Shown piece after piece: positions 1 through 48,173 of a DNA stretch of 48,173 nucleotides. Position 1 is the first letter of the stretch. Every line of letters starts with the position of its first letter. Source of the DNA: Phycisphaerales bacterium (GTDB taxonomy: Bacteria; Planctomycetota; Phycisphaerae; Phycisphaerales; UBA1924); the NCBI GenBank assembly GCA_029260535.1, contig JAJDDA010000035.1:1-48173 (forward strand). Reading direction: 5' to 3'. The notes under the pieces were generated by a model. That model ran no database searches and had not been told where the DNA came from. It saw only the letters and a list, made by a program, of their open reading frames with translations. A program made the position numbers and the translations under genes.

Positions 1-1032
1 GGACGCCGAACCGTCCTCTTCCTCGACGAGATCCACCGGTTCAGCAAATCGCAGCAGGATGTCCTGCTCGCCGATGTCGAGCGCGGTCTGATCACGCTCG
101 TCGGCGCCACCACCGAGAACCCGGTCTTCACCGTCAACGCGGCGTTGATCAGCCGGAGCACGCTCTTCCGGTTCGAGCCGCTCAACGATGACGATATCGC
201 GCGCCTCGTACGCAACGCGATCGCCGACCCGGAACGAGGCTTCGGCGCGTCAACCATCACCATCACCGACGACGCGATCGCGCACTGGTCCGCGATCAGC
301 GATGGCGATGCCCGAAGGGCGCTGACCGCGCTCGAGGTCGCCGTGCTCTCGTCAACACCTGACGAGACTGGCGCGATCACGATCGATCGCGACGTCGCGG
401 AAGAATCCATCCAGCGCAAGGCGATCAACTATTCGTCGCACGGCGACGAGCACTACGACGCGATCAGCGCGATGATCAAATCCGTCCGGGGCTCCGACCC
501 CGACGCCGCGGTGTACTGGATCGCGGTCATGCTCGAAGGCGGCGAGGACCCCCGCTTTATCGCACGACGCCTCGCGATCCTCGCGAGCGAGGACATCGGC
601 AACGCCGACCCCAGAGGCATCATGGTCGCCGACGCGATGTGGTCCCTCGTCGAGCGCATCGGGATGCCCGAAGCACGGATCCCGCTGAGCCAGTGCGCGA
701 CGTACCTCGCGCTCGCGCCCAAATCGAACGCCGCGTACCAGGCGATCAACGAGGCCCTCGACGACGTCCGCGAAGGCAGAACCAAGCCCGTCCCGATCTT
801 CCTCAAGGACCCGACCAAAGCCGCAAGCCACGGCAGCGACAAGCACGGCCAAGGCTACGACTACAACCACTCGCACGACGCGAACACTTCAATCGGGCAC
901 ATCACCGCGCAGGACTATCTGGGTGTCGATAAACAGTATTACCGGCCCAAACCGATCGGGCACGAGGTGGTATTGTCGGAGCGATTGAAAGAGATCATCA
1001 ATACGCGATCATCCAATCGCAGCGGAGCATGA
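1..1032 (+). CDS. rarA: Replication-associated recombination protein RarA (MgsA), 5'-truncated by the window edge
   Basis: This is the C-terminal two thirds of a RarA/MgsA/WRNIP1-family AAA+ ATPase, which acts at stalled replication forks together with clamp and SSB. The frame is open from base 1. The first visible residues hold the Walker B segment (VLFLDEIHRF), followed by sensor 1 (LVGATTENP) and the arginine-finger region ALISRSTLFRF. Beyond lie the helical lid and the tetramerisation domain typical of the family (SEDIGNADP, LPLSQCATYLALAPKSNAAY-like stretch near residues 180-215 of the visible part, and a C-terminal YxPKPIGHE-like end). The Walker A segment and N-terminus lie outside the window. 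The stop at 1030-1032 lies just before the next gene, so co-transcription is likely. The family assignment is firm. Confidence 0.95.
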   Translation, partial: GRRTVLFLDEIHRFSKSQQDVLLADVERGLITLVGATTENPVFTVNAALISRSTLFRFEPLNDDDIARLVRNAIADPERGFGASTITITDDAIAHWSAISDGDARRALTALEVAVLSSTPDETGAITIDRDVAEESIQRKAINYSSHGDEHYDAISAMIKSVRGSDPDAAVYWIAVMLEGGEDPRFIARRLAILASEDIGNADPRGIMVADAMWSLVERIGMPEARIPLSQCATYLALAPKSNAAYQAINEALDDVREGRTKPVPIFLKDPTKAASHGSDKHGQGYDYNHSHDANTSIGHITAQDYLGVDKQYYRPKPIGHEVVLSERLKEIINTRSSNRSGA

Positions 1033-1038
1033 AGAACT

Positions 1039-1302
1039 TTGGGTTACGGCTACATCATCGGCATCTGCATCGTCCTCTTCGTCCTGCTCACCGGCGGGTT
1101 CGGTGTCCTGTTGTGGCTCATGCTCAACCGCAAGGAGGTCAAGCGATCGCTCCTGACCCACCCCCGCGACAGGAAGGGCCAATCGAAGTGCCCCGATTGC
1201 AATTACGACCTCACCGGCCTGGAGACCGACCACTGTCCCGAATGCGGCAGGCCGATTGATCCAACCCTTAACGACGATCTCCAGACTGACGCCCAGCAAT
1301 GA
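1039..1302 (+). CDS. Small membrane protein with C-terminal zinc ribbon
   Basis: An 87-residue protein with one N-terminal membrane segment (about residues 5-28) followed by a basic stretch and a four-cysteine ribbon, CPDC-x-YDLTGL-x6-CPECG. The ribbon probably binds one zinc ion on the cytoplasmic side. I know this CPxCxYDLTGL signature as common in planctomycete proteins of unknown role. The start is TTG at 1039, chosen because GGAG at 1024-1027 precedes it and the only nearby ATG (1029) is in another frame. It overlaps the next gene by ATGA at 1299-1302, so the two are almost certainly translated together. No specific function can be given. Confidence 0.75.
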   Translation: MGYGYIIGICIVLFVLLTGGFGVLLWLMLNRKEVKRSLLTHPRDRKGQSKCPDCNYDLTGLETDHCPECGRPIDPTLNDDLQTDAQQ

Positions 1303-1649
1303 TCTCGCCGCGTCTCTTCAAGACCTGGGCCATCCTCCTGACCGGCGTCTTCATCGTCGCCTCAACGCTCTTCGCCTTCCTCGGCACACCCAGCGCCATC
1401 ACCGGGGGCGTCCCGCTGGCCGGCTGGCTCGACCCGGTCATCGCCGGCGCGACCCTCGCGATCGCCACCTCGCCGCTGGCGTTCGTGCTCTGCGCGATCG
1501 CACCAGGCGCCGAGGTCGGGAGCCAGTTCGACGAATCAAGGTGCCCAACATGCGACTACGACCTCACCGGTCTGGATCCGGATCGCTGCCCGGAGTGCGG
1601 TAGTCCGATTGATCCAGCATCCGAAGAGTCCCGTCGAGATCGACAATAA
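1299..1649 (+). CDS. Membrane protein with zinc ribbon, related to the upstream gene
   Basis: A 116-residue protein with two predicted membrane segments (about residues 7-29 and 47-70) and the same C-terminal ribbon as its neighbour: CPTC-x-YDLTGL-x6-CPECGSPID. Start ATG overlaps the stop of the preceding gene in an ATGA. The repeated ribbon indicates either duplication or two partners sharing one binding module. Its last 86 bases overlap, tail to tail, the 3' end of the secreted-protein gene on the other strand. Function unknown; the membrane-plus-ribbon layout is what can be seen. Confidence 0.7.
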   Translation: MISPRLFKTWAILLTGVFIVASTLFAFLGTPSAITGGVPLAGWLDPVIAGATLAIATSPLAFVLCAIAPGAEVGSQFDESRCPTCDYDLTGLDPDRCPECGSPIDPASEESRRDRQ

Positions 1650-2046
1650 TCGGAACATAGTCCCGAGCCCCGAAGATGCTCGCCGATCCATTATCAACCC
1701 GGGTCGCGTTCGCCTCGTACCAGGCCCGCGTCTCGGCCCCGGTTCCCATCAGGTCCGTTGGAACCAGGTTCGCGTTTCTGAGATACTTCGCATTGGCTTG
1801 CGGAGCCGTGAGACGAATCGCATCATTCAGAAAATGATTCCGTTGATCAATATCAGTCTGGCTTTGATCGCTTGGAATCGACTCGATAGGAAATTCTAAA
1901 TGTCCGAAATCGAAGATCCGATCAGGCCCATCGACAATGATCGTCGGATCAAATTCGCCCGCCTGCTTGTGAGACACTGAGGCACAGACAGCCAGCAGCA
2001 TCGCCACGACCGTTGCACTAAAGAAAACTATTCTTTGGATGCACAT
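1564..2046 (-). CDS. Putative secreted protein of unknown function
   Basis: About 160 residues beginning with a signal-peptide-like stretch (basic MCIQR, hydrophobic core IVFFSATVVAMLLAVCAS) and then a soluble acidic region without a family I recognise. Two ATGs sit side by side (2049 and 2046); AGGAGG directly upstream is spaced better for the second. The 3' end overlaps the convergent zinc-ribbon gene by 86 bases, which is unusual for two real genes, so one C-terminus may be over-called. The signal peptide together with a strong ribosome binding site is the main support. Confidence 0.5.
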   Translation of the reverse strand: MCIQRIVFFSATVVAMLLAVCASVSHKQAGEFDPTIIVDGPDRIFDFGHLEFPIESIPSDQSQTDIDQRNHFLNDAIRLTAPQANAKYLRNANLVPTDLMGTGAETRAWYEANATRVDNGSASIFGARDYVPIIVDLDGTLRMLDQSDYRTPGSDPDPDR

Positions 2047-2187
2047 CATCGCCTCCTCTGGAGGTCAACCGATAGCCAGTTCCGGCTCGAATCAGCCAAT
2101 CCATGATACCGCTGATCCCTGCCACAGATTCGCCGCATATAATCCCGCGTTCGATTCCATCGCCAATTTCAAACGAGACCGCCCTCG

Positions 2188-3210
2188 ATGACCACCGCCA
2201 TGACCAGCACACCCACGCCCCCATCCACCGACCGCAAGTTCATCGCCGATTTCGGCCCCAACGAGCGCTTCGAGGGCATCTTCACCATCTGCAACGGCCA
2301 GCTCGGCACCACCCGCAACGGCAAGCCCTACCTCCGCTGCCTCCTCCGCGACCGCTCGGGAGAGCTTCCCGCGCGCATGTGGTCCATCCCCGACGAGGTC
2401 TTCCAGTCCCTCCCCGCCAACGGCTTCGTCGAAGCGCACGGCGAGACGCAGCCCTACCAGGGCGAGCTCCAGCTCATCCTCCACCGAATCGCGCGAACCG
2501 AACCCACCGACGAGCAGCTCCGCGACCTGCTCCCGACCTCCGAGCGCAAGCCGGAAGAGATGTTCGCCGAGCTGCTCGAAATCCTGAACACCATCGAGCA
2601 CCCTTCGATCAAGGCGCTCGCCAAGACGTACCTCGACGACGAGATGCTCATGAGCCAGTTCCGCGTCGCGCCCGCCGCGATGATGCTGCACCACGCGTAC
2701 CTCGGAGGCCTGCTCGAGCACACGCTCAACCTGTGCAACCTCGCCAACGCAACGCTCCCCTTCTACCCGCGCCTCAACCGCGACATCGTGCTGATGGGTC
2801 TCTTCCTGCACGACCTGGGCAAGACGCGCGAATTGCAGTTCGATCAGGGCTTCGGCTACACCGATCGCGGGCAGCTCATCGGCCACCTCGTTGACGGCGC
2901 GATCATGCTCCACGACAAGGCCCAGACACTGATGGTCGAGCAGGGCGTCCGCCTGCCGCAGCACGCGCTGACCGTCCTCCAGCACATCATCATCTCGCAT
3001 CACACCAAGCCCGAGTTCGGCGCCGCCAAGATCCCCTCAACCCCCGAGGCGGTCTTCGTGGGGATGCTCGACGACCTCGACGCGAAAACATTCATCTGCC
3101 TCAACGCCGCCCGCCCCGAGCGATCGAACCAGGTGGACATGGGTGGCAACTTCACCGAAAAGAACTGGGCGCTGGGCACGAAGCTGTTCCGCCCCGAGCC
3201 GTTGGACTGA
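2188..3210 (+). CDS. yhaM: 3'-5' exoribonuclease of the YhaM type (OB-fold plus HD domain)
   Basis: A 340-residue protein with an N-terminal OB-fold (about 20-110, LRCLLRDRSGELPARMW) and a C-terminal HD phosphohydrolase domain. The HD metal ligands are visible as H in HHAYLGGLLEHT, the HD pair in FLHDLGKT, and further histidines in LIGH and IISHHT. This is the layout of YhaM/CbfA, a metal-dependent 3'-5' exonuclease acting on RNA and single-stranded DNA; the ends and motifs agree with its usual size of about 310-340. A second in-frame ATG lies four codons downstream. It is followed 20 bases later by the Lon-domain gene. Confidence 0.88.
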   Translation: MTTAMTSTPTPPSTDRKFIADFGPNERFEGIFTICNGQLGTTRNGKPYLRCLLRDRSGELPARMWSIPDEVFQSLPANGFVEAHGETQPYQGELQLILHRIARTEPTDEQLRDLLPTSERKPEEMFAELLEILNTIEHPSIKALAKTYLDDEMLMSQFRVAPAAMMLHHAYLGGLLEHTLNLCNLANATLPFYPRLNRDIVLMGLFLHDLGKTRELQFDQGFGYTDRGQLIGHLVDGAIMLHDKAQTLMVEQGVRLPQHALTVLQHIIISHHTKPEFGAAKIPSTPEAVFVGMLDDLDAKTFICLNAARPERSNQVDMGGNFTEKNWALGTKLFRPEPLD

Positions 3211-3230
3211 TTCGGCTCCTACTATTTCCC

Positions 3231-3944
3231 ATGGGCCGACCCGAGACAGTCCGAGTGAACTTCGGGAAACCGATCCCGATCTTCCCGCTCCCCACCGTGC
3301 CGCTGCTGCCGCACGCCGTGGCGCCGATGCACATCTTCGAGGACCGCTACCGCCAGATGGTCGAGCACGCGCTCGACTCTTCTGGCCAGATCGCGATGGC
3401 CGTATTCCAGGACGACGACTGGAAGCAGGACTACCAGGGCAGACCGCCGGTGCGCCCCTGCGTATGCCTCGGTCAGATCGTCCAGCACGAACGCCTCCCC
3501 GACGGTCGCTTCAACATCCTGCTCCAGGGGATCTGCCGGGCGCGCATCCGCAAAGAGTTCAAACCTGAACAAGGCGTGCTGTACCGCAGGGGCCTGCTCG
3601 CGCCGATCGGTTCGATGCAGCAGGACGAAGAACCGCCGGACATGCTCGAAGCGCGCCACCGCCTGACCGACCTGCTCAGCGAGGCGCCCTTGGATCGGCT
3701 GACCGCCGCCGAGAGCGTGTGCTCATGCCTGAGCGATCTCGACACCCCGGCGATCGCGGTGCTCGAACTCATCGGCGTCTCAATCATCACCAACGACAAA
3801 GCGCGCTACGACCTGCTGTGCGAGGGCGACATCGACCGTCGCGTGGACATCATCGAGAACGAGCTCGTCACGATCCGCGATTTGATCCAGCGCGCCGACC
3901 CGCAGATCGACCCCGAAGCGCCCAAGGGCACGCACAACAACTGA
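3231..3944 (+). CDS. LON peptidase N-terminal (substrate-binding) domain protein
   Basis: A 237-residue stand-alone Lon N-terminal domain. The diagnostic opening is IPIFPLPTVPLLPHAVAPMHIFEDRYRQM (about residues 15-43), followed by the beta-rich PUA-like core and a helical tail. There is no AAA+ or protease domain, so it cannot itself be a Lon protease. Such proteins are thought to bind unfolded substrates or serve as adaptors, but their role is largely unknown. It lies 20 bases behind yhaM on the same strand and converges with rnr, with only 17 bases between the two stop codons. Confidence 0.85.
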   Translation: MGRPETVRVNFGKPIPIFPLPTVPLLPHAVAPMHIFEDRYRQMVEHALDSSGQIAMAVFQDDDWKQDYQGRPPVRPCVCLGQIVQHERLPDGRFNILLQGICRARIRKEFKPEQGVLYRRGLLAPIGSMQQDEEPPDMLEARHRLTDLLSEAPLDRLTAAESVCSCLSDLDTPAIAVLELIGVSIITNDKARYDLLCEGDIDRRVDIIENELVTIRDLIQRADPQIDPEAPKGTHNN

Positions 3945-3961
3945 CCGATCGCGGCTTTAGT

Positions 3962-6412
3962 TTACTGCCGCTTGCCCTTGTTCTTCCGATCAGAGCGATG
4001 GTCCGACTTCCGCTTGTCGCGGCTCTTCGATTTCTTGCTTCGGCGTTGCCCGCCGGTGCGGACATCCTTGAAACCAGCGCCCGCGCCACCACCGACACCG
4101 CCGCCCGGCTCGCCGAGCTTCAGCGCCTTGCCCACGCCGTCGCGCTTCTTCGCTTCCGATGACGGGATCACCAGCTCCATCTGCCTTCGGGCCAGATCGA
4201 CACCGCTGATGACAACGCCGAAGCGGTCGCCGAGCTTGAACGAGTTGCCCGAGCCCTGCTCGACCAATCCGCCGGTCTTCTGATCGAGCCTCCACTGGCC
4301 GCCCCGCGGCCCGCTCGCCGGCAGGTCCACGGTTTTGACCAGCCCTTCAATCAAGTACTTGTCGATCCGCACGAACACGCCGGCGTTCGTCACGCCGGTG
4401 CAGACACCAGGGAACTCCTCGCCGATGTGCTCCGCCATGAGCTGCATAACGAGGAACTTCCGCAATTCGCGCTCGGCGTCCTGCGCCCGGCGCTCCGTCT
4501 GGTTGCACCAGCCGCCGACCTCGATGAGCGTCTGCTCATCGGGACATCCGTCGCCGTCCATCATGTTCCGGCCCAGCGCCTTCGCCTTGCCGGTCCCCTG
4601 GGGAGGCGTCGAGCCGTTCTGTGTCCGCTCGAGATATTCAACGAGCGCCCGGTGCACCGTCAGGTCGGGGTACCGGCGGATCGGGCTCGTAAAGTGCGCG
4701 TAAGCCTCCGACGCGAGCGCGTAATGCCCGACGAGCGCCGGGGAATACTCCGCCGCCGTGAGCGTCCGCAGCACCGCGAAGTGCACCGCCGGTCCCGCAG
4801 GTGTCCCCGCGGTCGAATCGAGCAGCGATTGCAATTCAAACCGGTCCGGGTTCTTCGCGATCGCGTATCCCGCAACACGGACAAACTTCTGCAGGTCTTC
4901 CTTGCCGCCGGATTCGGGTTCCGGGTGGATCCGGCGCAGCAGCGGCACGTTCAGCTCCAGGAACAGCCGTGCGACCGCCTCGTTCGCCTCGACCATGAAC
5001 ATCTCGATGATCGTGTGCGTGAACGCGTCGTCTTCCGGCTGCGCGTCAACCACCCTGCCGTCATCACCGAAGATCAACTCAACATCCGGGAGATCCAGAT
5101 GGATCATCCCGTCCTTGCGCCGCCGATCACGGATGACCCGCGCGAGCCGGTCCATCTCCTTGCACGTATCGATGACCTTCTGGGAGTATTCGGGTGTTGC
5201 CTTGGTGTGCTTCTTCGCCTCCTCGATGTCGCCATCGATGAGCGCCTGCGCCTCGAGGTACGTCAGCCGCTTGGCGGACTTGATGCACGTCTGCGAGAAC
5301 CCCTTGGCGGTGACATTGCCCCGCTTGTCGTACTTGATGTACGCCGATTTGCAGAACCGGGGAACGCCCTCCTGCAGCGAGCAGACTCCATTCGACAGCA
5401 GCTCGGGCAGCATCGGGATCACAAGCCTCGGTAAATACACCGAGTTGCCCCGCTCCTTCGCCTCGATGTCGAGCGCCGTGCCCGGCGTGACAAAGCTCGA
5501 CACGTCCGCGATATGAATCCCAAGCGTCCATCCATCGCTGTGCGTCTCGAGGCTGATCGCGTCGTCGTAGTCCTTCGCATCCGGCGGATCGATCGTCATG
5601 ATGAAGTCGTCGCGACGATCCTCGCGATCCGGCAGCACCTTCTCGAACCCTTCCTTCTCGACACGATCCATGATCGTGTCGAACGCCTTCGCCGCCTCGC
5701 GCGCTTCCTCGAAGCACATATCCGGGAACTCACCGGGCAGCGCGTGCGCCGCGATCACCGCGGCGGTCTCAACGTCCGGCTCACCGGAAGCGCCGAGCAC
5801 CTCGGTGATGACGCCCTCGCCGAGCGTGTTGTCCTCGGGGTGCCGGAGCAACTCGAAGACGACCTTGTCGCCTTCCTTCGCGTTCTTCGCGCCGGGGTCC
5901 TTGATGACGATCGGATCGGTCAGCGAGGCGCCGTCGGGGAAGACGAGCCACTGCGAGCCGCGCTGCGTCAGTTCACCCGAGAAGCTCGACTGCTTGCGCT
6001 CAAGGATCTCGATGATGTACCCGGTGAATGGCGAGCGGTCATCGCCAGGGCGCCGCTTGCGGTGGACGACCTCGACCTTGACAAGATCCCCGGTGAGCCC
6101 ATCGCTCGCGCCCTCTGGCGGGATAAAGATGTCGCCGTGCGCGCGCGGGTTCGAGGGGATGAGGAACCCGAAGCCGCGGGGGTTCTTCCGGAAGATGCCG
6201 ATCTCTTCGTCACCCGGAGGCGGCAGCTGCACGACCTCCTGGGCGCCGAGGAGCACCTGCCCGTCCTTGACCATCGCGTGGACGGCCTCCGTGAACGCCT
6301 TGATGTCTTCGTTGGGGATTTCAAGCTCGGTCGCGAGGTGCGCAACCCGGCGGGGTTGGTATCGCTCGTGCTTGAGGATCCGGAGCAGTTGTTGTTTAAA
6401 TCGCAGTGGCAT
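3962..6412 (-). CDS. rnr: Ribonuclease R
   Basis: An 816-residue RNase II/R-family 3'-5' exoribonuclease that degrades structured RNA. In order: an N-terminal winged-helix-like region; cold-shock domain 1 (IGIFRKNPRGFGFLIP, about 70-85); the RNB catalytic domain with the metal-binding aspartates in DPPDAKDYDDAI and the signatures HIADVSSFV and YAHFTSPIRRYPDLTVHRAL; an S1 domain near residues 660-745 (GVTNAGVFVRID); and a strongly Lys/Arg-rich tail typical of RNase R. It lies behind dnaG and rpoD on the same strand, separated from rpoD by a hairpin terminator, so it is probably its own transcript. Confidence 0.95.
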   Translation of the reverse strand: MPLRFKQQLLRILKHERYQPRRVAHLATELEIPNEDIKAFTEAVHAMVKDGQVLLGAQEVVQLPPPGDEEIGIFRKNPRGFGFLIPSNPRAHGDIFIPPEGASDGLTGDLVKVEVVHRKRRPGDDRSPFTGYIIEILERKQSSFSGELTQRGSQWLVFPDGASLTDPIVIKDPGAKNAKEGDKVVFELLRHPEDNTLGEGVITEVLGASGEPDVETAAVIAAHALPGEFPDMCFEEAREAAKAFDTIMDRVEKEGFEKVLPDREDRRDDFIMTIDPPDAKDYDDAISLETHSDGWTLGIHIADVSSFVTPGTALDIEAKERGNSVYLPRLVIPMLPELLSNGVCSLQEGVPRFCKSAYIKYDKRGNVTAKGFSQTCIKSAKRLTYLEAQALIDGDIEEAKKHTKATPEYSQKVIDTCKEMDRLARVIRDRRRKDGMIHLDLPDVELIFGDDGRVVDAQPEDDAFTHTIIEMFMVEANEAVARLFLELNVPLLRRIHPEPESGGKEDLQKFVRVAGYAIAKNPDRFELQSLLDSTAGTPAGPAVHFAVLRTLTAAEYSPALVGHYALASEAYAHFTSPIRRYPDLTVHRALVEYLERTQNGSTPPQGTGKAKALGRNMMDGDGCPDEQTLIEVGGWCNQTERRAQDAERELRKFLVMQLMAEHIGEEFPGVCTGVTNAGVFVRIDKYLIEGLVKTVDLPASGPRGGQWRLDQKTGGLVEQGSGNSFKLGDRFGVVISGVDLARRQMELVIPSSEAKKRDGVGKALKLGEPGGGVGGGAGAGFKDVRTGGQRRSKKSKSRDKRKSDHRSDRKNKGKRQ

Positions 6413-6493
6413 AGGTAAGTAAGGATCGGCCAGTTCAGGGGTTGGTGGTGAAATCGAGACCGCCGGTCAGCCTGCAGGGTACCGCAAAATGAA

Positions 6494-6524
6494 AACGCCC
6501 CGGCCTGGGGAAGCCGGGGGCGTC
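6494..6524 (-). terminator. Rho-independent terminator downstream of rpoD
   Basis: The arms ACGCCCCGGC (6495-6504) and 6513-6523 pair with a single bulged G and an 8-base loop. On the minus strand the hairpin is followed by TTTTCATTTT, giving the usual U-rich tail. It lies 59 bases after the rpoD stop, between rpoD and rnr. Confidence 0.8.
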
Positions 6525-6582
6525 TTACTGGGGAATGGCTTGTTGAATACCGGGGCGTCCAGGCGACTCCCGGATCTGTGAT

Positions 6583-8343
<1,761 letters not shown>

Positions 8344-8479
8344 GGAAAGCCTCGCGGAGTTTCTTATCTGGAACGCCCGGCAAACACCGGGACGAGAAAC
8401 CGTACTTCACTGATTGGAATGCCGGGTCGCTCCCTTTCGGGAACACAAGGCGTCATCGAACAACGAAACAGGTCACGCG

Positions 8480-10453
8480 CTAAGGCGAGATCGGCTTGGG
8501 CAGGGCGAGCGGGTCGCCCCCAGTGGATTGGTGGATTCGTCGGCGGGCCTCGATGAGGTTCGCAAACTCGGAATTGTCGTCGGTCCCTGTCGCAGCGCTG
8601 AGCTCCGTTGCGGTTTTGTCCGTCGATTCGCCATCGCCTGATTCCGAGCCTGTGCCAGCTGCGGGGCCGGGCATGGAAGGCGTCGAGGCGGCACAAGTCG
8701 AGCCGCCGAGCGTGCGAATTTCACGCCGGCGCCACTGGAGCAGGCTGTTCAGCAAATGTTCATTGAGCTTGTCCCGGTCGTGCTCGACCTCGTTCTCCGC
8801 AGCGGACGCCGCCCGAACCGCCAGCGAGCGGATCGCCGCGTCCTCGATCAGGTCCAGCGCCGCTCCAAGGGCCCCCGGATCGTCGAGTGAGGCCCGCCGC
8901 TCGATGACCTGCGCGATCACGCGATCCACCGCGTTCGGCGCCGAATCAGGCGAGATCAGCCGCTGATCCTCCGTGCTCAGGCTGTGGATCAGCGTCGGGT
9001 CCGCGAGCAGGCAGCCCAGCGCGTGCTGGTACTGGCTCAGGCGAGCAAACCCCGAAGAAGCCCCACCCTGCTCATCATCGCCGCTGTTGGCGCTGACAAA
9101 GCCCCGGCGGTCCTTCGACTGCTGCGCCGTAGCGATCGCGCTGATGACCAGCGGCTCATCCACGCCGACCAGATCGGCGTAGTTCCGGATAATCAGCCGA
9201 CGGCGGATCGGCGCCACCGCGCCAAGGCCCAGTTCAACCAGCCGTTGGATGTCGCGCTCCACCGTCTTCGCCCTCGCGGAGACCCCGACACCATCGAGCG
9301 ATTCGTTCAGCCTGCGGAACCGGAACGCCATCGCGTCCTCGGCATCGGCAATGATCGCGTCGAACCGATCCCGGCCGTTTTCTGATTCAAGCAAATCCGC
9401 CGGGTCCGAACCCGCTGGCAGCACCGCGATCTGCACATCGATGTTCGACGAGAAGAAGACCTCGACCCCGCGCTCGGCTGCCTTGAGCCCCGCGGTGTCC
9501 GCGTCGAAGAGCAGCACGACCTTGTCGCACAGCCGCCCCAGCGCCATCGCGTGCTTGCCAGTCAGCGCGGTGCCCAGCGTCGCGACGACATTGCCGACGC
9601 CCGCCTGATGGCACGCGATCGCGTCGGTGTAGCCCTCAACAATGATCGCACGCCGTTCCCCCTGGATCGGACGCACCGCCTTGTCGAGCGCAAAGAGCGT
9701 CGATGATTTGTCAAAGAGAACATTCTCAGGCGAGTTCAGGTATTTCGGCTCGTCGTCCTCATCGATCCGGCGGGCGCCGAACGCGATAGGCCTGCCGATC
9801 TGATCAAGGATCGGGAACACGATCCGGTTGCGCAGCGCGTCGTACAACCCGCCGTTGTCGCGCCGCTTGAGCAAACCCGCCGCGAGGAACGCATCGGTGC
9901 TCAGCCCCTGCTTCTGGATCGTCAGCAGCAACCCGTCCCAGCGATCAGGGGCAGCGCCGAGCATGAACCCTTCGATTGTTTCGTCCGTAAACCCGCGCTT
10001 GTTGACCGCCTGCCTCGCCGTCAAGCCGTGCTCCTGGTGACTGAGGATGGACCGGAAGAACCCGAGCGCAAAGTCGTTCGCCCTGGCGATGTCATCCCTG
10101 GAGATGGATGAATCGGAAGCCGGCTGCTCACCGGGTTGCGGCTTGTAAGGCGTGAGCGTGACGCCGGACCGGTCCGCGAGCCGCTGGATCGTCTCGCGGA
10201 AGTCCATCCCGTGGAACCGCATCATGAAGTCGTACGCGTTCCCACCGGCGCCGCAGGAGAAGCAGTGGAAGATCTGCTTGTGGGGCACAACGGACATCGA
10301 CGGCTTGTGATCGTCGTGGAAGGGGCACACCGCGACGTACTCGCGACCCTTCGCGTGCAGCGCGAGGTGCTCGCCGATGAGCTCAACGATATCGGTGGCG
10401 TCAAGGACGCGCTGGCGATCGTCGTTTCGGGATGTGGACCAATCGGTCGCCAT
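8480..10453 (-). CDS. dnaG: DNA primase
   Basis: A 657-residue bacterial primase that makes RNA primers for replication. The zinc-binding domain has C-x2-H then C-x2-C (CPFHDDHKPS, HCFSCGAGGNAY). The TOPRIM core carries the acidic motifs IIVEGYTDAIA and LLFDADTAGLKA. The C-terminal helical part would contact the helicase. The frame is open another 51 codons upstream to 10606, but that stretch does not look like primase; the ATG at 10453 (MATDWSTS) is preceded by GAAGGTGG and fits family length. It is the first gene of the dnaG-rpoD block. Confidence 0.95.
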   Translation of the reverse strand: MATDWSTSRNDDRQRVLDATDIVELIGEHLALHAKGREYVAVCPFHDDHKPSMSVVPHKQIFHCFSCGAGGNAYDFMMRFHGMDFRETIQRLADRSGVTLTPYKPQPGEQPASDSSISRDDIARANDFALGFFRSILSHQEHGLTARQAVNKRGFTDETIEGFMLGAAPDRWDGLLLTIQKQGLSTDAFLAAGLLKRRDNGGLYDALRNRIVFPILDQIGRPIAFGARRIDEDDEPKYLNSPENVLFDKSSTLFALDKAVRPIQGERRAIIVEGYTDAIACHQAGVGNVVATLGTALTGKHAMALGRLCDKVVLLFDADTAGLKAAERGVEVFFSSNIDVQIAVLPAGSDPADLLESENGRDRFDAIIADAEDAMAFRFRRLNESLDGVGVSARAKTVERDIQRLVELGLGAVAPIRRRLIIRNYADLVGVDEPLVISAIATAQQSKDRRGFVSANSGDDEQGGASSGFARLSQYQHALGCLLADPTLIHSLSTEDQRLISPDSAPNAVDRVIAQVIERRASLDDPGALGAALDLIEDAAIRSLAVRAASAAENEVEHDRDKLNEHLLNSLLQWRRREIRTLGGSTCAASTPSMPGPAAGTGSESGDGESTDKTATELSAATGTDDNSEFANLIEARRRIHQSTGGDPLALPKPISP

Positions 10454-10860
10454 CGTATTGAACGCCACCTTCGCTACGGATCCGTGTTCCGTACCTGGTG
10501 CGCGCGGTGCAGAACACAACAGCGCAACCGAAGCCTGAACGGTAAACCCATGAATCGATTCGAAGATGCTCCGCGCTCCCACTCCCCAGCCGAAGCGGGC
10601 GGACACCCATCGCCGTCGGTGGCGTTCGCGGAGAAGATTGATCCCGGCATCGCTAATCCCTCATCCTGTAAAGGATAAGGCCCCAGAGCGAGCCAACGGA
10701 TCCGCGTGCGAACGCGCCGTGCAGACAGTTCAACGCTAGCACACGGCAAAGGCCGGTCAACCGGCGCCTTCGGAATAACCAGCAATAAGCGATCTCGGAC
10801 GCCTTGCAACGCCGTGAGAAGGGGGTCAAACTTCATCTCACCTTTGGTATGATTGTTGCT
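10454..10860. promoter_or_regulatory. Divergent intergenic region dnaG / acylphosphatase
   Basis: About 400 bases without a supported gene between two divergent genes, so both promoters should lie here. On the plus strand a -10-like TATGAT is at 10848-10853, only seven bases before the acylphosphatase ATG, with a poor -35. If used, that mRNA would be almost leaderless, in keeping with the lack of a Shine-Dalgarno sequence there. I see no convincing promoter for dnaG. Confidence 0.35.
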
Positions 10861-11127
10861 ATGCGATGCGAGGTTCGATTTACAGGACGTGTCCAGGGCG
10901 TCGGGTTCCGGATGGTGACCCACGAGATCGCCCTCAAGCACGGCATCCAGGGTTGGGTCCGCAACGAGGCCGACGGGACCGTCCTCGCCGTCCTCGAAGG
11001 AACCCCCGATGTTGTCGATCGGTTCCTCGATGAAATCGGCGATCGCATGTCCGGATTCATCACCAACGTCTCGTCCTCAAGATTCGATGATGACCACGGC
11101 TACGATGGATTCGAGATCAAACGCTGA
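10861..11127 (+). CDS. acyP: Acylphosphatase
   Basis: An 88-residue acylphosphatase, which hydrolyses carboxyl-phosphate bonds. The family signature GRVQGVGFRMVTHEIA is complete, including the phosphate-binding arginine, and the second signature GWVRNEADGTVLAVLEG contains the catalytic asparagine. Start ATG at 10861 fits the family length; an in-frame ATG 12 bases upstream (10849) is possible. No ribosome binding site is visible. The DUF418 gene follows 30 bases later on the same strand. Confidence 0.93.
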   Translation: MRCEVRFTGRVQGVGFRMVTHEIALKHGIQGWVRNEADGTVLAVLEGTPDVVDRFLDEIGDRMSGFITNVSSSRFDDDHGYDGFEIKR

Positions 11128-11157
11128 CCTGATCGGTCGCACGGAAACAACGCAACC

Positions 11158-12465
11158 ATGAACGACACCAACGCCGCGTCACCGGTCTCCAGAGGTGAAC
11201 GGATCGCCTCCATCGATGTGCTCCGCGGATTCGCGCTCCTGGGCATCCTCGTGATGAACATCCCCTTCTTCGCCCTCTCCATGTTCGGGTGGTCCGACCC
11301 GAGCATCACCGGCGGGTTCGAGGGCTGGGACCTCACCACCTGGAAGATCGGCGAAATGTTCTTCAACCTCAAGATGATGGCGATCTTCTCCATGCTCTTC
11401 GGCGCCGGGGTCGTCATCTTCTCCCAGCGCTCCGAAGCCAAGGGCGTCTCCGCAGGATCCCTGCACTACAAACGGATGGGCTGGTTGTTCCTGATCGGGA
11501 TGGTGCACGCCTACGCGATCTGGTTCGGCGACATCCTCGTCGCCTACGCCATGATCGGCTGCATCGTCTTCCTGTTCCGGAAGTTCCCGGGGTGGCTGCT
11601 GGTGTCAGCGGCGCCAATAGTCATGTCGGTGGCGGTGCTGACAGGCATCGGGTTCGGGTTCGGAATCGACGAAGCCCGCACCGCGATGCTCGAAGCACAG
11701 GCGGTCCTGGATGCCGGGGGAGTGCCCACCGACGAGCAGAACACGGCGCTGAACGTCTGGACGGATCAGTTCTCCGATTTTTATCCCGACGAAACCCTCC
11801 TCGCGTGGGAGCGAGAACTCCGCAACGAGAAGGGCGCGGAGATCCTTGTCGAGCACGCCAAGGACGTCGTCTTCATGCAGACACTCATGATGCTCGTCTG
11901 GGGCGTCTGGCGCGTCGGCGGCCTGATGCTCTTGGGCATGGGGCTCTACAAGCTCGGCGTTTTCAACGCGAGCAAATCAAAGAAGTTCTACGTCTCGATG
12001 ATCGTCATCGGCTTCGGCGTCGGGCTCCCCATGGTCTGGTTGGGCATGAACGCGATGCTGCGCAACAACTTCGACGCGATCGAATTCCAAAAACACGACT
12101 CGATCTGGAATTACTACGGGAGCATCCTCGTCGCGCTCGGGTATATCGGCCTCATCATGCTCGTCTGCAAACTCGGCGCGCTCAAATGGCTGACCAACGC
12201 CCTCAGCGCCGTCGGTCGGATGGCGCTGACCAACTACCTCTTGCAATCGATCCTCTGCACGTTCCTCTTCAACTGGTGGGGCTTGGGGCTCTGGGGCACG
12301 ATGAGCCGGAGCGAGCTGCTCCTCGTCGTCGGCGCTGTCTGGCTGCTCCAACTGATCGTCAGCCCCATCTGGCTGTCCCGGTTCCGGTTCGGCCCCATGG
12401 AATGGGCCTGGCGCTCCCTCACCTACTGGAAACGACAGCCCATGCGGATTTCGGTGGATGGCTGA
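11158..12465 (+). CDS. DUF418 (YeiB-family) multi-pass membrane protein
   Basis: A 435-residue membrane protein with roughly eight to ten hydrophobic segments. The N-terminal signature RIASIDVLRGFALLGILVMN and the stretch FSMLFGAGVVIF are typical of the DUF418/YeiB group, distantly related to acyltransferase-3 proteins. The C-terminal DUF418 part includes LSAVGRMALTNYLLQS and the conserved W-rich end (PMEWAWRSLTYWK). Proteins of this family are suspected transporters or membrane acyltransferases; the substrate is unknown. A long overlapping frame in the same direction is a shadow of this gene. Confidence 0.88.
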   Translation: MNDTNAASPVSRGERIASIDVLRGFALLGILVMNIPFFALSMFGWSDPSITGGFEGWDLTTWKIGEMFFNLKMMAIFSMLFGAGVVIFSQRSEAKGVSAGSLHYKRMGWLFLIGMVHAYAIWFGDILVAYAMIGCIVFLFRKFPGWLLVSAAPIVMSVAVLTGIGFGFGIDEARTAMLEAQAVLDAGGVPTDEQNTALNVWTDQFSDFYPDETLLAWERELRNEKGAEILVEHAKDVVFMQTLMMLVWGVWRVGGLMLLGMGLYKLGVFNASKSKKFYVSMIVIGFGVGLPMVWLGMNAMLRNNFDAIEFQKHDSIWNYYGSILVALGYIGLIMLVCKLGALKWLTNALSAVGRMALTNYLLQSILCTFLFNWWGLGLWGTMSRSELLLVVGAVWLLQLIVSPIWLSRFRFGPMEWAWRSLTYWKRQPMRISVDG

Positions 12466-12548
12466 TTCGTTCTCGACAGACCGCCGCGACTGCGGTAATC
12501 TCGCCGAAGCAAGCACCATCCGGTGCTCGCACGGAGGATGAGCGAGCG

Positions 12549-13298
12549 ATGACGACGAGTTTCGGCGCCCTGTGTACGGATTTTTACGTCAACTGCCAGT
12601 TGGGTGTAAAGCTGGATCTCCCTGATTCCAGGGAGACCATGCTCGATCTCTTCACACGCATCGGGCGCGATGAGCCGACCATGAAACGGCTCAAACGCTA
12701 CCCCGACGAGCTCGCCCTCGAATCCCCCGAACGTGACAGACGCCGCCTCTGGATGGGAATCCAGCGCAAACTCCTGCGTTCGGGAGTCGTCAACCCACGA
12801 TCCACGAACGACACCCTCGCGCTGCACCAACTGATCCTCCGCACCGCCCCCTTCTACCTCGGTGTCCAGCCCATCGACATCGATCACCTCGAACTCACGT
12901 TCGGGTTCGACCTTGTCGCACGGGCCAACCACAACGCCGTGATCTGCGAGGCGCTCCTCGGGGATTCACCACTCGCCAGACTCATCGACCCTGAATCGAT
13001 GAAGCCCATCGAGTTCCAGCCCATGCTGGGGATGGCGCTCACCGATCGCTGCGATATCCAGGCGTACGTCGAGGTCAAAGCACGCACCACCATCCGGCAG
13101 GTGCGCACCAGCAAGCACCCCGAAGAGCCGATCAGCGTCTTTATCACGGTCCGCAGAGGCGGCGATTTCGATGACATCGAAACGCTCGGCGCCAGGCTCG
13201 AAGAACTCGCCGAGCACGCGCAGGAACTGACACAGGGCCGCGTCGTCCCCAACGTGATCAACCCGCTGCGCGAAGCCATCGCCTCGCACCAGTTCTAA
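12549..13298 (+). CDS. Conserved hypothetical protein (about 249 residues)
   Basis: A soluble alpha/beta protein opening MTTSFGALCTDFYVNCQLGV and ending in a coiled helix (ARLEELAEHAQELTQ). I do not recognise a named family; the central ILRTAPFYLGVQPIDIDHLEL and the HPEEPISVFITVRR strand suggest a compact fold rather than a repeat protein. The ATG at 12549 has an excellent GGAGG at 12533-12537, so the much longer frame upstream, antagonistic to the DUF418 gene, is not used. It converges with the secreted dockerin-like gene, 17 bases away. Confidence 0.75.
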   Translation: MTTSFGALCTDFYVNCQLGVKLDLPDSRETMLDLFTRIGRDEPTMKRLKRYPDELALESPERDRRRLWMGIQRKLLRSGVVNPRSTNDTLALHQLILRTAPFYLGVQPIDIDHLELTFGFDLVARANHNAVICEALLGDSPLARLIDPESMKPIEFQPMLGMALTDRCDIQAYVEVKARTTIRQVRTSKHPEEPISVFITVRRGGDFDDIETLGARLEELAEHAQELTQGRVVPNVINPLREAIASHQF

Positions 13299-13315
13299 GA
13301 ATCAAGTACTAGAAA

Positions 13316-14860
13316 TCAGGGCTGCGACTGGCCGAAGTTCGCGATCAGCACGCCGAGATCGGCCGTATCAACAATGCCGTCGCCGATGATGTCGGCGATG
13401 TTGTCTTCCAGAACCGAACCGAAATTCGCGATCAGCAGGCCAAGGTCCGCGGTATCAACAACACCGTCCAGATTGATATCACCCGGGATCGGCGGCAGCG
13501 GGAGCAGGTCTAGATCAACGCCGTCGATGAACCCATCGTAGTTGATATCGAACGGACTGAAGTTCAACCCGAAGTTGATCAGCTCCACCGAGCCGTTCAC
13601 GGTCATGTCAATATCCTGCGCACCGCCATCGAGCGCATCGCGCGCCAGGATCTCCAGGTCACGGTCACCGCTGTCAACAAGGCCGTCGCCGTTGATATCC
13701 CGCAGTCTGGCGCTGAACCCGATATCCGTATAGACATACAACGAGGGCGAACGCGACTGCGGGTACGCGGTCCCGACGATCGCCGTCGCGCGCCACTGTG
13801 TCGGATCAAGAACACCGGAAGCACTATCGCCGGCCCATCCCTGCGTCAGCACCTGCGCCGCGCCGGTCAGCGTCCCGGTGGCGCCGGCGATGATGTCGTC
13901 GATCGCCTCCTGCACCGAGGTGTGGTTCGAGACATCAAGATCGATCGGCTGCACCGGCTCGCCGGCGAGTTGCGCCGCGCCCAGAGGCGTGAGCGGGTAC
14001 ACCAGCGTGACAACCGTCAGGTCCGTCTCTACCACGTGCTCGAATCGGAGCTGAACGATCGGGTCGTACAACCCGAAATCCGCGCCGCCGAACGCGGCGC
14101 TGGCGTCCTGGTACCCGCTGGCGCGCTGGAAGAACCGCCCCTCGACGAGCATCACCTCGCCCTCTTCAAATTCCATGTCCCCGTCGTGCGCATCGACATC
14201 GCTTGTCGCGAGCACAACATCGAAGCAGCCGCAGAGCTTGAGCGTGTAATCGCTCCCGGTGCGTTCAAAGAATGGCGCTGTAAAGAAATTGTTCTCGGCG
14301 AGCTGGAACACATCGAGCGGCACACGCAATCGCGAGACGTCGTTGGGGATCGCCGCGAACCGGCCGGTGTTCCCGAGGAACCGGTACACCGCCTCCCCCC
14401 ACTGCTCGCCCCCGGTATCGAAATCATCATCGATATCCAGCTCGATAAACCCGAAGACCGGGTTCATACCGAACTTGTATGGAGCGTAAGGGAACCCGCC
14501 GATCCCGAGCGTTCCCGGAGGATTGACCAACCCCTGGAATGTCACATCAACCCGAAGGATGTCGCCGCTCGCGCCGTCAGTCGCACCGCCGGTGTAAGGA
14601 TCATCGGCCGCATTATCAGGCGACCACGCCATCAGCTTGACGCTGCGCAGATCGGGGAGATTCGTGTTGGGGAGATTCATCGGGCCGTGGATGGTCTCTT
14701 CATCCGTCCGGCGTTCCTGCACATCGTTGGCCGGATCGACCATGGTGTGCACAAAGCTAGCAGGCCCCTGAAACAACGCATCTGGATCAGCGCCGATCCC
14801 CGGCGACAACGCCAGAGCGCCCGACGCGACGAACACGATTGGCAGCGAATAGCGAATCAT
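13316..14860 (-). CDS. Secreted protein with C-terminal dockerin-like calcium repeats
   Basis: A 514-residue protein. The ATG at 14860 is followed by a signal peptide (IRYSLPIVFVASGALALSPG). The body resembles a surface or extracellular beta-rich protein without a known catalytic motif. The C-terminus carries paired EF-hand-like loops of the dockerin type I kind: DINLDGVVDTADLGLLI and IIGDGIVDTADLGVLI, preceded by two further D-x-N-x-D loops (DINGDGLVDSGD, DINYDGFIDGVD). Its start overlaps the stop of the response-regulator gene by ATGA, so it is the last gene of the pseudopilin-kinase-regulator operon. Translation from the longer frame (14974) is rejected because it would bury the signal peptide. 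Confidence 0.8.
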   Translation of the reverse strand: MIRYSLPIVFVASGALALSPGIGADPDALFQGPASFVHTMVDPANDVQERRTDEETIHGPMNLPNTNLPDLRSVKLMAWSPDNAADDPYTGGATDGASGDILRVDVTFQGLVNPPGTLGIGGFPYAPYKFGMNPVFGFIELDIDDDFDTGGEQWGEAVYRFLGNTGRFAAIPNDVSRLRVPLDVFQLAENNFFTAPFFERTGSDYTLKLCGCFDVVLATSDVDAHDGDMEFEEGEVMLVEGRFFQRASGYQDASAAFGGADFGLYDPIVQLRFEHVVETDLTVVTLVYPLTPLGAAQLAGEPVQPIDLDVSNHTSVQEAIDDIIAGATGTLTGAAQVLTQGWAGDSASGVLDPTQWRATAIVGTAYPQSRSPSLYVYTDIGFSARLRDINGDGLVDSGDRDLEILARDALDGGAQDIDMTVNGSVELINFGLNFSPFDINYDGFIDGVDLDLLPLPPIPGDINLDGVVDTADLGLLIANFGSVLEDNIADIIGDGIVDTADLGVLIANFGQSQP

Positions 14861-16305
14861 GGCTTCGACTGCCCGTTGACGTGCTCGTCGAGCCCCGCGC
14901 GATCGATCCGGTACCGCAGGCTGCCCCGGCTCATCCCGATGAGCTTGGCCGCCTTCGACACATTCCCGCGGCAATGCTTGAGCGCCTGAACGATCAGCGC
15001 GTGCTCGATCGCATCAGCGGTGTGCATCCCGCGTTCAAAGTCGAACTCGATCCCGTTCGTCGTGCTCTGCGCAGGCCCCGCTTGCGGTGCGCTCGCAACA
15101 CCCGCGCCCTCGTACAAGCCCAGGTGCTCCGGTCCGATCGAATCGCCATCGCAGAGCATGACGGCGCGCTGGACCGCGTTGATCAGTTCCCGCACATTGC
15201 CCGGCCACGCGTGCGCCGCGATCGCCTCGGTCGCGGCAGCGCTGAACCCGACCGCTGGCCTCCCGAACCTCGCCGCGGCTCGCACCAACTGATCGTTGGC
15301 GATGATCTCCGCGTCCCTGCCTCGGTCTTTCAATGGCGGGATCCGGATCGTGAACGCGCTGAGCCTGTAATACAGATCCCGACGGAACTCGTTCGTCTCC
15401 GCGCGAGCAGCAAGGTCCTGGTTCGTCGCCGCGATCACGCACGCGCGCACCGTGCGGTCCTTCGTCGAGCCAACCCGCCGGTAGACGCCCCGCTCAACGA
15501 CGAGCAATAATTTAGATTGCAATTCGATCGGCATGTCCCCGATCTCATCGAGAAAGATCACGCCGCCCTCGGCCATCTCAAAGAGCCCGGCACGCGCCGT
15601 GCGCGCATCGGTGAAGGCGCCCTTCTCGTGCCCGAACAATTCGGACTCGATCAACGAGGCCGGTAGCGCTGAGCAGTTGACGTGCACAAACGGCGCGGCG
15701 CTGTCACCCCCCGACGCGACCGCGTGGATCCGCCGAGCGAGCACACCCTTGCCAGCGCCCGTCTCGCCAAGCAGGAGCACCGCTGGCAGCTCGCCGTGCT
15801 CCGATTCGGCATTCAGAACAGACGCAAGACGATCCGCGAGCGCCAGCGTGCCGGTCCACGCCTCGCTCTCGCCCAGCGTCTGCGCAGTCGAAGGGGTCTT
15901 CTCCTGTTCGAGGCGCTCATACAGACGCAGCCTGCGTTCCGATTTCCGCCGCGCGATCGCTCGATCGACAACAAGCGTCAGTTCCTCAAGGCTCAACGGT
16001 TTCTGCAGGTACTCATCCGCGCCGAGCTTCATCGCGCCAACGGCGCTCTCAACGGTGCCGAACGCGGTGATGACGATGATCGCCCCATCGAACCCGTCGG
16101 CGCGCAATTCACGAACAAGATCGATCCCGTCGTCGCCGGCGAGATTGATGTCCGTAATCACAACATCGAAAACCGTTGATTCAACAAGCCGGCGCGCCTC
16201 GGGGAGCGTCCCGGCATCGAGCACCGCGTGCCCCGGCTTGGCGAGTTTTCGACAGATCGACAGCCTCAGGTTTTCTTCGTCTTCGATGACGAGGATCGAG
16301 GCCAT
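14857..16305 (-). CDS. NtrC-type sigma-54-dependent response regulator
   Basis: A 482-residue three-domain regulator. The receiver domain (1-120) has the acidic pocket ED at 8-9, phospho-acceptor D52 (VVITDINLA), and the K of LQKPLS. The AAA+ domain has Walker A LLLGETGAGKG, the sigma-54-contacting loop in the variant form GAFTDA, Walker B VIFLDEIGDM and WPGNVRELINAV. The Fis-type HTH is at the end (RGNVSKAAKLIGMSRGSLRYRI). ATG at 16305 starts the receiver exactly; the frame extends 132 codons upstream only as a shadow of the kinase gene. The cognate kinase ends 22 bases upstream. A sigma-54 promoter lies across the divergent intergenic region, a likely target. Confidence 0.93.
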   Translation of the reverse strand: MASILVIEDEENLRLSICRKLAKPGHAVLDAGTLPEARRLVESTVFDVVITDINLAGDDGIDLVRELRADGFDGAIIVITAFGTVESAVGAMKLGADEYLQKPLSLEELTLVVDRAIARRKSERRLRLYERLEQEKTPSTAQTLGESEAWTGTLALADRLASVLNAESEHGELPAVLLLGETGAGKGVLARRIHAVASGGDSAAPFVHVNCSALPASLIESELFGHEKGAFTDARTARAGLFEMAEGGVIFLDEIGDMPIELQSKLLLVVERGVYRRVGSTKDRTVRACVIAATNQDLAARAETNEFRRDLYYRLSAFTIRIPPLKDRGRDAEIIANDQLVRAAARFGRPAVGFSAAATEAIAAHAWPGNVRELINAVQRAVMLCDGDSIGPEHLGLYEGAGVASAPQAGPAQSTTNGIEFDFERGMHTADAIEHALIVQALKHCRGNVSKAAKLIGMSRGSLRYRIDRAGLDEHVNGQSKP

Positions 16306-16327
16306 CAGGGTCTCCTGCCGGGGTGGT

Positions 16328-17695
16328 TCAAGCGTCAGCGGTGCGATCATCAGTTGGCGTGTCTCCAGCAGGTGTGAGTGGCAATCGGAGCGTAAACAAG
16401 GCGCCGCTCGGCTCCCCATCCACGTTCTCGACGCCGATCGAGCCCCCGTGCGCCCGAACGACCTGCTGTGCAACTGCAAGACCGATGCCGGTCCCGTCAC
16501 GTTTCGTCGTAAAGTGTGCCTTGAATATCTGCTCGTGCAAGTGGTCCGGGACACCCTGACCCTCATCCCGGATCCGGATCCGCCACGTCCCATCGCCGTT
16601 CTCGGAAGCGGCATCCACGCTGACCATCGAATCCCGTGGCGCCGCCTGGATCGCGTTCGTGAGGACCGCGACAACCGCGTGCTCGAGGTGTGAGGCGTCA
16701 AACATCGCCGTTTCCGGCGCCCTATCGCGGTTCAGGCGGATCTCGATCGACCGCAACTCACCCGCAGGACGGAGCGTCTCAACAATGCTGTCGAGCCAGC
16801 CACCGATGGGCCGCCGTTCAGGGGTGATCGCGAGCGGAGTCGTCGACCGCAGGATGTCCGCCAGCCACGATTCAAACCGGTCCACCGCGTTGATAATCCG
16901 GTCCTGATTTTCTCGCAGCTCGGCCTCGTCATCGAGGTTCTCGGACAGTTCCGAGCGGGTCAATTCAGCCAGCCCCCGGATTCCCGCCAGCGGGTTGCGC
17001 AAATTGTGGACAATCCGGCGGAGCATCTCCCGCGTCGCGGCCAGCCGCTCCTGCTCGACTCGCTCATCGCGCATGATCCCGATATCGCTCGCCATCTGGT
17101 TGATCTCCGCGCTGAGCAGCGCGATCTCGTCCCGACCTGACACCGGGAGGCGGTGCGTGTAATCCCCGGCGCCGATCCTCGACGCCGCATGTCTCAATTG
17201 ATCCACCGGAGCGACGACCCACCGGCGCAGCAGCAGCAGCGCCAGCACCGCGGTGAGCCCCGCGATCACCAGCGCCAATCCCAGCGCCGTCGCCAGCCGC
17301 GACTGGATCCGCCTCGCGTGAGCGCTCGCCAGCCCCGCATCGGCGAGCGTCTGCGCCTTGATCCGATCGAGCACAGAGAGCGCCACCGAAAAATCCGCGT
17401 CCTCGCGCGTCCGGCGTTCAATATTCCGCAGAGCGCCCGCCCCGACCCTGGCGCGCAGCGCCGCATCACCTTGCAATGATTCGATCGATGCCAGCGCCCC
17501 TGCCCTGTCAGCAGGATCGGCCGTCAGGTCCGCCTTGATCTCTTCAACAGCGGCGAGCACCACGGCGGACTGGCTGAAAGGCTCGGCGGTCACCCCGTGC
17601 AGCAGCCCGAACGACCACCACGCCGAACCCAGCGCCACGCCGACAGTCAGCCCCAGGAGGGCGAGCAGAACAGCGAACTTGAGTTGCAGGGTCAT
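16328..17695 (-). CDS. Sensor histidine kinase with HAMP domain
   Basis: A 455-residue membrane kinase. Two membrane segments (about 3-32 and 135-157) bracket a helical periplasmic sensor region. A HAMP linker follows (APVDQLRHAASRIGAGDYTHRLP), then a dimerisation helix with the phospho-acceptor near H230 (RRIVHNLRNPLAG), the N box (VLTNAIQAAP), and G boxes (RDEGQGVPD and GTGIGLAVAQQVV). The H-box variant VHNLRNP is that of NtrB-like kinases partnered with sigma-54 activators, matching the next gene. ATG at 17695 was chosen because the membrane segment begins there. It follows the pseudopilin gene by 17 bases. Confidence 0.92.
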   Translation of the reverse strand: MTLQLKFAVLLALLGLTVGVALGSAWWSFGLLHGVTAEPFSQSAVVLAAVEEIKADLTADPADRAGALASIESLQGDAALRARVGAGALRNIERRTREDADFSVALSVLDRIKAQTLADAGLASAHARRIQSRLATALGLALVIAGLTAVLALLLLRRWVVAPVDQLRHAASRIGAGDYTHRLPVSGRDEIALLSAEINQMASDIGIMRDERVEQERLAATREMLRRIVHNLRNPLAGIRGLAELTRSELSENLDDEAELRENQDRIINAVDRFESWLADILRSTTPLAITPERRPIGGWLDSIVETLRPAGELRSIEIRLNRDRAPETAMFDASHLEHAVVAVLTNAIQAAPRDSMVSVDAASENGDGTWRIRIRDEGQGVPDHLHEQIFKAHFTTKRDGTGIGLAVAQQVVRAHGGSIGVENVDGEPSGALFTLRLPLTPAGDTPTDDRTADA

Positions 17696-17712
17696 CGTCG
17701 TGTGCTGATGTC

Positions 17713-18498
17713 TTAGGGGGTTGGCTGGTAGCCCCATTCCCAGCCCGACTCACCGAGCGGATCATTCGATGTCAGGACATGCCCACCGACGAAGCCGACA
17801 TTGATCCGACCGTTGTGCCGATGCCCGGGGAACCAGAGCCGGTCGTTCGCGTAAGGCCCCCTGCTGTCGAGCGAAGGAGCGGAATAGATCGGTTGCACAC
17901 CCTTCTCGAACGCCGCCTCGCCGTCCACATCCCAAAGGAGCGGCGTATCACCGTGCATCAGGATGTCGCTGGTGAGCGTGACCCGAACCGCGCGGGGCCT
18001 CCCGTTGCGGCCAACGATCTCGGCGCGATCAAACCGAGAGTTAAAACCAAAGCTCACCGTCTGCGGCGTATTGAATGGGCCAGCGGAGCACGGCGTGTTC
18101 CGCCGGACCACGACCTCGCCGTGAACCTCGGTGCACCGCATCGGGCTGGCGCCATTCGAATCAAGGATCGTGACGGTTGGGGCCGCCGGGTGCTCCCAGA
18201 ACTCGTCAATGCCGTACTGGTTCTCCTGGAACGTGTCCATCCGGAACCGGTTGGAACCCAATTCACCCTCATCATCACCACGATCGCCGTGCAACTCATC
18301 ATCGGCGAAGAGCTGGAACTCGAACGCGACGGTGCGCTGGTTCATCTGGCAACCGAAGCCGCGAGCCGCCCCGATCGTGTACCGGATCGTGGGCGTCAGC
18401 ATCGCCAGCAGCACCGCGATGATGCTGATCGTGACGAGCAACTCAATAAGCGTGAACGCCCTGCGACGGATCGGGTTGATCCGGGGACAGCCGATCAT
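17713..18498 (-). CDS. Type II pseudopilin-like protein (prepilin N-terminal methylation motif)
   Basis: A 261-residue protein with the class III/type IV prepilin leader RRRAFTLIELLVTISII, including the conserved Glu at position +5 of the mature chain. The C-terminus shows the planctomycete DUF1559-like pattern of a glycine-rich FVGGH segment (WFPGHRHNGRINVGFVGGHVL). Such proteins are numerous in planctomycetes and are processed by prepilin peptidase, but their role is unclear. ATG 18498 places the leader at a normal distance; the extra 48 codons upstream are not expected for a pseudopilin. First gene of the operon with the kinase, regulator and dockerin-like protein, which is unusual company. 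Confidence 0.85.
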   Translation of the reverse strand: MIGCPRINPIRRRAFTLIELLVTISIIAVLLAMLTPTIRYTIGAARGFGCQMNQRTVAFEFQLFADDELHGDRGDDEGELGSNRFRMDTFQENQYGIDEFWEHPAAPTVTILDSNGASPMRCTEVHGEVVVRRNTPCSAGPFNTPQTVSFGFNSRFDRAEIVGRNGRPRAVRVTLTSDILMHGDTPLLWDVDGEAAFEKGVQPIYSAPSLDSRGPYANDRLWFPGHRHNGRINVGFVGGHVLTSNDPLGESGWEWGYQPTP

Positions 18499-18894
18499 CC
18501 GGCGATCCCGTATCGGAGTGTGCTTCGGTCGCACAGCGATTCCCCTCGAATCAGCGCCCAGCGCCAGCAATAGAACACCCGAGCGTACCACGCCCACCCC
18601 TGCGCAGACAAGGCTGTTTCTCTGATTTCGCCCGAGGAACACAGCGATTCAAGGCCACACTTTGCCTCCAATCGGCTGACACCGACCAGAGAATCGCTCG
18701 ATTGTGATCACCCAACGCGCACCTATCTGAATTCAATGAAGCAGATTGCTTTGTTGCAACTGGCTTGGTGTGGCCTTTCGTGCGCAAAATCATCGCGATC
18801 GATTGCAGCCTCTAGCCAACCAGGGCCATGATGCGCCAACACCGCACGAATCAATGAATCGTTCACCGAATCGCGTGCACATGCTCTGCCCCAC
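18499..18894. promoter_or_regulatory. Divergent control region of the pseudopilin operon and the heme/propeller gene
   Basis: About 400 bases without a gene. It contains an 8-bp palindrome GTTGCAAC at 18753-18760, about 140 bases upstream of the sigma-54 promoter, which is a plausible distance for an activator site. Three GAATC direct repeats occur between 18847 and 18872. I see no sigma-54 motif in the opposite direction, so the operon itself probably uses another sigma factor. Confidence 0.35.
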
Positions 18895-18910
18895 TGGCAC
18901 GGCTCTTGCC
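18895..18910 (+). promoter_or_regulatory. Sigma-54 (RpoN) promoter
   Basis: TGGCACGGCTCTTGCC matches the -24/-12 consensus TGGCAC-N5-TTGCW closely, with GG and GC at the invariant positions and correct spacing. It lies 43 bases before the start of the beta-propeller/cytochrome gene, giving a transcription start near 18922. The NtrC-type regulator encoded about 2.6 kb away on the other strand is the obvious activator candidate. Confidence 0.8.
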
Positions 18911-18953
18911 AAAGGATCCGGACAAATCACTGTCTTTGTTCAAGGAGCACGCG

Positions 18954-21900
18954 ATGCAATCAACAAGACCACAGACCACCCGCTGGATCGCCGCGGGAAT
19001 CATGACGGCGGGGATCACCGTCGCCGCCGGGCAAGCCGAGAGCATCTCGGTTCCCATCGAAACGCACCAGAGCGAGATCACCCAGCGATTCGATACGACC
19101 GCCCCCGGTCACCCGGCGATGCTCGAATCCGCGAGCGCCAACCGAGGCGCCGTCGTCTTCGACCCGGACGCCCCGCCCAACTCGTTCCTCGAGAAAAACT
19201 GGTACGTCAACTTCGAGAGCCCCCCGATCGACGCGCTCGCGCTCAACTCCGACGGGAACACGCTCTTCGCCGCGAACACCCCCAACGGCACGCTCGCGAT
19301 CTTCGACGTCTCGGGCAACCCCATGCAGCAGGTCGGCGAGATCCCCACCGGGATCGAACCCGTCTCCGTCGGCATCCAGCCCGGGACCAACGACCGCATC
19401 GTCTGGGTGCTCAACTTTGTCTCTGACACCGCAGCGGTGGTGGACACCCTCACCGGAAAGGTCGTCGACATCATCCGTGTCGGTGATGAACCCGCCACGA
19501 TCACCTTCAGCGATGACGGCGCCACCGCGTTCATCGTCACGCAAGGCCCCCCGGTCTTCGACAACGGCGAAGAGATCCGCCAGAAGAGCGGCGTCGTCGC
19601 CGTCAGCACCACGACCAGGCAGATCGTCGGCAAGGTCATCCTCGACATGAACACGCCGAGGCGATCGGTGATCGTCCCGGGGCAGAACAAGCTCGTCGTC
19701 GCGGCGCTGCGCTCGGGCAACAACACCACCGTCGTCGGCGAACCCTTCCTCTTCGATACCTCCGACAACGGCCTCGTCTTCTTCCCCAACCTTGTCAATG
19801 CTTCGAACTTCTCGCTGACCCAGCCCCTCTTCTCGGATCCGAGCCTCTCACCATGGCCGGACATCTCACCGGTCCCGGGCGCCACCTTCGTCGCGCGCAT
19901 CGTCAAAGACCGGGGCGTCACCGTCAACAACGTGTGGCACGACATCATCGAGGTCCTCAACGGCAGCACCGGGGGCGACAATCCCTCGCTCCAGGTGCTC
20001 TCGTCGTACATCGCCGAATTCCCCACCGTCCTCAACCCCTTCGAGGCGCTGACCAAAACCATCACCGACGCCAAGGACACCGTCGACAACGACATCGCGG
20101 TGATCGATATCAGCAACCCCGCGTCGATGTTCGTTGATTCGATGGACGGGGATATCGGGACCGCGCTCACCGGTCTTGCGCTCCGCCCGGCCGGGGACGC
20201 CGGCGTCGAGGTCATGGTGACCAACTTCGAGCCATTCAACACCACCAGGCACGAACCGACCCTCAACGGCAACTTCGCCGCGCACGAGGTCGTGCGGGTC
20301 ACCGGCCTCGGTTCGGGCGCCGTAGCGCAACCCTTCGATCTCCACGCGGGGATCCCCAACTTCGGTGACGTCTCGCAATTCAACCAGCAGGCGTGGGACA
20401 ACGCGCTGTCCAACCCGATCGATATCGAGTTCAACGCCGCCGGCTCCGTCGCGTTTGTTGCCGCGCTCGGTTCATCACGTATCGGCGCTGTTGATCCTGA
20501 CACCGGAGGCGTCTTCGACGTCATCGACGTCCCCGCAGGCCCCCGCTCGCTCGCGTACGACGCCGACCGCGACCTGCTCTACGTCCTCTCGCGCACCGAC
20601 ATGGGGATCCAGCGACTCGACGTCAGCACCCCGTCGCTCATGACCGCGCGCGGAAACCTCCCGCTCTTCAACCCCGAACCCGACGACATCCGCGAGGGCC
20701 GGGGCTTCATGCACAGCTCCCTGCTCTCGAACAACGGCGGCTTCGCCTGCGCGACGTGCCACCTCGACGCAACGTACGACGCGCTCGCGTGGGATCTTGG
20801 CAACCCCGACAAACTCGAAAATGAAACCAAACCCTTCATCACCGCCGACCTGCTCGGCAACCCCTGCCTCGAAGGCGGCGGCGAGAACCACCCGCTCAAG
20901 GGCCCAATGGTCACGCTCTCGCTCCAGGGGCTCAAAAACCACACCGAACTCCACTGGCGCGGCGATCGCCTTGAATTCCAGTCCTTCAAGGGCGCATTCT
21001 CCGGTCTCCAGGGCGGCGAAGAACCCACCGACGAAGGCATGGACACCTACACCGCCTTCATCGATTCCATCGCCTACCCGCCCAACCCCTTCCGCAACCC
21101 CGACAACACCTTCATCGACCCCGTCGCCGCGACCGGCCTCAACGTCTACATGAACAGCTGCAACGCCTGCCACCAGATCACCCACGACGGCGCGCTCCAG
21201 GTCGAGTGCGAACCCAACGACGTCGCATTCAACCTGAACGGCGGCCTCTTCGCGCAAGTCCAATTGGTCCCGCAACTCCGGGGGCTCTACAAGAAGTTCG
21301 ACACTGATCTCTACGGCGGTTTCGGCTTACTCCACGATGGACGTGAAGAACGGGAAGCCAACGACCACCCGCTCGACACCTTCCTCCAGACATTCTTCCA
21401 GGGCATCATCAACAACGGTCTCGACGATGACCTCATCGCATTCGTGCAAGGCTTCCAGAGCAACGCGATGCCGATCGTCGGGTTCCAGACCGTCGCGGCA
21501 GGCCCCGCCGCCAACGAGGTCTTCGCGTCACCGAGCTTCGAGCAGGACATCGACCTGATGATCCAGCAGCACGACCTCTTCCCGAGCCGGTGCGATGTCA
21601 TCGCCAAGGGAACCGTCAACGGCGTCCAGCGCGGCTACTTCCTCTGGAGCACCGACACCGTCTCACCGACGTTCCGTTCCGACGCCGGCACAACGCTGCT
21701 GCTGACTGAACTGCTCGCCGGGATCGCCAGCGGCGACTCGCTCGTCTTCACCGCCGTCCCGCCGGGATCCGGCCGACGTATGGGTGTTGATCAGGACGAC
21801 GATTGCGTCAGCGATCTGCTCGACCCCGATCCGCAGAACCCGATGCTCAACGCCGACTACAACCATGACGGCCGTGTCGACACCGCCGACCTCGGCTCGC

Positions 21901-22010
21901 TCATCGCCGCCTTCGGAACAGTGAACGAAGCGATCACGCTCAACCCGGATCCTCTGATTGATACGTCCGACCTCGGGATCCTCATCGGGGCATTCGGCGT
22001 GTGCCCGTAA
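18954..22010 (+). CDS. Secreted beta-propeller / diheme cytochrome c-like protein with dockerin-like C-terminus
   Basis: A 1018-residue exported protein. Signal peptide in residues 1-30. Residues about 70-560 form a YVTN-type beta-propeller (repeats such as LALNSDGNTLFAAN, ATITFSDDGATAFIV, IDIEFNAAGSVAFVA, RSLAYDADRDLLYVL). Two heme c sites follow at about 599-603 (CATCH) and 736-740 (CNACH), in a region resembling MauG/cytochrome c peroxidase-type domains. The C-terminus has a dockerin-like pair of calcium loops (DYNHDGRVDTADLGSLIAAFG and DTSDLGILIGAFG). ATG 18954 is preceded by AAGGAG at 18942-18947. It is transcribed from a sigma-54 promoter. A role in extracellular or periplasmic electron transfer or oxidation is inferred, not shown. 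Confidence 0.85.
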   Translation: MQSTRPQTTRWIAAGIMTAGITVAAGQAESISVPIETHQSEITQRFDTTAPGHPAMLESASANRGAVVFDPDAPPNSFLEKNWYVNFESPPIDALALNSDGNTLFAANTPNGTLAIFDVSGNPMQQVGEIPTGIEPVSVGIQPGTNDRIVWVLNFVSDTAAVVDTLTGKVVDIIRVGDEPATITFSDDGATAFIVTQGPPVFDNGEEIRQKSGVVAVSTTTRQIVGKVILDMNTPRRSVIVPGQNKLVVAALRSGNNTTVVGEPFLFDTSDNGLVFFPNLVNASNFSLTQPLFSDPSLSPWPDISPVPGATFVARIVKDRGVTVNNVWHDIIEVLNGSTGGDNPSLQVLSSYIAEFPTVLNPFEALTKTITDAKDTVDNDIAVIDISNPASMFVDSMDGDIGTALTGLALRPAGDAGVEVMVTNFEPFNTTRHEPTLNGNFAAHEVVRVTGLGSGAVAQPFDLHAGIPNFGDVSQFNQQAWDNALSNPIDIEFNAAGSVAFVAALGSSRIGAVDPDTGGVFDVIDVPAGPRSLAYDADRDLLYVLSRTDMGIQRLDVSTPSLMTARGNLPLFNPEPDDIREGRGFMHSSLLSNNGGFACATCHLDATYDALAWDLGNPDKLENETKPFITADLLGNPCLEGGGENHPLKGPMVTLSLQGLKNHTELHWRGDRLEFQSFKGAFSGLQGGEEPTDEGMDTYTAFIDSIAYPPNPFRNPDNTFIDPVAATGLNVYMNSCNACHQITHDGALQVECEPNDVAFNLNGGLFAQVQLVPQLRGLYKKFDTDLYGGFGLLHDGREEREANDHPLDTFLQTFFQGIINNGLDDDLIAFVQGFQSNAMPIVGFQTVAAGPAANEVFASPSFEQDIDLMIQQHDLFPSRCDVIAKGTVNGVQRGYFLWSTDTVSPTFRSDAGTTLLLTELLAGIASGDSLVFTAVPPGSGRRMGVDQDDDCVSDLLDPDPQNPMLNADYNHDGRVDTADLGSLIAAFGTVNEAITLNPDPLIDTSDLGILIGAFGVCP

Positions 22011-22095
22011 TCCCCACAGCAAAGGTGACGGGATGACGAGGGGCGATCCTGCCAATCGCCGCTCCTCATCTCTAGTACATTCGTTCCTCTCGAAG

Positions 22096-22126
22096 ACAAA
22101 GCCCGGCTCACGCAGCCGGGCTTTGT
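22096..22126. terminator. Perfect hairpin, probable terminator of the propeller/cytochrome gene
   Basis: ACAAAGCCCGGCT (22096-22108) and AGCCGGGCTTTGT (22114-22126) form a perfect 13-bp stem around a 5-base loop, 86 bases after the stop codon. The T-run is short on either strand, but the symmetric A/T flanks allow termination in both directions. Confidence 0.75.
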
Positions 22127-22398
22127 CATGCGCCATCCCAGCCCCCAATGCCCAGCGCAGCGATTGCGCTTGCCGCAACAGGGCCGATCATTATCGGTCC
22201 TCAACCGAGTTCATCGCGCACAGCCTCCGACATTGGTTGTGCCAACGGGTCGGCGGTCGATCAGGTGGGGCCGACCGGCGTGTCGCCGGCGGGATCGGCA
22301 AGTCGCCGGAAGGCTCGGCATCCACTTCAGTGGACCGAAGCAAAGCGTTGTTCAAGTGGTCTGAGTCAGACCCTTACGGAAGTCTGGAGCGTGGCGAA
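22127..22398. other. Intergenic stretch without a supported gene
   Basis: The reading frame of the following cobalamin-domain gene stays open through this stretch and even through the hairpin at 22096-22126, but the sequence has no family similarity I can see and no start with a ribosome binding site. I found no riboswitch-like B12 box or other clear element. Confidence 0.4.
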
Positions 22399-23100
22399 GT
22401 GAGCCAGGAAATACTGATCGAACGGTTCTTTGATGCATTGGTGGCGGGTGACCGCGCCGCAGCAAGAGAGATTGTCAACGACACCATCCGGGATCGCATC
22501 CCGGTCGAGCGACTCGTCCTCGACCTCTACTGGCCCACCTACCAGCAGGTCGAAAAACTCCACCGCAGCGACCAGCTCTCGGCGCTCGCGCACCACCTCG
22601 CCACAAGATTGCTGCGCACCTTTGTTGATCAGGCGGCGCTGCGCTTCGAGCGCACCGCGCCGGTCAACCGCACGATCTTCGCTGTCTGCGGTCCCACCGA
22701 CCCCGACGAACTCGCCGCGCAGATGGCCGTCGACCTCCTCGAAGGCGCCGGCTTCAACATCACCTTCGCCGGCGGCGGCATCGCCAAGGACGAGATCGTC
22801 GCCCACGTGCAGATCGCCCAGCCCGACGCGCTGCTCATCTTCGCCTCAGCGCCAAGCGATCTCCCCGACATCCGGAGCATCATCGACGGCTTCTCCGACA
22901 ACAACGCCTGCGTCGACATGCAGGTCATCGTCGGTGGCGGCGTCTTCGCACGTGCGGAGGGCCTCGCCGAAGAGATCGGCGCCGACCTCTGGGCCGACTC
23001 CCCCGGCGAGCTCGTTCAAACGATGCTCGAAGAGCCCCGCAGGAAGGCCAACCCCGCCCAGCGCACCGTTGGCCGCAACAAGCGAACACGCGCCGCGTAA
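22399..23100 (+). CDS. Cobalamin (B12)-binding domain protein
   Basis: A 233-residue protein with an N-terminal four-helix B12-binding-2-like cap (about 1-90, ILIERFFDALVAGDR...PTYQQVEKLHRSDQ) and a C-terminal Rossmann-like B12-binding domain (about 95-215: IFAVCGPTDPDELAAQM, GAGFNITFAGGGIAKDEIVA, DALLIFASAPSDL, VIVGGGVF). The usual DxHxxG cobalt-ligating motif is not visible: FAGGGIAKDE replaces it, so it may bind cobalamin base-on, bind another ligand, or be a light/redox regulator relative. There is no DNA-binding domain in this frame. GTG at 22399 was chosen for GGAG at 22386-22389. Confidence 0.75.
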   Translation: MSQEILIERFFDALVAGDRAAAREIVNDTIRDRIPVERLVLDLYWPTYQQVEKLHRSDQLSALAHHLATRLLRTFVDQAALRFERTAPVNRTIFAVCGPTDPDELAAQMAVDLLEGAGFNITFAGGGIAKDEIVAHVQIAQPDALLIFASAPSDLPDIRSIIDGFSDNNACVDMQVIVGGGVFARAEGLAEEIGADLWADSPGELVQTMLEEPRRKANPAQRTVGRNKRTRAA

Positions 23101-23131
23101 CAACGCGACCACATCTCGCCAGATCCAGCAT

Positions 23132-23165
23132 CAACCCTCGGCAACATTGCCGGGGGTTGTTTTTA
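23132..23165 (+). terminator. Rho-independent terminator after the cobalamin-domain gene
   Basis: CAACCCTCGGCAA and TGCCGGGGGTTG form a long stem around a 3-base loop, followed by TTTTT. It starts about 30 bases after the stop codon at 23100. Confidence 0.85.
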
Positions 23166-23315
23166 ATGTGTATTCCTGGATGCTCCGAAGGCTGTGCCCG
23201 CCGTGCGATCTAGATTCACGGCTGTTTATCGGCATGGAACACAGGGTTTGACCGCCCCCTTCGATCCGTCGATACACCAGTTGCGATCGAACCCCCTGTT
23301 CATGAGGAATCCGCA

Positions 23316-23456
23316 ATGCGCATGGACATCAGTTCAACCCTCGCCCTGACCGGCCCCGAGACCGCAACGCTGGTCTTCGTGGGACTCTGCGCGATCTTCG
23401 TGTTCTATCTGAAGATCAAGGGGAACCTGCCATCGGACCCGGGCGGGAGCATCTAG
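23316..23456 (+). CDS. 46-residue single-span membrane peptide
   Basis: A small ORF: MRMDISSTLALTGPETATLV, then a hydrophobic core FVGLCAIFVFYLKIK and a short hydrophilic end. One membrane helix (about residues 17-32), positively charged just after it. GAGGA at 23304-23308 lies at good spacing before the ATG. No family recognised. It lies on its own between a terminator and a convergent VOC gene. The ribosome binding site and the clean hydrophobic segment are the support; conservation would be needed to be sure. Confidence 0.5.
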   Translation: MRMDISSTLALTGPETATLVFVGLCAIFVFYLKIKGNLPSDPGGSI

Positions 23457-23466
23457 CAGAAGACGG

Positions 23467-23835
23467 TCAGCTCGATGCTGGTGGAGGCTGAATAAAATCG
23501 ATCAGGTTCCCGTACAGATCTTTGAATACCGCGACGATGCCGTACGGCTCATCCCTGGGTGGCCCAACGAATTCCACGCCCACCGCTCGGTAGGCTTCGT
23601 AGTCGCGATAAAAATCATCGGTGTATAAAAAGATAAAAACGCGACCTCCGGTCTGACTGCCAACGCTCGCCTGCTGCTCGGGCGTAACCGCGCGAGCAAG
23701 CAAAAACCCGGCGCCGTCCGAACCGCTAGGCCTGACACGAACCCACCGCTTGCCACCGCCAAGATCGGTGTCTTCAAGAAGATCAAAGCCGAGCTTCCCG
23801 ACGTAGAACTCGATCGCGTCGTCATAGTCGAGCAC
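23467..23835 (-). CDS. VOC-superfamily (glyoxalase/bleomycin-resistance-like) protein, start uncertain
   Basis: About 122 residues of a vicinal-oxygen-chelate fold: DDAIEFYVGKLGFDLLEDTD, then YRAVGVEFVGPP and the conserved C-terminal strand AVFKDLYGNLIDFIQP. The first beta strand of the fold appears to lie upstream of the annotated GTG, since the in-frame codons to about 23890 read NISQHIAQIALTVLD, which is typical for a VOC N-terminus. No ATG, GTG or TTG occurs there before an in-frame stop. The gene therefore either uses a rare start (CTG or ATC) or has lost its first codons at the junction with the accessory region. Substrate unknown. Confidence 0.7.
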   Translation of the reverse strand: MLDYDDAIEFYVGKLGFDLLEDTDLGGGKRWVRVRPSGSDGAGFLLARAVTPEQQASVGSQTGGRVFIFLYTDDFYRDYEAYRAVGVEFVGPPRDEPYGIVAVFKDLYGNLIDFIQPPPASS

Positions 23836-23956
23836 AGTCAGTGCGATTTGTGCGATGTGCTGTGAGATGTTGCTCTCCAGAAACAGTGTTCTTCATTCAT
23901 GGTGCGATTACTCATTTTTATGTAATGGTCACCATTCATGGGCAATTCATTCCTGT

Positions 23957-24538
23957 TTAACACCCTCCCGATCGACCACCGCCACACCCAATACCGCGAG
24001 GCCGTGGCAACTTTCGACAACCGACGAAGCAGTCTTTGTAGATACACAAAAATGATTCGATCTGGTCCGGCTTAAGTTGTTGCATCGACGATGGCAGGTC
24101 TTTGACACGGATACGGTTTTCGGAGAAGCCGAGATTCCTTGCGCCGGTTCTTGCCCCTGCGTGTAGGTAAACTTCTTTTGGAGGAACACGGAGGTATTCG
24201 CCAATCCTCTGGGCGATGTCGTAAACGGCTAACTCGCCGATACCGTCAATGCGCAATCTGTTGATGAGCGAATGCAGCGACTTGAAATCGCGACAAGAAT
24301 GAATTGCTTTTCGATGGCGTTGGAGTTTGCGCTCGAATTTTCTGAGCGTAGGCCTGCCGATTCGGCGCTGATGATTCTCGATATTCCCCTCGGCAGTCTC
24401 GGATCTCGCGGCTACCTGAATAGCTGTTGCCAGATCCGGCATTTTACGGAATCGGTTGGAGTCTTCCATGCAACGAGTCGTCCAGTGGTCACGAAAATGC
24501 TTGACCTGACGACGCAGTTCCCTGGTTGAAATATCCAT
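23957..24538 (-). CDS. Hypothetical protein with helix-hairpin-helix-like segment
   Basis: A 193-residue basic protein. Residues about 90-150 read SLINRLRIDGIGELAVYDIAQRIGEYL, then VPPKEVYLHAGARTGA, which I have seen in small uncharacterised proteins of mobile DNA; the GIGELAVYDIA stretch resembles a helix-hairpin-helix nucleic-acid-binding turn. ATG at 24538 has GGAG six bases upstream; an in-frame TTG at 24553 is less likely. The C-terminal 15 residues are glycine- and arginine-rich and may be an artefact of a lost original stop. It is the first gene inside the lower-GC accessory region. Confidence 0.6.
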   Translation of the reverse strand: MDISTRELRRQVKHFRDHWTTRCMEDSNRFRKMPDLATAIQVAARSETAEGNIENHQRRIGRPTLRKFERKLQRHRKAIHSCRDFKSLHSLINRLRIDGIGELAVYDIAQRIGEYLRVPPKEVYLHAGARTGARNLGFSENRIRVKDLPSSMQQLKPDQIESFLCIYKDCFVGCRKLPRPRGIGCGGGRSGGC

Positions 24539-24579
24539 CGCAGACTCCGTCAAACCTTGTGAGGAGTTGTAGAAATAAA

Positions 24580-24601
24580 TGGAGCCGGGGGGAATCGAAC
24601 C
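24580..24601 (-). repeat. tRNA/tmRNA 3'-end fragment, putative attachment-site relic
   Basis: Read on the minus strand this is GGTTCGATTCCCCC followed by CGGCTCCA, i.e. a T-loop and acceptor 3' half as found at the end of a tRNA or tmRNA. The upstream sequence does not fold into the rest of a tRNA and no tmRNA 5' end is seen, so only the 3' end is present. Such duplicated tails are left by integrative elements that insert in tRNA or tmRNA genes. Confidence 0.55.
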
Positions 24602-24669
24602 TCGCTAAAATCAATAACACAGGCCAGCCAGATCAGTGTAACGCACAAATACACGCACAAGTACTTCAG

Positions 24670-24765
24670 CGTGAGTTGGCAGATATTGTCGCCGCATGGC
24701 ATTGCCTTAATCGAAAAACTCAGGTGCAAATTCTAGATCTCATCGTCCTTGCCAAGCCAACTTGA
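24670..24765 (+). pseudogene. Possible C-terminal remnant of a tyrosine recombinase
   Basis: The frame reads RELADIVAAWHCLNRKTQ then VQILDLIV before a stop. This resembles the C-terminal tail of planctomycete integrases (pattern LAxxVxAWxxLPxxxxxxILxxV). No catalytic R-H-R-Y residues are present, since the rest of the gene is missing. Its place between two tRNA-tail fragments fits a decayed integration end. The match is from memory of the family and is short. Confidence 0.35.
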
Positions 24766-24780
24766 TGCCGACCAATTACG

Positions 24781-24941
24781 GAGAGGACGGGATTCTCCAC
24801 GCTTTGAATCCGGATCCTCGCTGAGAGCCTGCAAATCTCCCAACCAATTGAATTACCCTTGCTTACGATTCCGGATTGTTGCCGATCTTTGCCGATTCTT
24901 GCCGATCCGGAGGCGCGCCGCTGGAACTCATTTGGGAACTC
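24781..24941 (+). repeat. Direct repeat A: attachment-site-like element
   Basis: A copy of a roughly 150-bp sequence that recurs in the same orientation at 39124-39275. The first 16 bases (GAGAGGACGGGATTCT) look like the minus-strand 3' end of a tRNA-Ser. Near the end are three exact-register 10-bp tandem repeats, TTGCCGATCT, TTGCCGATTC and TTGCCGATCC (24879-24908), reminiscent of arm-type sites. The last 66 bases differ from copy B at about eight positions by my count. No coding potential. Confidence 0.7.
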
Positions 24942-25151
24942 AACCGGCGCAGATTGCAAATCACGGGGTAACTCTGCGATCACTTATGCCAGAGAATCTC
25001 GCCATCCCCCCGCTGATCTTCATTCATCTGATGCCCAAAACCACCAGCCTGGGACTGGACCGGGTTAAGAGGGGCAGGCCAAGGCGATCCGCGGCTTGCC
25101 TATCCGGTCATCCGGGCCTCGGAACACCGCCTACAAGCCGCCTAGGGCAGG
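24942..25151. other. Non-coding stretch between repeat A and repeat unit 1
   Basis: No gene with a family match. The open frame crossing it is the same frame that runs through repeat A and has no ribosome binding site. I see no further element here. Confidence 0.4.
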
Positions 25152-25300
25152 GCACAAACTCCTAGCCCACCCCAGAGAGGGTGATGGGAGTAAAGAGCAA
25201 CTGACTGAGACGGCGACATCCGATTGAGAGTCGTGAGTAACGGTGGGGATGCGAGCTACGCCGTGCTTCTTGCTATATATCGAGCTCGCCCGCTACTCCT
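25152..25300 (+). repeat. Dispersed repeat, unit 1 of 3
   Basis: Begins with GCACAAACTCCTAGCC (25152-25167) and ends with a block around 25263-25300 containing GCTCGCCCGCTACT. The same two blocks occur at 25430 and 28001 with the distance between them kept at 131-132 bases in all three. The sequence between the blocks is diverged. No complete gene fits it. Confidence 0.6.
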
Positions 25301-25429
25301 GCTACTATACCGTGACTTACAGGCAGATAGGGAGATGATGAGCCCAAAATCAAGGTGCAACGGCGATACGTCCGGGGTGATCCTCGGCACCGAGTCTCTG
25401 AGCGTCGCCATGATGCCGTTTACGGCAGC

Positions 25430-25579
25430 GCACAAACTCTTGGCCAATCTGGACGGGAGTACTTTGAACTTATACAAGCTAATGAAGCAGTGATATGTGA
25501 TTCAAAAACCGTCATGCGAGGTAGGGCGGGATATTCTGCTGTTCTTCTTGCAATACTCATGGCTCGCCCGTTATCCTTG
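25430..25579 (+). repeat. Dispersed repeat, unit 2 of 3
   Basis: GCACAAACTCTTGGCC at 25430-25445 and GGCTCGCCCGTTATCC at 25561-25576, again 132 bases from block start to the GCTCGCCCG core. The unit ends 64 bases before the TIR/WD40 gene, so it may contain its promoter or mark a module boundary. The start of this unit is 278 bases from that of unit 1. Confidence 0.6.
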
Positions 25580-25589
25580 ACCAAGGATA
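25572..25589. promoter_or_regulatory. Inverted repeat upstream of the TIR/WD40 gene
   Basis: TATCCTT-GACC-AAGGATA, a perfect 7-bp inverted repeat with a 4-base centre, 54 bases before the ATG at 25643. A TTGACC inside it and an AT-rich TTGTATAGCT about 20 bases on could act as a weak promoter, so the repeat may be an operator. Evidence is only its symmetry and position. Confidence 0.35.
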
Positions 25590-25642
25590 TATCACAGTAT
25601 TTGTATAGCTAAAATGCAGAATGGTTTAGGTGTGCAAGATCA

Positions 25643-27592
25643 ATGACTAAAAAATGGAACAATCCATTCGATGTTCCTGATGTAGATAATCCTGATGGGC
25701 ATGATGTTAGGAGATTTGCGGCTACAGTAAATTATCTTAACGGAAGCAACATAGATCTTATCGGAAGAGATGTAGATCAAAACGCAGAGCAATGGGCAGC
25801 CAAATTAAGTGACGACCGCTCTTCCTCGATTGATGGCAGCTCATCTTCGATCGATGGCGATTGGCTGGGTCGTTGGAACTTTAATGGCGGGAATTGGGTA
25901 CCACCGTTTAGAGTGGAAATTCGGTCGATCAAAAATCGTGTTTTTATCCGATACGATGATCACCAAAAAGGTCGATTTCTAGCTGAATTTTCACGAGAAC
26001 AAGATTTGCTTCTTGGTCGAATTGAAAACATCGATAGCCGTATTGATTCGAATCCTTGTGTGATTCGTATTGTAAGTGCAGAACGCCTTGACGGGACCTG
26101 GGGCGGAAAAGGCAGGCTAGATTTCCGGAGGCAAATTGACAAGTGCAGCAAAGAATATGTGTGGCATGATGGCCGCACACAACTTGATGTAAAAGCCGAG
26201 TTGCTTGCAGTTCTTGATGATCATGTCGGCGTTATTCACGCAGTAAAAATCTCTCCGTCAGCCGATATGATTGCAACAGCCGGGGATGACGGAACAGTAC
26301 GTATTTACAATGATCTAGGAAGATTACTATTTAGTTATATAGGCCATCAAGGGCCAATTACTGGTTTATCCTGGTCTCCCACTAGCAGTGAAATTGTATC
26401 TGTATCTCAAGATAAAGCTATTAAAGTTTGGAACTTAACGACTAATGAACAATACGAACTTGGAACTCACGCCGATCATGTAACTAGTGTTAGCTGGATT
26501 CAAACAGGTCAATTTATTGCCACCGGAAGTCTAGATAAAACCGTGAGCATTTGGGATGCCACATCACGCACGTTATTCCGTTCTATTAATCTTAAAAAAA
26601 TTATTACGGATATTATGTGGCGACCAAACGCATACAATCTATTGATTGGGTGCAATGACGACACAATCTACGTGCTAAATAGACCTGATCAGCCGAACGC
26701 CATGAGCATCCAAAGGAATGTAGAAAAAGGAACATCTTCGGTTTCATGGTCCGCTGATGGAGCAATAATCGCGACTTCAGGATCTGGCCGCGCGGTACAA
26801 ATTTACGATTCTAGAGATGGCCGGAAGCAGAGGTTCATTAGTGCAATTACCGAGGGCTCCCTAGCTAGTGTGAACGTAGGGTGCATGAGTCTTTTTGCAA
26901 ACCATTATTATGGTCGCATGATAGCCGTGAAGTGTGGCCAAGCAACTTCTCTATGGGACATCAAGAACAAAAAAATGATTGCCCACCTCCGCTGTCCGAT
27001 CGGTGGGCCTTTGTATGAAGGTGCAGGTGGCCTAGATGTCCATCCGAATGGCGATATCCTTGCGGTTAGAGACGATCAGAGTAATCGCATATTGTTATTG
27101 CCTCTAAGACGCCTGATTGCAACGCCGTTACCTACCGCCGCACTGGCATCGCCCGAAGCAGATGCAAAAGATCAGTATTTATCGGATATATTTTTGTGCC
27201 ATGCTAGCGAAGACAAGAAGGATATAATTGAGCCATTGTTCGACCGGCTAGAGAAGGACGGAGTGTCGTGCTGGTATGATAACCGTGAAATAGCCGTGGG
27301 GGACAGCCTGAGCGATAAAACTAACGATGGAATAGAAAAATCAAAGTATGTACTAGCAGTTATCTCTATTAATTTCATAGGAAAGCGATACGCAAACAAA
27401 GAGCTCAATGACGCCCTGGACATTGAATCTATAAACGGAAATACAAAAGTATTAGCATTAATAGTTGACAAAAATAACAACAAAGAAGCAATACTAACTA
27501 AATATCCACATATTGCAGAGAAATATTACCTAACATGGTCTAGTGGATTAGATGCTATTGTTAAAAATATTAAAAATAGAATAAAAAAATAG
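25643..27592 (+). CDS. WD40 propeller protein with C-terminal TIR domain
   Basis: A 649-residue multidomain protein. Residues about 71-165 form a small beta-rich domain (GDWLGRWNFNGGNW, then DGTWGGKGRLDFR) that could bind a ligand. Residues about 185-490 are WD40-like repeats (AVKISPSADMIATAGDDGTVRIY; GLSWSPTSSEIVSVSQDKAIKVWN; SVSWIQTGQFIATGSLDKTVSIWD; SVSWSADGAIIATSG). Residues 513-649 are a TIR domain (YLSDIFLCHASEDKKDI, LEKDGVSCWYDNREIAVGDS, YVLAVISINFIG) with E587 in NKELNDAL at the place of the NADase glutamate. WD40 may sense, TIR may cleave NAD or make a signal; this is inference. Base composition is far more AT-rich than every neighbour, a sign of separate transfer. No partner gene lies adjacent on this strand. 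Confidence 0.88.
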   Translation: MTKKWNNPFDVPDVDNPDGHDVRRFAATVNYLNGSNIDLIGRDVDQNAEQWAAKLSDDRSSSIDGSSSSIDGDWLGRWNFNGGNWVPPFRVEIRSIKNRVFIRYDDHQKGRFLAEFSREQDLLLGRIENIDSRIDSNPCVIRIVSAERLDGTWGGKGRLDFRRQIDKCSKEYVWHDGRTQLDVKAELLAVLDDHVGVIHAVKISPSADMIATAGDDGTVRIYNDLGRLLFSYIGHQGPITGLSWSPTSSEIVSVSQDKAIKVWNLTTNEQYELGTHADHVTSVSWIQTGQFIATGSLDKTVSIWDATSRTLFRSINLKKIITDIMWRPNAYNLLIGCNDDTIYVLNRPDQPNAMSIQRNVEKGTSSVSWSADGAIIATSGSGRAVQIYDSRDGRKQRFISAITEGSLASVNVGCMSLFANHYYGRMIAVKCGQATSLWDIKNKKMIAHLRCPIGGPLYEGAGGLDVHPNGDILAVRDDQSNRILLLPLRRLIATPLPTAALASPEADAKDQYLSDIFLCHASEDKKDIIEPLFDRLEKDGVSCWYDNREIAVGDSLSDKTNDGIEKSKYVLAVISINFIGKRYANKELNDALDIESINGNTKVLALIVDKNNNKEAILTKYPHIAEKYYLTWSSGLDAIVKNIKNRIKK

Positions 27593-28000
27593 ATCTCAGC
27601 AAATGCACAAGGCAAATGTCGCCTACCACTTAGATTATGCCCGGACGCAATTCGCTGTAGATAGGCGGGAATGCGATGATCCGAACCCGCGGTGTTCCCA
27701 GCCTTCAGTCCGCGAAGAGGGGGTTATGTGAAGCAGTAGAGTGGCACAGATCTGCGGCGATGCATCGTATGCAGGCACCCATGCTTATAAAATTCGCTGC
27801 CGTACATTTACAGCCCGTGATACATTGGCACTAGCAGAGGTGGAACTGCGTGTATCTGTTCTAGAGGCCGTGATCTTAAGGCAGTAAAGAGATGTTGAAC
27901 CCAGAATTATGATGTGTCGGTTGTGTGCCCGAGGCGACCCATGGCTGGCTTTACAGTCATTCGTATTTCGGAATGCGGCCCACATACCGCCCTAGGATGT
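27593..28000. other. Intergenic stretch after the TIR/WD40 gene
   Basis: No gene supported. The part 27890-28000 is similar to the stretch 25321-25430 that precedes repeat unit 2 (GATGTTGAACCCAGAATTAT versus GATGATGAGCCCAAAATCA and a shared run up to the GCGCAAACTC block), so the repeat family extends upstream of the blocks I marked. Confidence 0.4.
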
Positions 28001-28149
28001 GCGCAAACTCCTGGCCACTACGATAGAGGTGCTTGGAATGGTTGAAGGCTGTGTAATGCGGTGCCATTTGATTGGAGCGAGTTGTCAACGGCGAGAGCGA
28101 GGTGCTTGCTGTTGTTTTTGCTACCCGATTGGCTCGTCCGCTACTACTG
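28001..28149 (+). repeat. Dispersed repeat, unit 3 of 3
   Basis: GCGCAAACTCCTGGCC at 28001-28016 and GGCTCGTCCGCTACTACT at 28131-28148, at the same spacing as in units 1 and 2. Units 2 and 3 flank the TIR/WD40 gene on both sides in the same orientation. The unit lies just beyond the 3' end of the TIR-SLOG gene, which comes from the other direction. Confidence 0.6.
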
Positions 28150-28242
28150 AGTATTTGGATAATACGGGATCAAGAACATCGGAGTCAGTCCGGATGGCCC
28201 GGAGAGGAAGACGAGCCTGATCGCTCTCCAGTCGGCCCTCGA

Positions 28243-30249
28243 CTACGCCGAGGGATTCAATCGCGACAGCCCCTCCATCAACAGCTTGATCATTCGTTTC
28301 GTGTCGAGCGTCGTTGCCAATTCGCGATGCTCCGCTTCGCTCAAGAGCGGATTTAGCCCCTTGAGTCCCCGCGAGCGTAACTCCTGGGAGATCGCGCTGT
28401 AGTCGGGGAACGCTATCACTTTGGTTTGGTAGAGTTCACGAAGCTGTACCGAGTCGGGGCACTCACGTTGATACTCCCACGTCGCCTCCGGCCGCGCGAC
28501 GCCCTCGATGAGATCAAAGACAAGCCCTGCAACACCACCGAATGCACCGATGAGGAAGACTGGTTGCTCGCGTTTCGCTGAGATGAGGACTTCCTCGAGT
28601 ACGCCGGGCATGAGCCCGAAGTACCACTTGACGGACCTTGAGCCGTCTTCGCCGACTTTCTCGGTGGGTCCGAATGTACCGCCGAGAACAACGCGCGCAG
28701 CCGTCTCATCGGCCTGGCGCTCCCGCATCTCCGTCATGCCGCGAGCCCACGCGAATCGGTGCTCGGGCGATGTGGTTGCCGAAAAGAACGCAGGCTCCGC
28801 GAGAAACGCCGAATTCATCGTCTCATCGATATCGGCTGGGCGGTCGGTCTCGATGATGCGAGCGACGGCGGAGCGGTCGTCGCGTTGCTCAACCGTCAAC
28901 CTCGGAAGTGGCCAACCACGGTAATTCCTGATGCGATCCACAGGATCAACACCTTCGAGCGCGTTGTACGCCTTGACTACGTTGCCGAGTTGGTCGGTGT
29001 ACCCCTTTTCACCCAAGTGCCCGCCGTACGCCAGCGAGGCACCCGTGACCAAGAGGTACCGGCAGATGTCGAGCGTTGCTGCGTCGAGGTGGACGGAGTC
29101 TAGCCCGCGAGCGCCGATGTCCGTGCTCTCGGACAGCGAGACCGCGATGGTGCGGCCGCGGAGCCGGGTTGACTCAGCGATGCGTTGCAGCGGGGTTGTC
29201 AAACACACACCGCTGAGCTCGACCTCTCTGGCCTCAGAAAGCCCGAGCGGCGGATCGGGGTACAGCACTCGACTGCGGGGTCTGCGACGCTGCAGCACGG
29301 TGAGAAGCTCCGGCGGTCGAGTGAACACTTCGTCGTTGTGGAGCCTGTGTCGTGGGAGATCGAGCTCCGCGACGAGATTCCTCAGCACTTCCTTGAGTAG
29401 CGTGTCGATGATTTCGCCGGGGTTGTCCGCCCATCGGATCACCGTAGCGTTTCCGAGATACGGGAACCCCCGCTTCTCGGCACCCTTAAGCGCATCAACC
29501 ACGAGGATCGGACGATCATGTCGTTTGGCGAGCAGCACTTCTTTTCGGCAGTACTCACGTGAGGAGTAGTTGTCCGTCAGTAGGCATAGCATGGCGGTCT
29601 GTTCTACGCCCGCCTCGATTGCCTCCTCGAAATTGGTGCCGATGCCGATATCTCCGGAATCTACCCATGACTTCACGGGCTTCTTCGCGTCGAGGTATTC
29701 CACGAATGCTTCGAATACCTTGGGGTCTTTGTCGACGTCCAACTTCGTGTGGCTGACGAAGACTCTGGTTGGCGCTGGCTGACCGGGTGAAAGCTGATCA
29801 TTCGACACGAGATACCGGCAGAGTTCCGTGACCAATACGCGCGATAGGAACGTCTCGAGTTCATTCTCGGGAACGACATGCGCCCGAGCGAAATTGGCCT
29901 TGTTCAACCGTTCTTCAAGGGGCCAGGCGTTCTTGGAGAGCTGGAGTGGAAACATCCGGTCGTGCGTCTGATCCAAGCCCACGAACACATCGCCGACATA
30001 TGCCCTCCACGCATCATCGGTGTTGAGGTGTGCGTCTGCGAACACGACATAGAACGTCCGCTCCGCTCGCCCGGATTCTGGCTTCGGAGGTGGTGCCGCG
30101 TCAGGTTCCTCGGGGCAGAAGATGGTGTCCACACGCAGGCCCGGATCGACCGGATCCCCGTTGAGGAATTTGTGCAGGAACCGCGCGAGCGCGCGCGATT
30201 TGTCAGAATTCGGGTGAAATATGAAATGTACGAGGAGAGGACGCTTCAT
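28243..30249 (-). CDS. TIR-SLOG protein
   Basis: A 668-residue protein with three parts. Residues 1-150 are a Rossmann-like, TIR-related domain (LLVHFIFHPNSDKSRALARF, TFYVVFADAHL). Residues about 160-290 are a TIR domain (TRVFVSHTKLDVDKD, LCLLTDNYSSREYCRKEV) with E237 at the catalytic position. Residues about 366-640 are a SLOG-type nucleotide-ligand-binding fold (RTIAVSLSESTDIGARGL, LLVTGASLAYGGHLGEKGYT). In Thoeris, the SLOG of ThsA binds a TIR-made cyclic ADP-ribose isomer; here TIR and SLOG are in one chain, so it may both make and sense a nucleotide signal, which is inference. ATG at 30249 overlaps the stop of the 2TM gene (ATGA), so the two are translated together. Confidence 0.85.
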   Translation of the reverse strand: MKRPLLVHFIFHPNSDKSRALARFLHKFLNGDPVDPGLRVDTIFCPEEPDAAPPPKPESGRAERTFYVVFADAHLNTDDAWRAYVGDVFVGLDQTHDRMFPLQLSKNAWPLEERLNKANFARAHVVPENELETFLSRVLVTELCRYLVSNDQLSPGQPAPTRVFVSHTKLDVDKDPKVFEAFVEYLDAKKPVKSWVDSGDIGIGTNFEEAIEAGVEQTAMLCLLTDNYSSREYCRKEVLLAKRHDRPILVVDALKGAEKRGFPYLGNATVIRWADNPGEIIDTLLKEVLRNLVAELDLPRHRLHNDEVFTRPPELLTVLQRRRPRSRVLYPDPPLGLSEAREVELSGVCLTTPLQRIAESTRLRGRTIAVSLSESTDIGARGLDSVHLDAATLDICRYLLVTGASLAYGGHLGEKGYTDQLGNVVKAYNALEGVDPVDRIRNYRGWPLPRLTVEQRDDRSAVARIIETDRPADIDETMNSAFLAEPAFFSATTSPEHRFAWARGMTEMRERQADETAARVVLGGTFGPTEKVGEDGSRSVKWYFGLMPGVLEEVLISAKREQPVFLIGAFGGVAGLVFDLIEGVARPEATWEYQRECPDSVQLRELYQTKVIAFPDYSAISQELRSRGLKGLNPLLSEAEHRELATTLDTKRMIKLLMEGLSRLNPSA

Positions 30250-31391
30250 GACTTGTATCCGCCTCGAGCGACCGCTTCGAGCTCGTTAGCGCACTGGTCT
30301 ATTCGCGTGACCAAGCGGTCCTTATCGGGCACGGCCTGGCCGTGCAGTTCGCCGATCACATACGCGAGGTGTTTATTCGTGTCTTGGATGGCCTTCTCGC
30401 CGCGGTTCGTGTTGCCGCCAGGAACACCCCTGCCGAGCCGATGCCGGAGCAACGAGGAGGCTGATCGGGCTGCCCGGATGCATACGTCAATCGGAGCCTC
30501 CGACGATAGGAGCGTCGATACGAATGTTAGATCGAGCGCCGAACGCCACGCGGCCTCTCGCACTTCCGGCGAAAGCGCGCCCTGGAATGCCTCATCGAAC
30601 TCTGCCAGCGCCTCCATGAGTTGCTCGTTCGGGCGGCTGTCGAGTACCACCTGGGCTTCCCCCTCGCTCGGTCGGAGTTCCTTCGGAACATAGGTCTCAA
30701 TCCTGAGGATGTTGGCGGTTTCTCCCAGGAGCAGCGCATACACTGCAGCCGCCTTGCGCATTTTCGCAAGGTCTTCTAGGCATGCGTATTTGAGCGGCCA
30801 CTCATGCTCGGCGAACCCGGCCTGTTCCCACGCGTCGAGTCGCGGGTGCCACCTGCTGAGGTACGGCCGGACCACCGAGTTCAACATGTTCTGTGCGATA
30901 GACTCGAGGGTTTCGGTACCATCAGATGCGTTCGGCGGCGTTGCCGGCATCGACTTGAGCTCTTCGCGCACTGCGTTAAAAAACTCATACAGAGACTTGA
31001 TCGCGGCGCGGATCGTGCCGTCTTCCTCCTCGAGCGGTTGCAGCACCGTCCGGGTGGTCATCTCCAAGAAGATCTTGCGGGCCGACGCGCGCTGCGGGTT
31101 GCCGAGCGGGATGGTGACGGTCCCGAGACCCGGTAATGTGAATGGGAACTCACGGATGCCGAGCGACTTCAATGAAGCACGGAAGGCCTTGAAGAGCTGC
31201 GGTCCGAAGAATGAGAGCACTCCGCCGAGCAGCGCCCAGCCGCCGACCAGGTACAAAAATCCGCCGTCCTCCGACAGTTTGTTGAGTGTCCAGAGCGCGA
31301 ACCCAACTACGCCACCGGTCAATGCGCTGATGCCCGCCGTCGTAAGACGGCTATGCATCGACCCTTTGTCTGCTTCGTTGCCTGATGTCAT
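30246..31391 (-). CDS. Two-TM protein of an uncharacterised TIR-associated family (copy 1)
   Basis: A 381-residue protein. Two membrane helices lie at about residues 18-39 and 45-65, followed by a beta-strand pair (FTLPGLGTVTIPL) and a helical cytoplasmic region with the signature KIFLEMTTRTVLQPLEEEDGT, SLYEFFNAVREELK, and NSVVRPYLSRWHPRL. The same signature is in the protein at 39415-40122 on this strand, next to another TIR gene. I recall similar proteins of unknown role in several phyla (VAWxLxVExxTRVxxQPL). ATG at 31391 is preceded by GGGAAG. It ends in an ATGA overlap with TIR-SLOG. Membrane-disrupting effector of a TIR system is my inference. Confidence 0.75.
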   Translation of the reverse strand: MTSGNEADKGSMHSRLTTAGISALTGGVVGFALWTLNKLSEDGGFLYLVGGWALLGGVLSFFGPQLFKAFRASLKSLGIREFPFTLPGLGTVTIPLGNPQRASARKIFLEMTTRTVLQPLEEEDGTIRAAIKSLYEFFNAVREELKSMPATPPNASDGTETLESIAQNMLNSVVRPYLSRWHPRLDAWEQAGFAEHEWPLKYACLEDLAKMRKAAAVYALLLGETANILRIETYVPKELRPSEGEAQVVLDSRPNEQLMEALAEFDEAFQGALSPEVREAAWRSALDLTFVSTLLSSEAPIDVCIRAARSASSLLRHRLGRGVPGGNTNRGEKAIQDTNKHLAYVIGELHGQAVPDKDRLVTRIDQCANELEAVARGGYKS

Positions 31392-31514
31392 CGCGCTTCC
31401 CTTCGACCCGGTGGAGTGCTTCCACACCCGACAGTATATTCGGCAGCGAACGCATTCATGAAGCTTTGCGAAAGCACGGCCCAGCACCGCACCTCCGCTC
31501 CGAGAGGTGGGGGG

Positions 31515-33164
31515 CTAGAACCACGGTAGGCCCCAGATCGTGCGGACATGCAGTTGGTGCCAGCTGATCCGCTCTGGTGTGTAGATGCACACGACCCCGG
31601 AGTCTGGGTCGTACGCAACGGAGTACACATCCGCGCTGATCTCGCCGCTCACCACAGCTGGGCGTTTCCACCGTTGGGCGGGGCTCATGTGCGAATCCCA
31701 AACCACCGTATCGCCCGTCCAGCAGACGCTCATCATTCCACCGCGCTGGCGGAGGGGGACGACATTGTTGTACACGCTTTCGCCAGTCTCGATGACGCGT
31801 GTTGATCCATCGGGTCCGCGCAGTACTAACTGATTCGCTTTCCCACCCCCGTATTTTCCAAAGCACCCGATCACGAGTGAGTCGCCGACCGGCGCGAGGG
31901 AGTAGATCGTCACGATGTCCGGGATCATAAAGGACGAAATTTCCCGAGATGATAAGCTAATCCTCGCGGCGACACCATCGAGATGAGCAACCCAGAGCTC
32001 GCCGCCGTCCTCGCTGAAGACGAGATCATTGATGCGTCCGGCCTCTTCGAGTTCGAAGCCAGATGGCATGGGAACGTGGATTGTCTCGACGGCTCCGCTC
32101 CGCCCGACCCGCCAGATGTGAATTGCTCCGTCGTCATCACCAGCAGCAATCGTGCCGGTTGCCGGATGAACCCCAACGCAGATGAAGGCGGTGCCGGTCG
32201 GGTTCTCGAACTCCCAGATGGGCACGCCGTCCGTCAATGACCACGCTCGAACAATCGACGATTCGAGCGCGACCCCGATGAACGCGTCATCGTCGAGCAT
32301 CTCGACATCCATCACGATACCGGCAAGGGGATTCAAGATCTCACGCATAGATCCGTACGGTCCGATGATGCGAACGATCCCGTCGTCGAACCCTTTGATT
32401 ACTCGCCCAGATTCGCCATGGACGGTGACTCCCTCTGAAAACGTGTCTTTCTCGATCGGGTTCTCGATAGCTGATGTCTCGATCATCACCAGATGCGCTT
32501 GCTGCTCCAACGCCCAGAGTGCGATACACGCGAGCAGAACCGAGGGGACGCAGATGGCCAGTCTGATTCGACGCCTGCGTGCGCTGTTATACCCGCACTG
32601 CCTGTCGAGAAGTGCCTCGTGTTCCAAGCCAAGGATCTCTGCATAGACCCGCAATAGCTCGTTCCAGGGGAGCCATAGTCGCCACGGCCGGTGCCACGAC
32701 CATCGGAGCCTACGATAGTCGATCGACGCCGGGTAGTCTTCCCCCGAAATGAGTTCCTGTGGGAACGACGAAGGCCCGATGGGATCCTCGGCTTCTATCA
32801 TGACCGTGGTGATGTCCGCATTCGGGCCGTGGTGCTCGCGGAAGACTCGGATCTCCTCTTTGACCCACTTTGATTGAACGCTGTTCGGCGAAACGAGCAC
32901 GATGAGCCTGCGCGACGCGCGGACCTTCTCAAGTACGGCTTCACGGACGCTGTCGCCCGGTTTCACAGCGTGGTAGTCGATCGCGATTTCAAGCCGACCT
33001 AGTTCGTCGCGGACGTCGCGCCCGAGCCAACGGAACCGATACTCAAGAAAACGATGAAGGTGCGACGCGAAGCCGCGGTCCTTGCTGCTGTAACTCATGA
33101 ACGCGGCGTACTGCCGCGGTGAGGAGCCCGCTGCCACAGATCCGTCGGAACGCTTAGGTGTCAT
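31515..33164 (-). CDS. TIR-transmembrane-propeller protein
   Basis: A 549-residue membrane protein. TIR domain at about residues 17-160 (YAAFMSYSSKDRGFASHL, RLIVLVSPNSVQSKWVKEEI) with the catalytic-position glutamate near E104. One membrane helix at about 200-219 (RLAICVPSVLLACIALWALE). The rest is a beta-propeller of degenerate WD40 repeats (AWSLTDGVPIWEF, ICVGVHPATGTIAAGDDDGAIHIWRV, NDLVFSEDGGELWVAHLDG), predicted outside the cytoplasm. This is the reverse order of the TIR/WD40 protein at 25643. ATG 33164 was chosen for GGAG five bases upstream; an ATG 21 codons earlier (33227) lacks one. 123 bases separate its stop from the 2TM gene, so it may head that transcript. Confidence 0.82.
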   Translation of the reverse strand: MTPKRSDGSVAAGSSPRQYAAFMSYSSKDRGFASHLHRFLEYRFRWLGRDVRDELGRLEIAIDYHAVKPGDSVREAVLEKVRASRRLIVLVSPNSVQSKWVKEEIRVFREHHGPNADITTVMIEAEDPIGPSSFPQELISGEDYPASIDYRRLRWSWHRPWRLWLPWNELLRVYAEILGLEHEALLDRQCGYNSARRRRIRLAICVPSVLLACIALWALEQQAHLVMIETSAIENPIEKDTFSEGVTVHGESGRVIKGFDDGIVRIIGPYGSMREILNPLAGIVMDVEMLDDDAFIGVALESSIVRAWSLTDGVPIWEFENPTGTAFICVGVHPATGTIAAGDDDGAIHIWRVGRSGAVETIHVPMPSGFELEEAGRINDLVFSEDGGELWVAHLDGVAARISLSSREISSFMIPDIVTIYSLAPVGDSLVIGCFGKYGGGKANQLVLRGPDGSTRVIETGESVYNNVVPLRQRGGMMSVCWTGDTVVWDSHMSPAQRWKRPAVVSGEISADVYSVAYDPDSGVVCIYTPERISWHQLHVRTIWGLPWF

Positions 33165-33889
33165 CGTGGCTCCATTGCCGGCAAGGGAGTCGGTATCTTT
33201 CCGTGGATATCTGTTGTGCTTTGTCATTTGACACGAATCTAGCGAAGCATCTAACGGATCGTGGTCGTGCGATCGGAAGTGCCCGCTAGTCGCCCGCTCG
33301 GACGATGAAGGACCATAGCGGGTTCACCTCTCCGAGCATTCCTCGTATCGTCACAAGGCCTTTCTGCCGGCAGTGATCGCCCCCTGTGCAGGTGGGCGGT
33401 ACTTCGGTGAGTTGTGCGGCCAAGAGTGGCGAGGGGGATAATCCCAGCCAGCAATGCTTGATAGCGAGACCCAGTAGACGCGTCCTGTTGAACAGCGGGT
33501 GGCAATGGCACAGATTTGTGTCTCGACGGCATTCAACGATGCGTGCATAACATAGTGCCTTCTCAGCCAGACACCCGCGTTCGCGTTGCTTTGTCAGTAC
33601 CTTCAGGCCCTCTCTTCGCCAGATCGAGTGATGGCGTCAGCACTACAACACTTGCGTTCACACTGCTCGCTCAGCTACCACCCCCGGCCCCCGAAGCGAT
33701 CGCTGCTGGGCCGCCCTCCGCTCCGGGAGGCCCAACAGTGGTGTACAACTAGCGAAAGATTCACATAGACTTTGGACTCAAACCCAAGGGCAGGTCAACT
33801 CCATCTCAAGGAATCGGGCGCTTACCTTCAGTGAACTCATGCTCCACGAATCCAGCCATTCTTTAAGCTTCATGCTCTAGCCCTCACGC
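33165..33889. other. Intergenic stretch with hairpin and IS-end-like sequence
   Basis: No gene could be supported in 700 bases. A long hairpin is at 33703-33738 (CTGCTGGGCC pairing with GGCCCAACAG with one mismatch). GGGCAGGTCA at 33788-33797 is the reverse complement of the TGACCTGCCC end found in triplicate at 34611, so the right end of a lost IS3-like element may be here. Confidence 0.45.
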
Positions 33890-34432
33890 TTAGTACCATC
33901 GCTGCCCGGAGCGATTGTTCTGATAAAGATCACGAGAATTGTCTGGCTCGTGGGTGCTCTTGCGAAGGTACGCACGGTGGATCAGATCCTGAACGGTATC
34001 GGGATCCTCCGTCCAGTCGGCCAACAGAGCGAACTCGCACTGCGCATTATCGTACAGCCGTGGCGGGATCGTGTAGCGGTCGTACGAGTTCGCTCGGTAG
34101 GCTGGGTGCGTAGGAAGGAATAGCCCGAGCAATCCCGAACGCGGATTGAGCTTCGTTGCGCGAATGCTCGACGATAATTCCCAATCAACATGCTTTCGTT
34201 GCCAAGTCTGCGTGCCAATGAGAACCACGGTGACCGATGTGTCACGTAGATACTCATCACGGATTCGCTGGCGGATCGTCTCGGTTCTGAGATTCGGATC
34301 GAGGTCGCCAAGTTGGACGGATCCGTGAACAAGAACGCCGAACCGATTGCCAAATCGCAGCTCAAAGATTTTCTTGTAGCTCTCATCATTGGCGTGATGG
34401 TAGCTGATGAATACGTTGTGGCGTTCTGTCAT
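33890..34432 (-). CDS. ThsB-like TIR protein (DUF1863/MTH538 group)
   Basis: A 180-residue single-domain protein. It opens with HNVFISYHHANDESYKKIFE and has TSVTVVLIGTQTWQRKHVDWEL, which parallels ThsB of Thoeris (SVTxVLIGSQTxxRxxVxxE) including the glutamate after the W. In Thoeris, ThsB senses phage and makes a cyclic ADP-ribose isomer that activates ThsA. No ThsA (SIR2-SLOG or TM-macro) is in this window. The nearest candidate partners are the TIR-SLOG and 2TM genes, also on the minus strand. ATG at 34432 has GGAGG at ideal spacing; the frame extends 14 codons further without one. Confidence 0.85.
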   Translation of the reverse strand: MTERHNVFISYHHANDESYKKIFELRFGNRFGVLVHGSVQLGDLDPNLRTETIRQRIRDEYLRDTSVTVVLIGTQTWQRKHVDWELSSSIRATKLNPRSGLLGLFLPTHPAYRANSYDRYTIPPRLYDNAQCEFALLADWTEDPDTVQDLIHRAYLRKSTHEPDNSRDLYQNNRSGQRWY

Positions 34433-34610
34433 CTGCAGCCTCCAATCTTCGGTCCCGCCTCGTGGCTCCGGCACTGCATTCTATCGCGGAGCTAGAGCTC
34501 CCATCGAGCACCCCGATGGCTGTTTCGACGATATGCGGTAGCACTCATTTCCGTCAACAGGCCACTACTCTTCTATCGCAGAGTGCTCAGCTCGTTGTTT
34601 CAGATCAGAG

Positions 34611-34646
34611 TGACCTGCCCCCTGACCTGCCCCCTGACCTGCCCCC
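34611..34646 (+). repeat. Three perfect 12-bp tandem repeats of an IS end
   Basis: TGACCTGCCCCC is repeated exactly three times (starts 34611, 34623 and 34635) directly in front of the decayed IS3-family element. This sequence is like the terminal inverted repeat of IS3-group elements, which normally occurs once per end. Confidence 0.7.
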
Positions 34647-35431
34647 CAATTCTGATCCATTTCCAGGCCAGTAGTCTTGGCATGGGTCGAGGAGGATTCG
34701 GGCATGGCACACAAGAAGTATTCGGCGGAAGAGTTCGTCAACAAGCTCCGCTAGGTGGAGATTCTAATCGCACTAGGAATAACGGTGGCGCAGGTCTGCA
34801 AGCAGATCGGTGTCACGGACCATGCTTACTACAAGTGGCGCAGAGAATACGGCGGCCTCTAGATCGCCCATGCGAAGCGATTCAAGGAGCTAGAGCAAGA
34901 GAACAACCAGCTCAAGAAGCTGATCGCCGAGGCGCACCTGGATAAAACGATGCCGCAGGAGGTCGTCCGGAGCAACTTCTGTGCCCGCACAAGACGCGTG
35001 AGGCCGTGCATATATTGCGTCGCGGCTTTCGTATTTCCGAAAGGCAGGCGCGCAGGGTGCTCAGGCAACCACAAGCGACACAGCGGAATGCGCCGATCGA
35101 GCGGGATGATGAAGTGCCGCTGGTGAGATGGATTATCGAGTTTGCCACGGCGTAATGGCGCTACGGATACCGGCAGATCACGGCAATTCTACGAACGGAA
35201 GGCTGGCGTGTGAATTATTAACGAATCGAGCGGATATGGCAGCGAGAGGGTCTGAGGGCCCCAAATTAGCAAACGAAGCGCGGCCAGCTATGGCTCAACG
35301 GCCGCCCGACGCACAAGGATCACATGTGGGCGTGCGACTTCATACAAGCACTCACGCATGACGGAAGATCGGTTCCGGATGCTGACGGTAGTCGATAAGC
35401 ACACACGAGAGTGCCTAGCCACCGGCGAACC
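34611..35431 (+). pseudogene. Decayed IS3-family insertion sequence (OrfA and OrfB remnants)
   Basis: OrfA begins at ATG 34704 (MAHKKYSAEEFVNKLR) and is stopped at 34752 (TAG) and 34860 (TAG). Between and after these the IS3 HTH and leucine-zipper parts can still be read (VAQVCKQIGVTDHAYYKWRREYGGL; KRFKELEQENNQLKKLIAEA). OrfB remains from about 34985 (KTREAVHILRRGFRISERQ, YGYRQITAILRTEGWRVNY, DHMWACDFIQALTHDGR, then in another frame FRMLTVVDKHTRECLA) with at least three stops and a frameshift. The integrase core is cut before its last catalytic residues, and no right-hand end is found. Non-functional relic; it marks this stretch as transposition-prone. Confidence 0.85.
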
Positions 35432-35487
35432 ATCTGCAATCGACCTTTGTTTCATCAATTCTTAACGATCTACTACTTTGTTCTGAC

Positions 35488-35493
35488 TATAAT
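35488..35493 (+). promoter_or_regulatory. -10 element close to the start codon (leaderless mRNA candidate)
   Basis: A perfect TATAAT ends six bases before the ATG at 35500, which puts the transcription start at or next to the start codon. No Shine-Dalgarno sequence and no good -35 are present. Confidence 0.45.
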
Positions 35494-35499
35494 TAGTCC

Positions 35500-37071
35500 A
35501 TGGACGCACCTCGACTTGAGCCTGTCCCGTTTAGCCCGGCGGACCGACCGCTGCGCGACATCTTGCTACATGACTTCTTGATGCCCGTAACCGAATGGCT
35601 CTTTGGATCGAGCAGCCAACTTCCTTTAAGCCGACAAGCAGGTAGCAGTTGGGAAGCTTCGCTAAACATATTATTCGCAGTGCGGCTTCTACGAGAGGCT
35701 CAAGTTGGTGACAGCGATCCATTGTTCCAACAACTTCGTACTCAGATCTGTGAACTCGCAGTGTGGCTCTCTGATCAGGGCACGCCGGTAGATACGGGCG
35801 CGGTAGACTATTACGCATGGGAAGAAGTGACGTGGGATACCGCTGTCGCGGTCCGTGCGGTACTTACGGCGCTTCGGGAGTTTCCCGACGAGTTTAATGA
35901 GCAGAAGAGTGAGCTGATACGTTTTCGCTGTGTCCAAGCCGTTACATGGATGATGCGTCGGTGCAGTGATTGGAGGGAAACTGTCAAGTACCCCTTTGGC
36001 CCGGCGGATGTTGCCCAAGTCGTATCTACACTCATCGTCATATCGACGGAGCACCCGGATGTCTCATCAAGTGTCAATCGTATTCTGGATGAGGAAGGAG
36101 CGGTAGCTAGGGCAATCGAGTCCCTCGTAGACGGCTTGCTATGCGATGCCTGCGAGGCGCCCTTCGCGCCCAGTCAAGATCCAGGCGAGCGTCTACAGCA
36201 CTGTTGGTGGGGAGATAATTTCAGCACGGCCGAAGTCATCGATGCTCTCGCACAGTATGCCGACTACGCGTGTGTAGAGGAATCCGATGGCGAGGCCATT
36301 GAACGCTCTGCCAATGCGCAGGTCAGTGTCAGGCGTGCGTGTTCTGTCTTCGACTTGACGCAAGTGGATGGCCAGTGGGGGAGCCACGTCGAGACACTGC
36401 GCGTGACCTATGGCTATTTGCGTGCTGCCTCTTTGCTAAACGGCGTGCTTGCACGGCGGACGACAAAGGACGCTGCAATGCTTCGACCAGAGATTCATGT
36501 ACTGTTCAAGGCAATACGATGGATCTGCGACCCGAAGCAGATCTTCGATGACCGGAGCTTTATGCACACAATGTTCTTGACAGTCTTCTATTGTGATGCG
36601 ATGCTTGAGGTCTACGCGTCTTGGACTCCTGCGCAACGCCCGCTGCTCGACGTGTACGACGACGTGGTCTGGGCCGCCCCGATGCGCGCAACAGCTGAGC
36701 GTGCAGAGCGCGTTTCCCTGGCGATCGACAACGATCGTTTGCGTTGTTCGGAAGTGAAAGCTACCGCAACGGCAGAAAATGCCGCTCGTGAGATTCATCG
36801 GCGGAAGCGTCTGTATCACCGCCTGCGAATGCAGGTAGTGATCGTTAGCGCCTTGTTGCTCGTTGTGCTTCCGATGATGTCGTGGGCAGGCATTGTGCGA
36901 TTCAAAATGCCTGTAGACGTCCTAGATTGGAATGGGCTCCGCGCATGGCTCATTTCTGGTATCGCTGCATCAAGCGCGCTATTATCTCTTAGTTGGTTCA
37001 TCATAAAACGGCATGATGACGACAATGATTGGAAGAACGAGTATGCCCGGCTTAGGTCGAAATCTGATTGA
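35500..37071 (+). CDS. Large helical protein with two C-terminal membrane segments
   Basis: A 523-residue protein. The first 400 residues are helical with Trp/Asp-rich repeats (SWEASLNILFAVRLL, WDTAVAVRAVL, GSHVETLRVTYGYLRAASLL) that look like an alpha/alpha toroid of the terpenoid-cyclase/glycosidase kind, though no catalytic acid motif (QW or DxDD) stands out. Two membrane helices lie near the C-terminus (about 447-466 and 482-503), followed by a charged tail. I know no function for it. It overlaps the aldehyde dehydrogenase gene by 29 bases, so the two are likely coupled. Possibly a membrane-bound sensor or effector; this is open. Confidence 0.65.
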   Translation: MDAPRLEPVPFSPADRPLRDILLHDFLMPVTEWLFGSSSQLPLSRQAGSSWEASLNILFAVRLLREAQVGDSDPLFQQLRTQICELAVWLSDQGTPVDTGAVDYYAWEEVTWDTAVAVRAVLTALREFPDEFNEQKSELIRFRCVQAVTWMMRRCSDWRETVKYPFGPADVAQVVSTLIVISTEHPDVSSSVNRILDEEGAVARAIESLVDGLLCDACEAPFAPSQDPGERLQHCWWGDNFSTAEVIDALAQYADYACVEESDGEAIERSANAQVSVRRACSVFDLTQVDGQWGSHVETLRVTYGYLRAASLLNGVLARRTTKDAAMLRPEIHVLFKAIRWICDPKQIFDDRSFMHTMFLTVFYCDAMLEVYASWTPAQRPLLDVYDDVVWAAPMRATAERAERVSLAIDNDRLRCSEVKATATAENAAREIHRRKRLYHRLRMQVVIVSALLLVVLPMMSWAGIVRFKMPVDVLDWNGLRAWLISGIAASSALLSLSWFIIKRHDDDNDWKNEYARLRSKSD

Positions 37072-38521
37072 CGGCGAGTGGCGTGACTCTGCTCTGACGA
37101 GGCCATGCGTGGACCCCTCCACGGGCAGCGAGTTTGGGCAGGTAGCCATCGCGAACGACCGCGATATCGATGACGCGGTCTCGGCAGCTGCTAAGGCACA
37201 GCAGACTTGGCAGGACATGCCTGTCACTGCTCGAGCAGGCGCACTACGTCAAGCCGTCGAGAGGCTCCGTATAAGCTACGGGAGCGAAGGCGAGGCGACT
37301 CCTCTCAAGCAGCTAATTTCGCAAGAAGTGGGAAAGCGGCTGGAAGAAGCGGACATCGAAGTTGCTGAAACGGCGGATATGCTTGAGTTCTTCTGTGACA
37401 CCGCTCCAGAGACGCTCGCCGACGAACAACTCGATCTCAACAAGGAGCTCTGGCCGAACAAGCGAAGTCTTATCCGCCATGAACCTCTCGGCGTCGTTGC
37501 CTGCATCAAAGCATGGAACTATCCGATTGAGATACCGATCTGGACGCTCGGGGCAGCCCTCGTAGCAGGCAACACCGTCGTCTTCAAGCCCTCGGAGAAT
37601 GCAAGTCTATCTGGCATTGAACTGACGCAGCATCTACAGCAGTGCCTGCCACCGGGCGTATTGAACCTGATCAACGGGGCGGGCGATGTTGGTGCTAAAC
37701 TTGCAAGCCATAGGCGAATAAATTCCATCAGTTTCACGGGTAGTGCAAGCGTTGGGCGGGAACTCTCGGTGAAGGCAGCTGCAGAGGGGAAGCACATAAC
37801 GGTCGAGGCCAGCGGCAACGACGCCGCGTTGGTCCTGAGTGACTGCGATATCGAACTCGCCGCAAATGGGCTGGTGTGGGGCGCATTTTGTAACTCTGGG
37901 CAGGTGTGCGTTGGTGTCAAGCGTGTGTATGCCGTGTCATCGATAGCAGATGATCTGGTTCGTGCGATACAAGCGAAGACGGCCGCCTTACGCGCAGGCA
38001 TCGACTTCGGCCCCTTGATCTCGCGGGAACAAACCGTTGCTTTCCAAGCTTTCGTAGATCAGGCGATATCAGTTGGTGCCAAGCTCGTTGCCACTCCTGA
38101 CGGTGACATCCCCGAGAAAGGATTCTATGCCGCGCCTTGTGTGCTTGACGGCGTTCCCGACACTGCAATGCTGCTAACCGACGAATGTTTCGGACCTGTT
38201 CTCCCGATAGTCCGAGTGGCTGATGAGCGAGAGGGAATCGAGCGAGCCAACGCATCTCGGTACGGCCTTGGAGCGTCGGTCTGGACGCGAGACAATGATA
38301 ATGGTCGCCGAGTTGCGGAGCAGCTTAACGTGGGCATGGTCTGGCTAAATGACGTCAACGTGGCGTTCCCCCAAGCCCCTTGGGGGGGGCGAAAATTAAG
38401 CGGCCTCGGGACAGAGTTGTCCTATCTAGGAATTCGCGAATACACACAGCCAAAACACATCTGCATCGAGGAGAGCGCCGATGCTGATCGCGTTTGGTGG
38501 TATCCGTACGGCAGGGGCTAA
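37043..38521 (+). CDS. Aldehyde dehydrogenase family protein
   Basis: A 492-residue NAD(P)-dependent aldehyde dehydrogenase. The active-site residues are in place: Asn159 (AWNYPIEIP), general-base Glu255 (VEASGND) and nucleophile Cys289 (NSGQVCVGVKRV). The Rossmann signature SISFTGSASVG is complete, and the C-terminal APWGGRKLSGLGTE end fits. ATG 37043 is preceded by GGAAGAA; an ATG ten codons upstream is possible. It overlaps the preceding gene and ends two bases before the decarboxylase, so all three are probably one transcript. The aldehyde substrate is unknown; placement next to a decarboxylase suggests an amino-acid-derived one. Confidence 0.9.
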   Translation: MPGLGRNLIDGEWRDSALTRPCVDPSTGSEFGQVAIANDRDIDDAVSAAAKAQQTWQDMPVTARAGALRQAVERLRISYGSEGEATPLKQLISQEVGKRLEEADIEVAETADMLEFFCDTAPETLADEQLDLNKELWPNKRSLIRHEPLGVVACIKAWNYPIEIPIWTLGAALVAGNTVVFKPSENASLSGIELTQHLQQCLPPGVLNLINGAGDVGAKLASHRRINSISFTGSASVGRELSVKAAAEGKHITVEASGNDAALVLSDCDIELAANGLVWGAFCNSGQVCVGVKRVYAVSSIADDLVRAIQAKTAALRAGIDFGPLISREQTVAFQAFVDQAISVGAKLVATPDGDIPEKGFYAAPCVLDGVPDTAMLLTDECFGPVLPIVRVADEREGIERANASRYGLGASVWTRDNDNGRRVAEQLNVGMVWLNDVNVAFPQAPWGGRKLSGLGTELSYLGIREYTQPKHICIEESADADRVWWYPYGRG

Positions 38522-38523
38522 CC

Positions 38524-39066
38524 ATGTGGTATGCGACAACGCAGATAATTCTTACGTCGGGCTCGGCACAAGGTGGAACGGAGCTTAATGCGTTTGACAA
38601 CGGGCTTCGCGCGGCCTGCATCGCTGATTTCAATCTCCTTAAAGTAACGAGTATCACTCCTGCAGGGACCCCTGTTCTGCATCTAGGGACGAAAGCCGGG
38701 GAGGTGGACGGAAACGGCTTGCTTATCCCGGCCGTGTATGAAGTGAGTTTTGCGTCATCCCAACGCCCTGTAGTGGGCGTGGCCGTCGGTGTCGGCATTC
38801 CCTGTGAGTCTGAAGGACGAGCGGGCTTGATCTTCACGGCGATAACTGACGGTTGTGCGGAAGAAGCAGAGGATCTCGTAACCCAAATGGTCAACGAAGG
38901 AATGGCGCAGAAAGCGATCACGAATTATCGCGTGGAAGTTGCGGCAATTGACGCACGGTTCAAGGGGCGGCCGGCTTGTGCCGTCGCAGCAGCAGTGTTC
39001 TGTGACAGCACGGCGGCTAGTCTTTTTGCTGGCATGACGACGACAAGACGCAGAGCAACTCCCTAA
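38524..39066 (+). CDS. Pyruvoyl-dependent arginine decarboxylase-like protein
   Basis: A 180-residue member of the pyruvoyl-dependent arginine decarboxylase family, which converts arginine to agmatine with a self-made pyruvoyl group. The family signature SGSAQGGTELNAFDNGL and the self-cleavage region LLKVTSITPAGTPV (cleavage expected before the Ser) are present, as is VGVAVGVGIP. Such enzymes are usual in archaea and some bacteria. Start ATG two bases after the stop of the aldehyde dehydrogenase. Whether arginine or another amino acid is the substrate cannot be read from the sequence. Confidence 0.85.
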   Translation: MWYATTQIILTSGSAQGGTELNAFDNGLRAACIADFNLLKVTSITPAGTPVLHLGTKAGEVDGNGLLIPAVYEVSFASSQRPVVGVAVGVGIPCESEGRAGLIFTAITDGCAEEAEDLVTQMVNEGMAQKAITNYRVEVAAIDARFKGRPACAVAAAVFCDSTAASLFAGMTTTRRRATP

Positions 39067-39123
39067 GCGGGTAAGTCGGTCCGTTAACGATATACGTGCG
39101 ATGTGCAAGCCCGGTGTGGGGGG

Positions 39124-39275
39124 GATTCACCACAGCTTGAATCCGAATCCTCGCCGAGACCCCGCAAATGCAACCAAGCCATTGATTCATGATTGGTTGA
39201 GAGTCTGGGTTGTTGCCGATCATTGCCGATTCTTGTCAAACTTGAGGCGCGCCGTTGGAACTCAATTGGGAACTC
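39124..39275 (+). repeat. Direct repeat B: attachment-site-like element
   Basis: Second copy of the element at 24781-24941, same orientation, 14.3 kb away. Shared blocks: GATTCxCCAC, CTTGAATCCGxATCCTCGC, TTGTTGCCGATCxTTGCCGA and GGAACTCAxTTGGGAACTC. The 10-bp tandem repeats are reduced to two clear units. The tRNA-tail-like bases in front differ from copy A. Confidence 0.7.
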
Positions 39276-39414
39276 CGGTGGGGCGAGAAATGGACTACTT
39301 GCCCCCCTTGAGAAGATCCCACCTACATCCGGCCCCAGAGTATCCCAGAGGCTGAAACGGATTAATGGGAGCAGGACACACCGCCCGTACAGGGTTGCCA
39401 TATACTGCCAAATC

Positions 39415-40122
39415 TCAATCCTCCTGTTTGAAGTATCGATCCAGCTGATTGACACGAGCCAGCTCCCCGAACGCCTTGCTGTAATCCAGCAATGCAATCC
39501 TTAGGCACTCAAGATCCTTTCTGCACTCTTGGCTCTGTGCCTCGCTGAATTCGCTAGTGTCCGAGCAATCGTAAGGTATTATTGAGTGCCACTTCGTCAG
39601 GAACGGGCGAACCTCAACGTTGAGCATACGTATCGCGAGCAATTCCACCGGTGTGCCCGAACTACTCTGCGTCGGTGAAAAATTTTTTACGAGTTCCCGT
39701 GTCGACAAAAACAACTGATACAACGATTCAAGCGCATCCCGAAGTAACCCGCCATCTGGGTCAAGTGGTTGTGTTGATACACGTGTCATAGTGTCGACGA
39801 AGAATTTCCATGCCACTGTGCGATACTCAGAATTGACCACAAACACCATCTCTGAAAAATGCGGCACCGATACAGTCACGGTCTCTAGAACTAGAGCGGA
39901 TCGATGCTTTCTATGGTGATGAACTCCTGTCGCGACGACTGCTCCGGCGAGCCCTCCTAAGGATACAGCCAAATAGACGCCGTCTAATCCCGACACACTG
40001 AATACGAGCCATCCAATAACGGTGCCACTGCCATATCCGATAAAGGCCATCACGATCCACGATTTCTTGAGCCACTGCCAAGCCTGACGTATTTTTCTCC
40101 GGCTTGGAGTCATGGATTTCAT
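39415..40122 (-). CDS. Two-TM protein of an uncharacterised TIR-associated family (copy 2)
   Basis: A 235-residue protein with two membrane helices (about 22-44 and 47-67), a short beta stretch (VTVSVPHFSEMVFVV) and the family signature RTVAWKFFVDTMTRVSTQPL, ALESLYQLFLSTRELVK and LNVEVRPFLTKWHS. It aligns with copy 1 at 30246-31391 through residue 220 but lacks that protein's last 150 or so residues, so the 2TM plus signature is the core of the family. Third gene of a minus-strand set with a ThsB-like TIR and Nmad2, 48 bases after the latter. GGAG precedes the ATG. Effector role inferred. Confidence 0.75.
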   Translation of the reverse strand: MKSMTPSRRKIRQAWQWLKKSWIVMAFIGYGSGTVIGWLVFSVSGLDGVYLAVSLGGLAGAVVATGVHHHRKHRSALVLETVTVSVPHFSEMVFVVNSEYRTVAWKFFVDTMTRVSTQPLDPDGGLLRDALESLYQLFLSTRELVKNFSPTQSSSGTPVELLAIRMLNVEVRPFLTKWHSIIPYDCSDTSEFSEAQSQECRKDLECLRIALLDYSKAFGELARVNQLDRYFKQED

Positions 40123-40170
40123 GCCGCGCTACTCCATTTTATTGAATATTTGTGATCATTGGACCAGCTA

Positions 40171-40749
40171 CTACCAATCCATGGGCGAGCCGACACATCC
40201 GTGATGATCTTGAGTCAATATCCAATCAAGGAATCGTGCTTTCTTACTTTCCGCAAAGTTACAGCGATATCCACGCACAGCACACATACCGCGGAGATCT
40301 TCGGGGATCTCTGGTCCAGTACCGCCCCAATACCCAAACTCTCTACCTATTAGCACTCTAGAAACCTGGGTGTCATGTACAACATTTACAGGATTCGGCT
40401 TTCCATCGGGAAAACTGTGATGCGAAGCCGCCTGTAACCATTCGCCGGAGGGCACTTGCCGCCGGTAAATATTATCACCGTACGCTTGCTTGAGACTCCC
40501 ACAAAAACATGGGCGCTTGCGTCGGTATCGCATATCGACCCAATACTCGTCATAAGTAGTGGCCTCTTCGACCCGCATCCAGTACACCATACGCCATCGG
40601 TTGGGAACCCTTCCCGTCCCGATCACATAGTCACCTATTGATGCACCCTTCCTGATGCCCGGCTTACACGTTGCAAGCGTGCATACTCCGAAGAACGGAT
40701 TTGGCGCAAAACCGTAATCGCGTGCGACAACATATAGGTACATTCGCAT
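40171..40749 (-). CDS. Nmad2-family protein (nucleotide modification-associated domain 2)
   Basis: A 192-residue protein that I recognise as Nmad2 from its opening YLYVVARDYGFAPNPFFGVC, then LATCKPGIRKGASIGDYVIGTG, and FGYWGGTGPEIPEDLRG. The family is predicted to work on or bind modified nucleotides, since its relatives occur in DNA base-modification clusters; no biochemical role is proved to my knowledge. Its start follows the stop of the ThsB-like gene by one base, so it belongs to the same transcript. An in-frame ATG two codons later is the other possible start. Conserved cysteines C23 and C28 could bind metal. Confidence 0.82.
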   Translation of the reverse strand: MRMYLYVVARDYGFAPNPFFGVCTLATCKPGIRKGASIGDYVIGTGRVPNRWRMVYWMRVEEATTYDEYWVDMRYRRKRPCFCGSLKQAYGDNIYRRQVPSGEWLQAASHHSFPDGKPNPVNVVHDTQVSRVLIGREFGYWGGTGPEIPEDLRGMCAVRGYRCNFAESKKARFLDWILTQDHHGCVGSPMDW

Positions 40750-40750
40750 A

Positions 40751-41224
40751 TTAACAGTTGTAGCGATCTATTGCTCTAGGTGTTCGTGGTTGACCGTCCG
40801 GACTATCCCAATCATTGATCGCCCCGTCGATTGCACCAATGATTTTATCAGCCTGCCAGCCCACGATCGCGTCGGCGAGTTTATCGAGTTGCTCAGGAAT
40901 GTCGCAATCATTTGCGCCGTGATCCCAAACTCCAACAATCCGTTTTTCGAGTCCGTGTGCATACTCAATCTCCCAATTCACCCACTCGCTTTCATGAGTA
41001 TCTGGAGAAATGAGTACGACGAGCGCTCCCGCCCATTGTATCTTTGGTGCGAGAATCTGTTGCTTTATGTATTCTTCACTATGCGCATTGTTTGGATTCT
41101 CTTTGTTTACCGAGCTGTCACGAACATCGCGCCCATTATTACTCAGGAGATCCTTGAGAGAGTTGAGCCTGTCATCGTCTTCGTGAATGTGGCTTATGAA
41201 AATATTTCTCGTCTTATCACCCAT
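40751..41224 (-). CDS. ThsB-like TIR protein partnered with Nmad2
   Basis: A 157-residue single-domain TIR protein: RNIFISHIHEDDDRLNSLKDLL at the N-terminus, GALVVLISPDTHESEWVNWEIEYA with the catalytic-type glutamate after the W, and RIVGVWDHGANDCDIPEQL. The order and size are those of DUF1863/ThsB proteins. It is the first gene of the TIR-Nmad2-2TM set. ATG at 41224 has GAGGTG five bases upstream; the 15 codons before it have none. Likely role: NAD-cleaving signal producer or sensor. Confidence 0.85.
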   Translation of the reverse strand: MGDKTRNIFISHIHEDDDRLNSLKDLLSNNGRDVRDSSVNKENPNNAHSEEYIKQQILAPKIQWAGALVVLISPDTHESEWVNWEIEYAHGLEKRIVGVWDHGANDCDIPEQLDKLADAIVGWQADKIIGAIDGAINDWDSPDGQPRTPRAIDRYNC

Positions 41225-41382
41225 TCTGCACCTCTGTTGATGTCTGTGGCCGCATGGTTCCTCGTGCACATCCCGATAGATACTCTAGTATACCCAGTTC
41301 TAACACCTTCATTGGGACTTATGTAGCTCATAAGTTAGCCACCTTACCCCTGCATTGGGGATTACTTGAGGTGTGCTCCCAA

Positions 41383-41475
41383 ACCTGAACCATTCTCAGG
41401 CTGGTAGCTTAGGTGATGGGTCGCGAGGGGGATCTGTGCTTGGCACGGAAACGGAAGTCGAATCGCCATGTGAGT
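41383..41475 (+). pseudogene. 5' fragment of a second IS3-family element
   Basis: The stretch CCTGAACCATTCTCAGGCTGG followed by TGGGTCGCGAGGGGGAT matches, with changes, the leader of the IS at 34651-34710. It contains the first codons of an OrfA (MARKRKSNRH) from TTG at 41440 and then ends, with nothing of the transposase left. Confidence 0.5.
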
Positions 41476-41596
41476 GGGCACTACCAATGCTGGCGAATAT
41501 GCCGTGCAATCGGTGCAGGGGTGTAAATAATCGATCCACTCCCAGTAATAGCCTGGGGACGAATCCTAAAGTAGGGATCGTTCTTGCACAAGAACG

Positions 41597-41705
41597 CGGA
41601 TAGCACTACTCCAGATAATCCATATGCAACGACACGCCGTTCTAATTCACAGTATACTTGAACCATAATCTGGCTGCTATCAACGAATACCACCATCGAG
41701 AACGA
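41597..41705 (-). pseudogene. Possible third fragment of the 2TM family
   Basis: In the minus frame the residues NPILVSFSMVVFVDSS, then QVYCELERRVVAYGL resemble the segment around VSVPHFSEMVFVV...FFVDTMTRVSTQPL of copy 2. The frame has no membrane helices, no start and no downstream signature. The likeness is short and may be chance. Confidence 0.25.
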
Positions 41706-41713
41706 GACAAGAA

Positions 41714-42103
41714 TTGGATTCACAGTCTTCAGTTCGAGGACTTGGCATCGACCTAGTGCCCATTGAGACCATACGTCTTGCACTCCGCCGCGATCCCGAC
41801 GCTGCATTCGCGTGGTTGACCGAAGCAGAATTCGAAGCACTTGATGATCGGGCATCGCATGCCGAGGTGCTCGCAGGACGTGTGGCCGCCAAGGAAGCCG
41901 TAGTAAAGTCGCTGGGTTGCGGTTTCGATGACGAAGTTGCTTGGCAGGATGTAATCGTATCGGTCGATGATTCTGGAGCTCCAGTTGTGTTACTAGCTGG
42001 CGGCGCAGCGATCGTGGCGAAACGGAATGGCGTGCAACGGATACTCATTAGCATCACCCATGCTGGCGAGTTTGCGGCTGCGTCCGCATATGCGATGACC
42101 TAG
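41714..42103 (+). CDS. acpS: Holo-ACP synthase-type 4'-phosphopantetheinyl transferase
   Basis: A 129-residue AcpS-type enzyme, which moves 4'-phosphopantetheine from CoA to a carrier protein. The magnesium-binding aspartate is in GLGIDLVPIETI and the second motif is GRVAAKEAVVKSLG. The end RILISITHAGEFAAASAYA is typical. The annotated start is TTG at 41714, with only a weak AGACAAGAA upstream. It stands alone between the TIR set and the hypermodification operon; a carrier protein partner is not visible. It may be a second, accessory copy. Confidence 0.88.
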   Translation: MDSQSSVRGLGIDLVPIETIRLALRRDPDAAFAWLTEAEFEALDDRASHAEVLAGRVAAKEAVVKSLGCGFDDEVAWQDVIVSVDDSGAPVVLLAGGAAIVAKRNGVQRILISITHAGEFAAASAYAMT

Positions 42104-42104
42104 C

Positions 42105-42989
42105 TCACATGCCCAAGTAGCAGATTGTCCTAGCGTCCAGGTCGAGCTCAACCTTGCCACCCTGGTTCTCTTGGACTTGTTTCCAGACTTCGTAACCCAT
42201 CAATATCGTTCGTTCCCATTCACCAGTAGTGCATACCGCCACCTCAAATTTCGATACCGTAATGCGAATGGCCTTGAGTAGATCGTAGTCAAGTGATTTG
42301 ATCCCTTCGAGGGATTTGTGATTACACGCGTATGCAAACACAAGTGCTGAGATGCCCTCCTCTGTCACGATGGCACGTCCTCCGTCTTCAACTTCGTCGA
42401 CACGCGCATCGCTGCGCCTCTTCTTCCCGAGGTGCTTCCGTATAACTGGAGACCAACCGAGAACGGCAACGCAAGCTAAGTGGAACACATCGTGGAACTG
42501 GTACCCGTCCGGTGTGTGCGCGTTGTCCGTCAACGGGTCACCCATTTGATCTCCATCTACGAAAACTTTGGTCTTGACGATGCCACCTTCTTCAAAGCGA
42601 CGAAAGTCCGCGATAAACTTGCGCGGGAATCGCTCATCTTCCGAGAACTTGGAATCAAACGCGTGTGACTCGAACAGCGTTCCATCACTGCCTGCGGTTC
42701 CCCACCGCGCCCTGGTCTTGGACAGGTTGCGATTTGCCACCGTCTCCAGATCGAGGCCAAATTGCGTCGCAGTTTCAGCAACGTACCAAAGTATGTCGCC
42801 AAGCTCCTCTACGAGCCGCTCCGGGAATCGCTCATGTGCATCACCGTCACGGAGTTTCTTCTTGTATTCGTTGAGCAATTCGCCCACCTCTCCGGCGAGG
42901 CCAAGAATGGGCACCATCGCATCGGTACCCTCCGCGTGTGCCTTCTGAACCGTACCGTGCGCTTGCGTCTGATATTGGCTGAGTTGCAT
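42105..42989 (-). CDS. MazG-type nucleotide pyrophosphohydrolase with C-terminal extension
   Basis: A 294-residue protein. Residues about 1-100 are a MazG-like all-helical NTP pyrophosphatase with the ExxE...ExxD metal motif (GLAGEVGELLNEYKK and LVEELGDILWYVAE). Residues 110-290 are a second domain (DGYQFHDVFHLACVAVLGW, VTEEGISALVFAYA), which I recall as a MazG C-terminal domain found in base-modification clusters. It would hydrolyse a (d)NTP, either to clear the normal base or to supply the monophosphate. ATG 42989 has AGGAG; the stop of the kinase gene lies four bases upstream. Last gene of the operon. Confidence 0.85.
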   Translation of the reverse strand: MQLSQYQTQAHGTVQKAHAEGTDAMVPILGLAGEVGELLNEYKKKLRDGDAHERFPERLVEELGDILWYVAETATQFGLDLETVANRNLSKTRARWGTAGSDGTLFESHAFDSKFSEDERFPRKFIADFRRFEEGGIVKTKVFVDGDQMGDPLTDNAHTPDGYQFHDVFHLACVAVLGWSPVIRKHLGKKRRSDARVDEVEDGGRAIVTEEGISALVFAYACNHKSLEGIKSLDYDLLKAIRITVSKFEVAVCTTGEWERTILMGYEVWKQVQENQGGKVELDLDARTICYLGM

Positions 42990-42993
42990 TGGA

Positions 42994-44718
42994 TTACTCC
43001 TGTCGATTGGTGTACAGAGTGCCGGCGTCCCGTGCGGGATGACTAAGACGCCATTTTGAAATATGTTCATTCAGGCCCCATTTGGGCGGATACCACGGTT
43101 CGAGAAGTGCCCCCTTCGGTGATAAGCGCTGCTTGATGCGCGTCCTGCCCGAGATGCCGCTGACTTCCGGATGCTTGACTCGTGCATACTTGTCAACTTC
43201 GCAGAAGAGGTTCTGGCAATCAATCAACTGCAAGGGCCGCCCCCACAGCGAGTTGAAATTGAGTCCTAAGCGATCGAACTCAACCTCCTGACGGTCGGCC
43301 ATGAACCGGATGACCTCTGGCTCATTCAGCCCGCCGGTGTCGAGGAAACACTTCCGGATTCCGTCGATCGCCCCTGGGCCAGGCACCACGAACCCCAACT
43401 CCGGAAAATCCGTGAGCTCGCTGTAGTTCAGATCGGTAGTGTACTGGTACGCGAGAAAGTCTCCGATGCCGGGGTACGACTTGAGCAACTCGAAGGCGAT
43501 CTGCATTGAGCTGCAGTTAGTCAGACGATCGGGGAGATCGTCTGACAGCATCCTCTCAAGAAGCACCAGATGATTCCGGTGCTTCCTCTCGTGACCGAGC
43601 GAACCGCCACCTGACGGCATGATGTACGCGGCCGAGTAGATCGATTGACCCGACTGCATCGCGTGCGAGAGGACGGTATCGTATCGCTTGAACGAGAATT
43701 CCTCAGCAACCAAAGGACCGATTTCGCGTTCGAGAAGCTCCCATGTCTCAATTTTATTGAAAAGCTTGAAAAGCATAACACGGAAGAACACCTCCTCCAT
43801 TGAGGTTGGAAGATTGTCACCGTAGATGACCCGTCGTACCAGATACTGGCTAACCCGGTCCGACGCTCGGTACGCATTTGTGAACTTGTGTTCAGCGATG
43901 ATTGGATCGCAAGTCCAGGGAGGCGATGCGCCTTCAAGCCGCTTGAAGAATACACGCTGGCGTTCAGCTGCAAATCGCCAGTAGGTGTCGTATACCACGG
44001 ATGGTTTCAGTGGAAGAATACCGCCTTGAGAAGCTCGGCGCGTTCGAGTTTTGACTACAGCCAAGACATCTTGCTCACCGTGCTTCGGGCGTTCCAATTG
44101 AGCACGGCTTGGTATGGCGGCAACGATGTCTCCGACAACTCGATCAGGTTGAGCCGTATTTTCTCTAGACAACACTGTGTAAGTGCGGCCTTCACGTGCC
44201 GCAAGCCGGTCATACTCTGACGCAAGCTCGCGCCAATGAGTAATATCCACATTACAACCGGGGGATCGCGGTCTCCGAAGGAGAACAACGAGTGTTGGAT
44301 TGATGTGACGCCAGGCTGTGCGCTCGGCGTTGATCAAGGCGCGAAGCGTTCGGCGATCGCAACCCGCAGAGATCCCGTACACCCACGCAGACCACCAGAA
44401 TCGATCTAGGATTACTGTGGCGCCATCCCGAAAGGCGGGGGTGATCAAGCGCTCGATCGCGTCAAGATGCGCGGCGATGTGCAAAGCCTGCATCGCCAGA
44501 CAAGCGATCTCCGTAGATCGAACCCGTCCATCATCATGATGGACTTGGTACACCAGTTCTCCGACAGTACCAGGTTCCCGACCCGGAAAGGAAAATTCGA
44601 CAACGGACTCGCCACGCTTCCGGAAGTCGACGGCAAGGAGCTTGGCGATTGTTGTCTTTCCGACGCCATCGGGACCTTCGAGCACAATTAGACGTCCGTG
44701 TCCTTCGTCCGGACCCAT
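42994..44718 (-). CDS. Thymidylate kinase-like / 5-hmdU DNA kinase-like fusion
   Basis: A 574-residue two-domain protein. The N-terminal 210 residues are a thymidylate-kinase-like P-loop domain (IVLEGPDGVGKTTIAKLL, LDRFWWSAWVYG). The C-terminal part, from about residue 240, has YWRFAAERQRVFFKRLEG, IIAEHKFTNAYRASDRVSQYL and SGGGSLGHERKH, which I recognise as the helical domain formerly called alpha-glutamyl/putrescinyl-thymine pyrophosphorylase and now 5-hmdU DNA kinase. In phages these proteins phosphorylate 5-hydroxymethyluracil in DNA for hypermodification. TGATG overlap with the stop of the upstream gene; ATG 44718. Fused TMP-kinase plus HMUDK domain is striking. Confidence 0.82.
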   Translation of the reverse strand: MGPDEGHGRLIVLEGPDGVGKTTIAKLLAVDFRKRGESVVEFSFPGREPGTVGELVYQVHHDDGRVRSTEIACLAMQALHIAAHLDAIERLITPAFRDGATVILDRFWWSAWVYGISAGCDRRTLRALINAERTAWRHINPTLVVLLRRPRSPGCNVDITHWRELASEYDRLAAREGRTYTVLSRENTAQPDRVVGDIVAAIPSRAQLERPKHGEQDVLAVVKTRTRRASQGGILPLKPSVVYDTYWRFAAERQRVFFKRLEGASPPWTCDPIIAEHKFTNAYRASDRVSQYLVRRVIYGDNLPTSMEEVFFRVMLFKLFNKIETWELLEREIGPLVAEEFSFKRYDTVLSHAMQSGQSIYSAAYIMPSGGGSLGHERKHRNHLVLLERMLSDDLPDRLTNCSSMQIAFELLKSYPGIGDFLAYQYTTDLNYSELTDFPELGFVVPGPGAIDGIRKCFLDTGGLNEPEVIRFMADRQEVEFDRLGLNFNSLWGRPLQLIDCQNLFCEVDKYARVKHPEVSGISGRTRIKQRLSPKGALLEPWYPPKWGLNEHISKWRLSHPARDAGTLYTNRQE

Positions 44719-45557
44719 CAAGCACCACCCGCGAACAAACCGGCTTTTTCGAGGGCCTGCTCGCACGCCTCAGCGAGCGGCTCACCGAGTCCTTTTTTGG
44801 GGCCATACTGGGATTCCATCTTTTCCATGCCGATGAAGCACGAGAGACGGTCTACGACCAGCCCTGACTCTACTGCAACGAAGCAGGCAAGCCTAGCAAG
44901 GCCTAAGAAGTTCCCGTAGCCCTTCATGAACAACTGCTGCGTTGCGTAGAACGCATTCATGGAGATTGTTCCATCGTTGCACCGGATAAATGAGATATGC
45001 TGCAGGCAAGGGAAGCTCAGTCGAGCGTCGTTAACGTGGTCCCGAGACGGGTCGAACACCGATGCCTGCAACTTCATTTTCTGTACGCCCTTCACGCACT
45101 TACTGATGATTACTTCGATCTGGTTACCGTCCTCAGCAATCGACCCCGGCGGGTAGTTTTTGAGCGGAATTCCAGTTCGATGGTCTAGGCCGTATGCAAT
45201 AAGGCGACCGAAGTAGAGTCCTCGCCTGTTCTTATGCGTGTCAAGGGCCACGTAATCAGGCAGCGACTCCTTATAGCTCTGATAGAATACCGCCCGGTCG
45301 CCCTTGGCACGACGCCACAGCACTTGTGGAAAAATCGTGTTCGCCACGGTCTGTACTGTTTGATAGTCAGAGCCTACGAGCGCCGTATCCACCGCACCCC
45401 GTATGTCCTTGTCTTCAAAAGGGCCGTCTTCATCGAATCCGGTGAAGCTGACCATGAGAGGAGATATCGTGTGTCCACGGGCCTGTCGGACCGCCAGGAA
45501 CGCCTCGGCCCACGCCAGAGACAGGTTGGGTTGATCGATCAGAATTGGCTTACTCAC
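44718..45557 (-). CDS. Thymidylate-synthase-like enzyme (predicted dUMP hydroxymethylase)
   Basis: A 279-residue ThyA-superfamily protein. The catalytic cysteine is probably C184 in SFPCLQHISFI, followed by NDGTISMNAFYATQQLFMKGYGN, the equivalent of the dUMP-binding strand. The distance of the sequence from normal ThyA and its partners suggests a deoxynucleotide hydroxymethylase making 5-hydroxymethyl-dUMP. The start is GTG at 45557 with GAGGAG seven bases before, overlapping the IrrE stop; the ATG at 45599 has no ribosome binding site. It overlaps the kinase start by one base. Confidence 0.75.
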   Translation of the reverse strand: MSKPILIDQPNLSLAWAEAFLAVRQARGHTISPLMVSFTGFDEDGPFEDKDIRGAVDTALVGSDYQTVQTVANTIFPQVLWRRAKGDRAVFYQSYKESLPDYVALDTHKNRRGLYFGRLIAYGLDHRTGIPLKNYPPGSIAEDGNQIEVIISKCVKGVQKMKLQASVFDPSRDHVNDARLSFPCLQHISFIRCNDGTISMNAFYATQQLFMKGYGNFLGLARLACFVAVESGLVVDRLSCFIGMEKMESQYGPKKGLGEPLAEACEQALEKAGLFAGGA

Positions 45558-46410
45558 CGTCGGTCTCCTCAAGATGGCGATACCTCGCCAATCCTGCATA
45601 TTGCATCCGTGATACGCGTACGATCACGCCAAACCCATCCGCCTCCACGCGCGCCAGCCCAGGTCGCACGGCGCGGAACACCCGCCCACGAGCGACGTCT
45701 TTAACCGGCTGGATCTGGTCGGATTCGGTTTCGGTCCCCTCGGGAAGCAGCACGAGATTCCCAACCTCCGCGTCCAGCGTGCCCATCGTGTGGTGCCTGT
45801 CAGCGATTACGAGCTGCTCCCTGGCGGGCGCAGCGAGGATCTGCTCGCGGATTTTCGGGAGATTGGTCTTGCAGAGTTTCTCTGCCCGTTCTCGCGGGAT
45901 GTACTTCAGCCCGTACGCGAGGTGCCCAATGAGGGTCTTGTACCCCACGCCAAAGGAAGAGGCCACTGTGTATATCTCTTCGGGCGTCGCGCTTTCCATC
46001 CGGATTTTCCGCGACGAGAACGCGCGCTTGACCCCTTGTGCCGGCATGAGAAGGTAACCTGCGAATGCTTCGACGAGGAATTCTACCGGATTGAAAGCTT
46101 CACATTCCGCCTCGTCTTTGAGTTCGTCGATTGTGGATCCGTGCCCGAAGACATGGTGCCCGAGCTCGTGTGCGCATGTGAACGCGCGACGCGTCAGCGG
46201 CCGGAGTGACGACAGGATGATGCTCGGCTTCGCCAGGGCCGCGTATACGCCCTCCATGCTGACGTCGTCTACGAACCTCACACGAACGCGCGCCTTATCG
46301 CACAGTTCATACACACACAAAGGCGATCGGTAGTCGTAATTGTGCCCGTCCCGCACTTCGAGAGAGCGCTCGAGCGCTTCTCGGGCAAGGTCTTTGGTCG
46401 TTGGCGTCAC
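45550..46410 (-). CDS. ImmA/IrrE-family metallopeptidase
   Basis: A 286-residue zinc peptidase. The HExxH motif lies in CAHELGHHVFGHG and the third ligand region in FLVEAFAGYLLMP. Such proteases cut or inactivate a partner Xre repressor, as ImmA does for ImmR in ICEBs1 and IrrE for DdrO in Deinococcus. The C-terminal 90 residues form a beta-rich domain (GTLDAEVGNLVLLPEG, RVFRAVRPGLARVEADGFGVI) that could sense a ligand. It follows the Xre gene by two bases, so the pair is a repressor-protease switch. Confidence 0.9.
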   Translation of the reverse strand: MTPTTKDLAREALERSLEVRDGHNYDYRSPLCVYELCDKARVRVRFVDDVSMEGVYAALAKPSIILSSLRPLTRRAFTCAHELGHHVFGHGSTIDELKDEAECEAFNPVEFLVEAFAGYLLMPAQGVKRAFSSRKIRMESATPEEIYTVASSFGVGYKTLIGHLAYGLKYIPRERAEKLCKTNLPKIREQILAAPAREQLVIADRHHTMGTLDAEVGNLVLLPEGTETESDQIQPVKDVARGRVFRAVRPGLARVEADGFGVIVRVSRMQYAGLARYRHLEETDGE

Positions 46411-46412
46411 GG

Positions 46413-46757
46413 CTATTGCTCCTGGTCACGCATCGAGGCGAGAATTGACATTAGCCGGTTGAGATCGTCCGGCTTGAGCTTTTGCAACTCACGCGCCGCG
46501 AGCTGCAATCGGTCATCGTGCGGATCGAGCTGATGAGCGCCCTCCCCGAGTAGCCACGTAATTGTCACATCGAAAATGTCGGCAAGCTCCGCCAGCTCTT
46601 CCGCAGATACCGACCTGTTACCTGATTCCATCTCCGAAACCGATGGGCGATGTAGTCCGATCATCTTGGCCACTTGACCCTGTGACAACCCCGCCATCCT
46701 GCGCGCTTCGCGAATGCGCGAGGCGATGATCTGTCGTTTCGACTCAGGTACGGTCAT
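46413..46757 (-). CDS. Xre-family transcriptional regulator
   Basis: A 114-residue protein with an N-terminal helix-turn-helix of the Xre/lambda-cI type (SRIREARRMAGLSQGQVAKM, IGLHRPSVSEMESGNRSVS) and a helical C-terminal arm (LQLAARELQKLKPDDLNRLM) for dimerisation or protease recognition. ATG 46757 has AAGGAG at nine bases; a GTG at 46766 would overlap the upstream stop by four. It lies directly before its presumed protease. The half-sites at 47056-47080 near the operon promoter are its probable operator. Confidence 0.92.
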   Translation of the reverse strand: MTVPESKRQIIASRIREARRMAGLSQGQVAKMIGLHRPSVSEMESGNRSVSAEELAELADIFDVTITWLLGEGAHQLDPHDDRLQLAARELQKLKPDDLNRLMSILASMRDQEQ

Positions 46758-46762
46758 TGTGC

Positions 46763-47044
46763 TCACTCCTTGCAGTAAAGCTCACGGAATCGCGCAGCGA
46801 CGCCCTTGAGCGATAGTTTGTGCTTTGTCGCATCGATGTAGGGGTTTCTGAGGCGGGACCCACGGGGGATCTCGATCCCTAGCGCCTTGGCGAGCCCCCG
46901 CACAGCGGTAGGGATTAACGGACTATCAAATCCCACTAGTCCATCGATTGGCATCGTGCCGCCTGTAACGAGTGATGGGTCTTCGCCTGCGTCTTCCTCG
47001 ATCTGGCGGTGTTGTTCTAACAGGCATTCCAGAATTCGGTCCAT
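46763..47044 (-). CDS. Small hypothetical protein, first gene of the operon
   Basis: A 93-residue protein without a recognised domain: an N-terminal acidic helix (RILECLLEQHRQIEEDAGED) and a C-terminal basic region (RLRNPYIDATKHKLSLKGVAARF). It may be an antirepressor or a small adaptor. ATG with GGAGAT at eight bases upstream. Its stop overlaps the region where the Xre gene begins, so they are coupled. Only its position at the head of the hypermodification operon hints at a role. Confidence 0.65.
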   Translation of the reverse strand: MDRILECLLEQHRQIEEDAGEDPSLVTGGTMPIDGLVGFDSPLIPTAVRGLAKALGIEIPRGSRLRNPYIDATKHKLSLKGVAARFRELYCKE

Positions 47045-47055
47045 GCTTAGATCTC

Positions 47056-47102
47056 CTTACGGGAAGTAAGAATATCTTACATTCTGTTGGACTCCATGTC
47101 AA
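47056..47102 (-). promoter_or_regulatory. Sigma-70 promoter with a triple half-site operator
   Basis: On the minus strand TTGACA (47102-47097) and TAAGAT (47079-47074) are separated by exactly 17 bases. The -10 region is covered by GTAAG-N5-CTTAC (47066-47080), and a further CTTAC (47056-47060) forms a second inverted repeat with the same GTAAG. The three half-sites are spaced 10 bp apart, one helical turn each, as expected for cooperative binding of an Xre repressor. The ribosome binding site AAGGAG follows. Confidence 0.75.
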
Positions 47103-47210
47103 GGAATGAAGGAATCAAATGAATTAGTTTCCCCAAATCAGGGAATCAGCGCTGTCAGGGAGGATTGAGAAGCCGCCAAAAGTTTCCGAGTCAAATGGCG
47201 GTCAAATGGG

Positions 47211-48173
47211 CTAAGTCGCCCAGAATGGAACGTACTGCACGTGCCGACGGGACTTATTGGACGGGTCGAACGGCTTGATCAGACCGGCATCTACGGCTTC
47301 GGCAATGAGCCGGGAGACCATCGCAAGATTTCCCTTCGCGATCCCGAAACGATTCCGAAGCGAACCATTCGTCATCCTCTGGCTCGAAACCCACTGGAGA
47401 CTCGCGTGCTGGTATGTCGCCCGCAGCCGCTCGTCTTTGGTCATCTCCCCGAACGAGCGCGGCCCATTGATGATCGCTCGGGTGTGGCCCTCGACAACTT
47501 GGAAATCGGGAGCCGGCAATATCGCATCCTCAGCAGCCTGGACGACCTTATCGATCCCGGTGCCACGTTCCTCGCAGATGCGCATACGCCGCATCAAGGC
47601 GGCGAGAGCTTCATTGCGTGAGCGCGGCGGCGCATCGAGGAAACGCCGCACGTCGACGAGCGGCTCACCCGGGTTCGTGATCTCGATCCGGTCTGAGAAG
47701 ATGTCAACCATCGGCCCGACACCGGATATCGAGAAATCTTGGTGGATGAGCGCATTTCCAAGCAATTCACGGATTGCGTCCGCCGGGTACGCCTGTTGCT
47801 CCACTCGCAAACCGTGCTCAATGCGTTCTTGGCTCGGCACCTGACTCTCGATGTTGTCCAGAACACTCTGGAACCCAACCGCGTAGCCCGACGTCACCAC
47901 CTTCTCACGCACCGCCTTCGTCTTGCCCGGGTCGTCGTACGTTACGACCCGGACCGCCTTCCGCCCGAGACGTCCGAACGCTTCCAGATCACGCGCGAAC
48001 AAAATGGCCGCGATGTTGAGGACGTCAAAGTGCCCATCGTAGCGTGATTTGAGGAGCCCCTCTTCGACGAACCGCTGCACAATCGCGTCGGCGTCGGACG
48101 GTGCCTGGGACGAGAGCATCTTGAAGAACGCAGTGTGATCGAGCAGTGCGATGATATCGGCCGCGCTCGCGCC
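47211..48173 (-). CDS. AlbA/Schlafen-type ATP-binding protein, 5'-truncated by the window edge
   Basis: About 320 residues of the C-terminal part of an ATP-dependent DNA-binding-like protein. The middle part is a GHKL-type ATPase domain (DAIRELLGNALIHQDFS, VDIFSDRIEITNPGEP, MRICEERGTGIDKVV). A winged-helix-like C-terminus follows (GSLRNRFGIAKGNLAMVSRLI). An N-terminal AlbA_2/Schlafen domain is expected beyond the right edge, since the frame stays open to 48173. Such proteins are common in accessory regions and are suspected regulators or defence factors. It is separated from the hypermodification operon by the promoter region and is probably not part of it. Confidence 0.82.
   Translation of the reverse strand, partial: GASAADIIALLDHTAFFKMLSSQAPSDADAIVQRFVEEGLLKSRYDGHFDVLNIAAILFARDLEAFGRLGRKAVRVVTYDDPGKTKAVREKVVTSGYAVGFQSVLDNIESQVPSQERIEHGLRVEQQAYPADAIRELLGNALIHQDFSISGVGPMVDIFSDRIEITNPGEPLVDVRRFLDAPPRSRNEALAALMRRMRICEERGTGIDKVVQAAEDAILPAPDFQVVEGHTRAIINGPRSFGEMTKDERLRATYQHASLQWVSSQRMTNGSLRNRFGIAKGNLAMVSRLIAEAVDAGLIKPFDPSNKSRRHVQYVPFWAT

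Follow-up and report, generated by a model that had tools for sequence, protein, structure and literature searches.

Phages such as SP10, PhiW-14, ViI, M6 and PaMx11 hypermodify thymidine with enzymes of the TS, kinase and MazG types. Operons of aGPT-PPlase, MazG and MazG-C were reportedly predicted to be defensive by Burroughs et al. 2015. The same kind of operon appears among the predicted defence systems of PMC13092281 (Fig. 6F), where MazG, MazG_C and nucleotide-modification domains are named together. In that work, an E. coli system of TS, dNMP kinase, 5hmdU kinase and NMAD was found via DefensePredictor and validated as protecting against phage (DeWeirdt, Mahoney and Laub 2026, PMC13092281). 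Here, we describe a bacterial cassette that joins enzymes of these types to a carrier protein, an AcpS and an Xre/ImmA switch.

The window, meaning the whole stretch of DNA analysed, is 48,173 nt long; the contig ends at 48173, and the right-hand flank lies beyond view. An earlier note had claimed a six-gene operon of thymine-modifying enzymes under Xre/ImmA control at 42105-47044. Open reading frames and Pfam/TIGR profile searches recover all six genes, intact and on the minus strand (Table 1). Adjacent genes overlap or abut, which is the arrangement of a single transcript. Judged by the positions where homologues begin, the long overlaps probably arise as artefacts of the choice of start codon, and the likely starts are Met28 (42989) for MazG and Met17 (44718) for TMK-HMUDK. 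Sequence comparison finds the catalytic motifs intact across the cassette enzymes, which bears out the proposal that a chromosome encodes enzymes for thymidine-type modification under the control of Xre and ImmA. The six genes are genuine, but the set was incomplete, as acpS belongs to it too.

Table 1. Features of the cassette and its neighbours (positions in the window)
Feature	Position	Strand	Remarks
Promoter TTGACA-N17-TAAGAT upstream of carrier gene	47074-47102	-	10/12; best promoter-like match of region
Palindromic operator GTAAGATATTCTTAC over -10 box	47066-47080		probably Xre site
Carrier protein gene	46763-47044	-	gene 1, 93 residues
Xre-family repressor	46413-46766	-	HTH_3 1e-15; CapH-like 9e-17
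ImmA/IrrE metalloprotease	45550-46410	-	Peptidase_M78 1e-13, HELGH; CapP-like 4e-13
TS-like enzyme (TSL)	44718-45599	-	TIGR03283 thymidylate synthase 3e-8; no Pfam match
TMK-HMUDK fusion	42994-44766	-	Thymidylate_kin PF02223 6e-14; HMUDK_hel PF18723 6e-111
MazG pyrophosphohydrolase + MazG_C	42105-43070	-	PF03819 5e-8; PF18722 1e-72
acpS, AcpS 4'-phosphopantetheinyl transferase	41714-42103	+	seventh gene; PF01648 3e-12; convergent on MazG
ThsB-type TIR	40751-41269	-	ThsB_TIR 3e-25
Nmad2	40171-40749	-	Nmad2 4e-59

The first gene encodes a carrier protein of the acyl/peptidyl-carrier (ACP/PCP) fold. Ser41 is serine in all 62 aligned members, and in the AF2 model (pLDDT 88.5) it begins helix 2 (residues 41-54). 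Foldseek matches to the PDB are nearly all ACPs at the top, each of them weak (best E 0.19), while a VIA comparison of the model to carrier proteins gives Z 8.8 and an rmsd of 2.4 over 77 aligned positions. The window member itself has no PF00550 match; two orthologues score above the cut-off (L013, 3.9e-6; L008, 2.4e-4). A PDB sequence search with the gene 1 profile returned a single match, a KRE29 peptide at E 0.23, which we take as chance. Together, the conserved serine, the model and the fold rule out a trigger peptide, the role that had been proposed for this gene. The carrier is accompanied by TSL in 63/63 loci.

The AcpS matches PF01648 at 2.7e-12 (47.1 bits, cut-off 25) and has the GID and AAKEAVVK motifs. 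It is the third AcpS of the genome and is closer to most cassette AcpS proteins from other phyla than to either of the remaining two. An AcpS homologue lies at the MazG end in 33/81 loci, within -46..+34 bp, and 33 of the 38 AcpS matches in 1.39 Mb of loci fall less than 60 bp from that end. This placement and the kinship to other cassette AcpS proteins rule out a chance chromosomal neighbour. AcpS is also co-inherited with the cassette (rho 0.79); no AcpS was seen nearby in 28/63 carrier loci.

The Xre and ImmA genes are adjacent, with HEXXH in ImmA and PADLOC matches to CapH and CapP, and so resemble the HTH and ImmA regulators of CBASS. Unlike those regulators, the switch genes here lie within an enzyme operon, behind the carrier gene, and have a palindrome of their own. 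This palindrome, GTAAGA-N3-TCTTAC, covers the -10 box, and the predicted Xre target is probably GTAAGANNNTCTTAC. The form GTAAG[AC]N3[TG]CTTAC lies upstream of the carrier gene in 47/63 loci, and 40 of the 42 strict matches across the 1.39 Mb of loci are so placed. The operator occurs once in the 3.09-Mb genome, and its exact sequence is present in only two of 200 relative genomes, both HMUDK-positive (one is G064). A promoter and terminator scan of the region gave no above-chance excess in the number of matches, so the promoter call rests on conservation across loci, where TTGAC -35 boxes recur at the equivalent position. The conserved operator over the promoter argues strongly for the suggested Xre/ImmA switch. 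By analogy, ImmA would cleave Xre upon a stimulus.

In the fusion protein, a TMK-type P-loop kinase (residues ~24-206) precedes HMUDK_hel (~246-545). The earlier note had named loss of this domain, or of the ThyA cysteine, as evidence against its proposal. HMUDK_hel is intact by alignment (5.8e-111), and TSL keeps Cys198 in 66/66 aligned members. What had been called a 5-hmdU-DNA-kinase domain is there, but the kinase label misleads: HMUDK_hel is not itself a kinase, the P-loop of the fusion is Tmk-type, and it is missing from most HMUDK homologues. HMUDK_hel matches the SP10 5-hmdU DNA kinase model at E 4e-15 and the PhiW-14 model at 8e-8; searching PDB sequences with the HMUDK profile turned up chance matches alone. 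The AF2 model of the helical domain (pLDDT 92.8) aligns by VIA with the 5-PmdU glycinyltransferase of PaMx11 (8z2n, Z 10.9); the domain has a DNA-glycosylase-like, base-flipping fold, closest to this phage 5-phosphomethyl-dU glycinyltransferase.

TSL is a divergent thymidylate-synthase-like enzyme that keeps the active cysteine and the uracil-binding Asn (Asn230, 66/66). PF00303 has no match in the window or the genome. FYATQ replaces IIRSND, and TSL has neither the RSND nor the SLHVY motif of the canonical ThyA used for comparison, which makes its substrate uncertain. MazG matches the dCTPase 6sqw (3e-5), with conserved acidic residues.

The HMUDK protein is found in 80 public loci, most of which keep the same gene order, so the cassette is not a chance assembly. 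As the note's neighbourhood check had sought, the order carrier-Xre-ImmA-TS-like-(TMK)-HMUDK-MazG-AcpS is common to many bacterial phyla. Copies are present in Rhodoplanes, Bradyrhizobium and Nostoc (L032, L055 and L022). Five more genomic regions confirm the order, and at least three of these (G064, G073, G135) lie outside the first set; G064 reads operator-carrier-Xre-ImmA-TSL-TMK-HMUDK-ThyA. Among 200 relatives, HMUDK occurs in eight. The locus is accessory, not housekeeping, and the genome's own ThyX and Tmk rule out a housekeeping thymidylate operon.

The likeness to the E. coli system is one of domain names, as given in a figure legend that is silent on whether the four domains share one operon. 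In our locus, TS-like, TMK and HMUDK genes lie in the operon, and Nmad2 belongs to another pair of genes close by. Three other loci (L018, L056, L077) match the E. coli content as named there, with ThsB-Nmad2-TMK-HMUDK-ThyA. The text consulted makes no mention of a carrier, AcpS or Xre/ImmA, and our cassette has MazG-MazG_C in place of canonical ThyA, its TSL being of a divergent family. Likewise, carrier, AcpS and operator go unmentioned in that text's account of the aGPT-PPlase operons. Searches by blastn from two relatives found no E. coli relatives of the cassette. Compared with the phage pathways, the cassette is bacterial and repressor-controlled, has a carrier, an AcpS and a Tmk-type kinase, and lacks phage replication genes. 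When the literature was searched for carrier, PPTase, MazG and TS in combination, with Iyer 2013 and Burroughs 2015 outside the reach of the search, nothing relevant came up.

We favour, at a probability of roughly 0.55, an inducible and compact anti-phage cassette that spreads horizontally and acts by altering deoxyuridine/thymidine nucleotides or DNA thymines, with the dedicated holo-carrier taking part in the chemistry. This reading draws on the conserved order, carrier identity, carrier-TSL pairing, AcpS adjacency, operator and intact motifs. It also draws on the likeness of HMUDK_hel to phage 5hmdU enzymes, the genome's own ThyX, Tmk and AcpS, the E. coli system and the TIR-rich surroundings. 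At rest, Xre would sit on the operator over the -10 box; after a stimulus, ImmA would cleave it and turn the operon on, as in CapH/CapP and ImmA/ImmR. AcpS would place phosphopantetheine on Ser41, and Cys198 of TSL would activate C5 of a uracil nucleotide. The strict carrier-TSL pairing suggests that the holo-carrier either donates or accepts the group that is added. TMK may then phosphorylate the product while MazG clears competing dNTPs, as their families suggest, and HMUDK_hel, judging by its fold, may attach or swap a group on the base. The altered nucleotide or base would halt phage replication. More tentatively, TSL might form a C5-methylene-type uracil intermediate that the phosphopantetheine arm of the carrier either captures or supplies with its group, in which case a nucleotide, or the group that modifies it, would ride on the carrier until its placement in DNA. 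Against the favoured anti-phage reading we count the uncertain TSL substrate, the absence of a recurrent charging enzyme (ligase or acyltransferase) when all nearby ORFs were clustered across loci, the 28 carrier loci without a nearby AcpS, the lack of a fused kinase in most HMUDK homologues and the blastn searches that found nothing in E. coli. We know of no defence test of a carrier-type cassette.

A different, less probable reading is that the product of the cassette is a small, diffusible nucleoside or nucleotide, an antimetabolite or signal, and not modified DNA. TSL would then act as the CMP hydroxymethylase does in mildiomycin synthesis, with carrier and PPTase as in natural-product pathways, and the product would poison phage DNA synthesis or trigger the neighbouring TIR proteins. 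Having a carrier with an AcpS of its own is a typical trait of metabolite pathways. The best TSL sequence match among solved structures is indeed the CMP 5-hydroxymethylase MilA (5b6d), but the match is weak (E 0.014), and its RAND-type motif is FYATQ in TSL. TIR genes lie nearby, and elsewhere the ThsB-Nmad2 pair adjoins HMUDK in about a dozen loci. However, the carrier module and ThsB-Nmad2 seldom share a locus (both in 2 loci, p 2e-7). The pair is the alternative partner module of HMUDK, here beside the cassette, and may be a separate system. The DNA-glycosylase-like fold of HMUDK_hel also speaks against a diffusible product, as does the clustering of nearby ORFs, in which no ligase, acyltransferase, transporter or tailoring gene recurred.

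It is improbable that the host marks its own DNA with hypermodified thymine for protection or self-discrimination, as the note had considered. Every enzyme type of phage thymine hypermodification is present, but TMK is missing from most copies, and a repressed single-site switch is more in keeping with an emergency response than with constitutive marking. No nuclease recurs among the clustered neighbouring ORFs, which disfavours self-marking further.

Domesticated or resident phage machinery, a prophage remnant, is slightly less probable again. HMUDK_hel relatives occur in many phages, and some viral contigs (L087, L088) carry cassette parts. However, no phage relative in annotated records exceeds 33% identity, and those listed cover mainly the helical domain, where bacterial copies are mostly 55-80% identical; 13/15 viral contigs lack carrier and TSL. 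The surroundings are a TIR-rich island without phage genes, with no structural or packaging genes among the window genes scanned up to the contig end, and no related locus lies in an intact prophage as far as seen. We give very little credence to a stress-induced metabolic or repair operon for thymidine supply or clean-up, which would have no phage role: Xre/ImmA switches respond to DNA damage too, and the genome makes use of ThyX and lacks any other ThyA, but the patchy spread, the TIR-rich island and the diverged TS-like active site argue against it.

Thymidine-modifying enzymes were recently shown to be phage-protective, with no mechanism given, and the cassette adds a dedicated carrier, the enzyme that activates it and one conserved operator. 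Carrier serine, TSL cysteine and operator are each testable by one point mutation. Should the carrier take part, carrier-protein biochemistry would be joined to the modification of nucleotides or DNA, a connection we did not find in the literature searched; if its arm holds the intermediate, carrier-protein chemistry would enter DNA-base modification and anti-phage defence. The combination of thymidine-modifying enzymes with their own carrier and AcpS looks like a new anti-virus nucleotide chemistry.

All six minus-strand genes that an earlier note had described as a thymine-hypermodification operon were located at the positions it gives, overlapping or abutting one another. The count of six needs amending, as AcpS, which adjoins the MazG gene, is the seventh gene of the cassette. 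Profile searches matched the Xre gene (HTH_3, 1e-15), the ImmA gene (M78, 1e-13), the divergent thymidylate-synthase-like protein TSL (TIGR03283, 3e-8; no Pfam match), the TMK-HMUDK fusion (Thymidylate_kin, 6e-14; HMUDK_hel, 6e-111) and the MazG protein (MazG, 5e-8; MazG_C, 1e-72). The family-profile search of the window's gene 1 gave no match.

Features of the window
Feature	Position	Strand	Detail
WD40-TIR	25643		
TIR + SLOG LD_cluster2	28243		
TIR-WD40	31515		
ThsB-TIR	33890		
Membrane-type protein	39415-40122		
ThsB-TIR	40751		
AcpS phosphopantetheinyl transferase	41714-42103	+	PF01648 3e-12; directly adjoins MazG gene
Six-gene operon	42105-47044	-	
Gene 1 (carrier)	46763-47044	-	93 residues
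Palindrome GTAAGATATTCTTAC	47066-47080		overlies -10 box of TTGACA-N17-TAAGAT
RecG-C/AlbA-like ATPase-domain gene	47211-48119		upstream of carrier; 88% relative at same position in L003

Judged by its sequence and predicted fold, gene 1 is a carrier protein. The only fully invariant residue in aligned members is the serine of an FDS, xDS or LTS motif (62/62), and divergent orthologues score above the Pfam threshold for PP-binding (L013, 3.9e-6; L008, 2.4e-4). In the AlphaFold2 model (pLDDT 88.5) this serine opens a helix; Foldseek listed acyl carrier proteins almost throughout, every E-value being weak, and the VIA comparison gave a Z of 8.8 over 77 aligned residues. In 33 loci the distance between an AcpS homologue, on either strand, and the MazG stop is -46 to +34 bp, and only 5 of 38 AcpS matches lie away from the MazG end. 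The window AcpS resembles most of the cassette AcpS found in other phyla more closely than it does the two other AcpS of this genome, and cassette AcpS distances track HMUDK distances (rho 0.79). The simplest reading is an enzyme dedicated to activating the carrier, which it would load. A housekeeping role of the cassette is ruled out because ThyX, Tmk and further AcpS genes are present elsewhere in the genome.

A GTDB genome scan returned 231 relatives of the fusion protein, from which we retained 80 loci (Planctomycetota, Proteobacteria, Cyanobacteria, Bacteroidota, Acidobacteria, Chloroflexota and others, the phyla being taken from record titles); counts over 81 include the window. Going by the nearest relatives alone (L003), the host is probably a planctomycete. 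We mapped the window proteins and profiles derived from them to every ORF. The neighbourhood search proposed earlier bore out the gene order: gene 1, Xre, ImmA, TSL, HMUDK, MazG recurs across several phyla; TMK is fused in some loci, a separate gene in others and missing from the rest. Gene 1 is present in 63/81 loci, always with TSL (63/63). Grouping the loci at 80% HMUDK identity leaves 49 clusters; the carrier is present in 36 of them, and carrier plus AcpS in 15. Two slots alternate near-exclusively: downstream, MazG_C versus a second, canonical ThyA (both in 2 loci, p 3e-11), and upstream, the gene 1/TSL module versus the ThsB(TIR)-Nmad2 pair (p 2e-7); both values assume independent loci, which these are not entirely. 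Carrier and Nmad2 co-occur only in the window and L024, where both modules form a single run (5092-12714): carrier-Xre-ImmA-TSL, then membrane protein-ThsB-Nmad2-TMK-HMUDK-ThyA. An AbiE-type toxin-antitoxin-like pair recurs near the cassette (L031, L032, L035, L043, L045, L051, L055, L057), and tyrosine integrases lie close to six loci; both names were given by eye from sequence alone.

The palindrome stands upstream of the carrier gene in 47/63 loci of several phyla; 40 of the 42 strict sites in 1.39 Mb are 5' of a carrier gene. It occurs once in this genome. Among 200 related genomes, 8 have HMUDK and 2 the exact site, both HMUDK-positive. The second, G064, lay outside the first locus set and reads operator, carrier, Xre, ImmA, TSL, TMK, HMUDK, ThyA; thus the palindrome predicted the cassette out of sample. 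Xre would bind the palindrome and ImmA would cleave Xre, presumably upon a stimulus.

The ThyA-type cysteine, whose loss had been considered, is kept: the PC cysteine and GN asparagine are present in 66/66 aligned TSL. TSL has FYATQ where RSND is expected, alignment with canonical ThyA showed no SLHVY-like motif, and its best match among solved structures is CMP 5-hydroxymethylase (E 0.014). These motifs and this match place TSL in the TS superfamily but set it apart from canonical ThyA. GPDGVGKT and DRxWWS are both retained in the TMK part, and MazG resembles dCTP pyrophosphatase (3e-5). The proposed fusion of TMK to a 5-hmdU-DNA-kinase domain holds as a fusion; the helical domain is probably base-handling and not itself a kinase, given its modelled DNA-glycosylase-like fold (pLDDT 92.8) and its matches. 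The best fold match is the phage PaMx11 5-phosphomethyl-dU glycinyltransferase (Z 10.9, rmsd 4.1, 230 aligned), followed by DUF2419 and OGG/AlkA glycosylases; Foldseek against PDB gave no significant match, and the top viral-model match is the SP10 5-hmdU DNA kinase (4e-15). Single HMUDK + MazG_C ORFs in L036 (9902-11878, 659 residues) and L075 (9542-12259, 906 residues) support joint action of the two. In Bacteroidota (L073, L080, L082), MazG_C is encoded on its own as a protein of about 190 residues that lacks the MazG domain, with AcpS immediately after it; MazG_C may thus be the essential part.

Core chromosomal genes (RpoD, DnaG, RNase R) occupy window 1-23 kb, and five TIR genes lie in 25-41 kb; this density (25643-41269, five per 16 kb) suggests a TIR defence island. 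At 39415-41269 the membrane-type protein, Nmad2 and ThsB-TIR stand in a row and may form one TIR system, since partial relatives of the first recur close to ThsB-Nmad2 (L024, L027, L071, L074). No phage structural genes were seen among the window genes scanned. HMUDK homologues from phage records reach at most 33% identity, the matches listed spanning mainly the helical domain, and 13/15 viral-contig relatives lack the carrier module. HMUDK copies on plasmids were also found.

DefensePredictor work in E. coli validated protective systems with thymidylate synthase, dNMP kinase, 5-hmdU DNA kinase and NMAD domains, giving no mechanism, and predicted MazG/MazG-C and aGPT-PPlase operons to be defensive (PMC13092281). 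Sharing these domain types, the locus belongs to a broad, already known kind of system; carrier, AcpS and operator go unmentioned in the available text of that study, and earlier comparative papers (Iyer 2013, Burroughs 2015) may already mention them. A carrier-tethered nucleotide or group, overlapping the defence and small-molecule readings, is a tentative possibility, and a small-molecule product is rather unlikely. We favour, at roughly 55%, a defence cassette in which the carrier participates; it would protect against phage through a reaction that may have DNA as its target.
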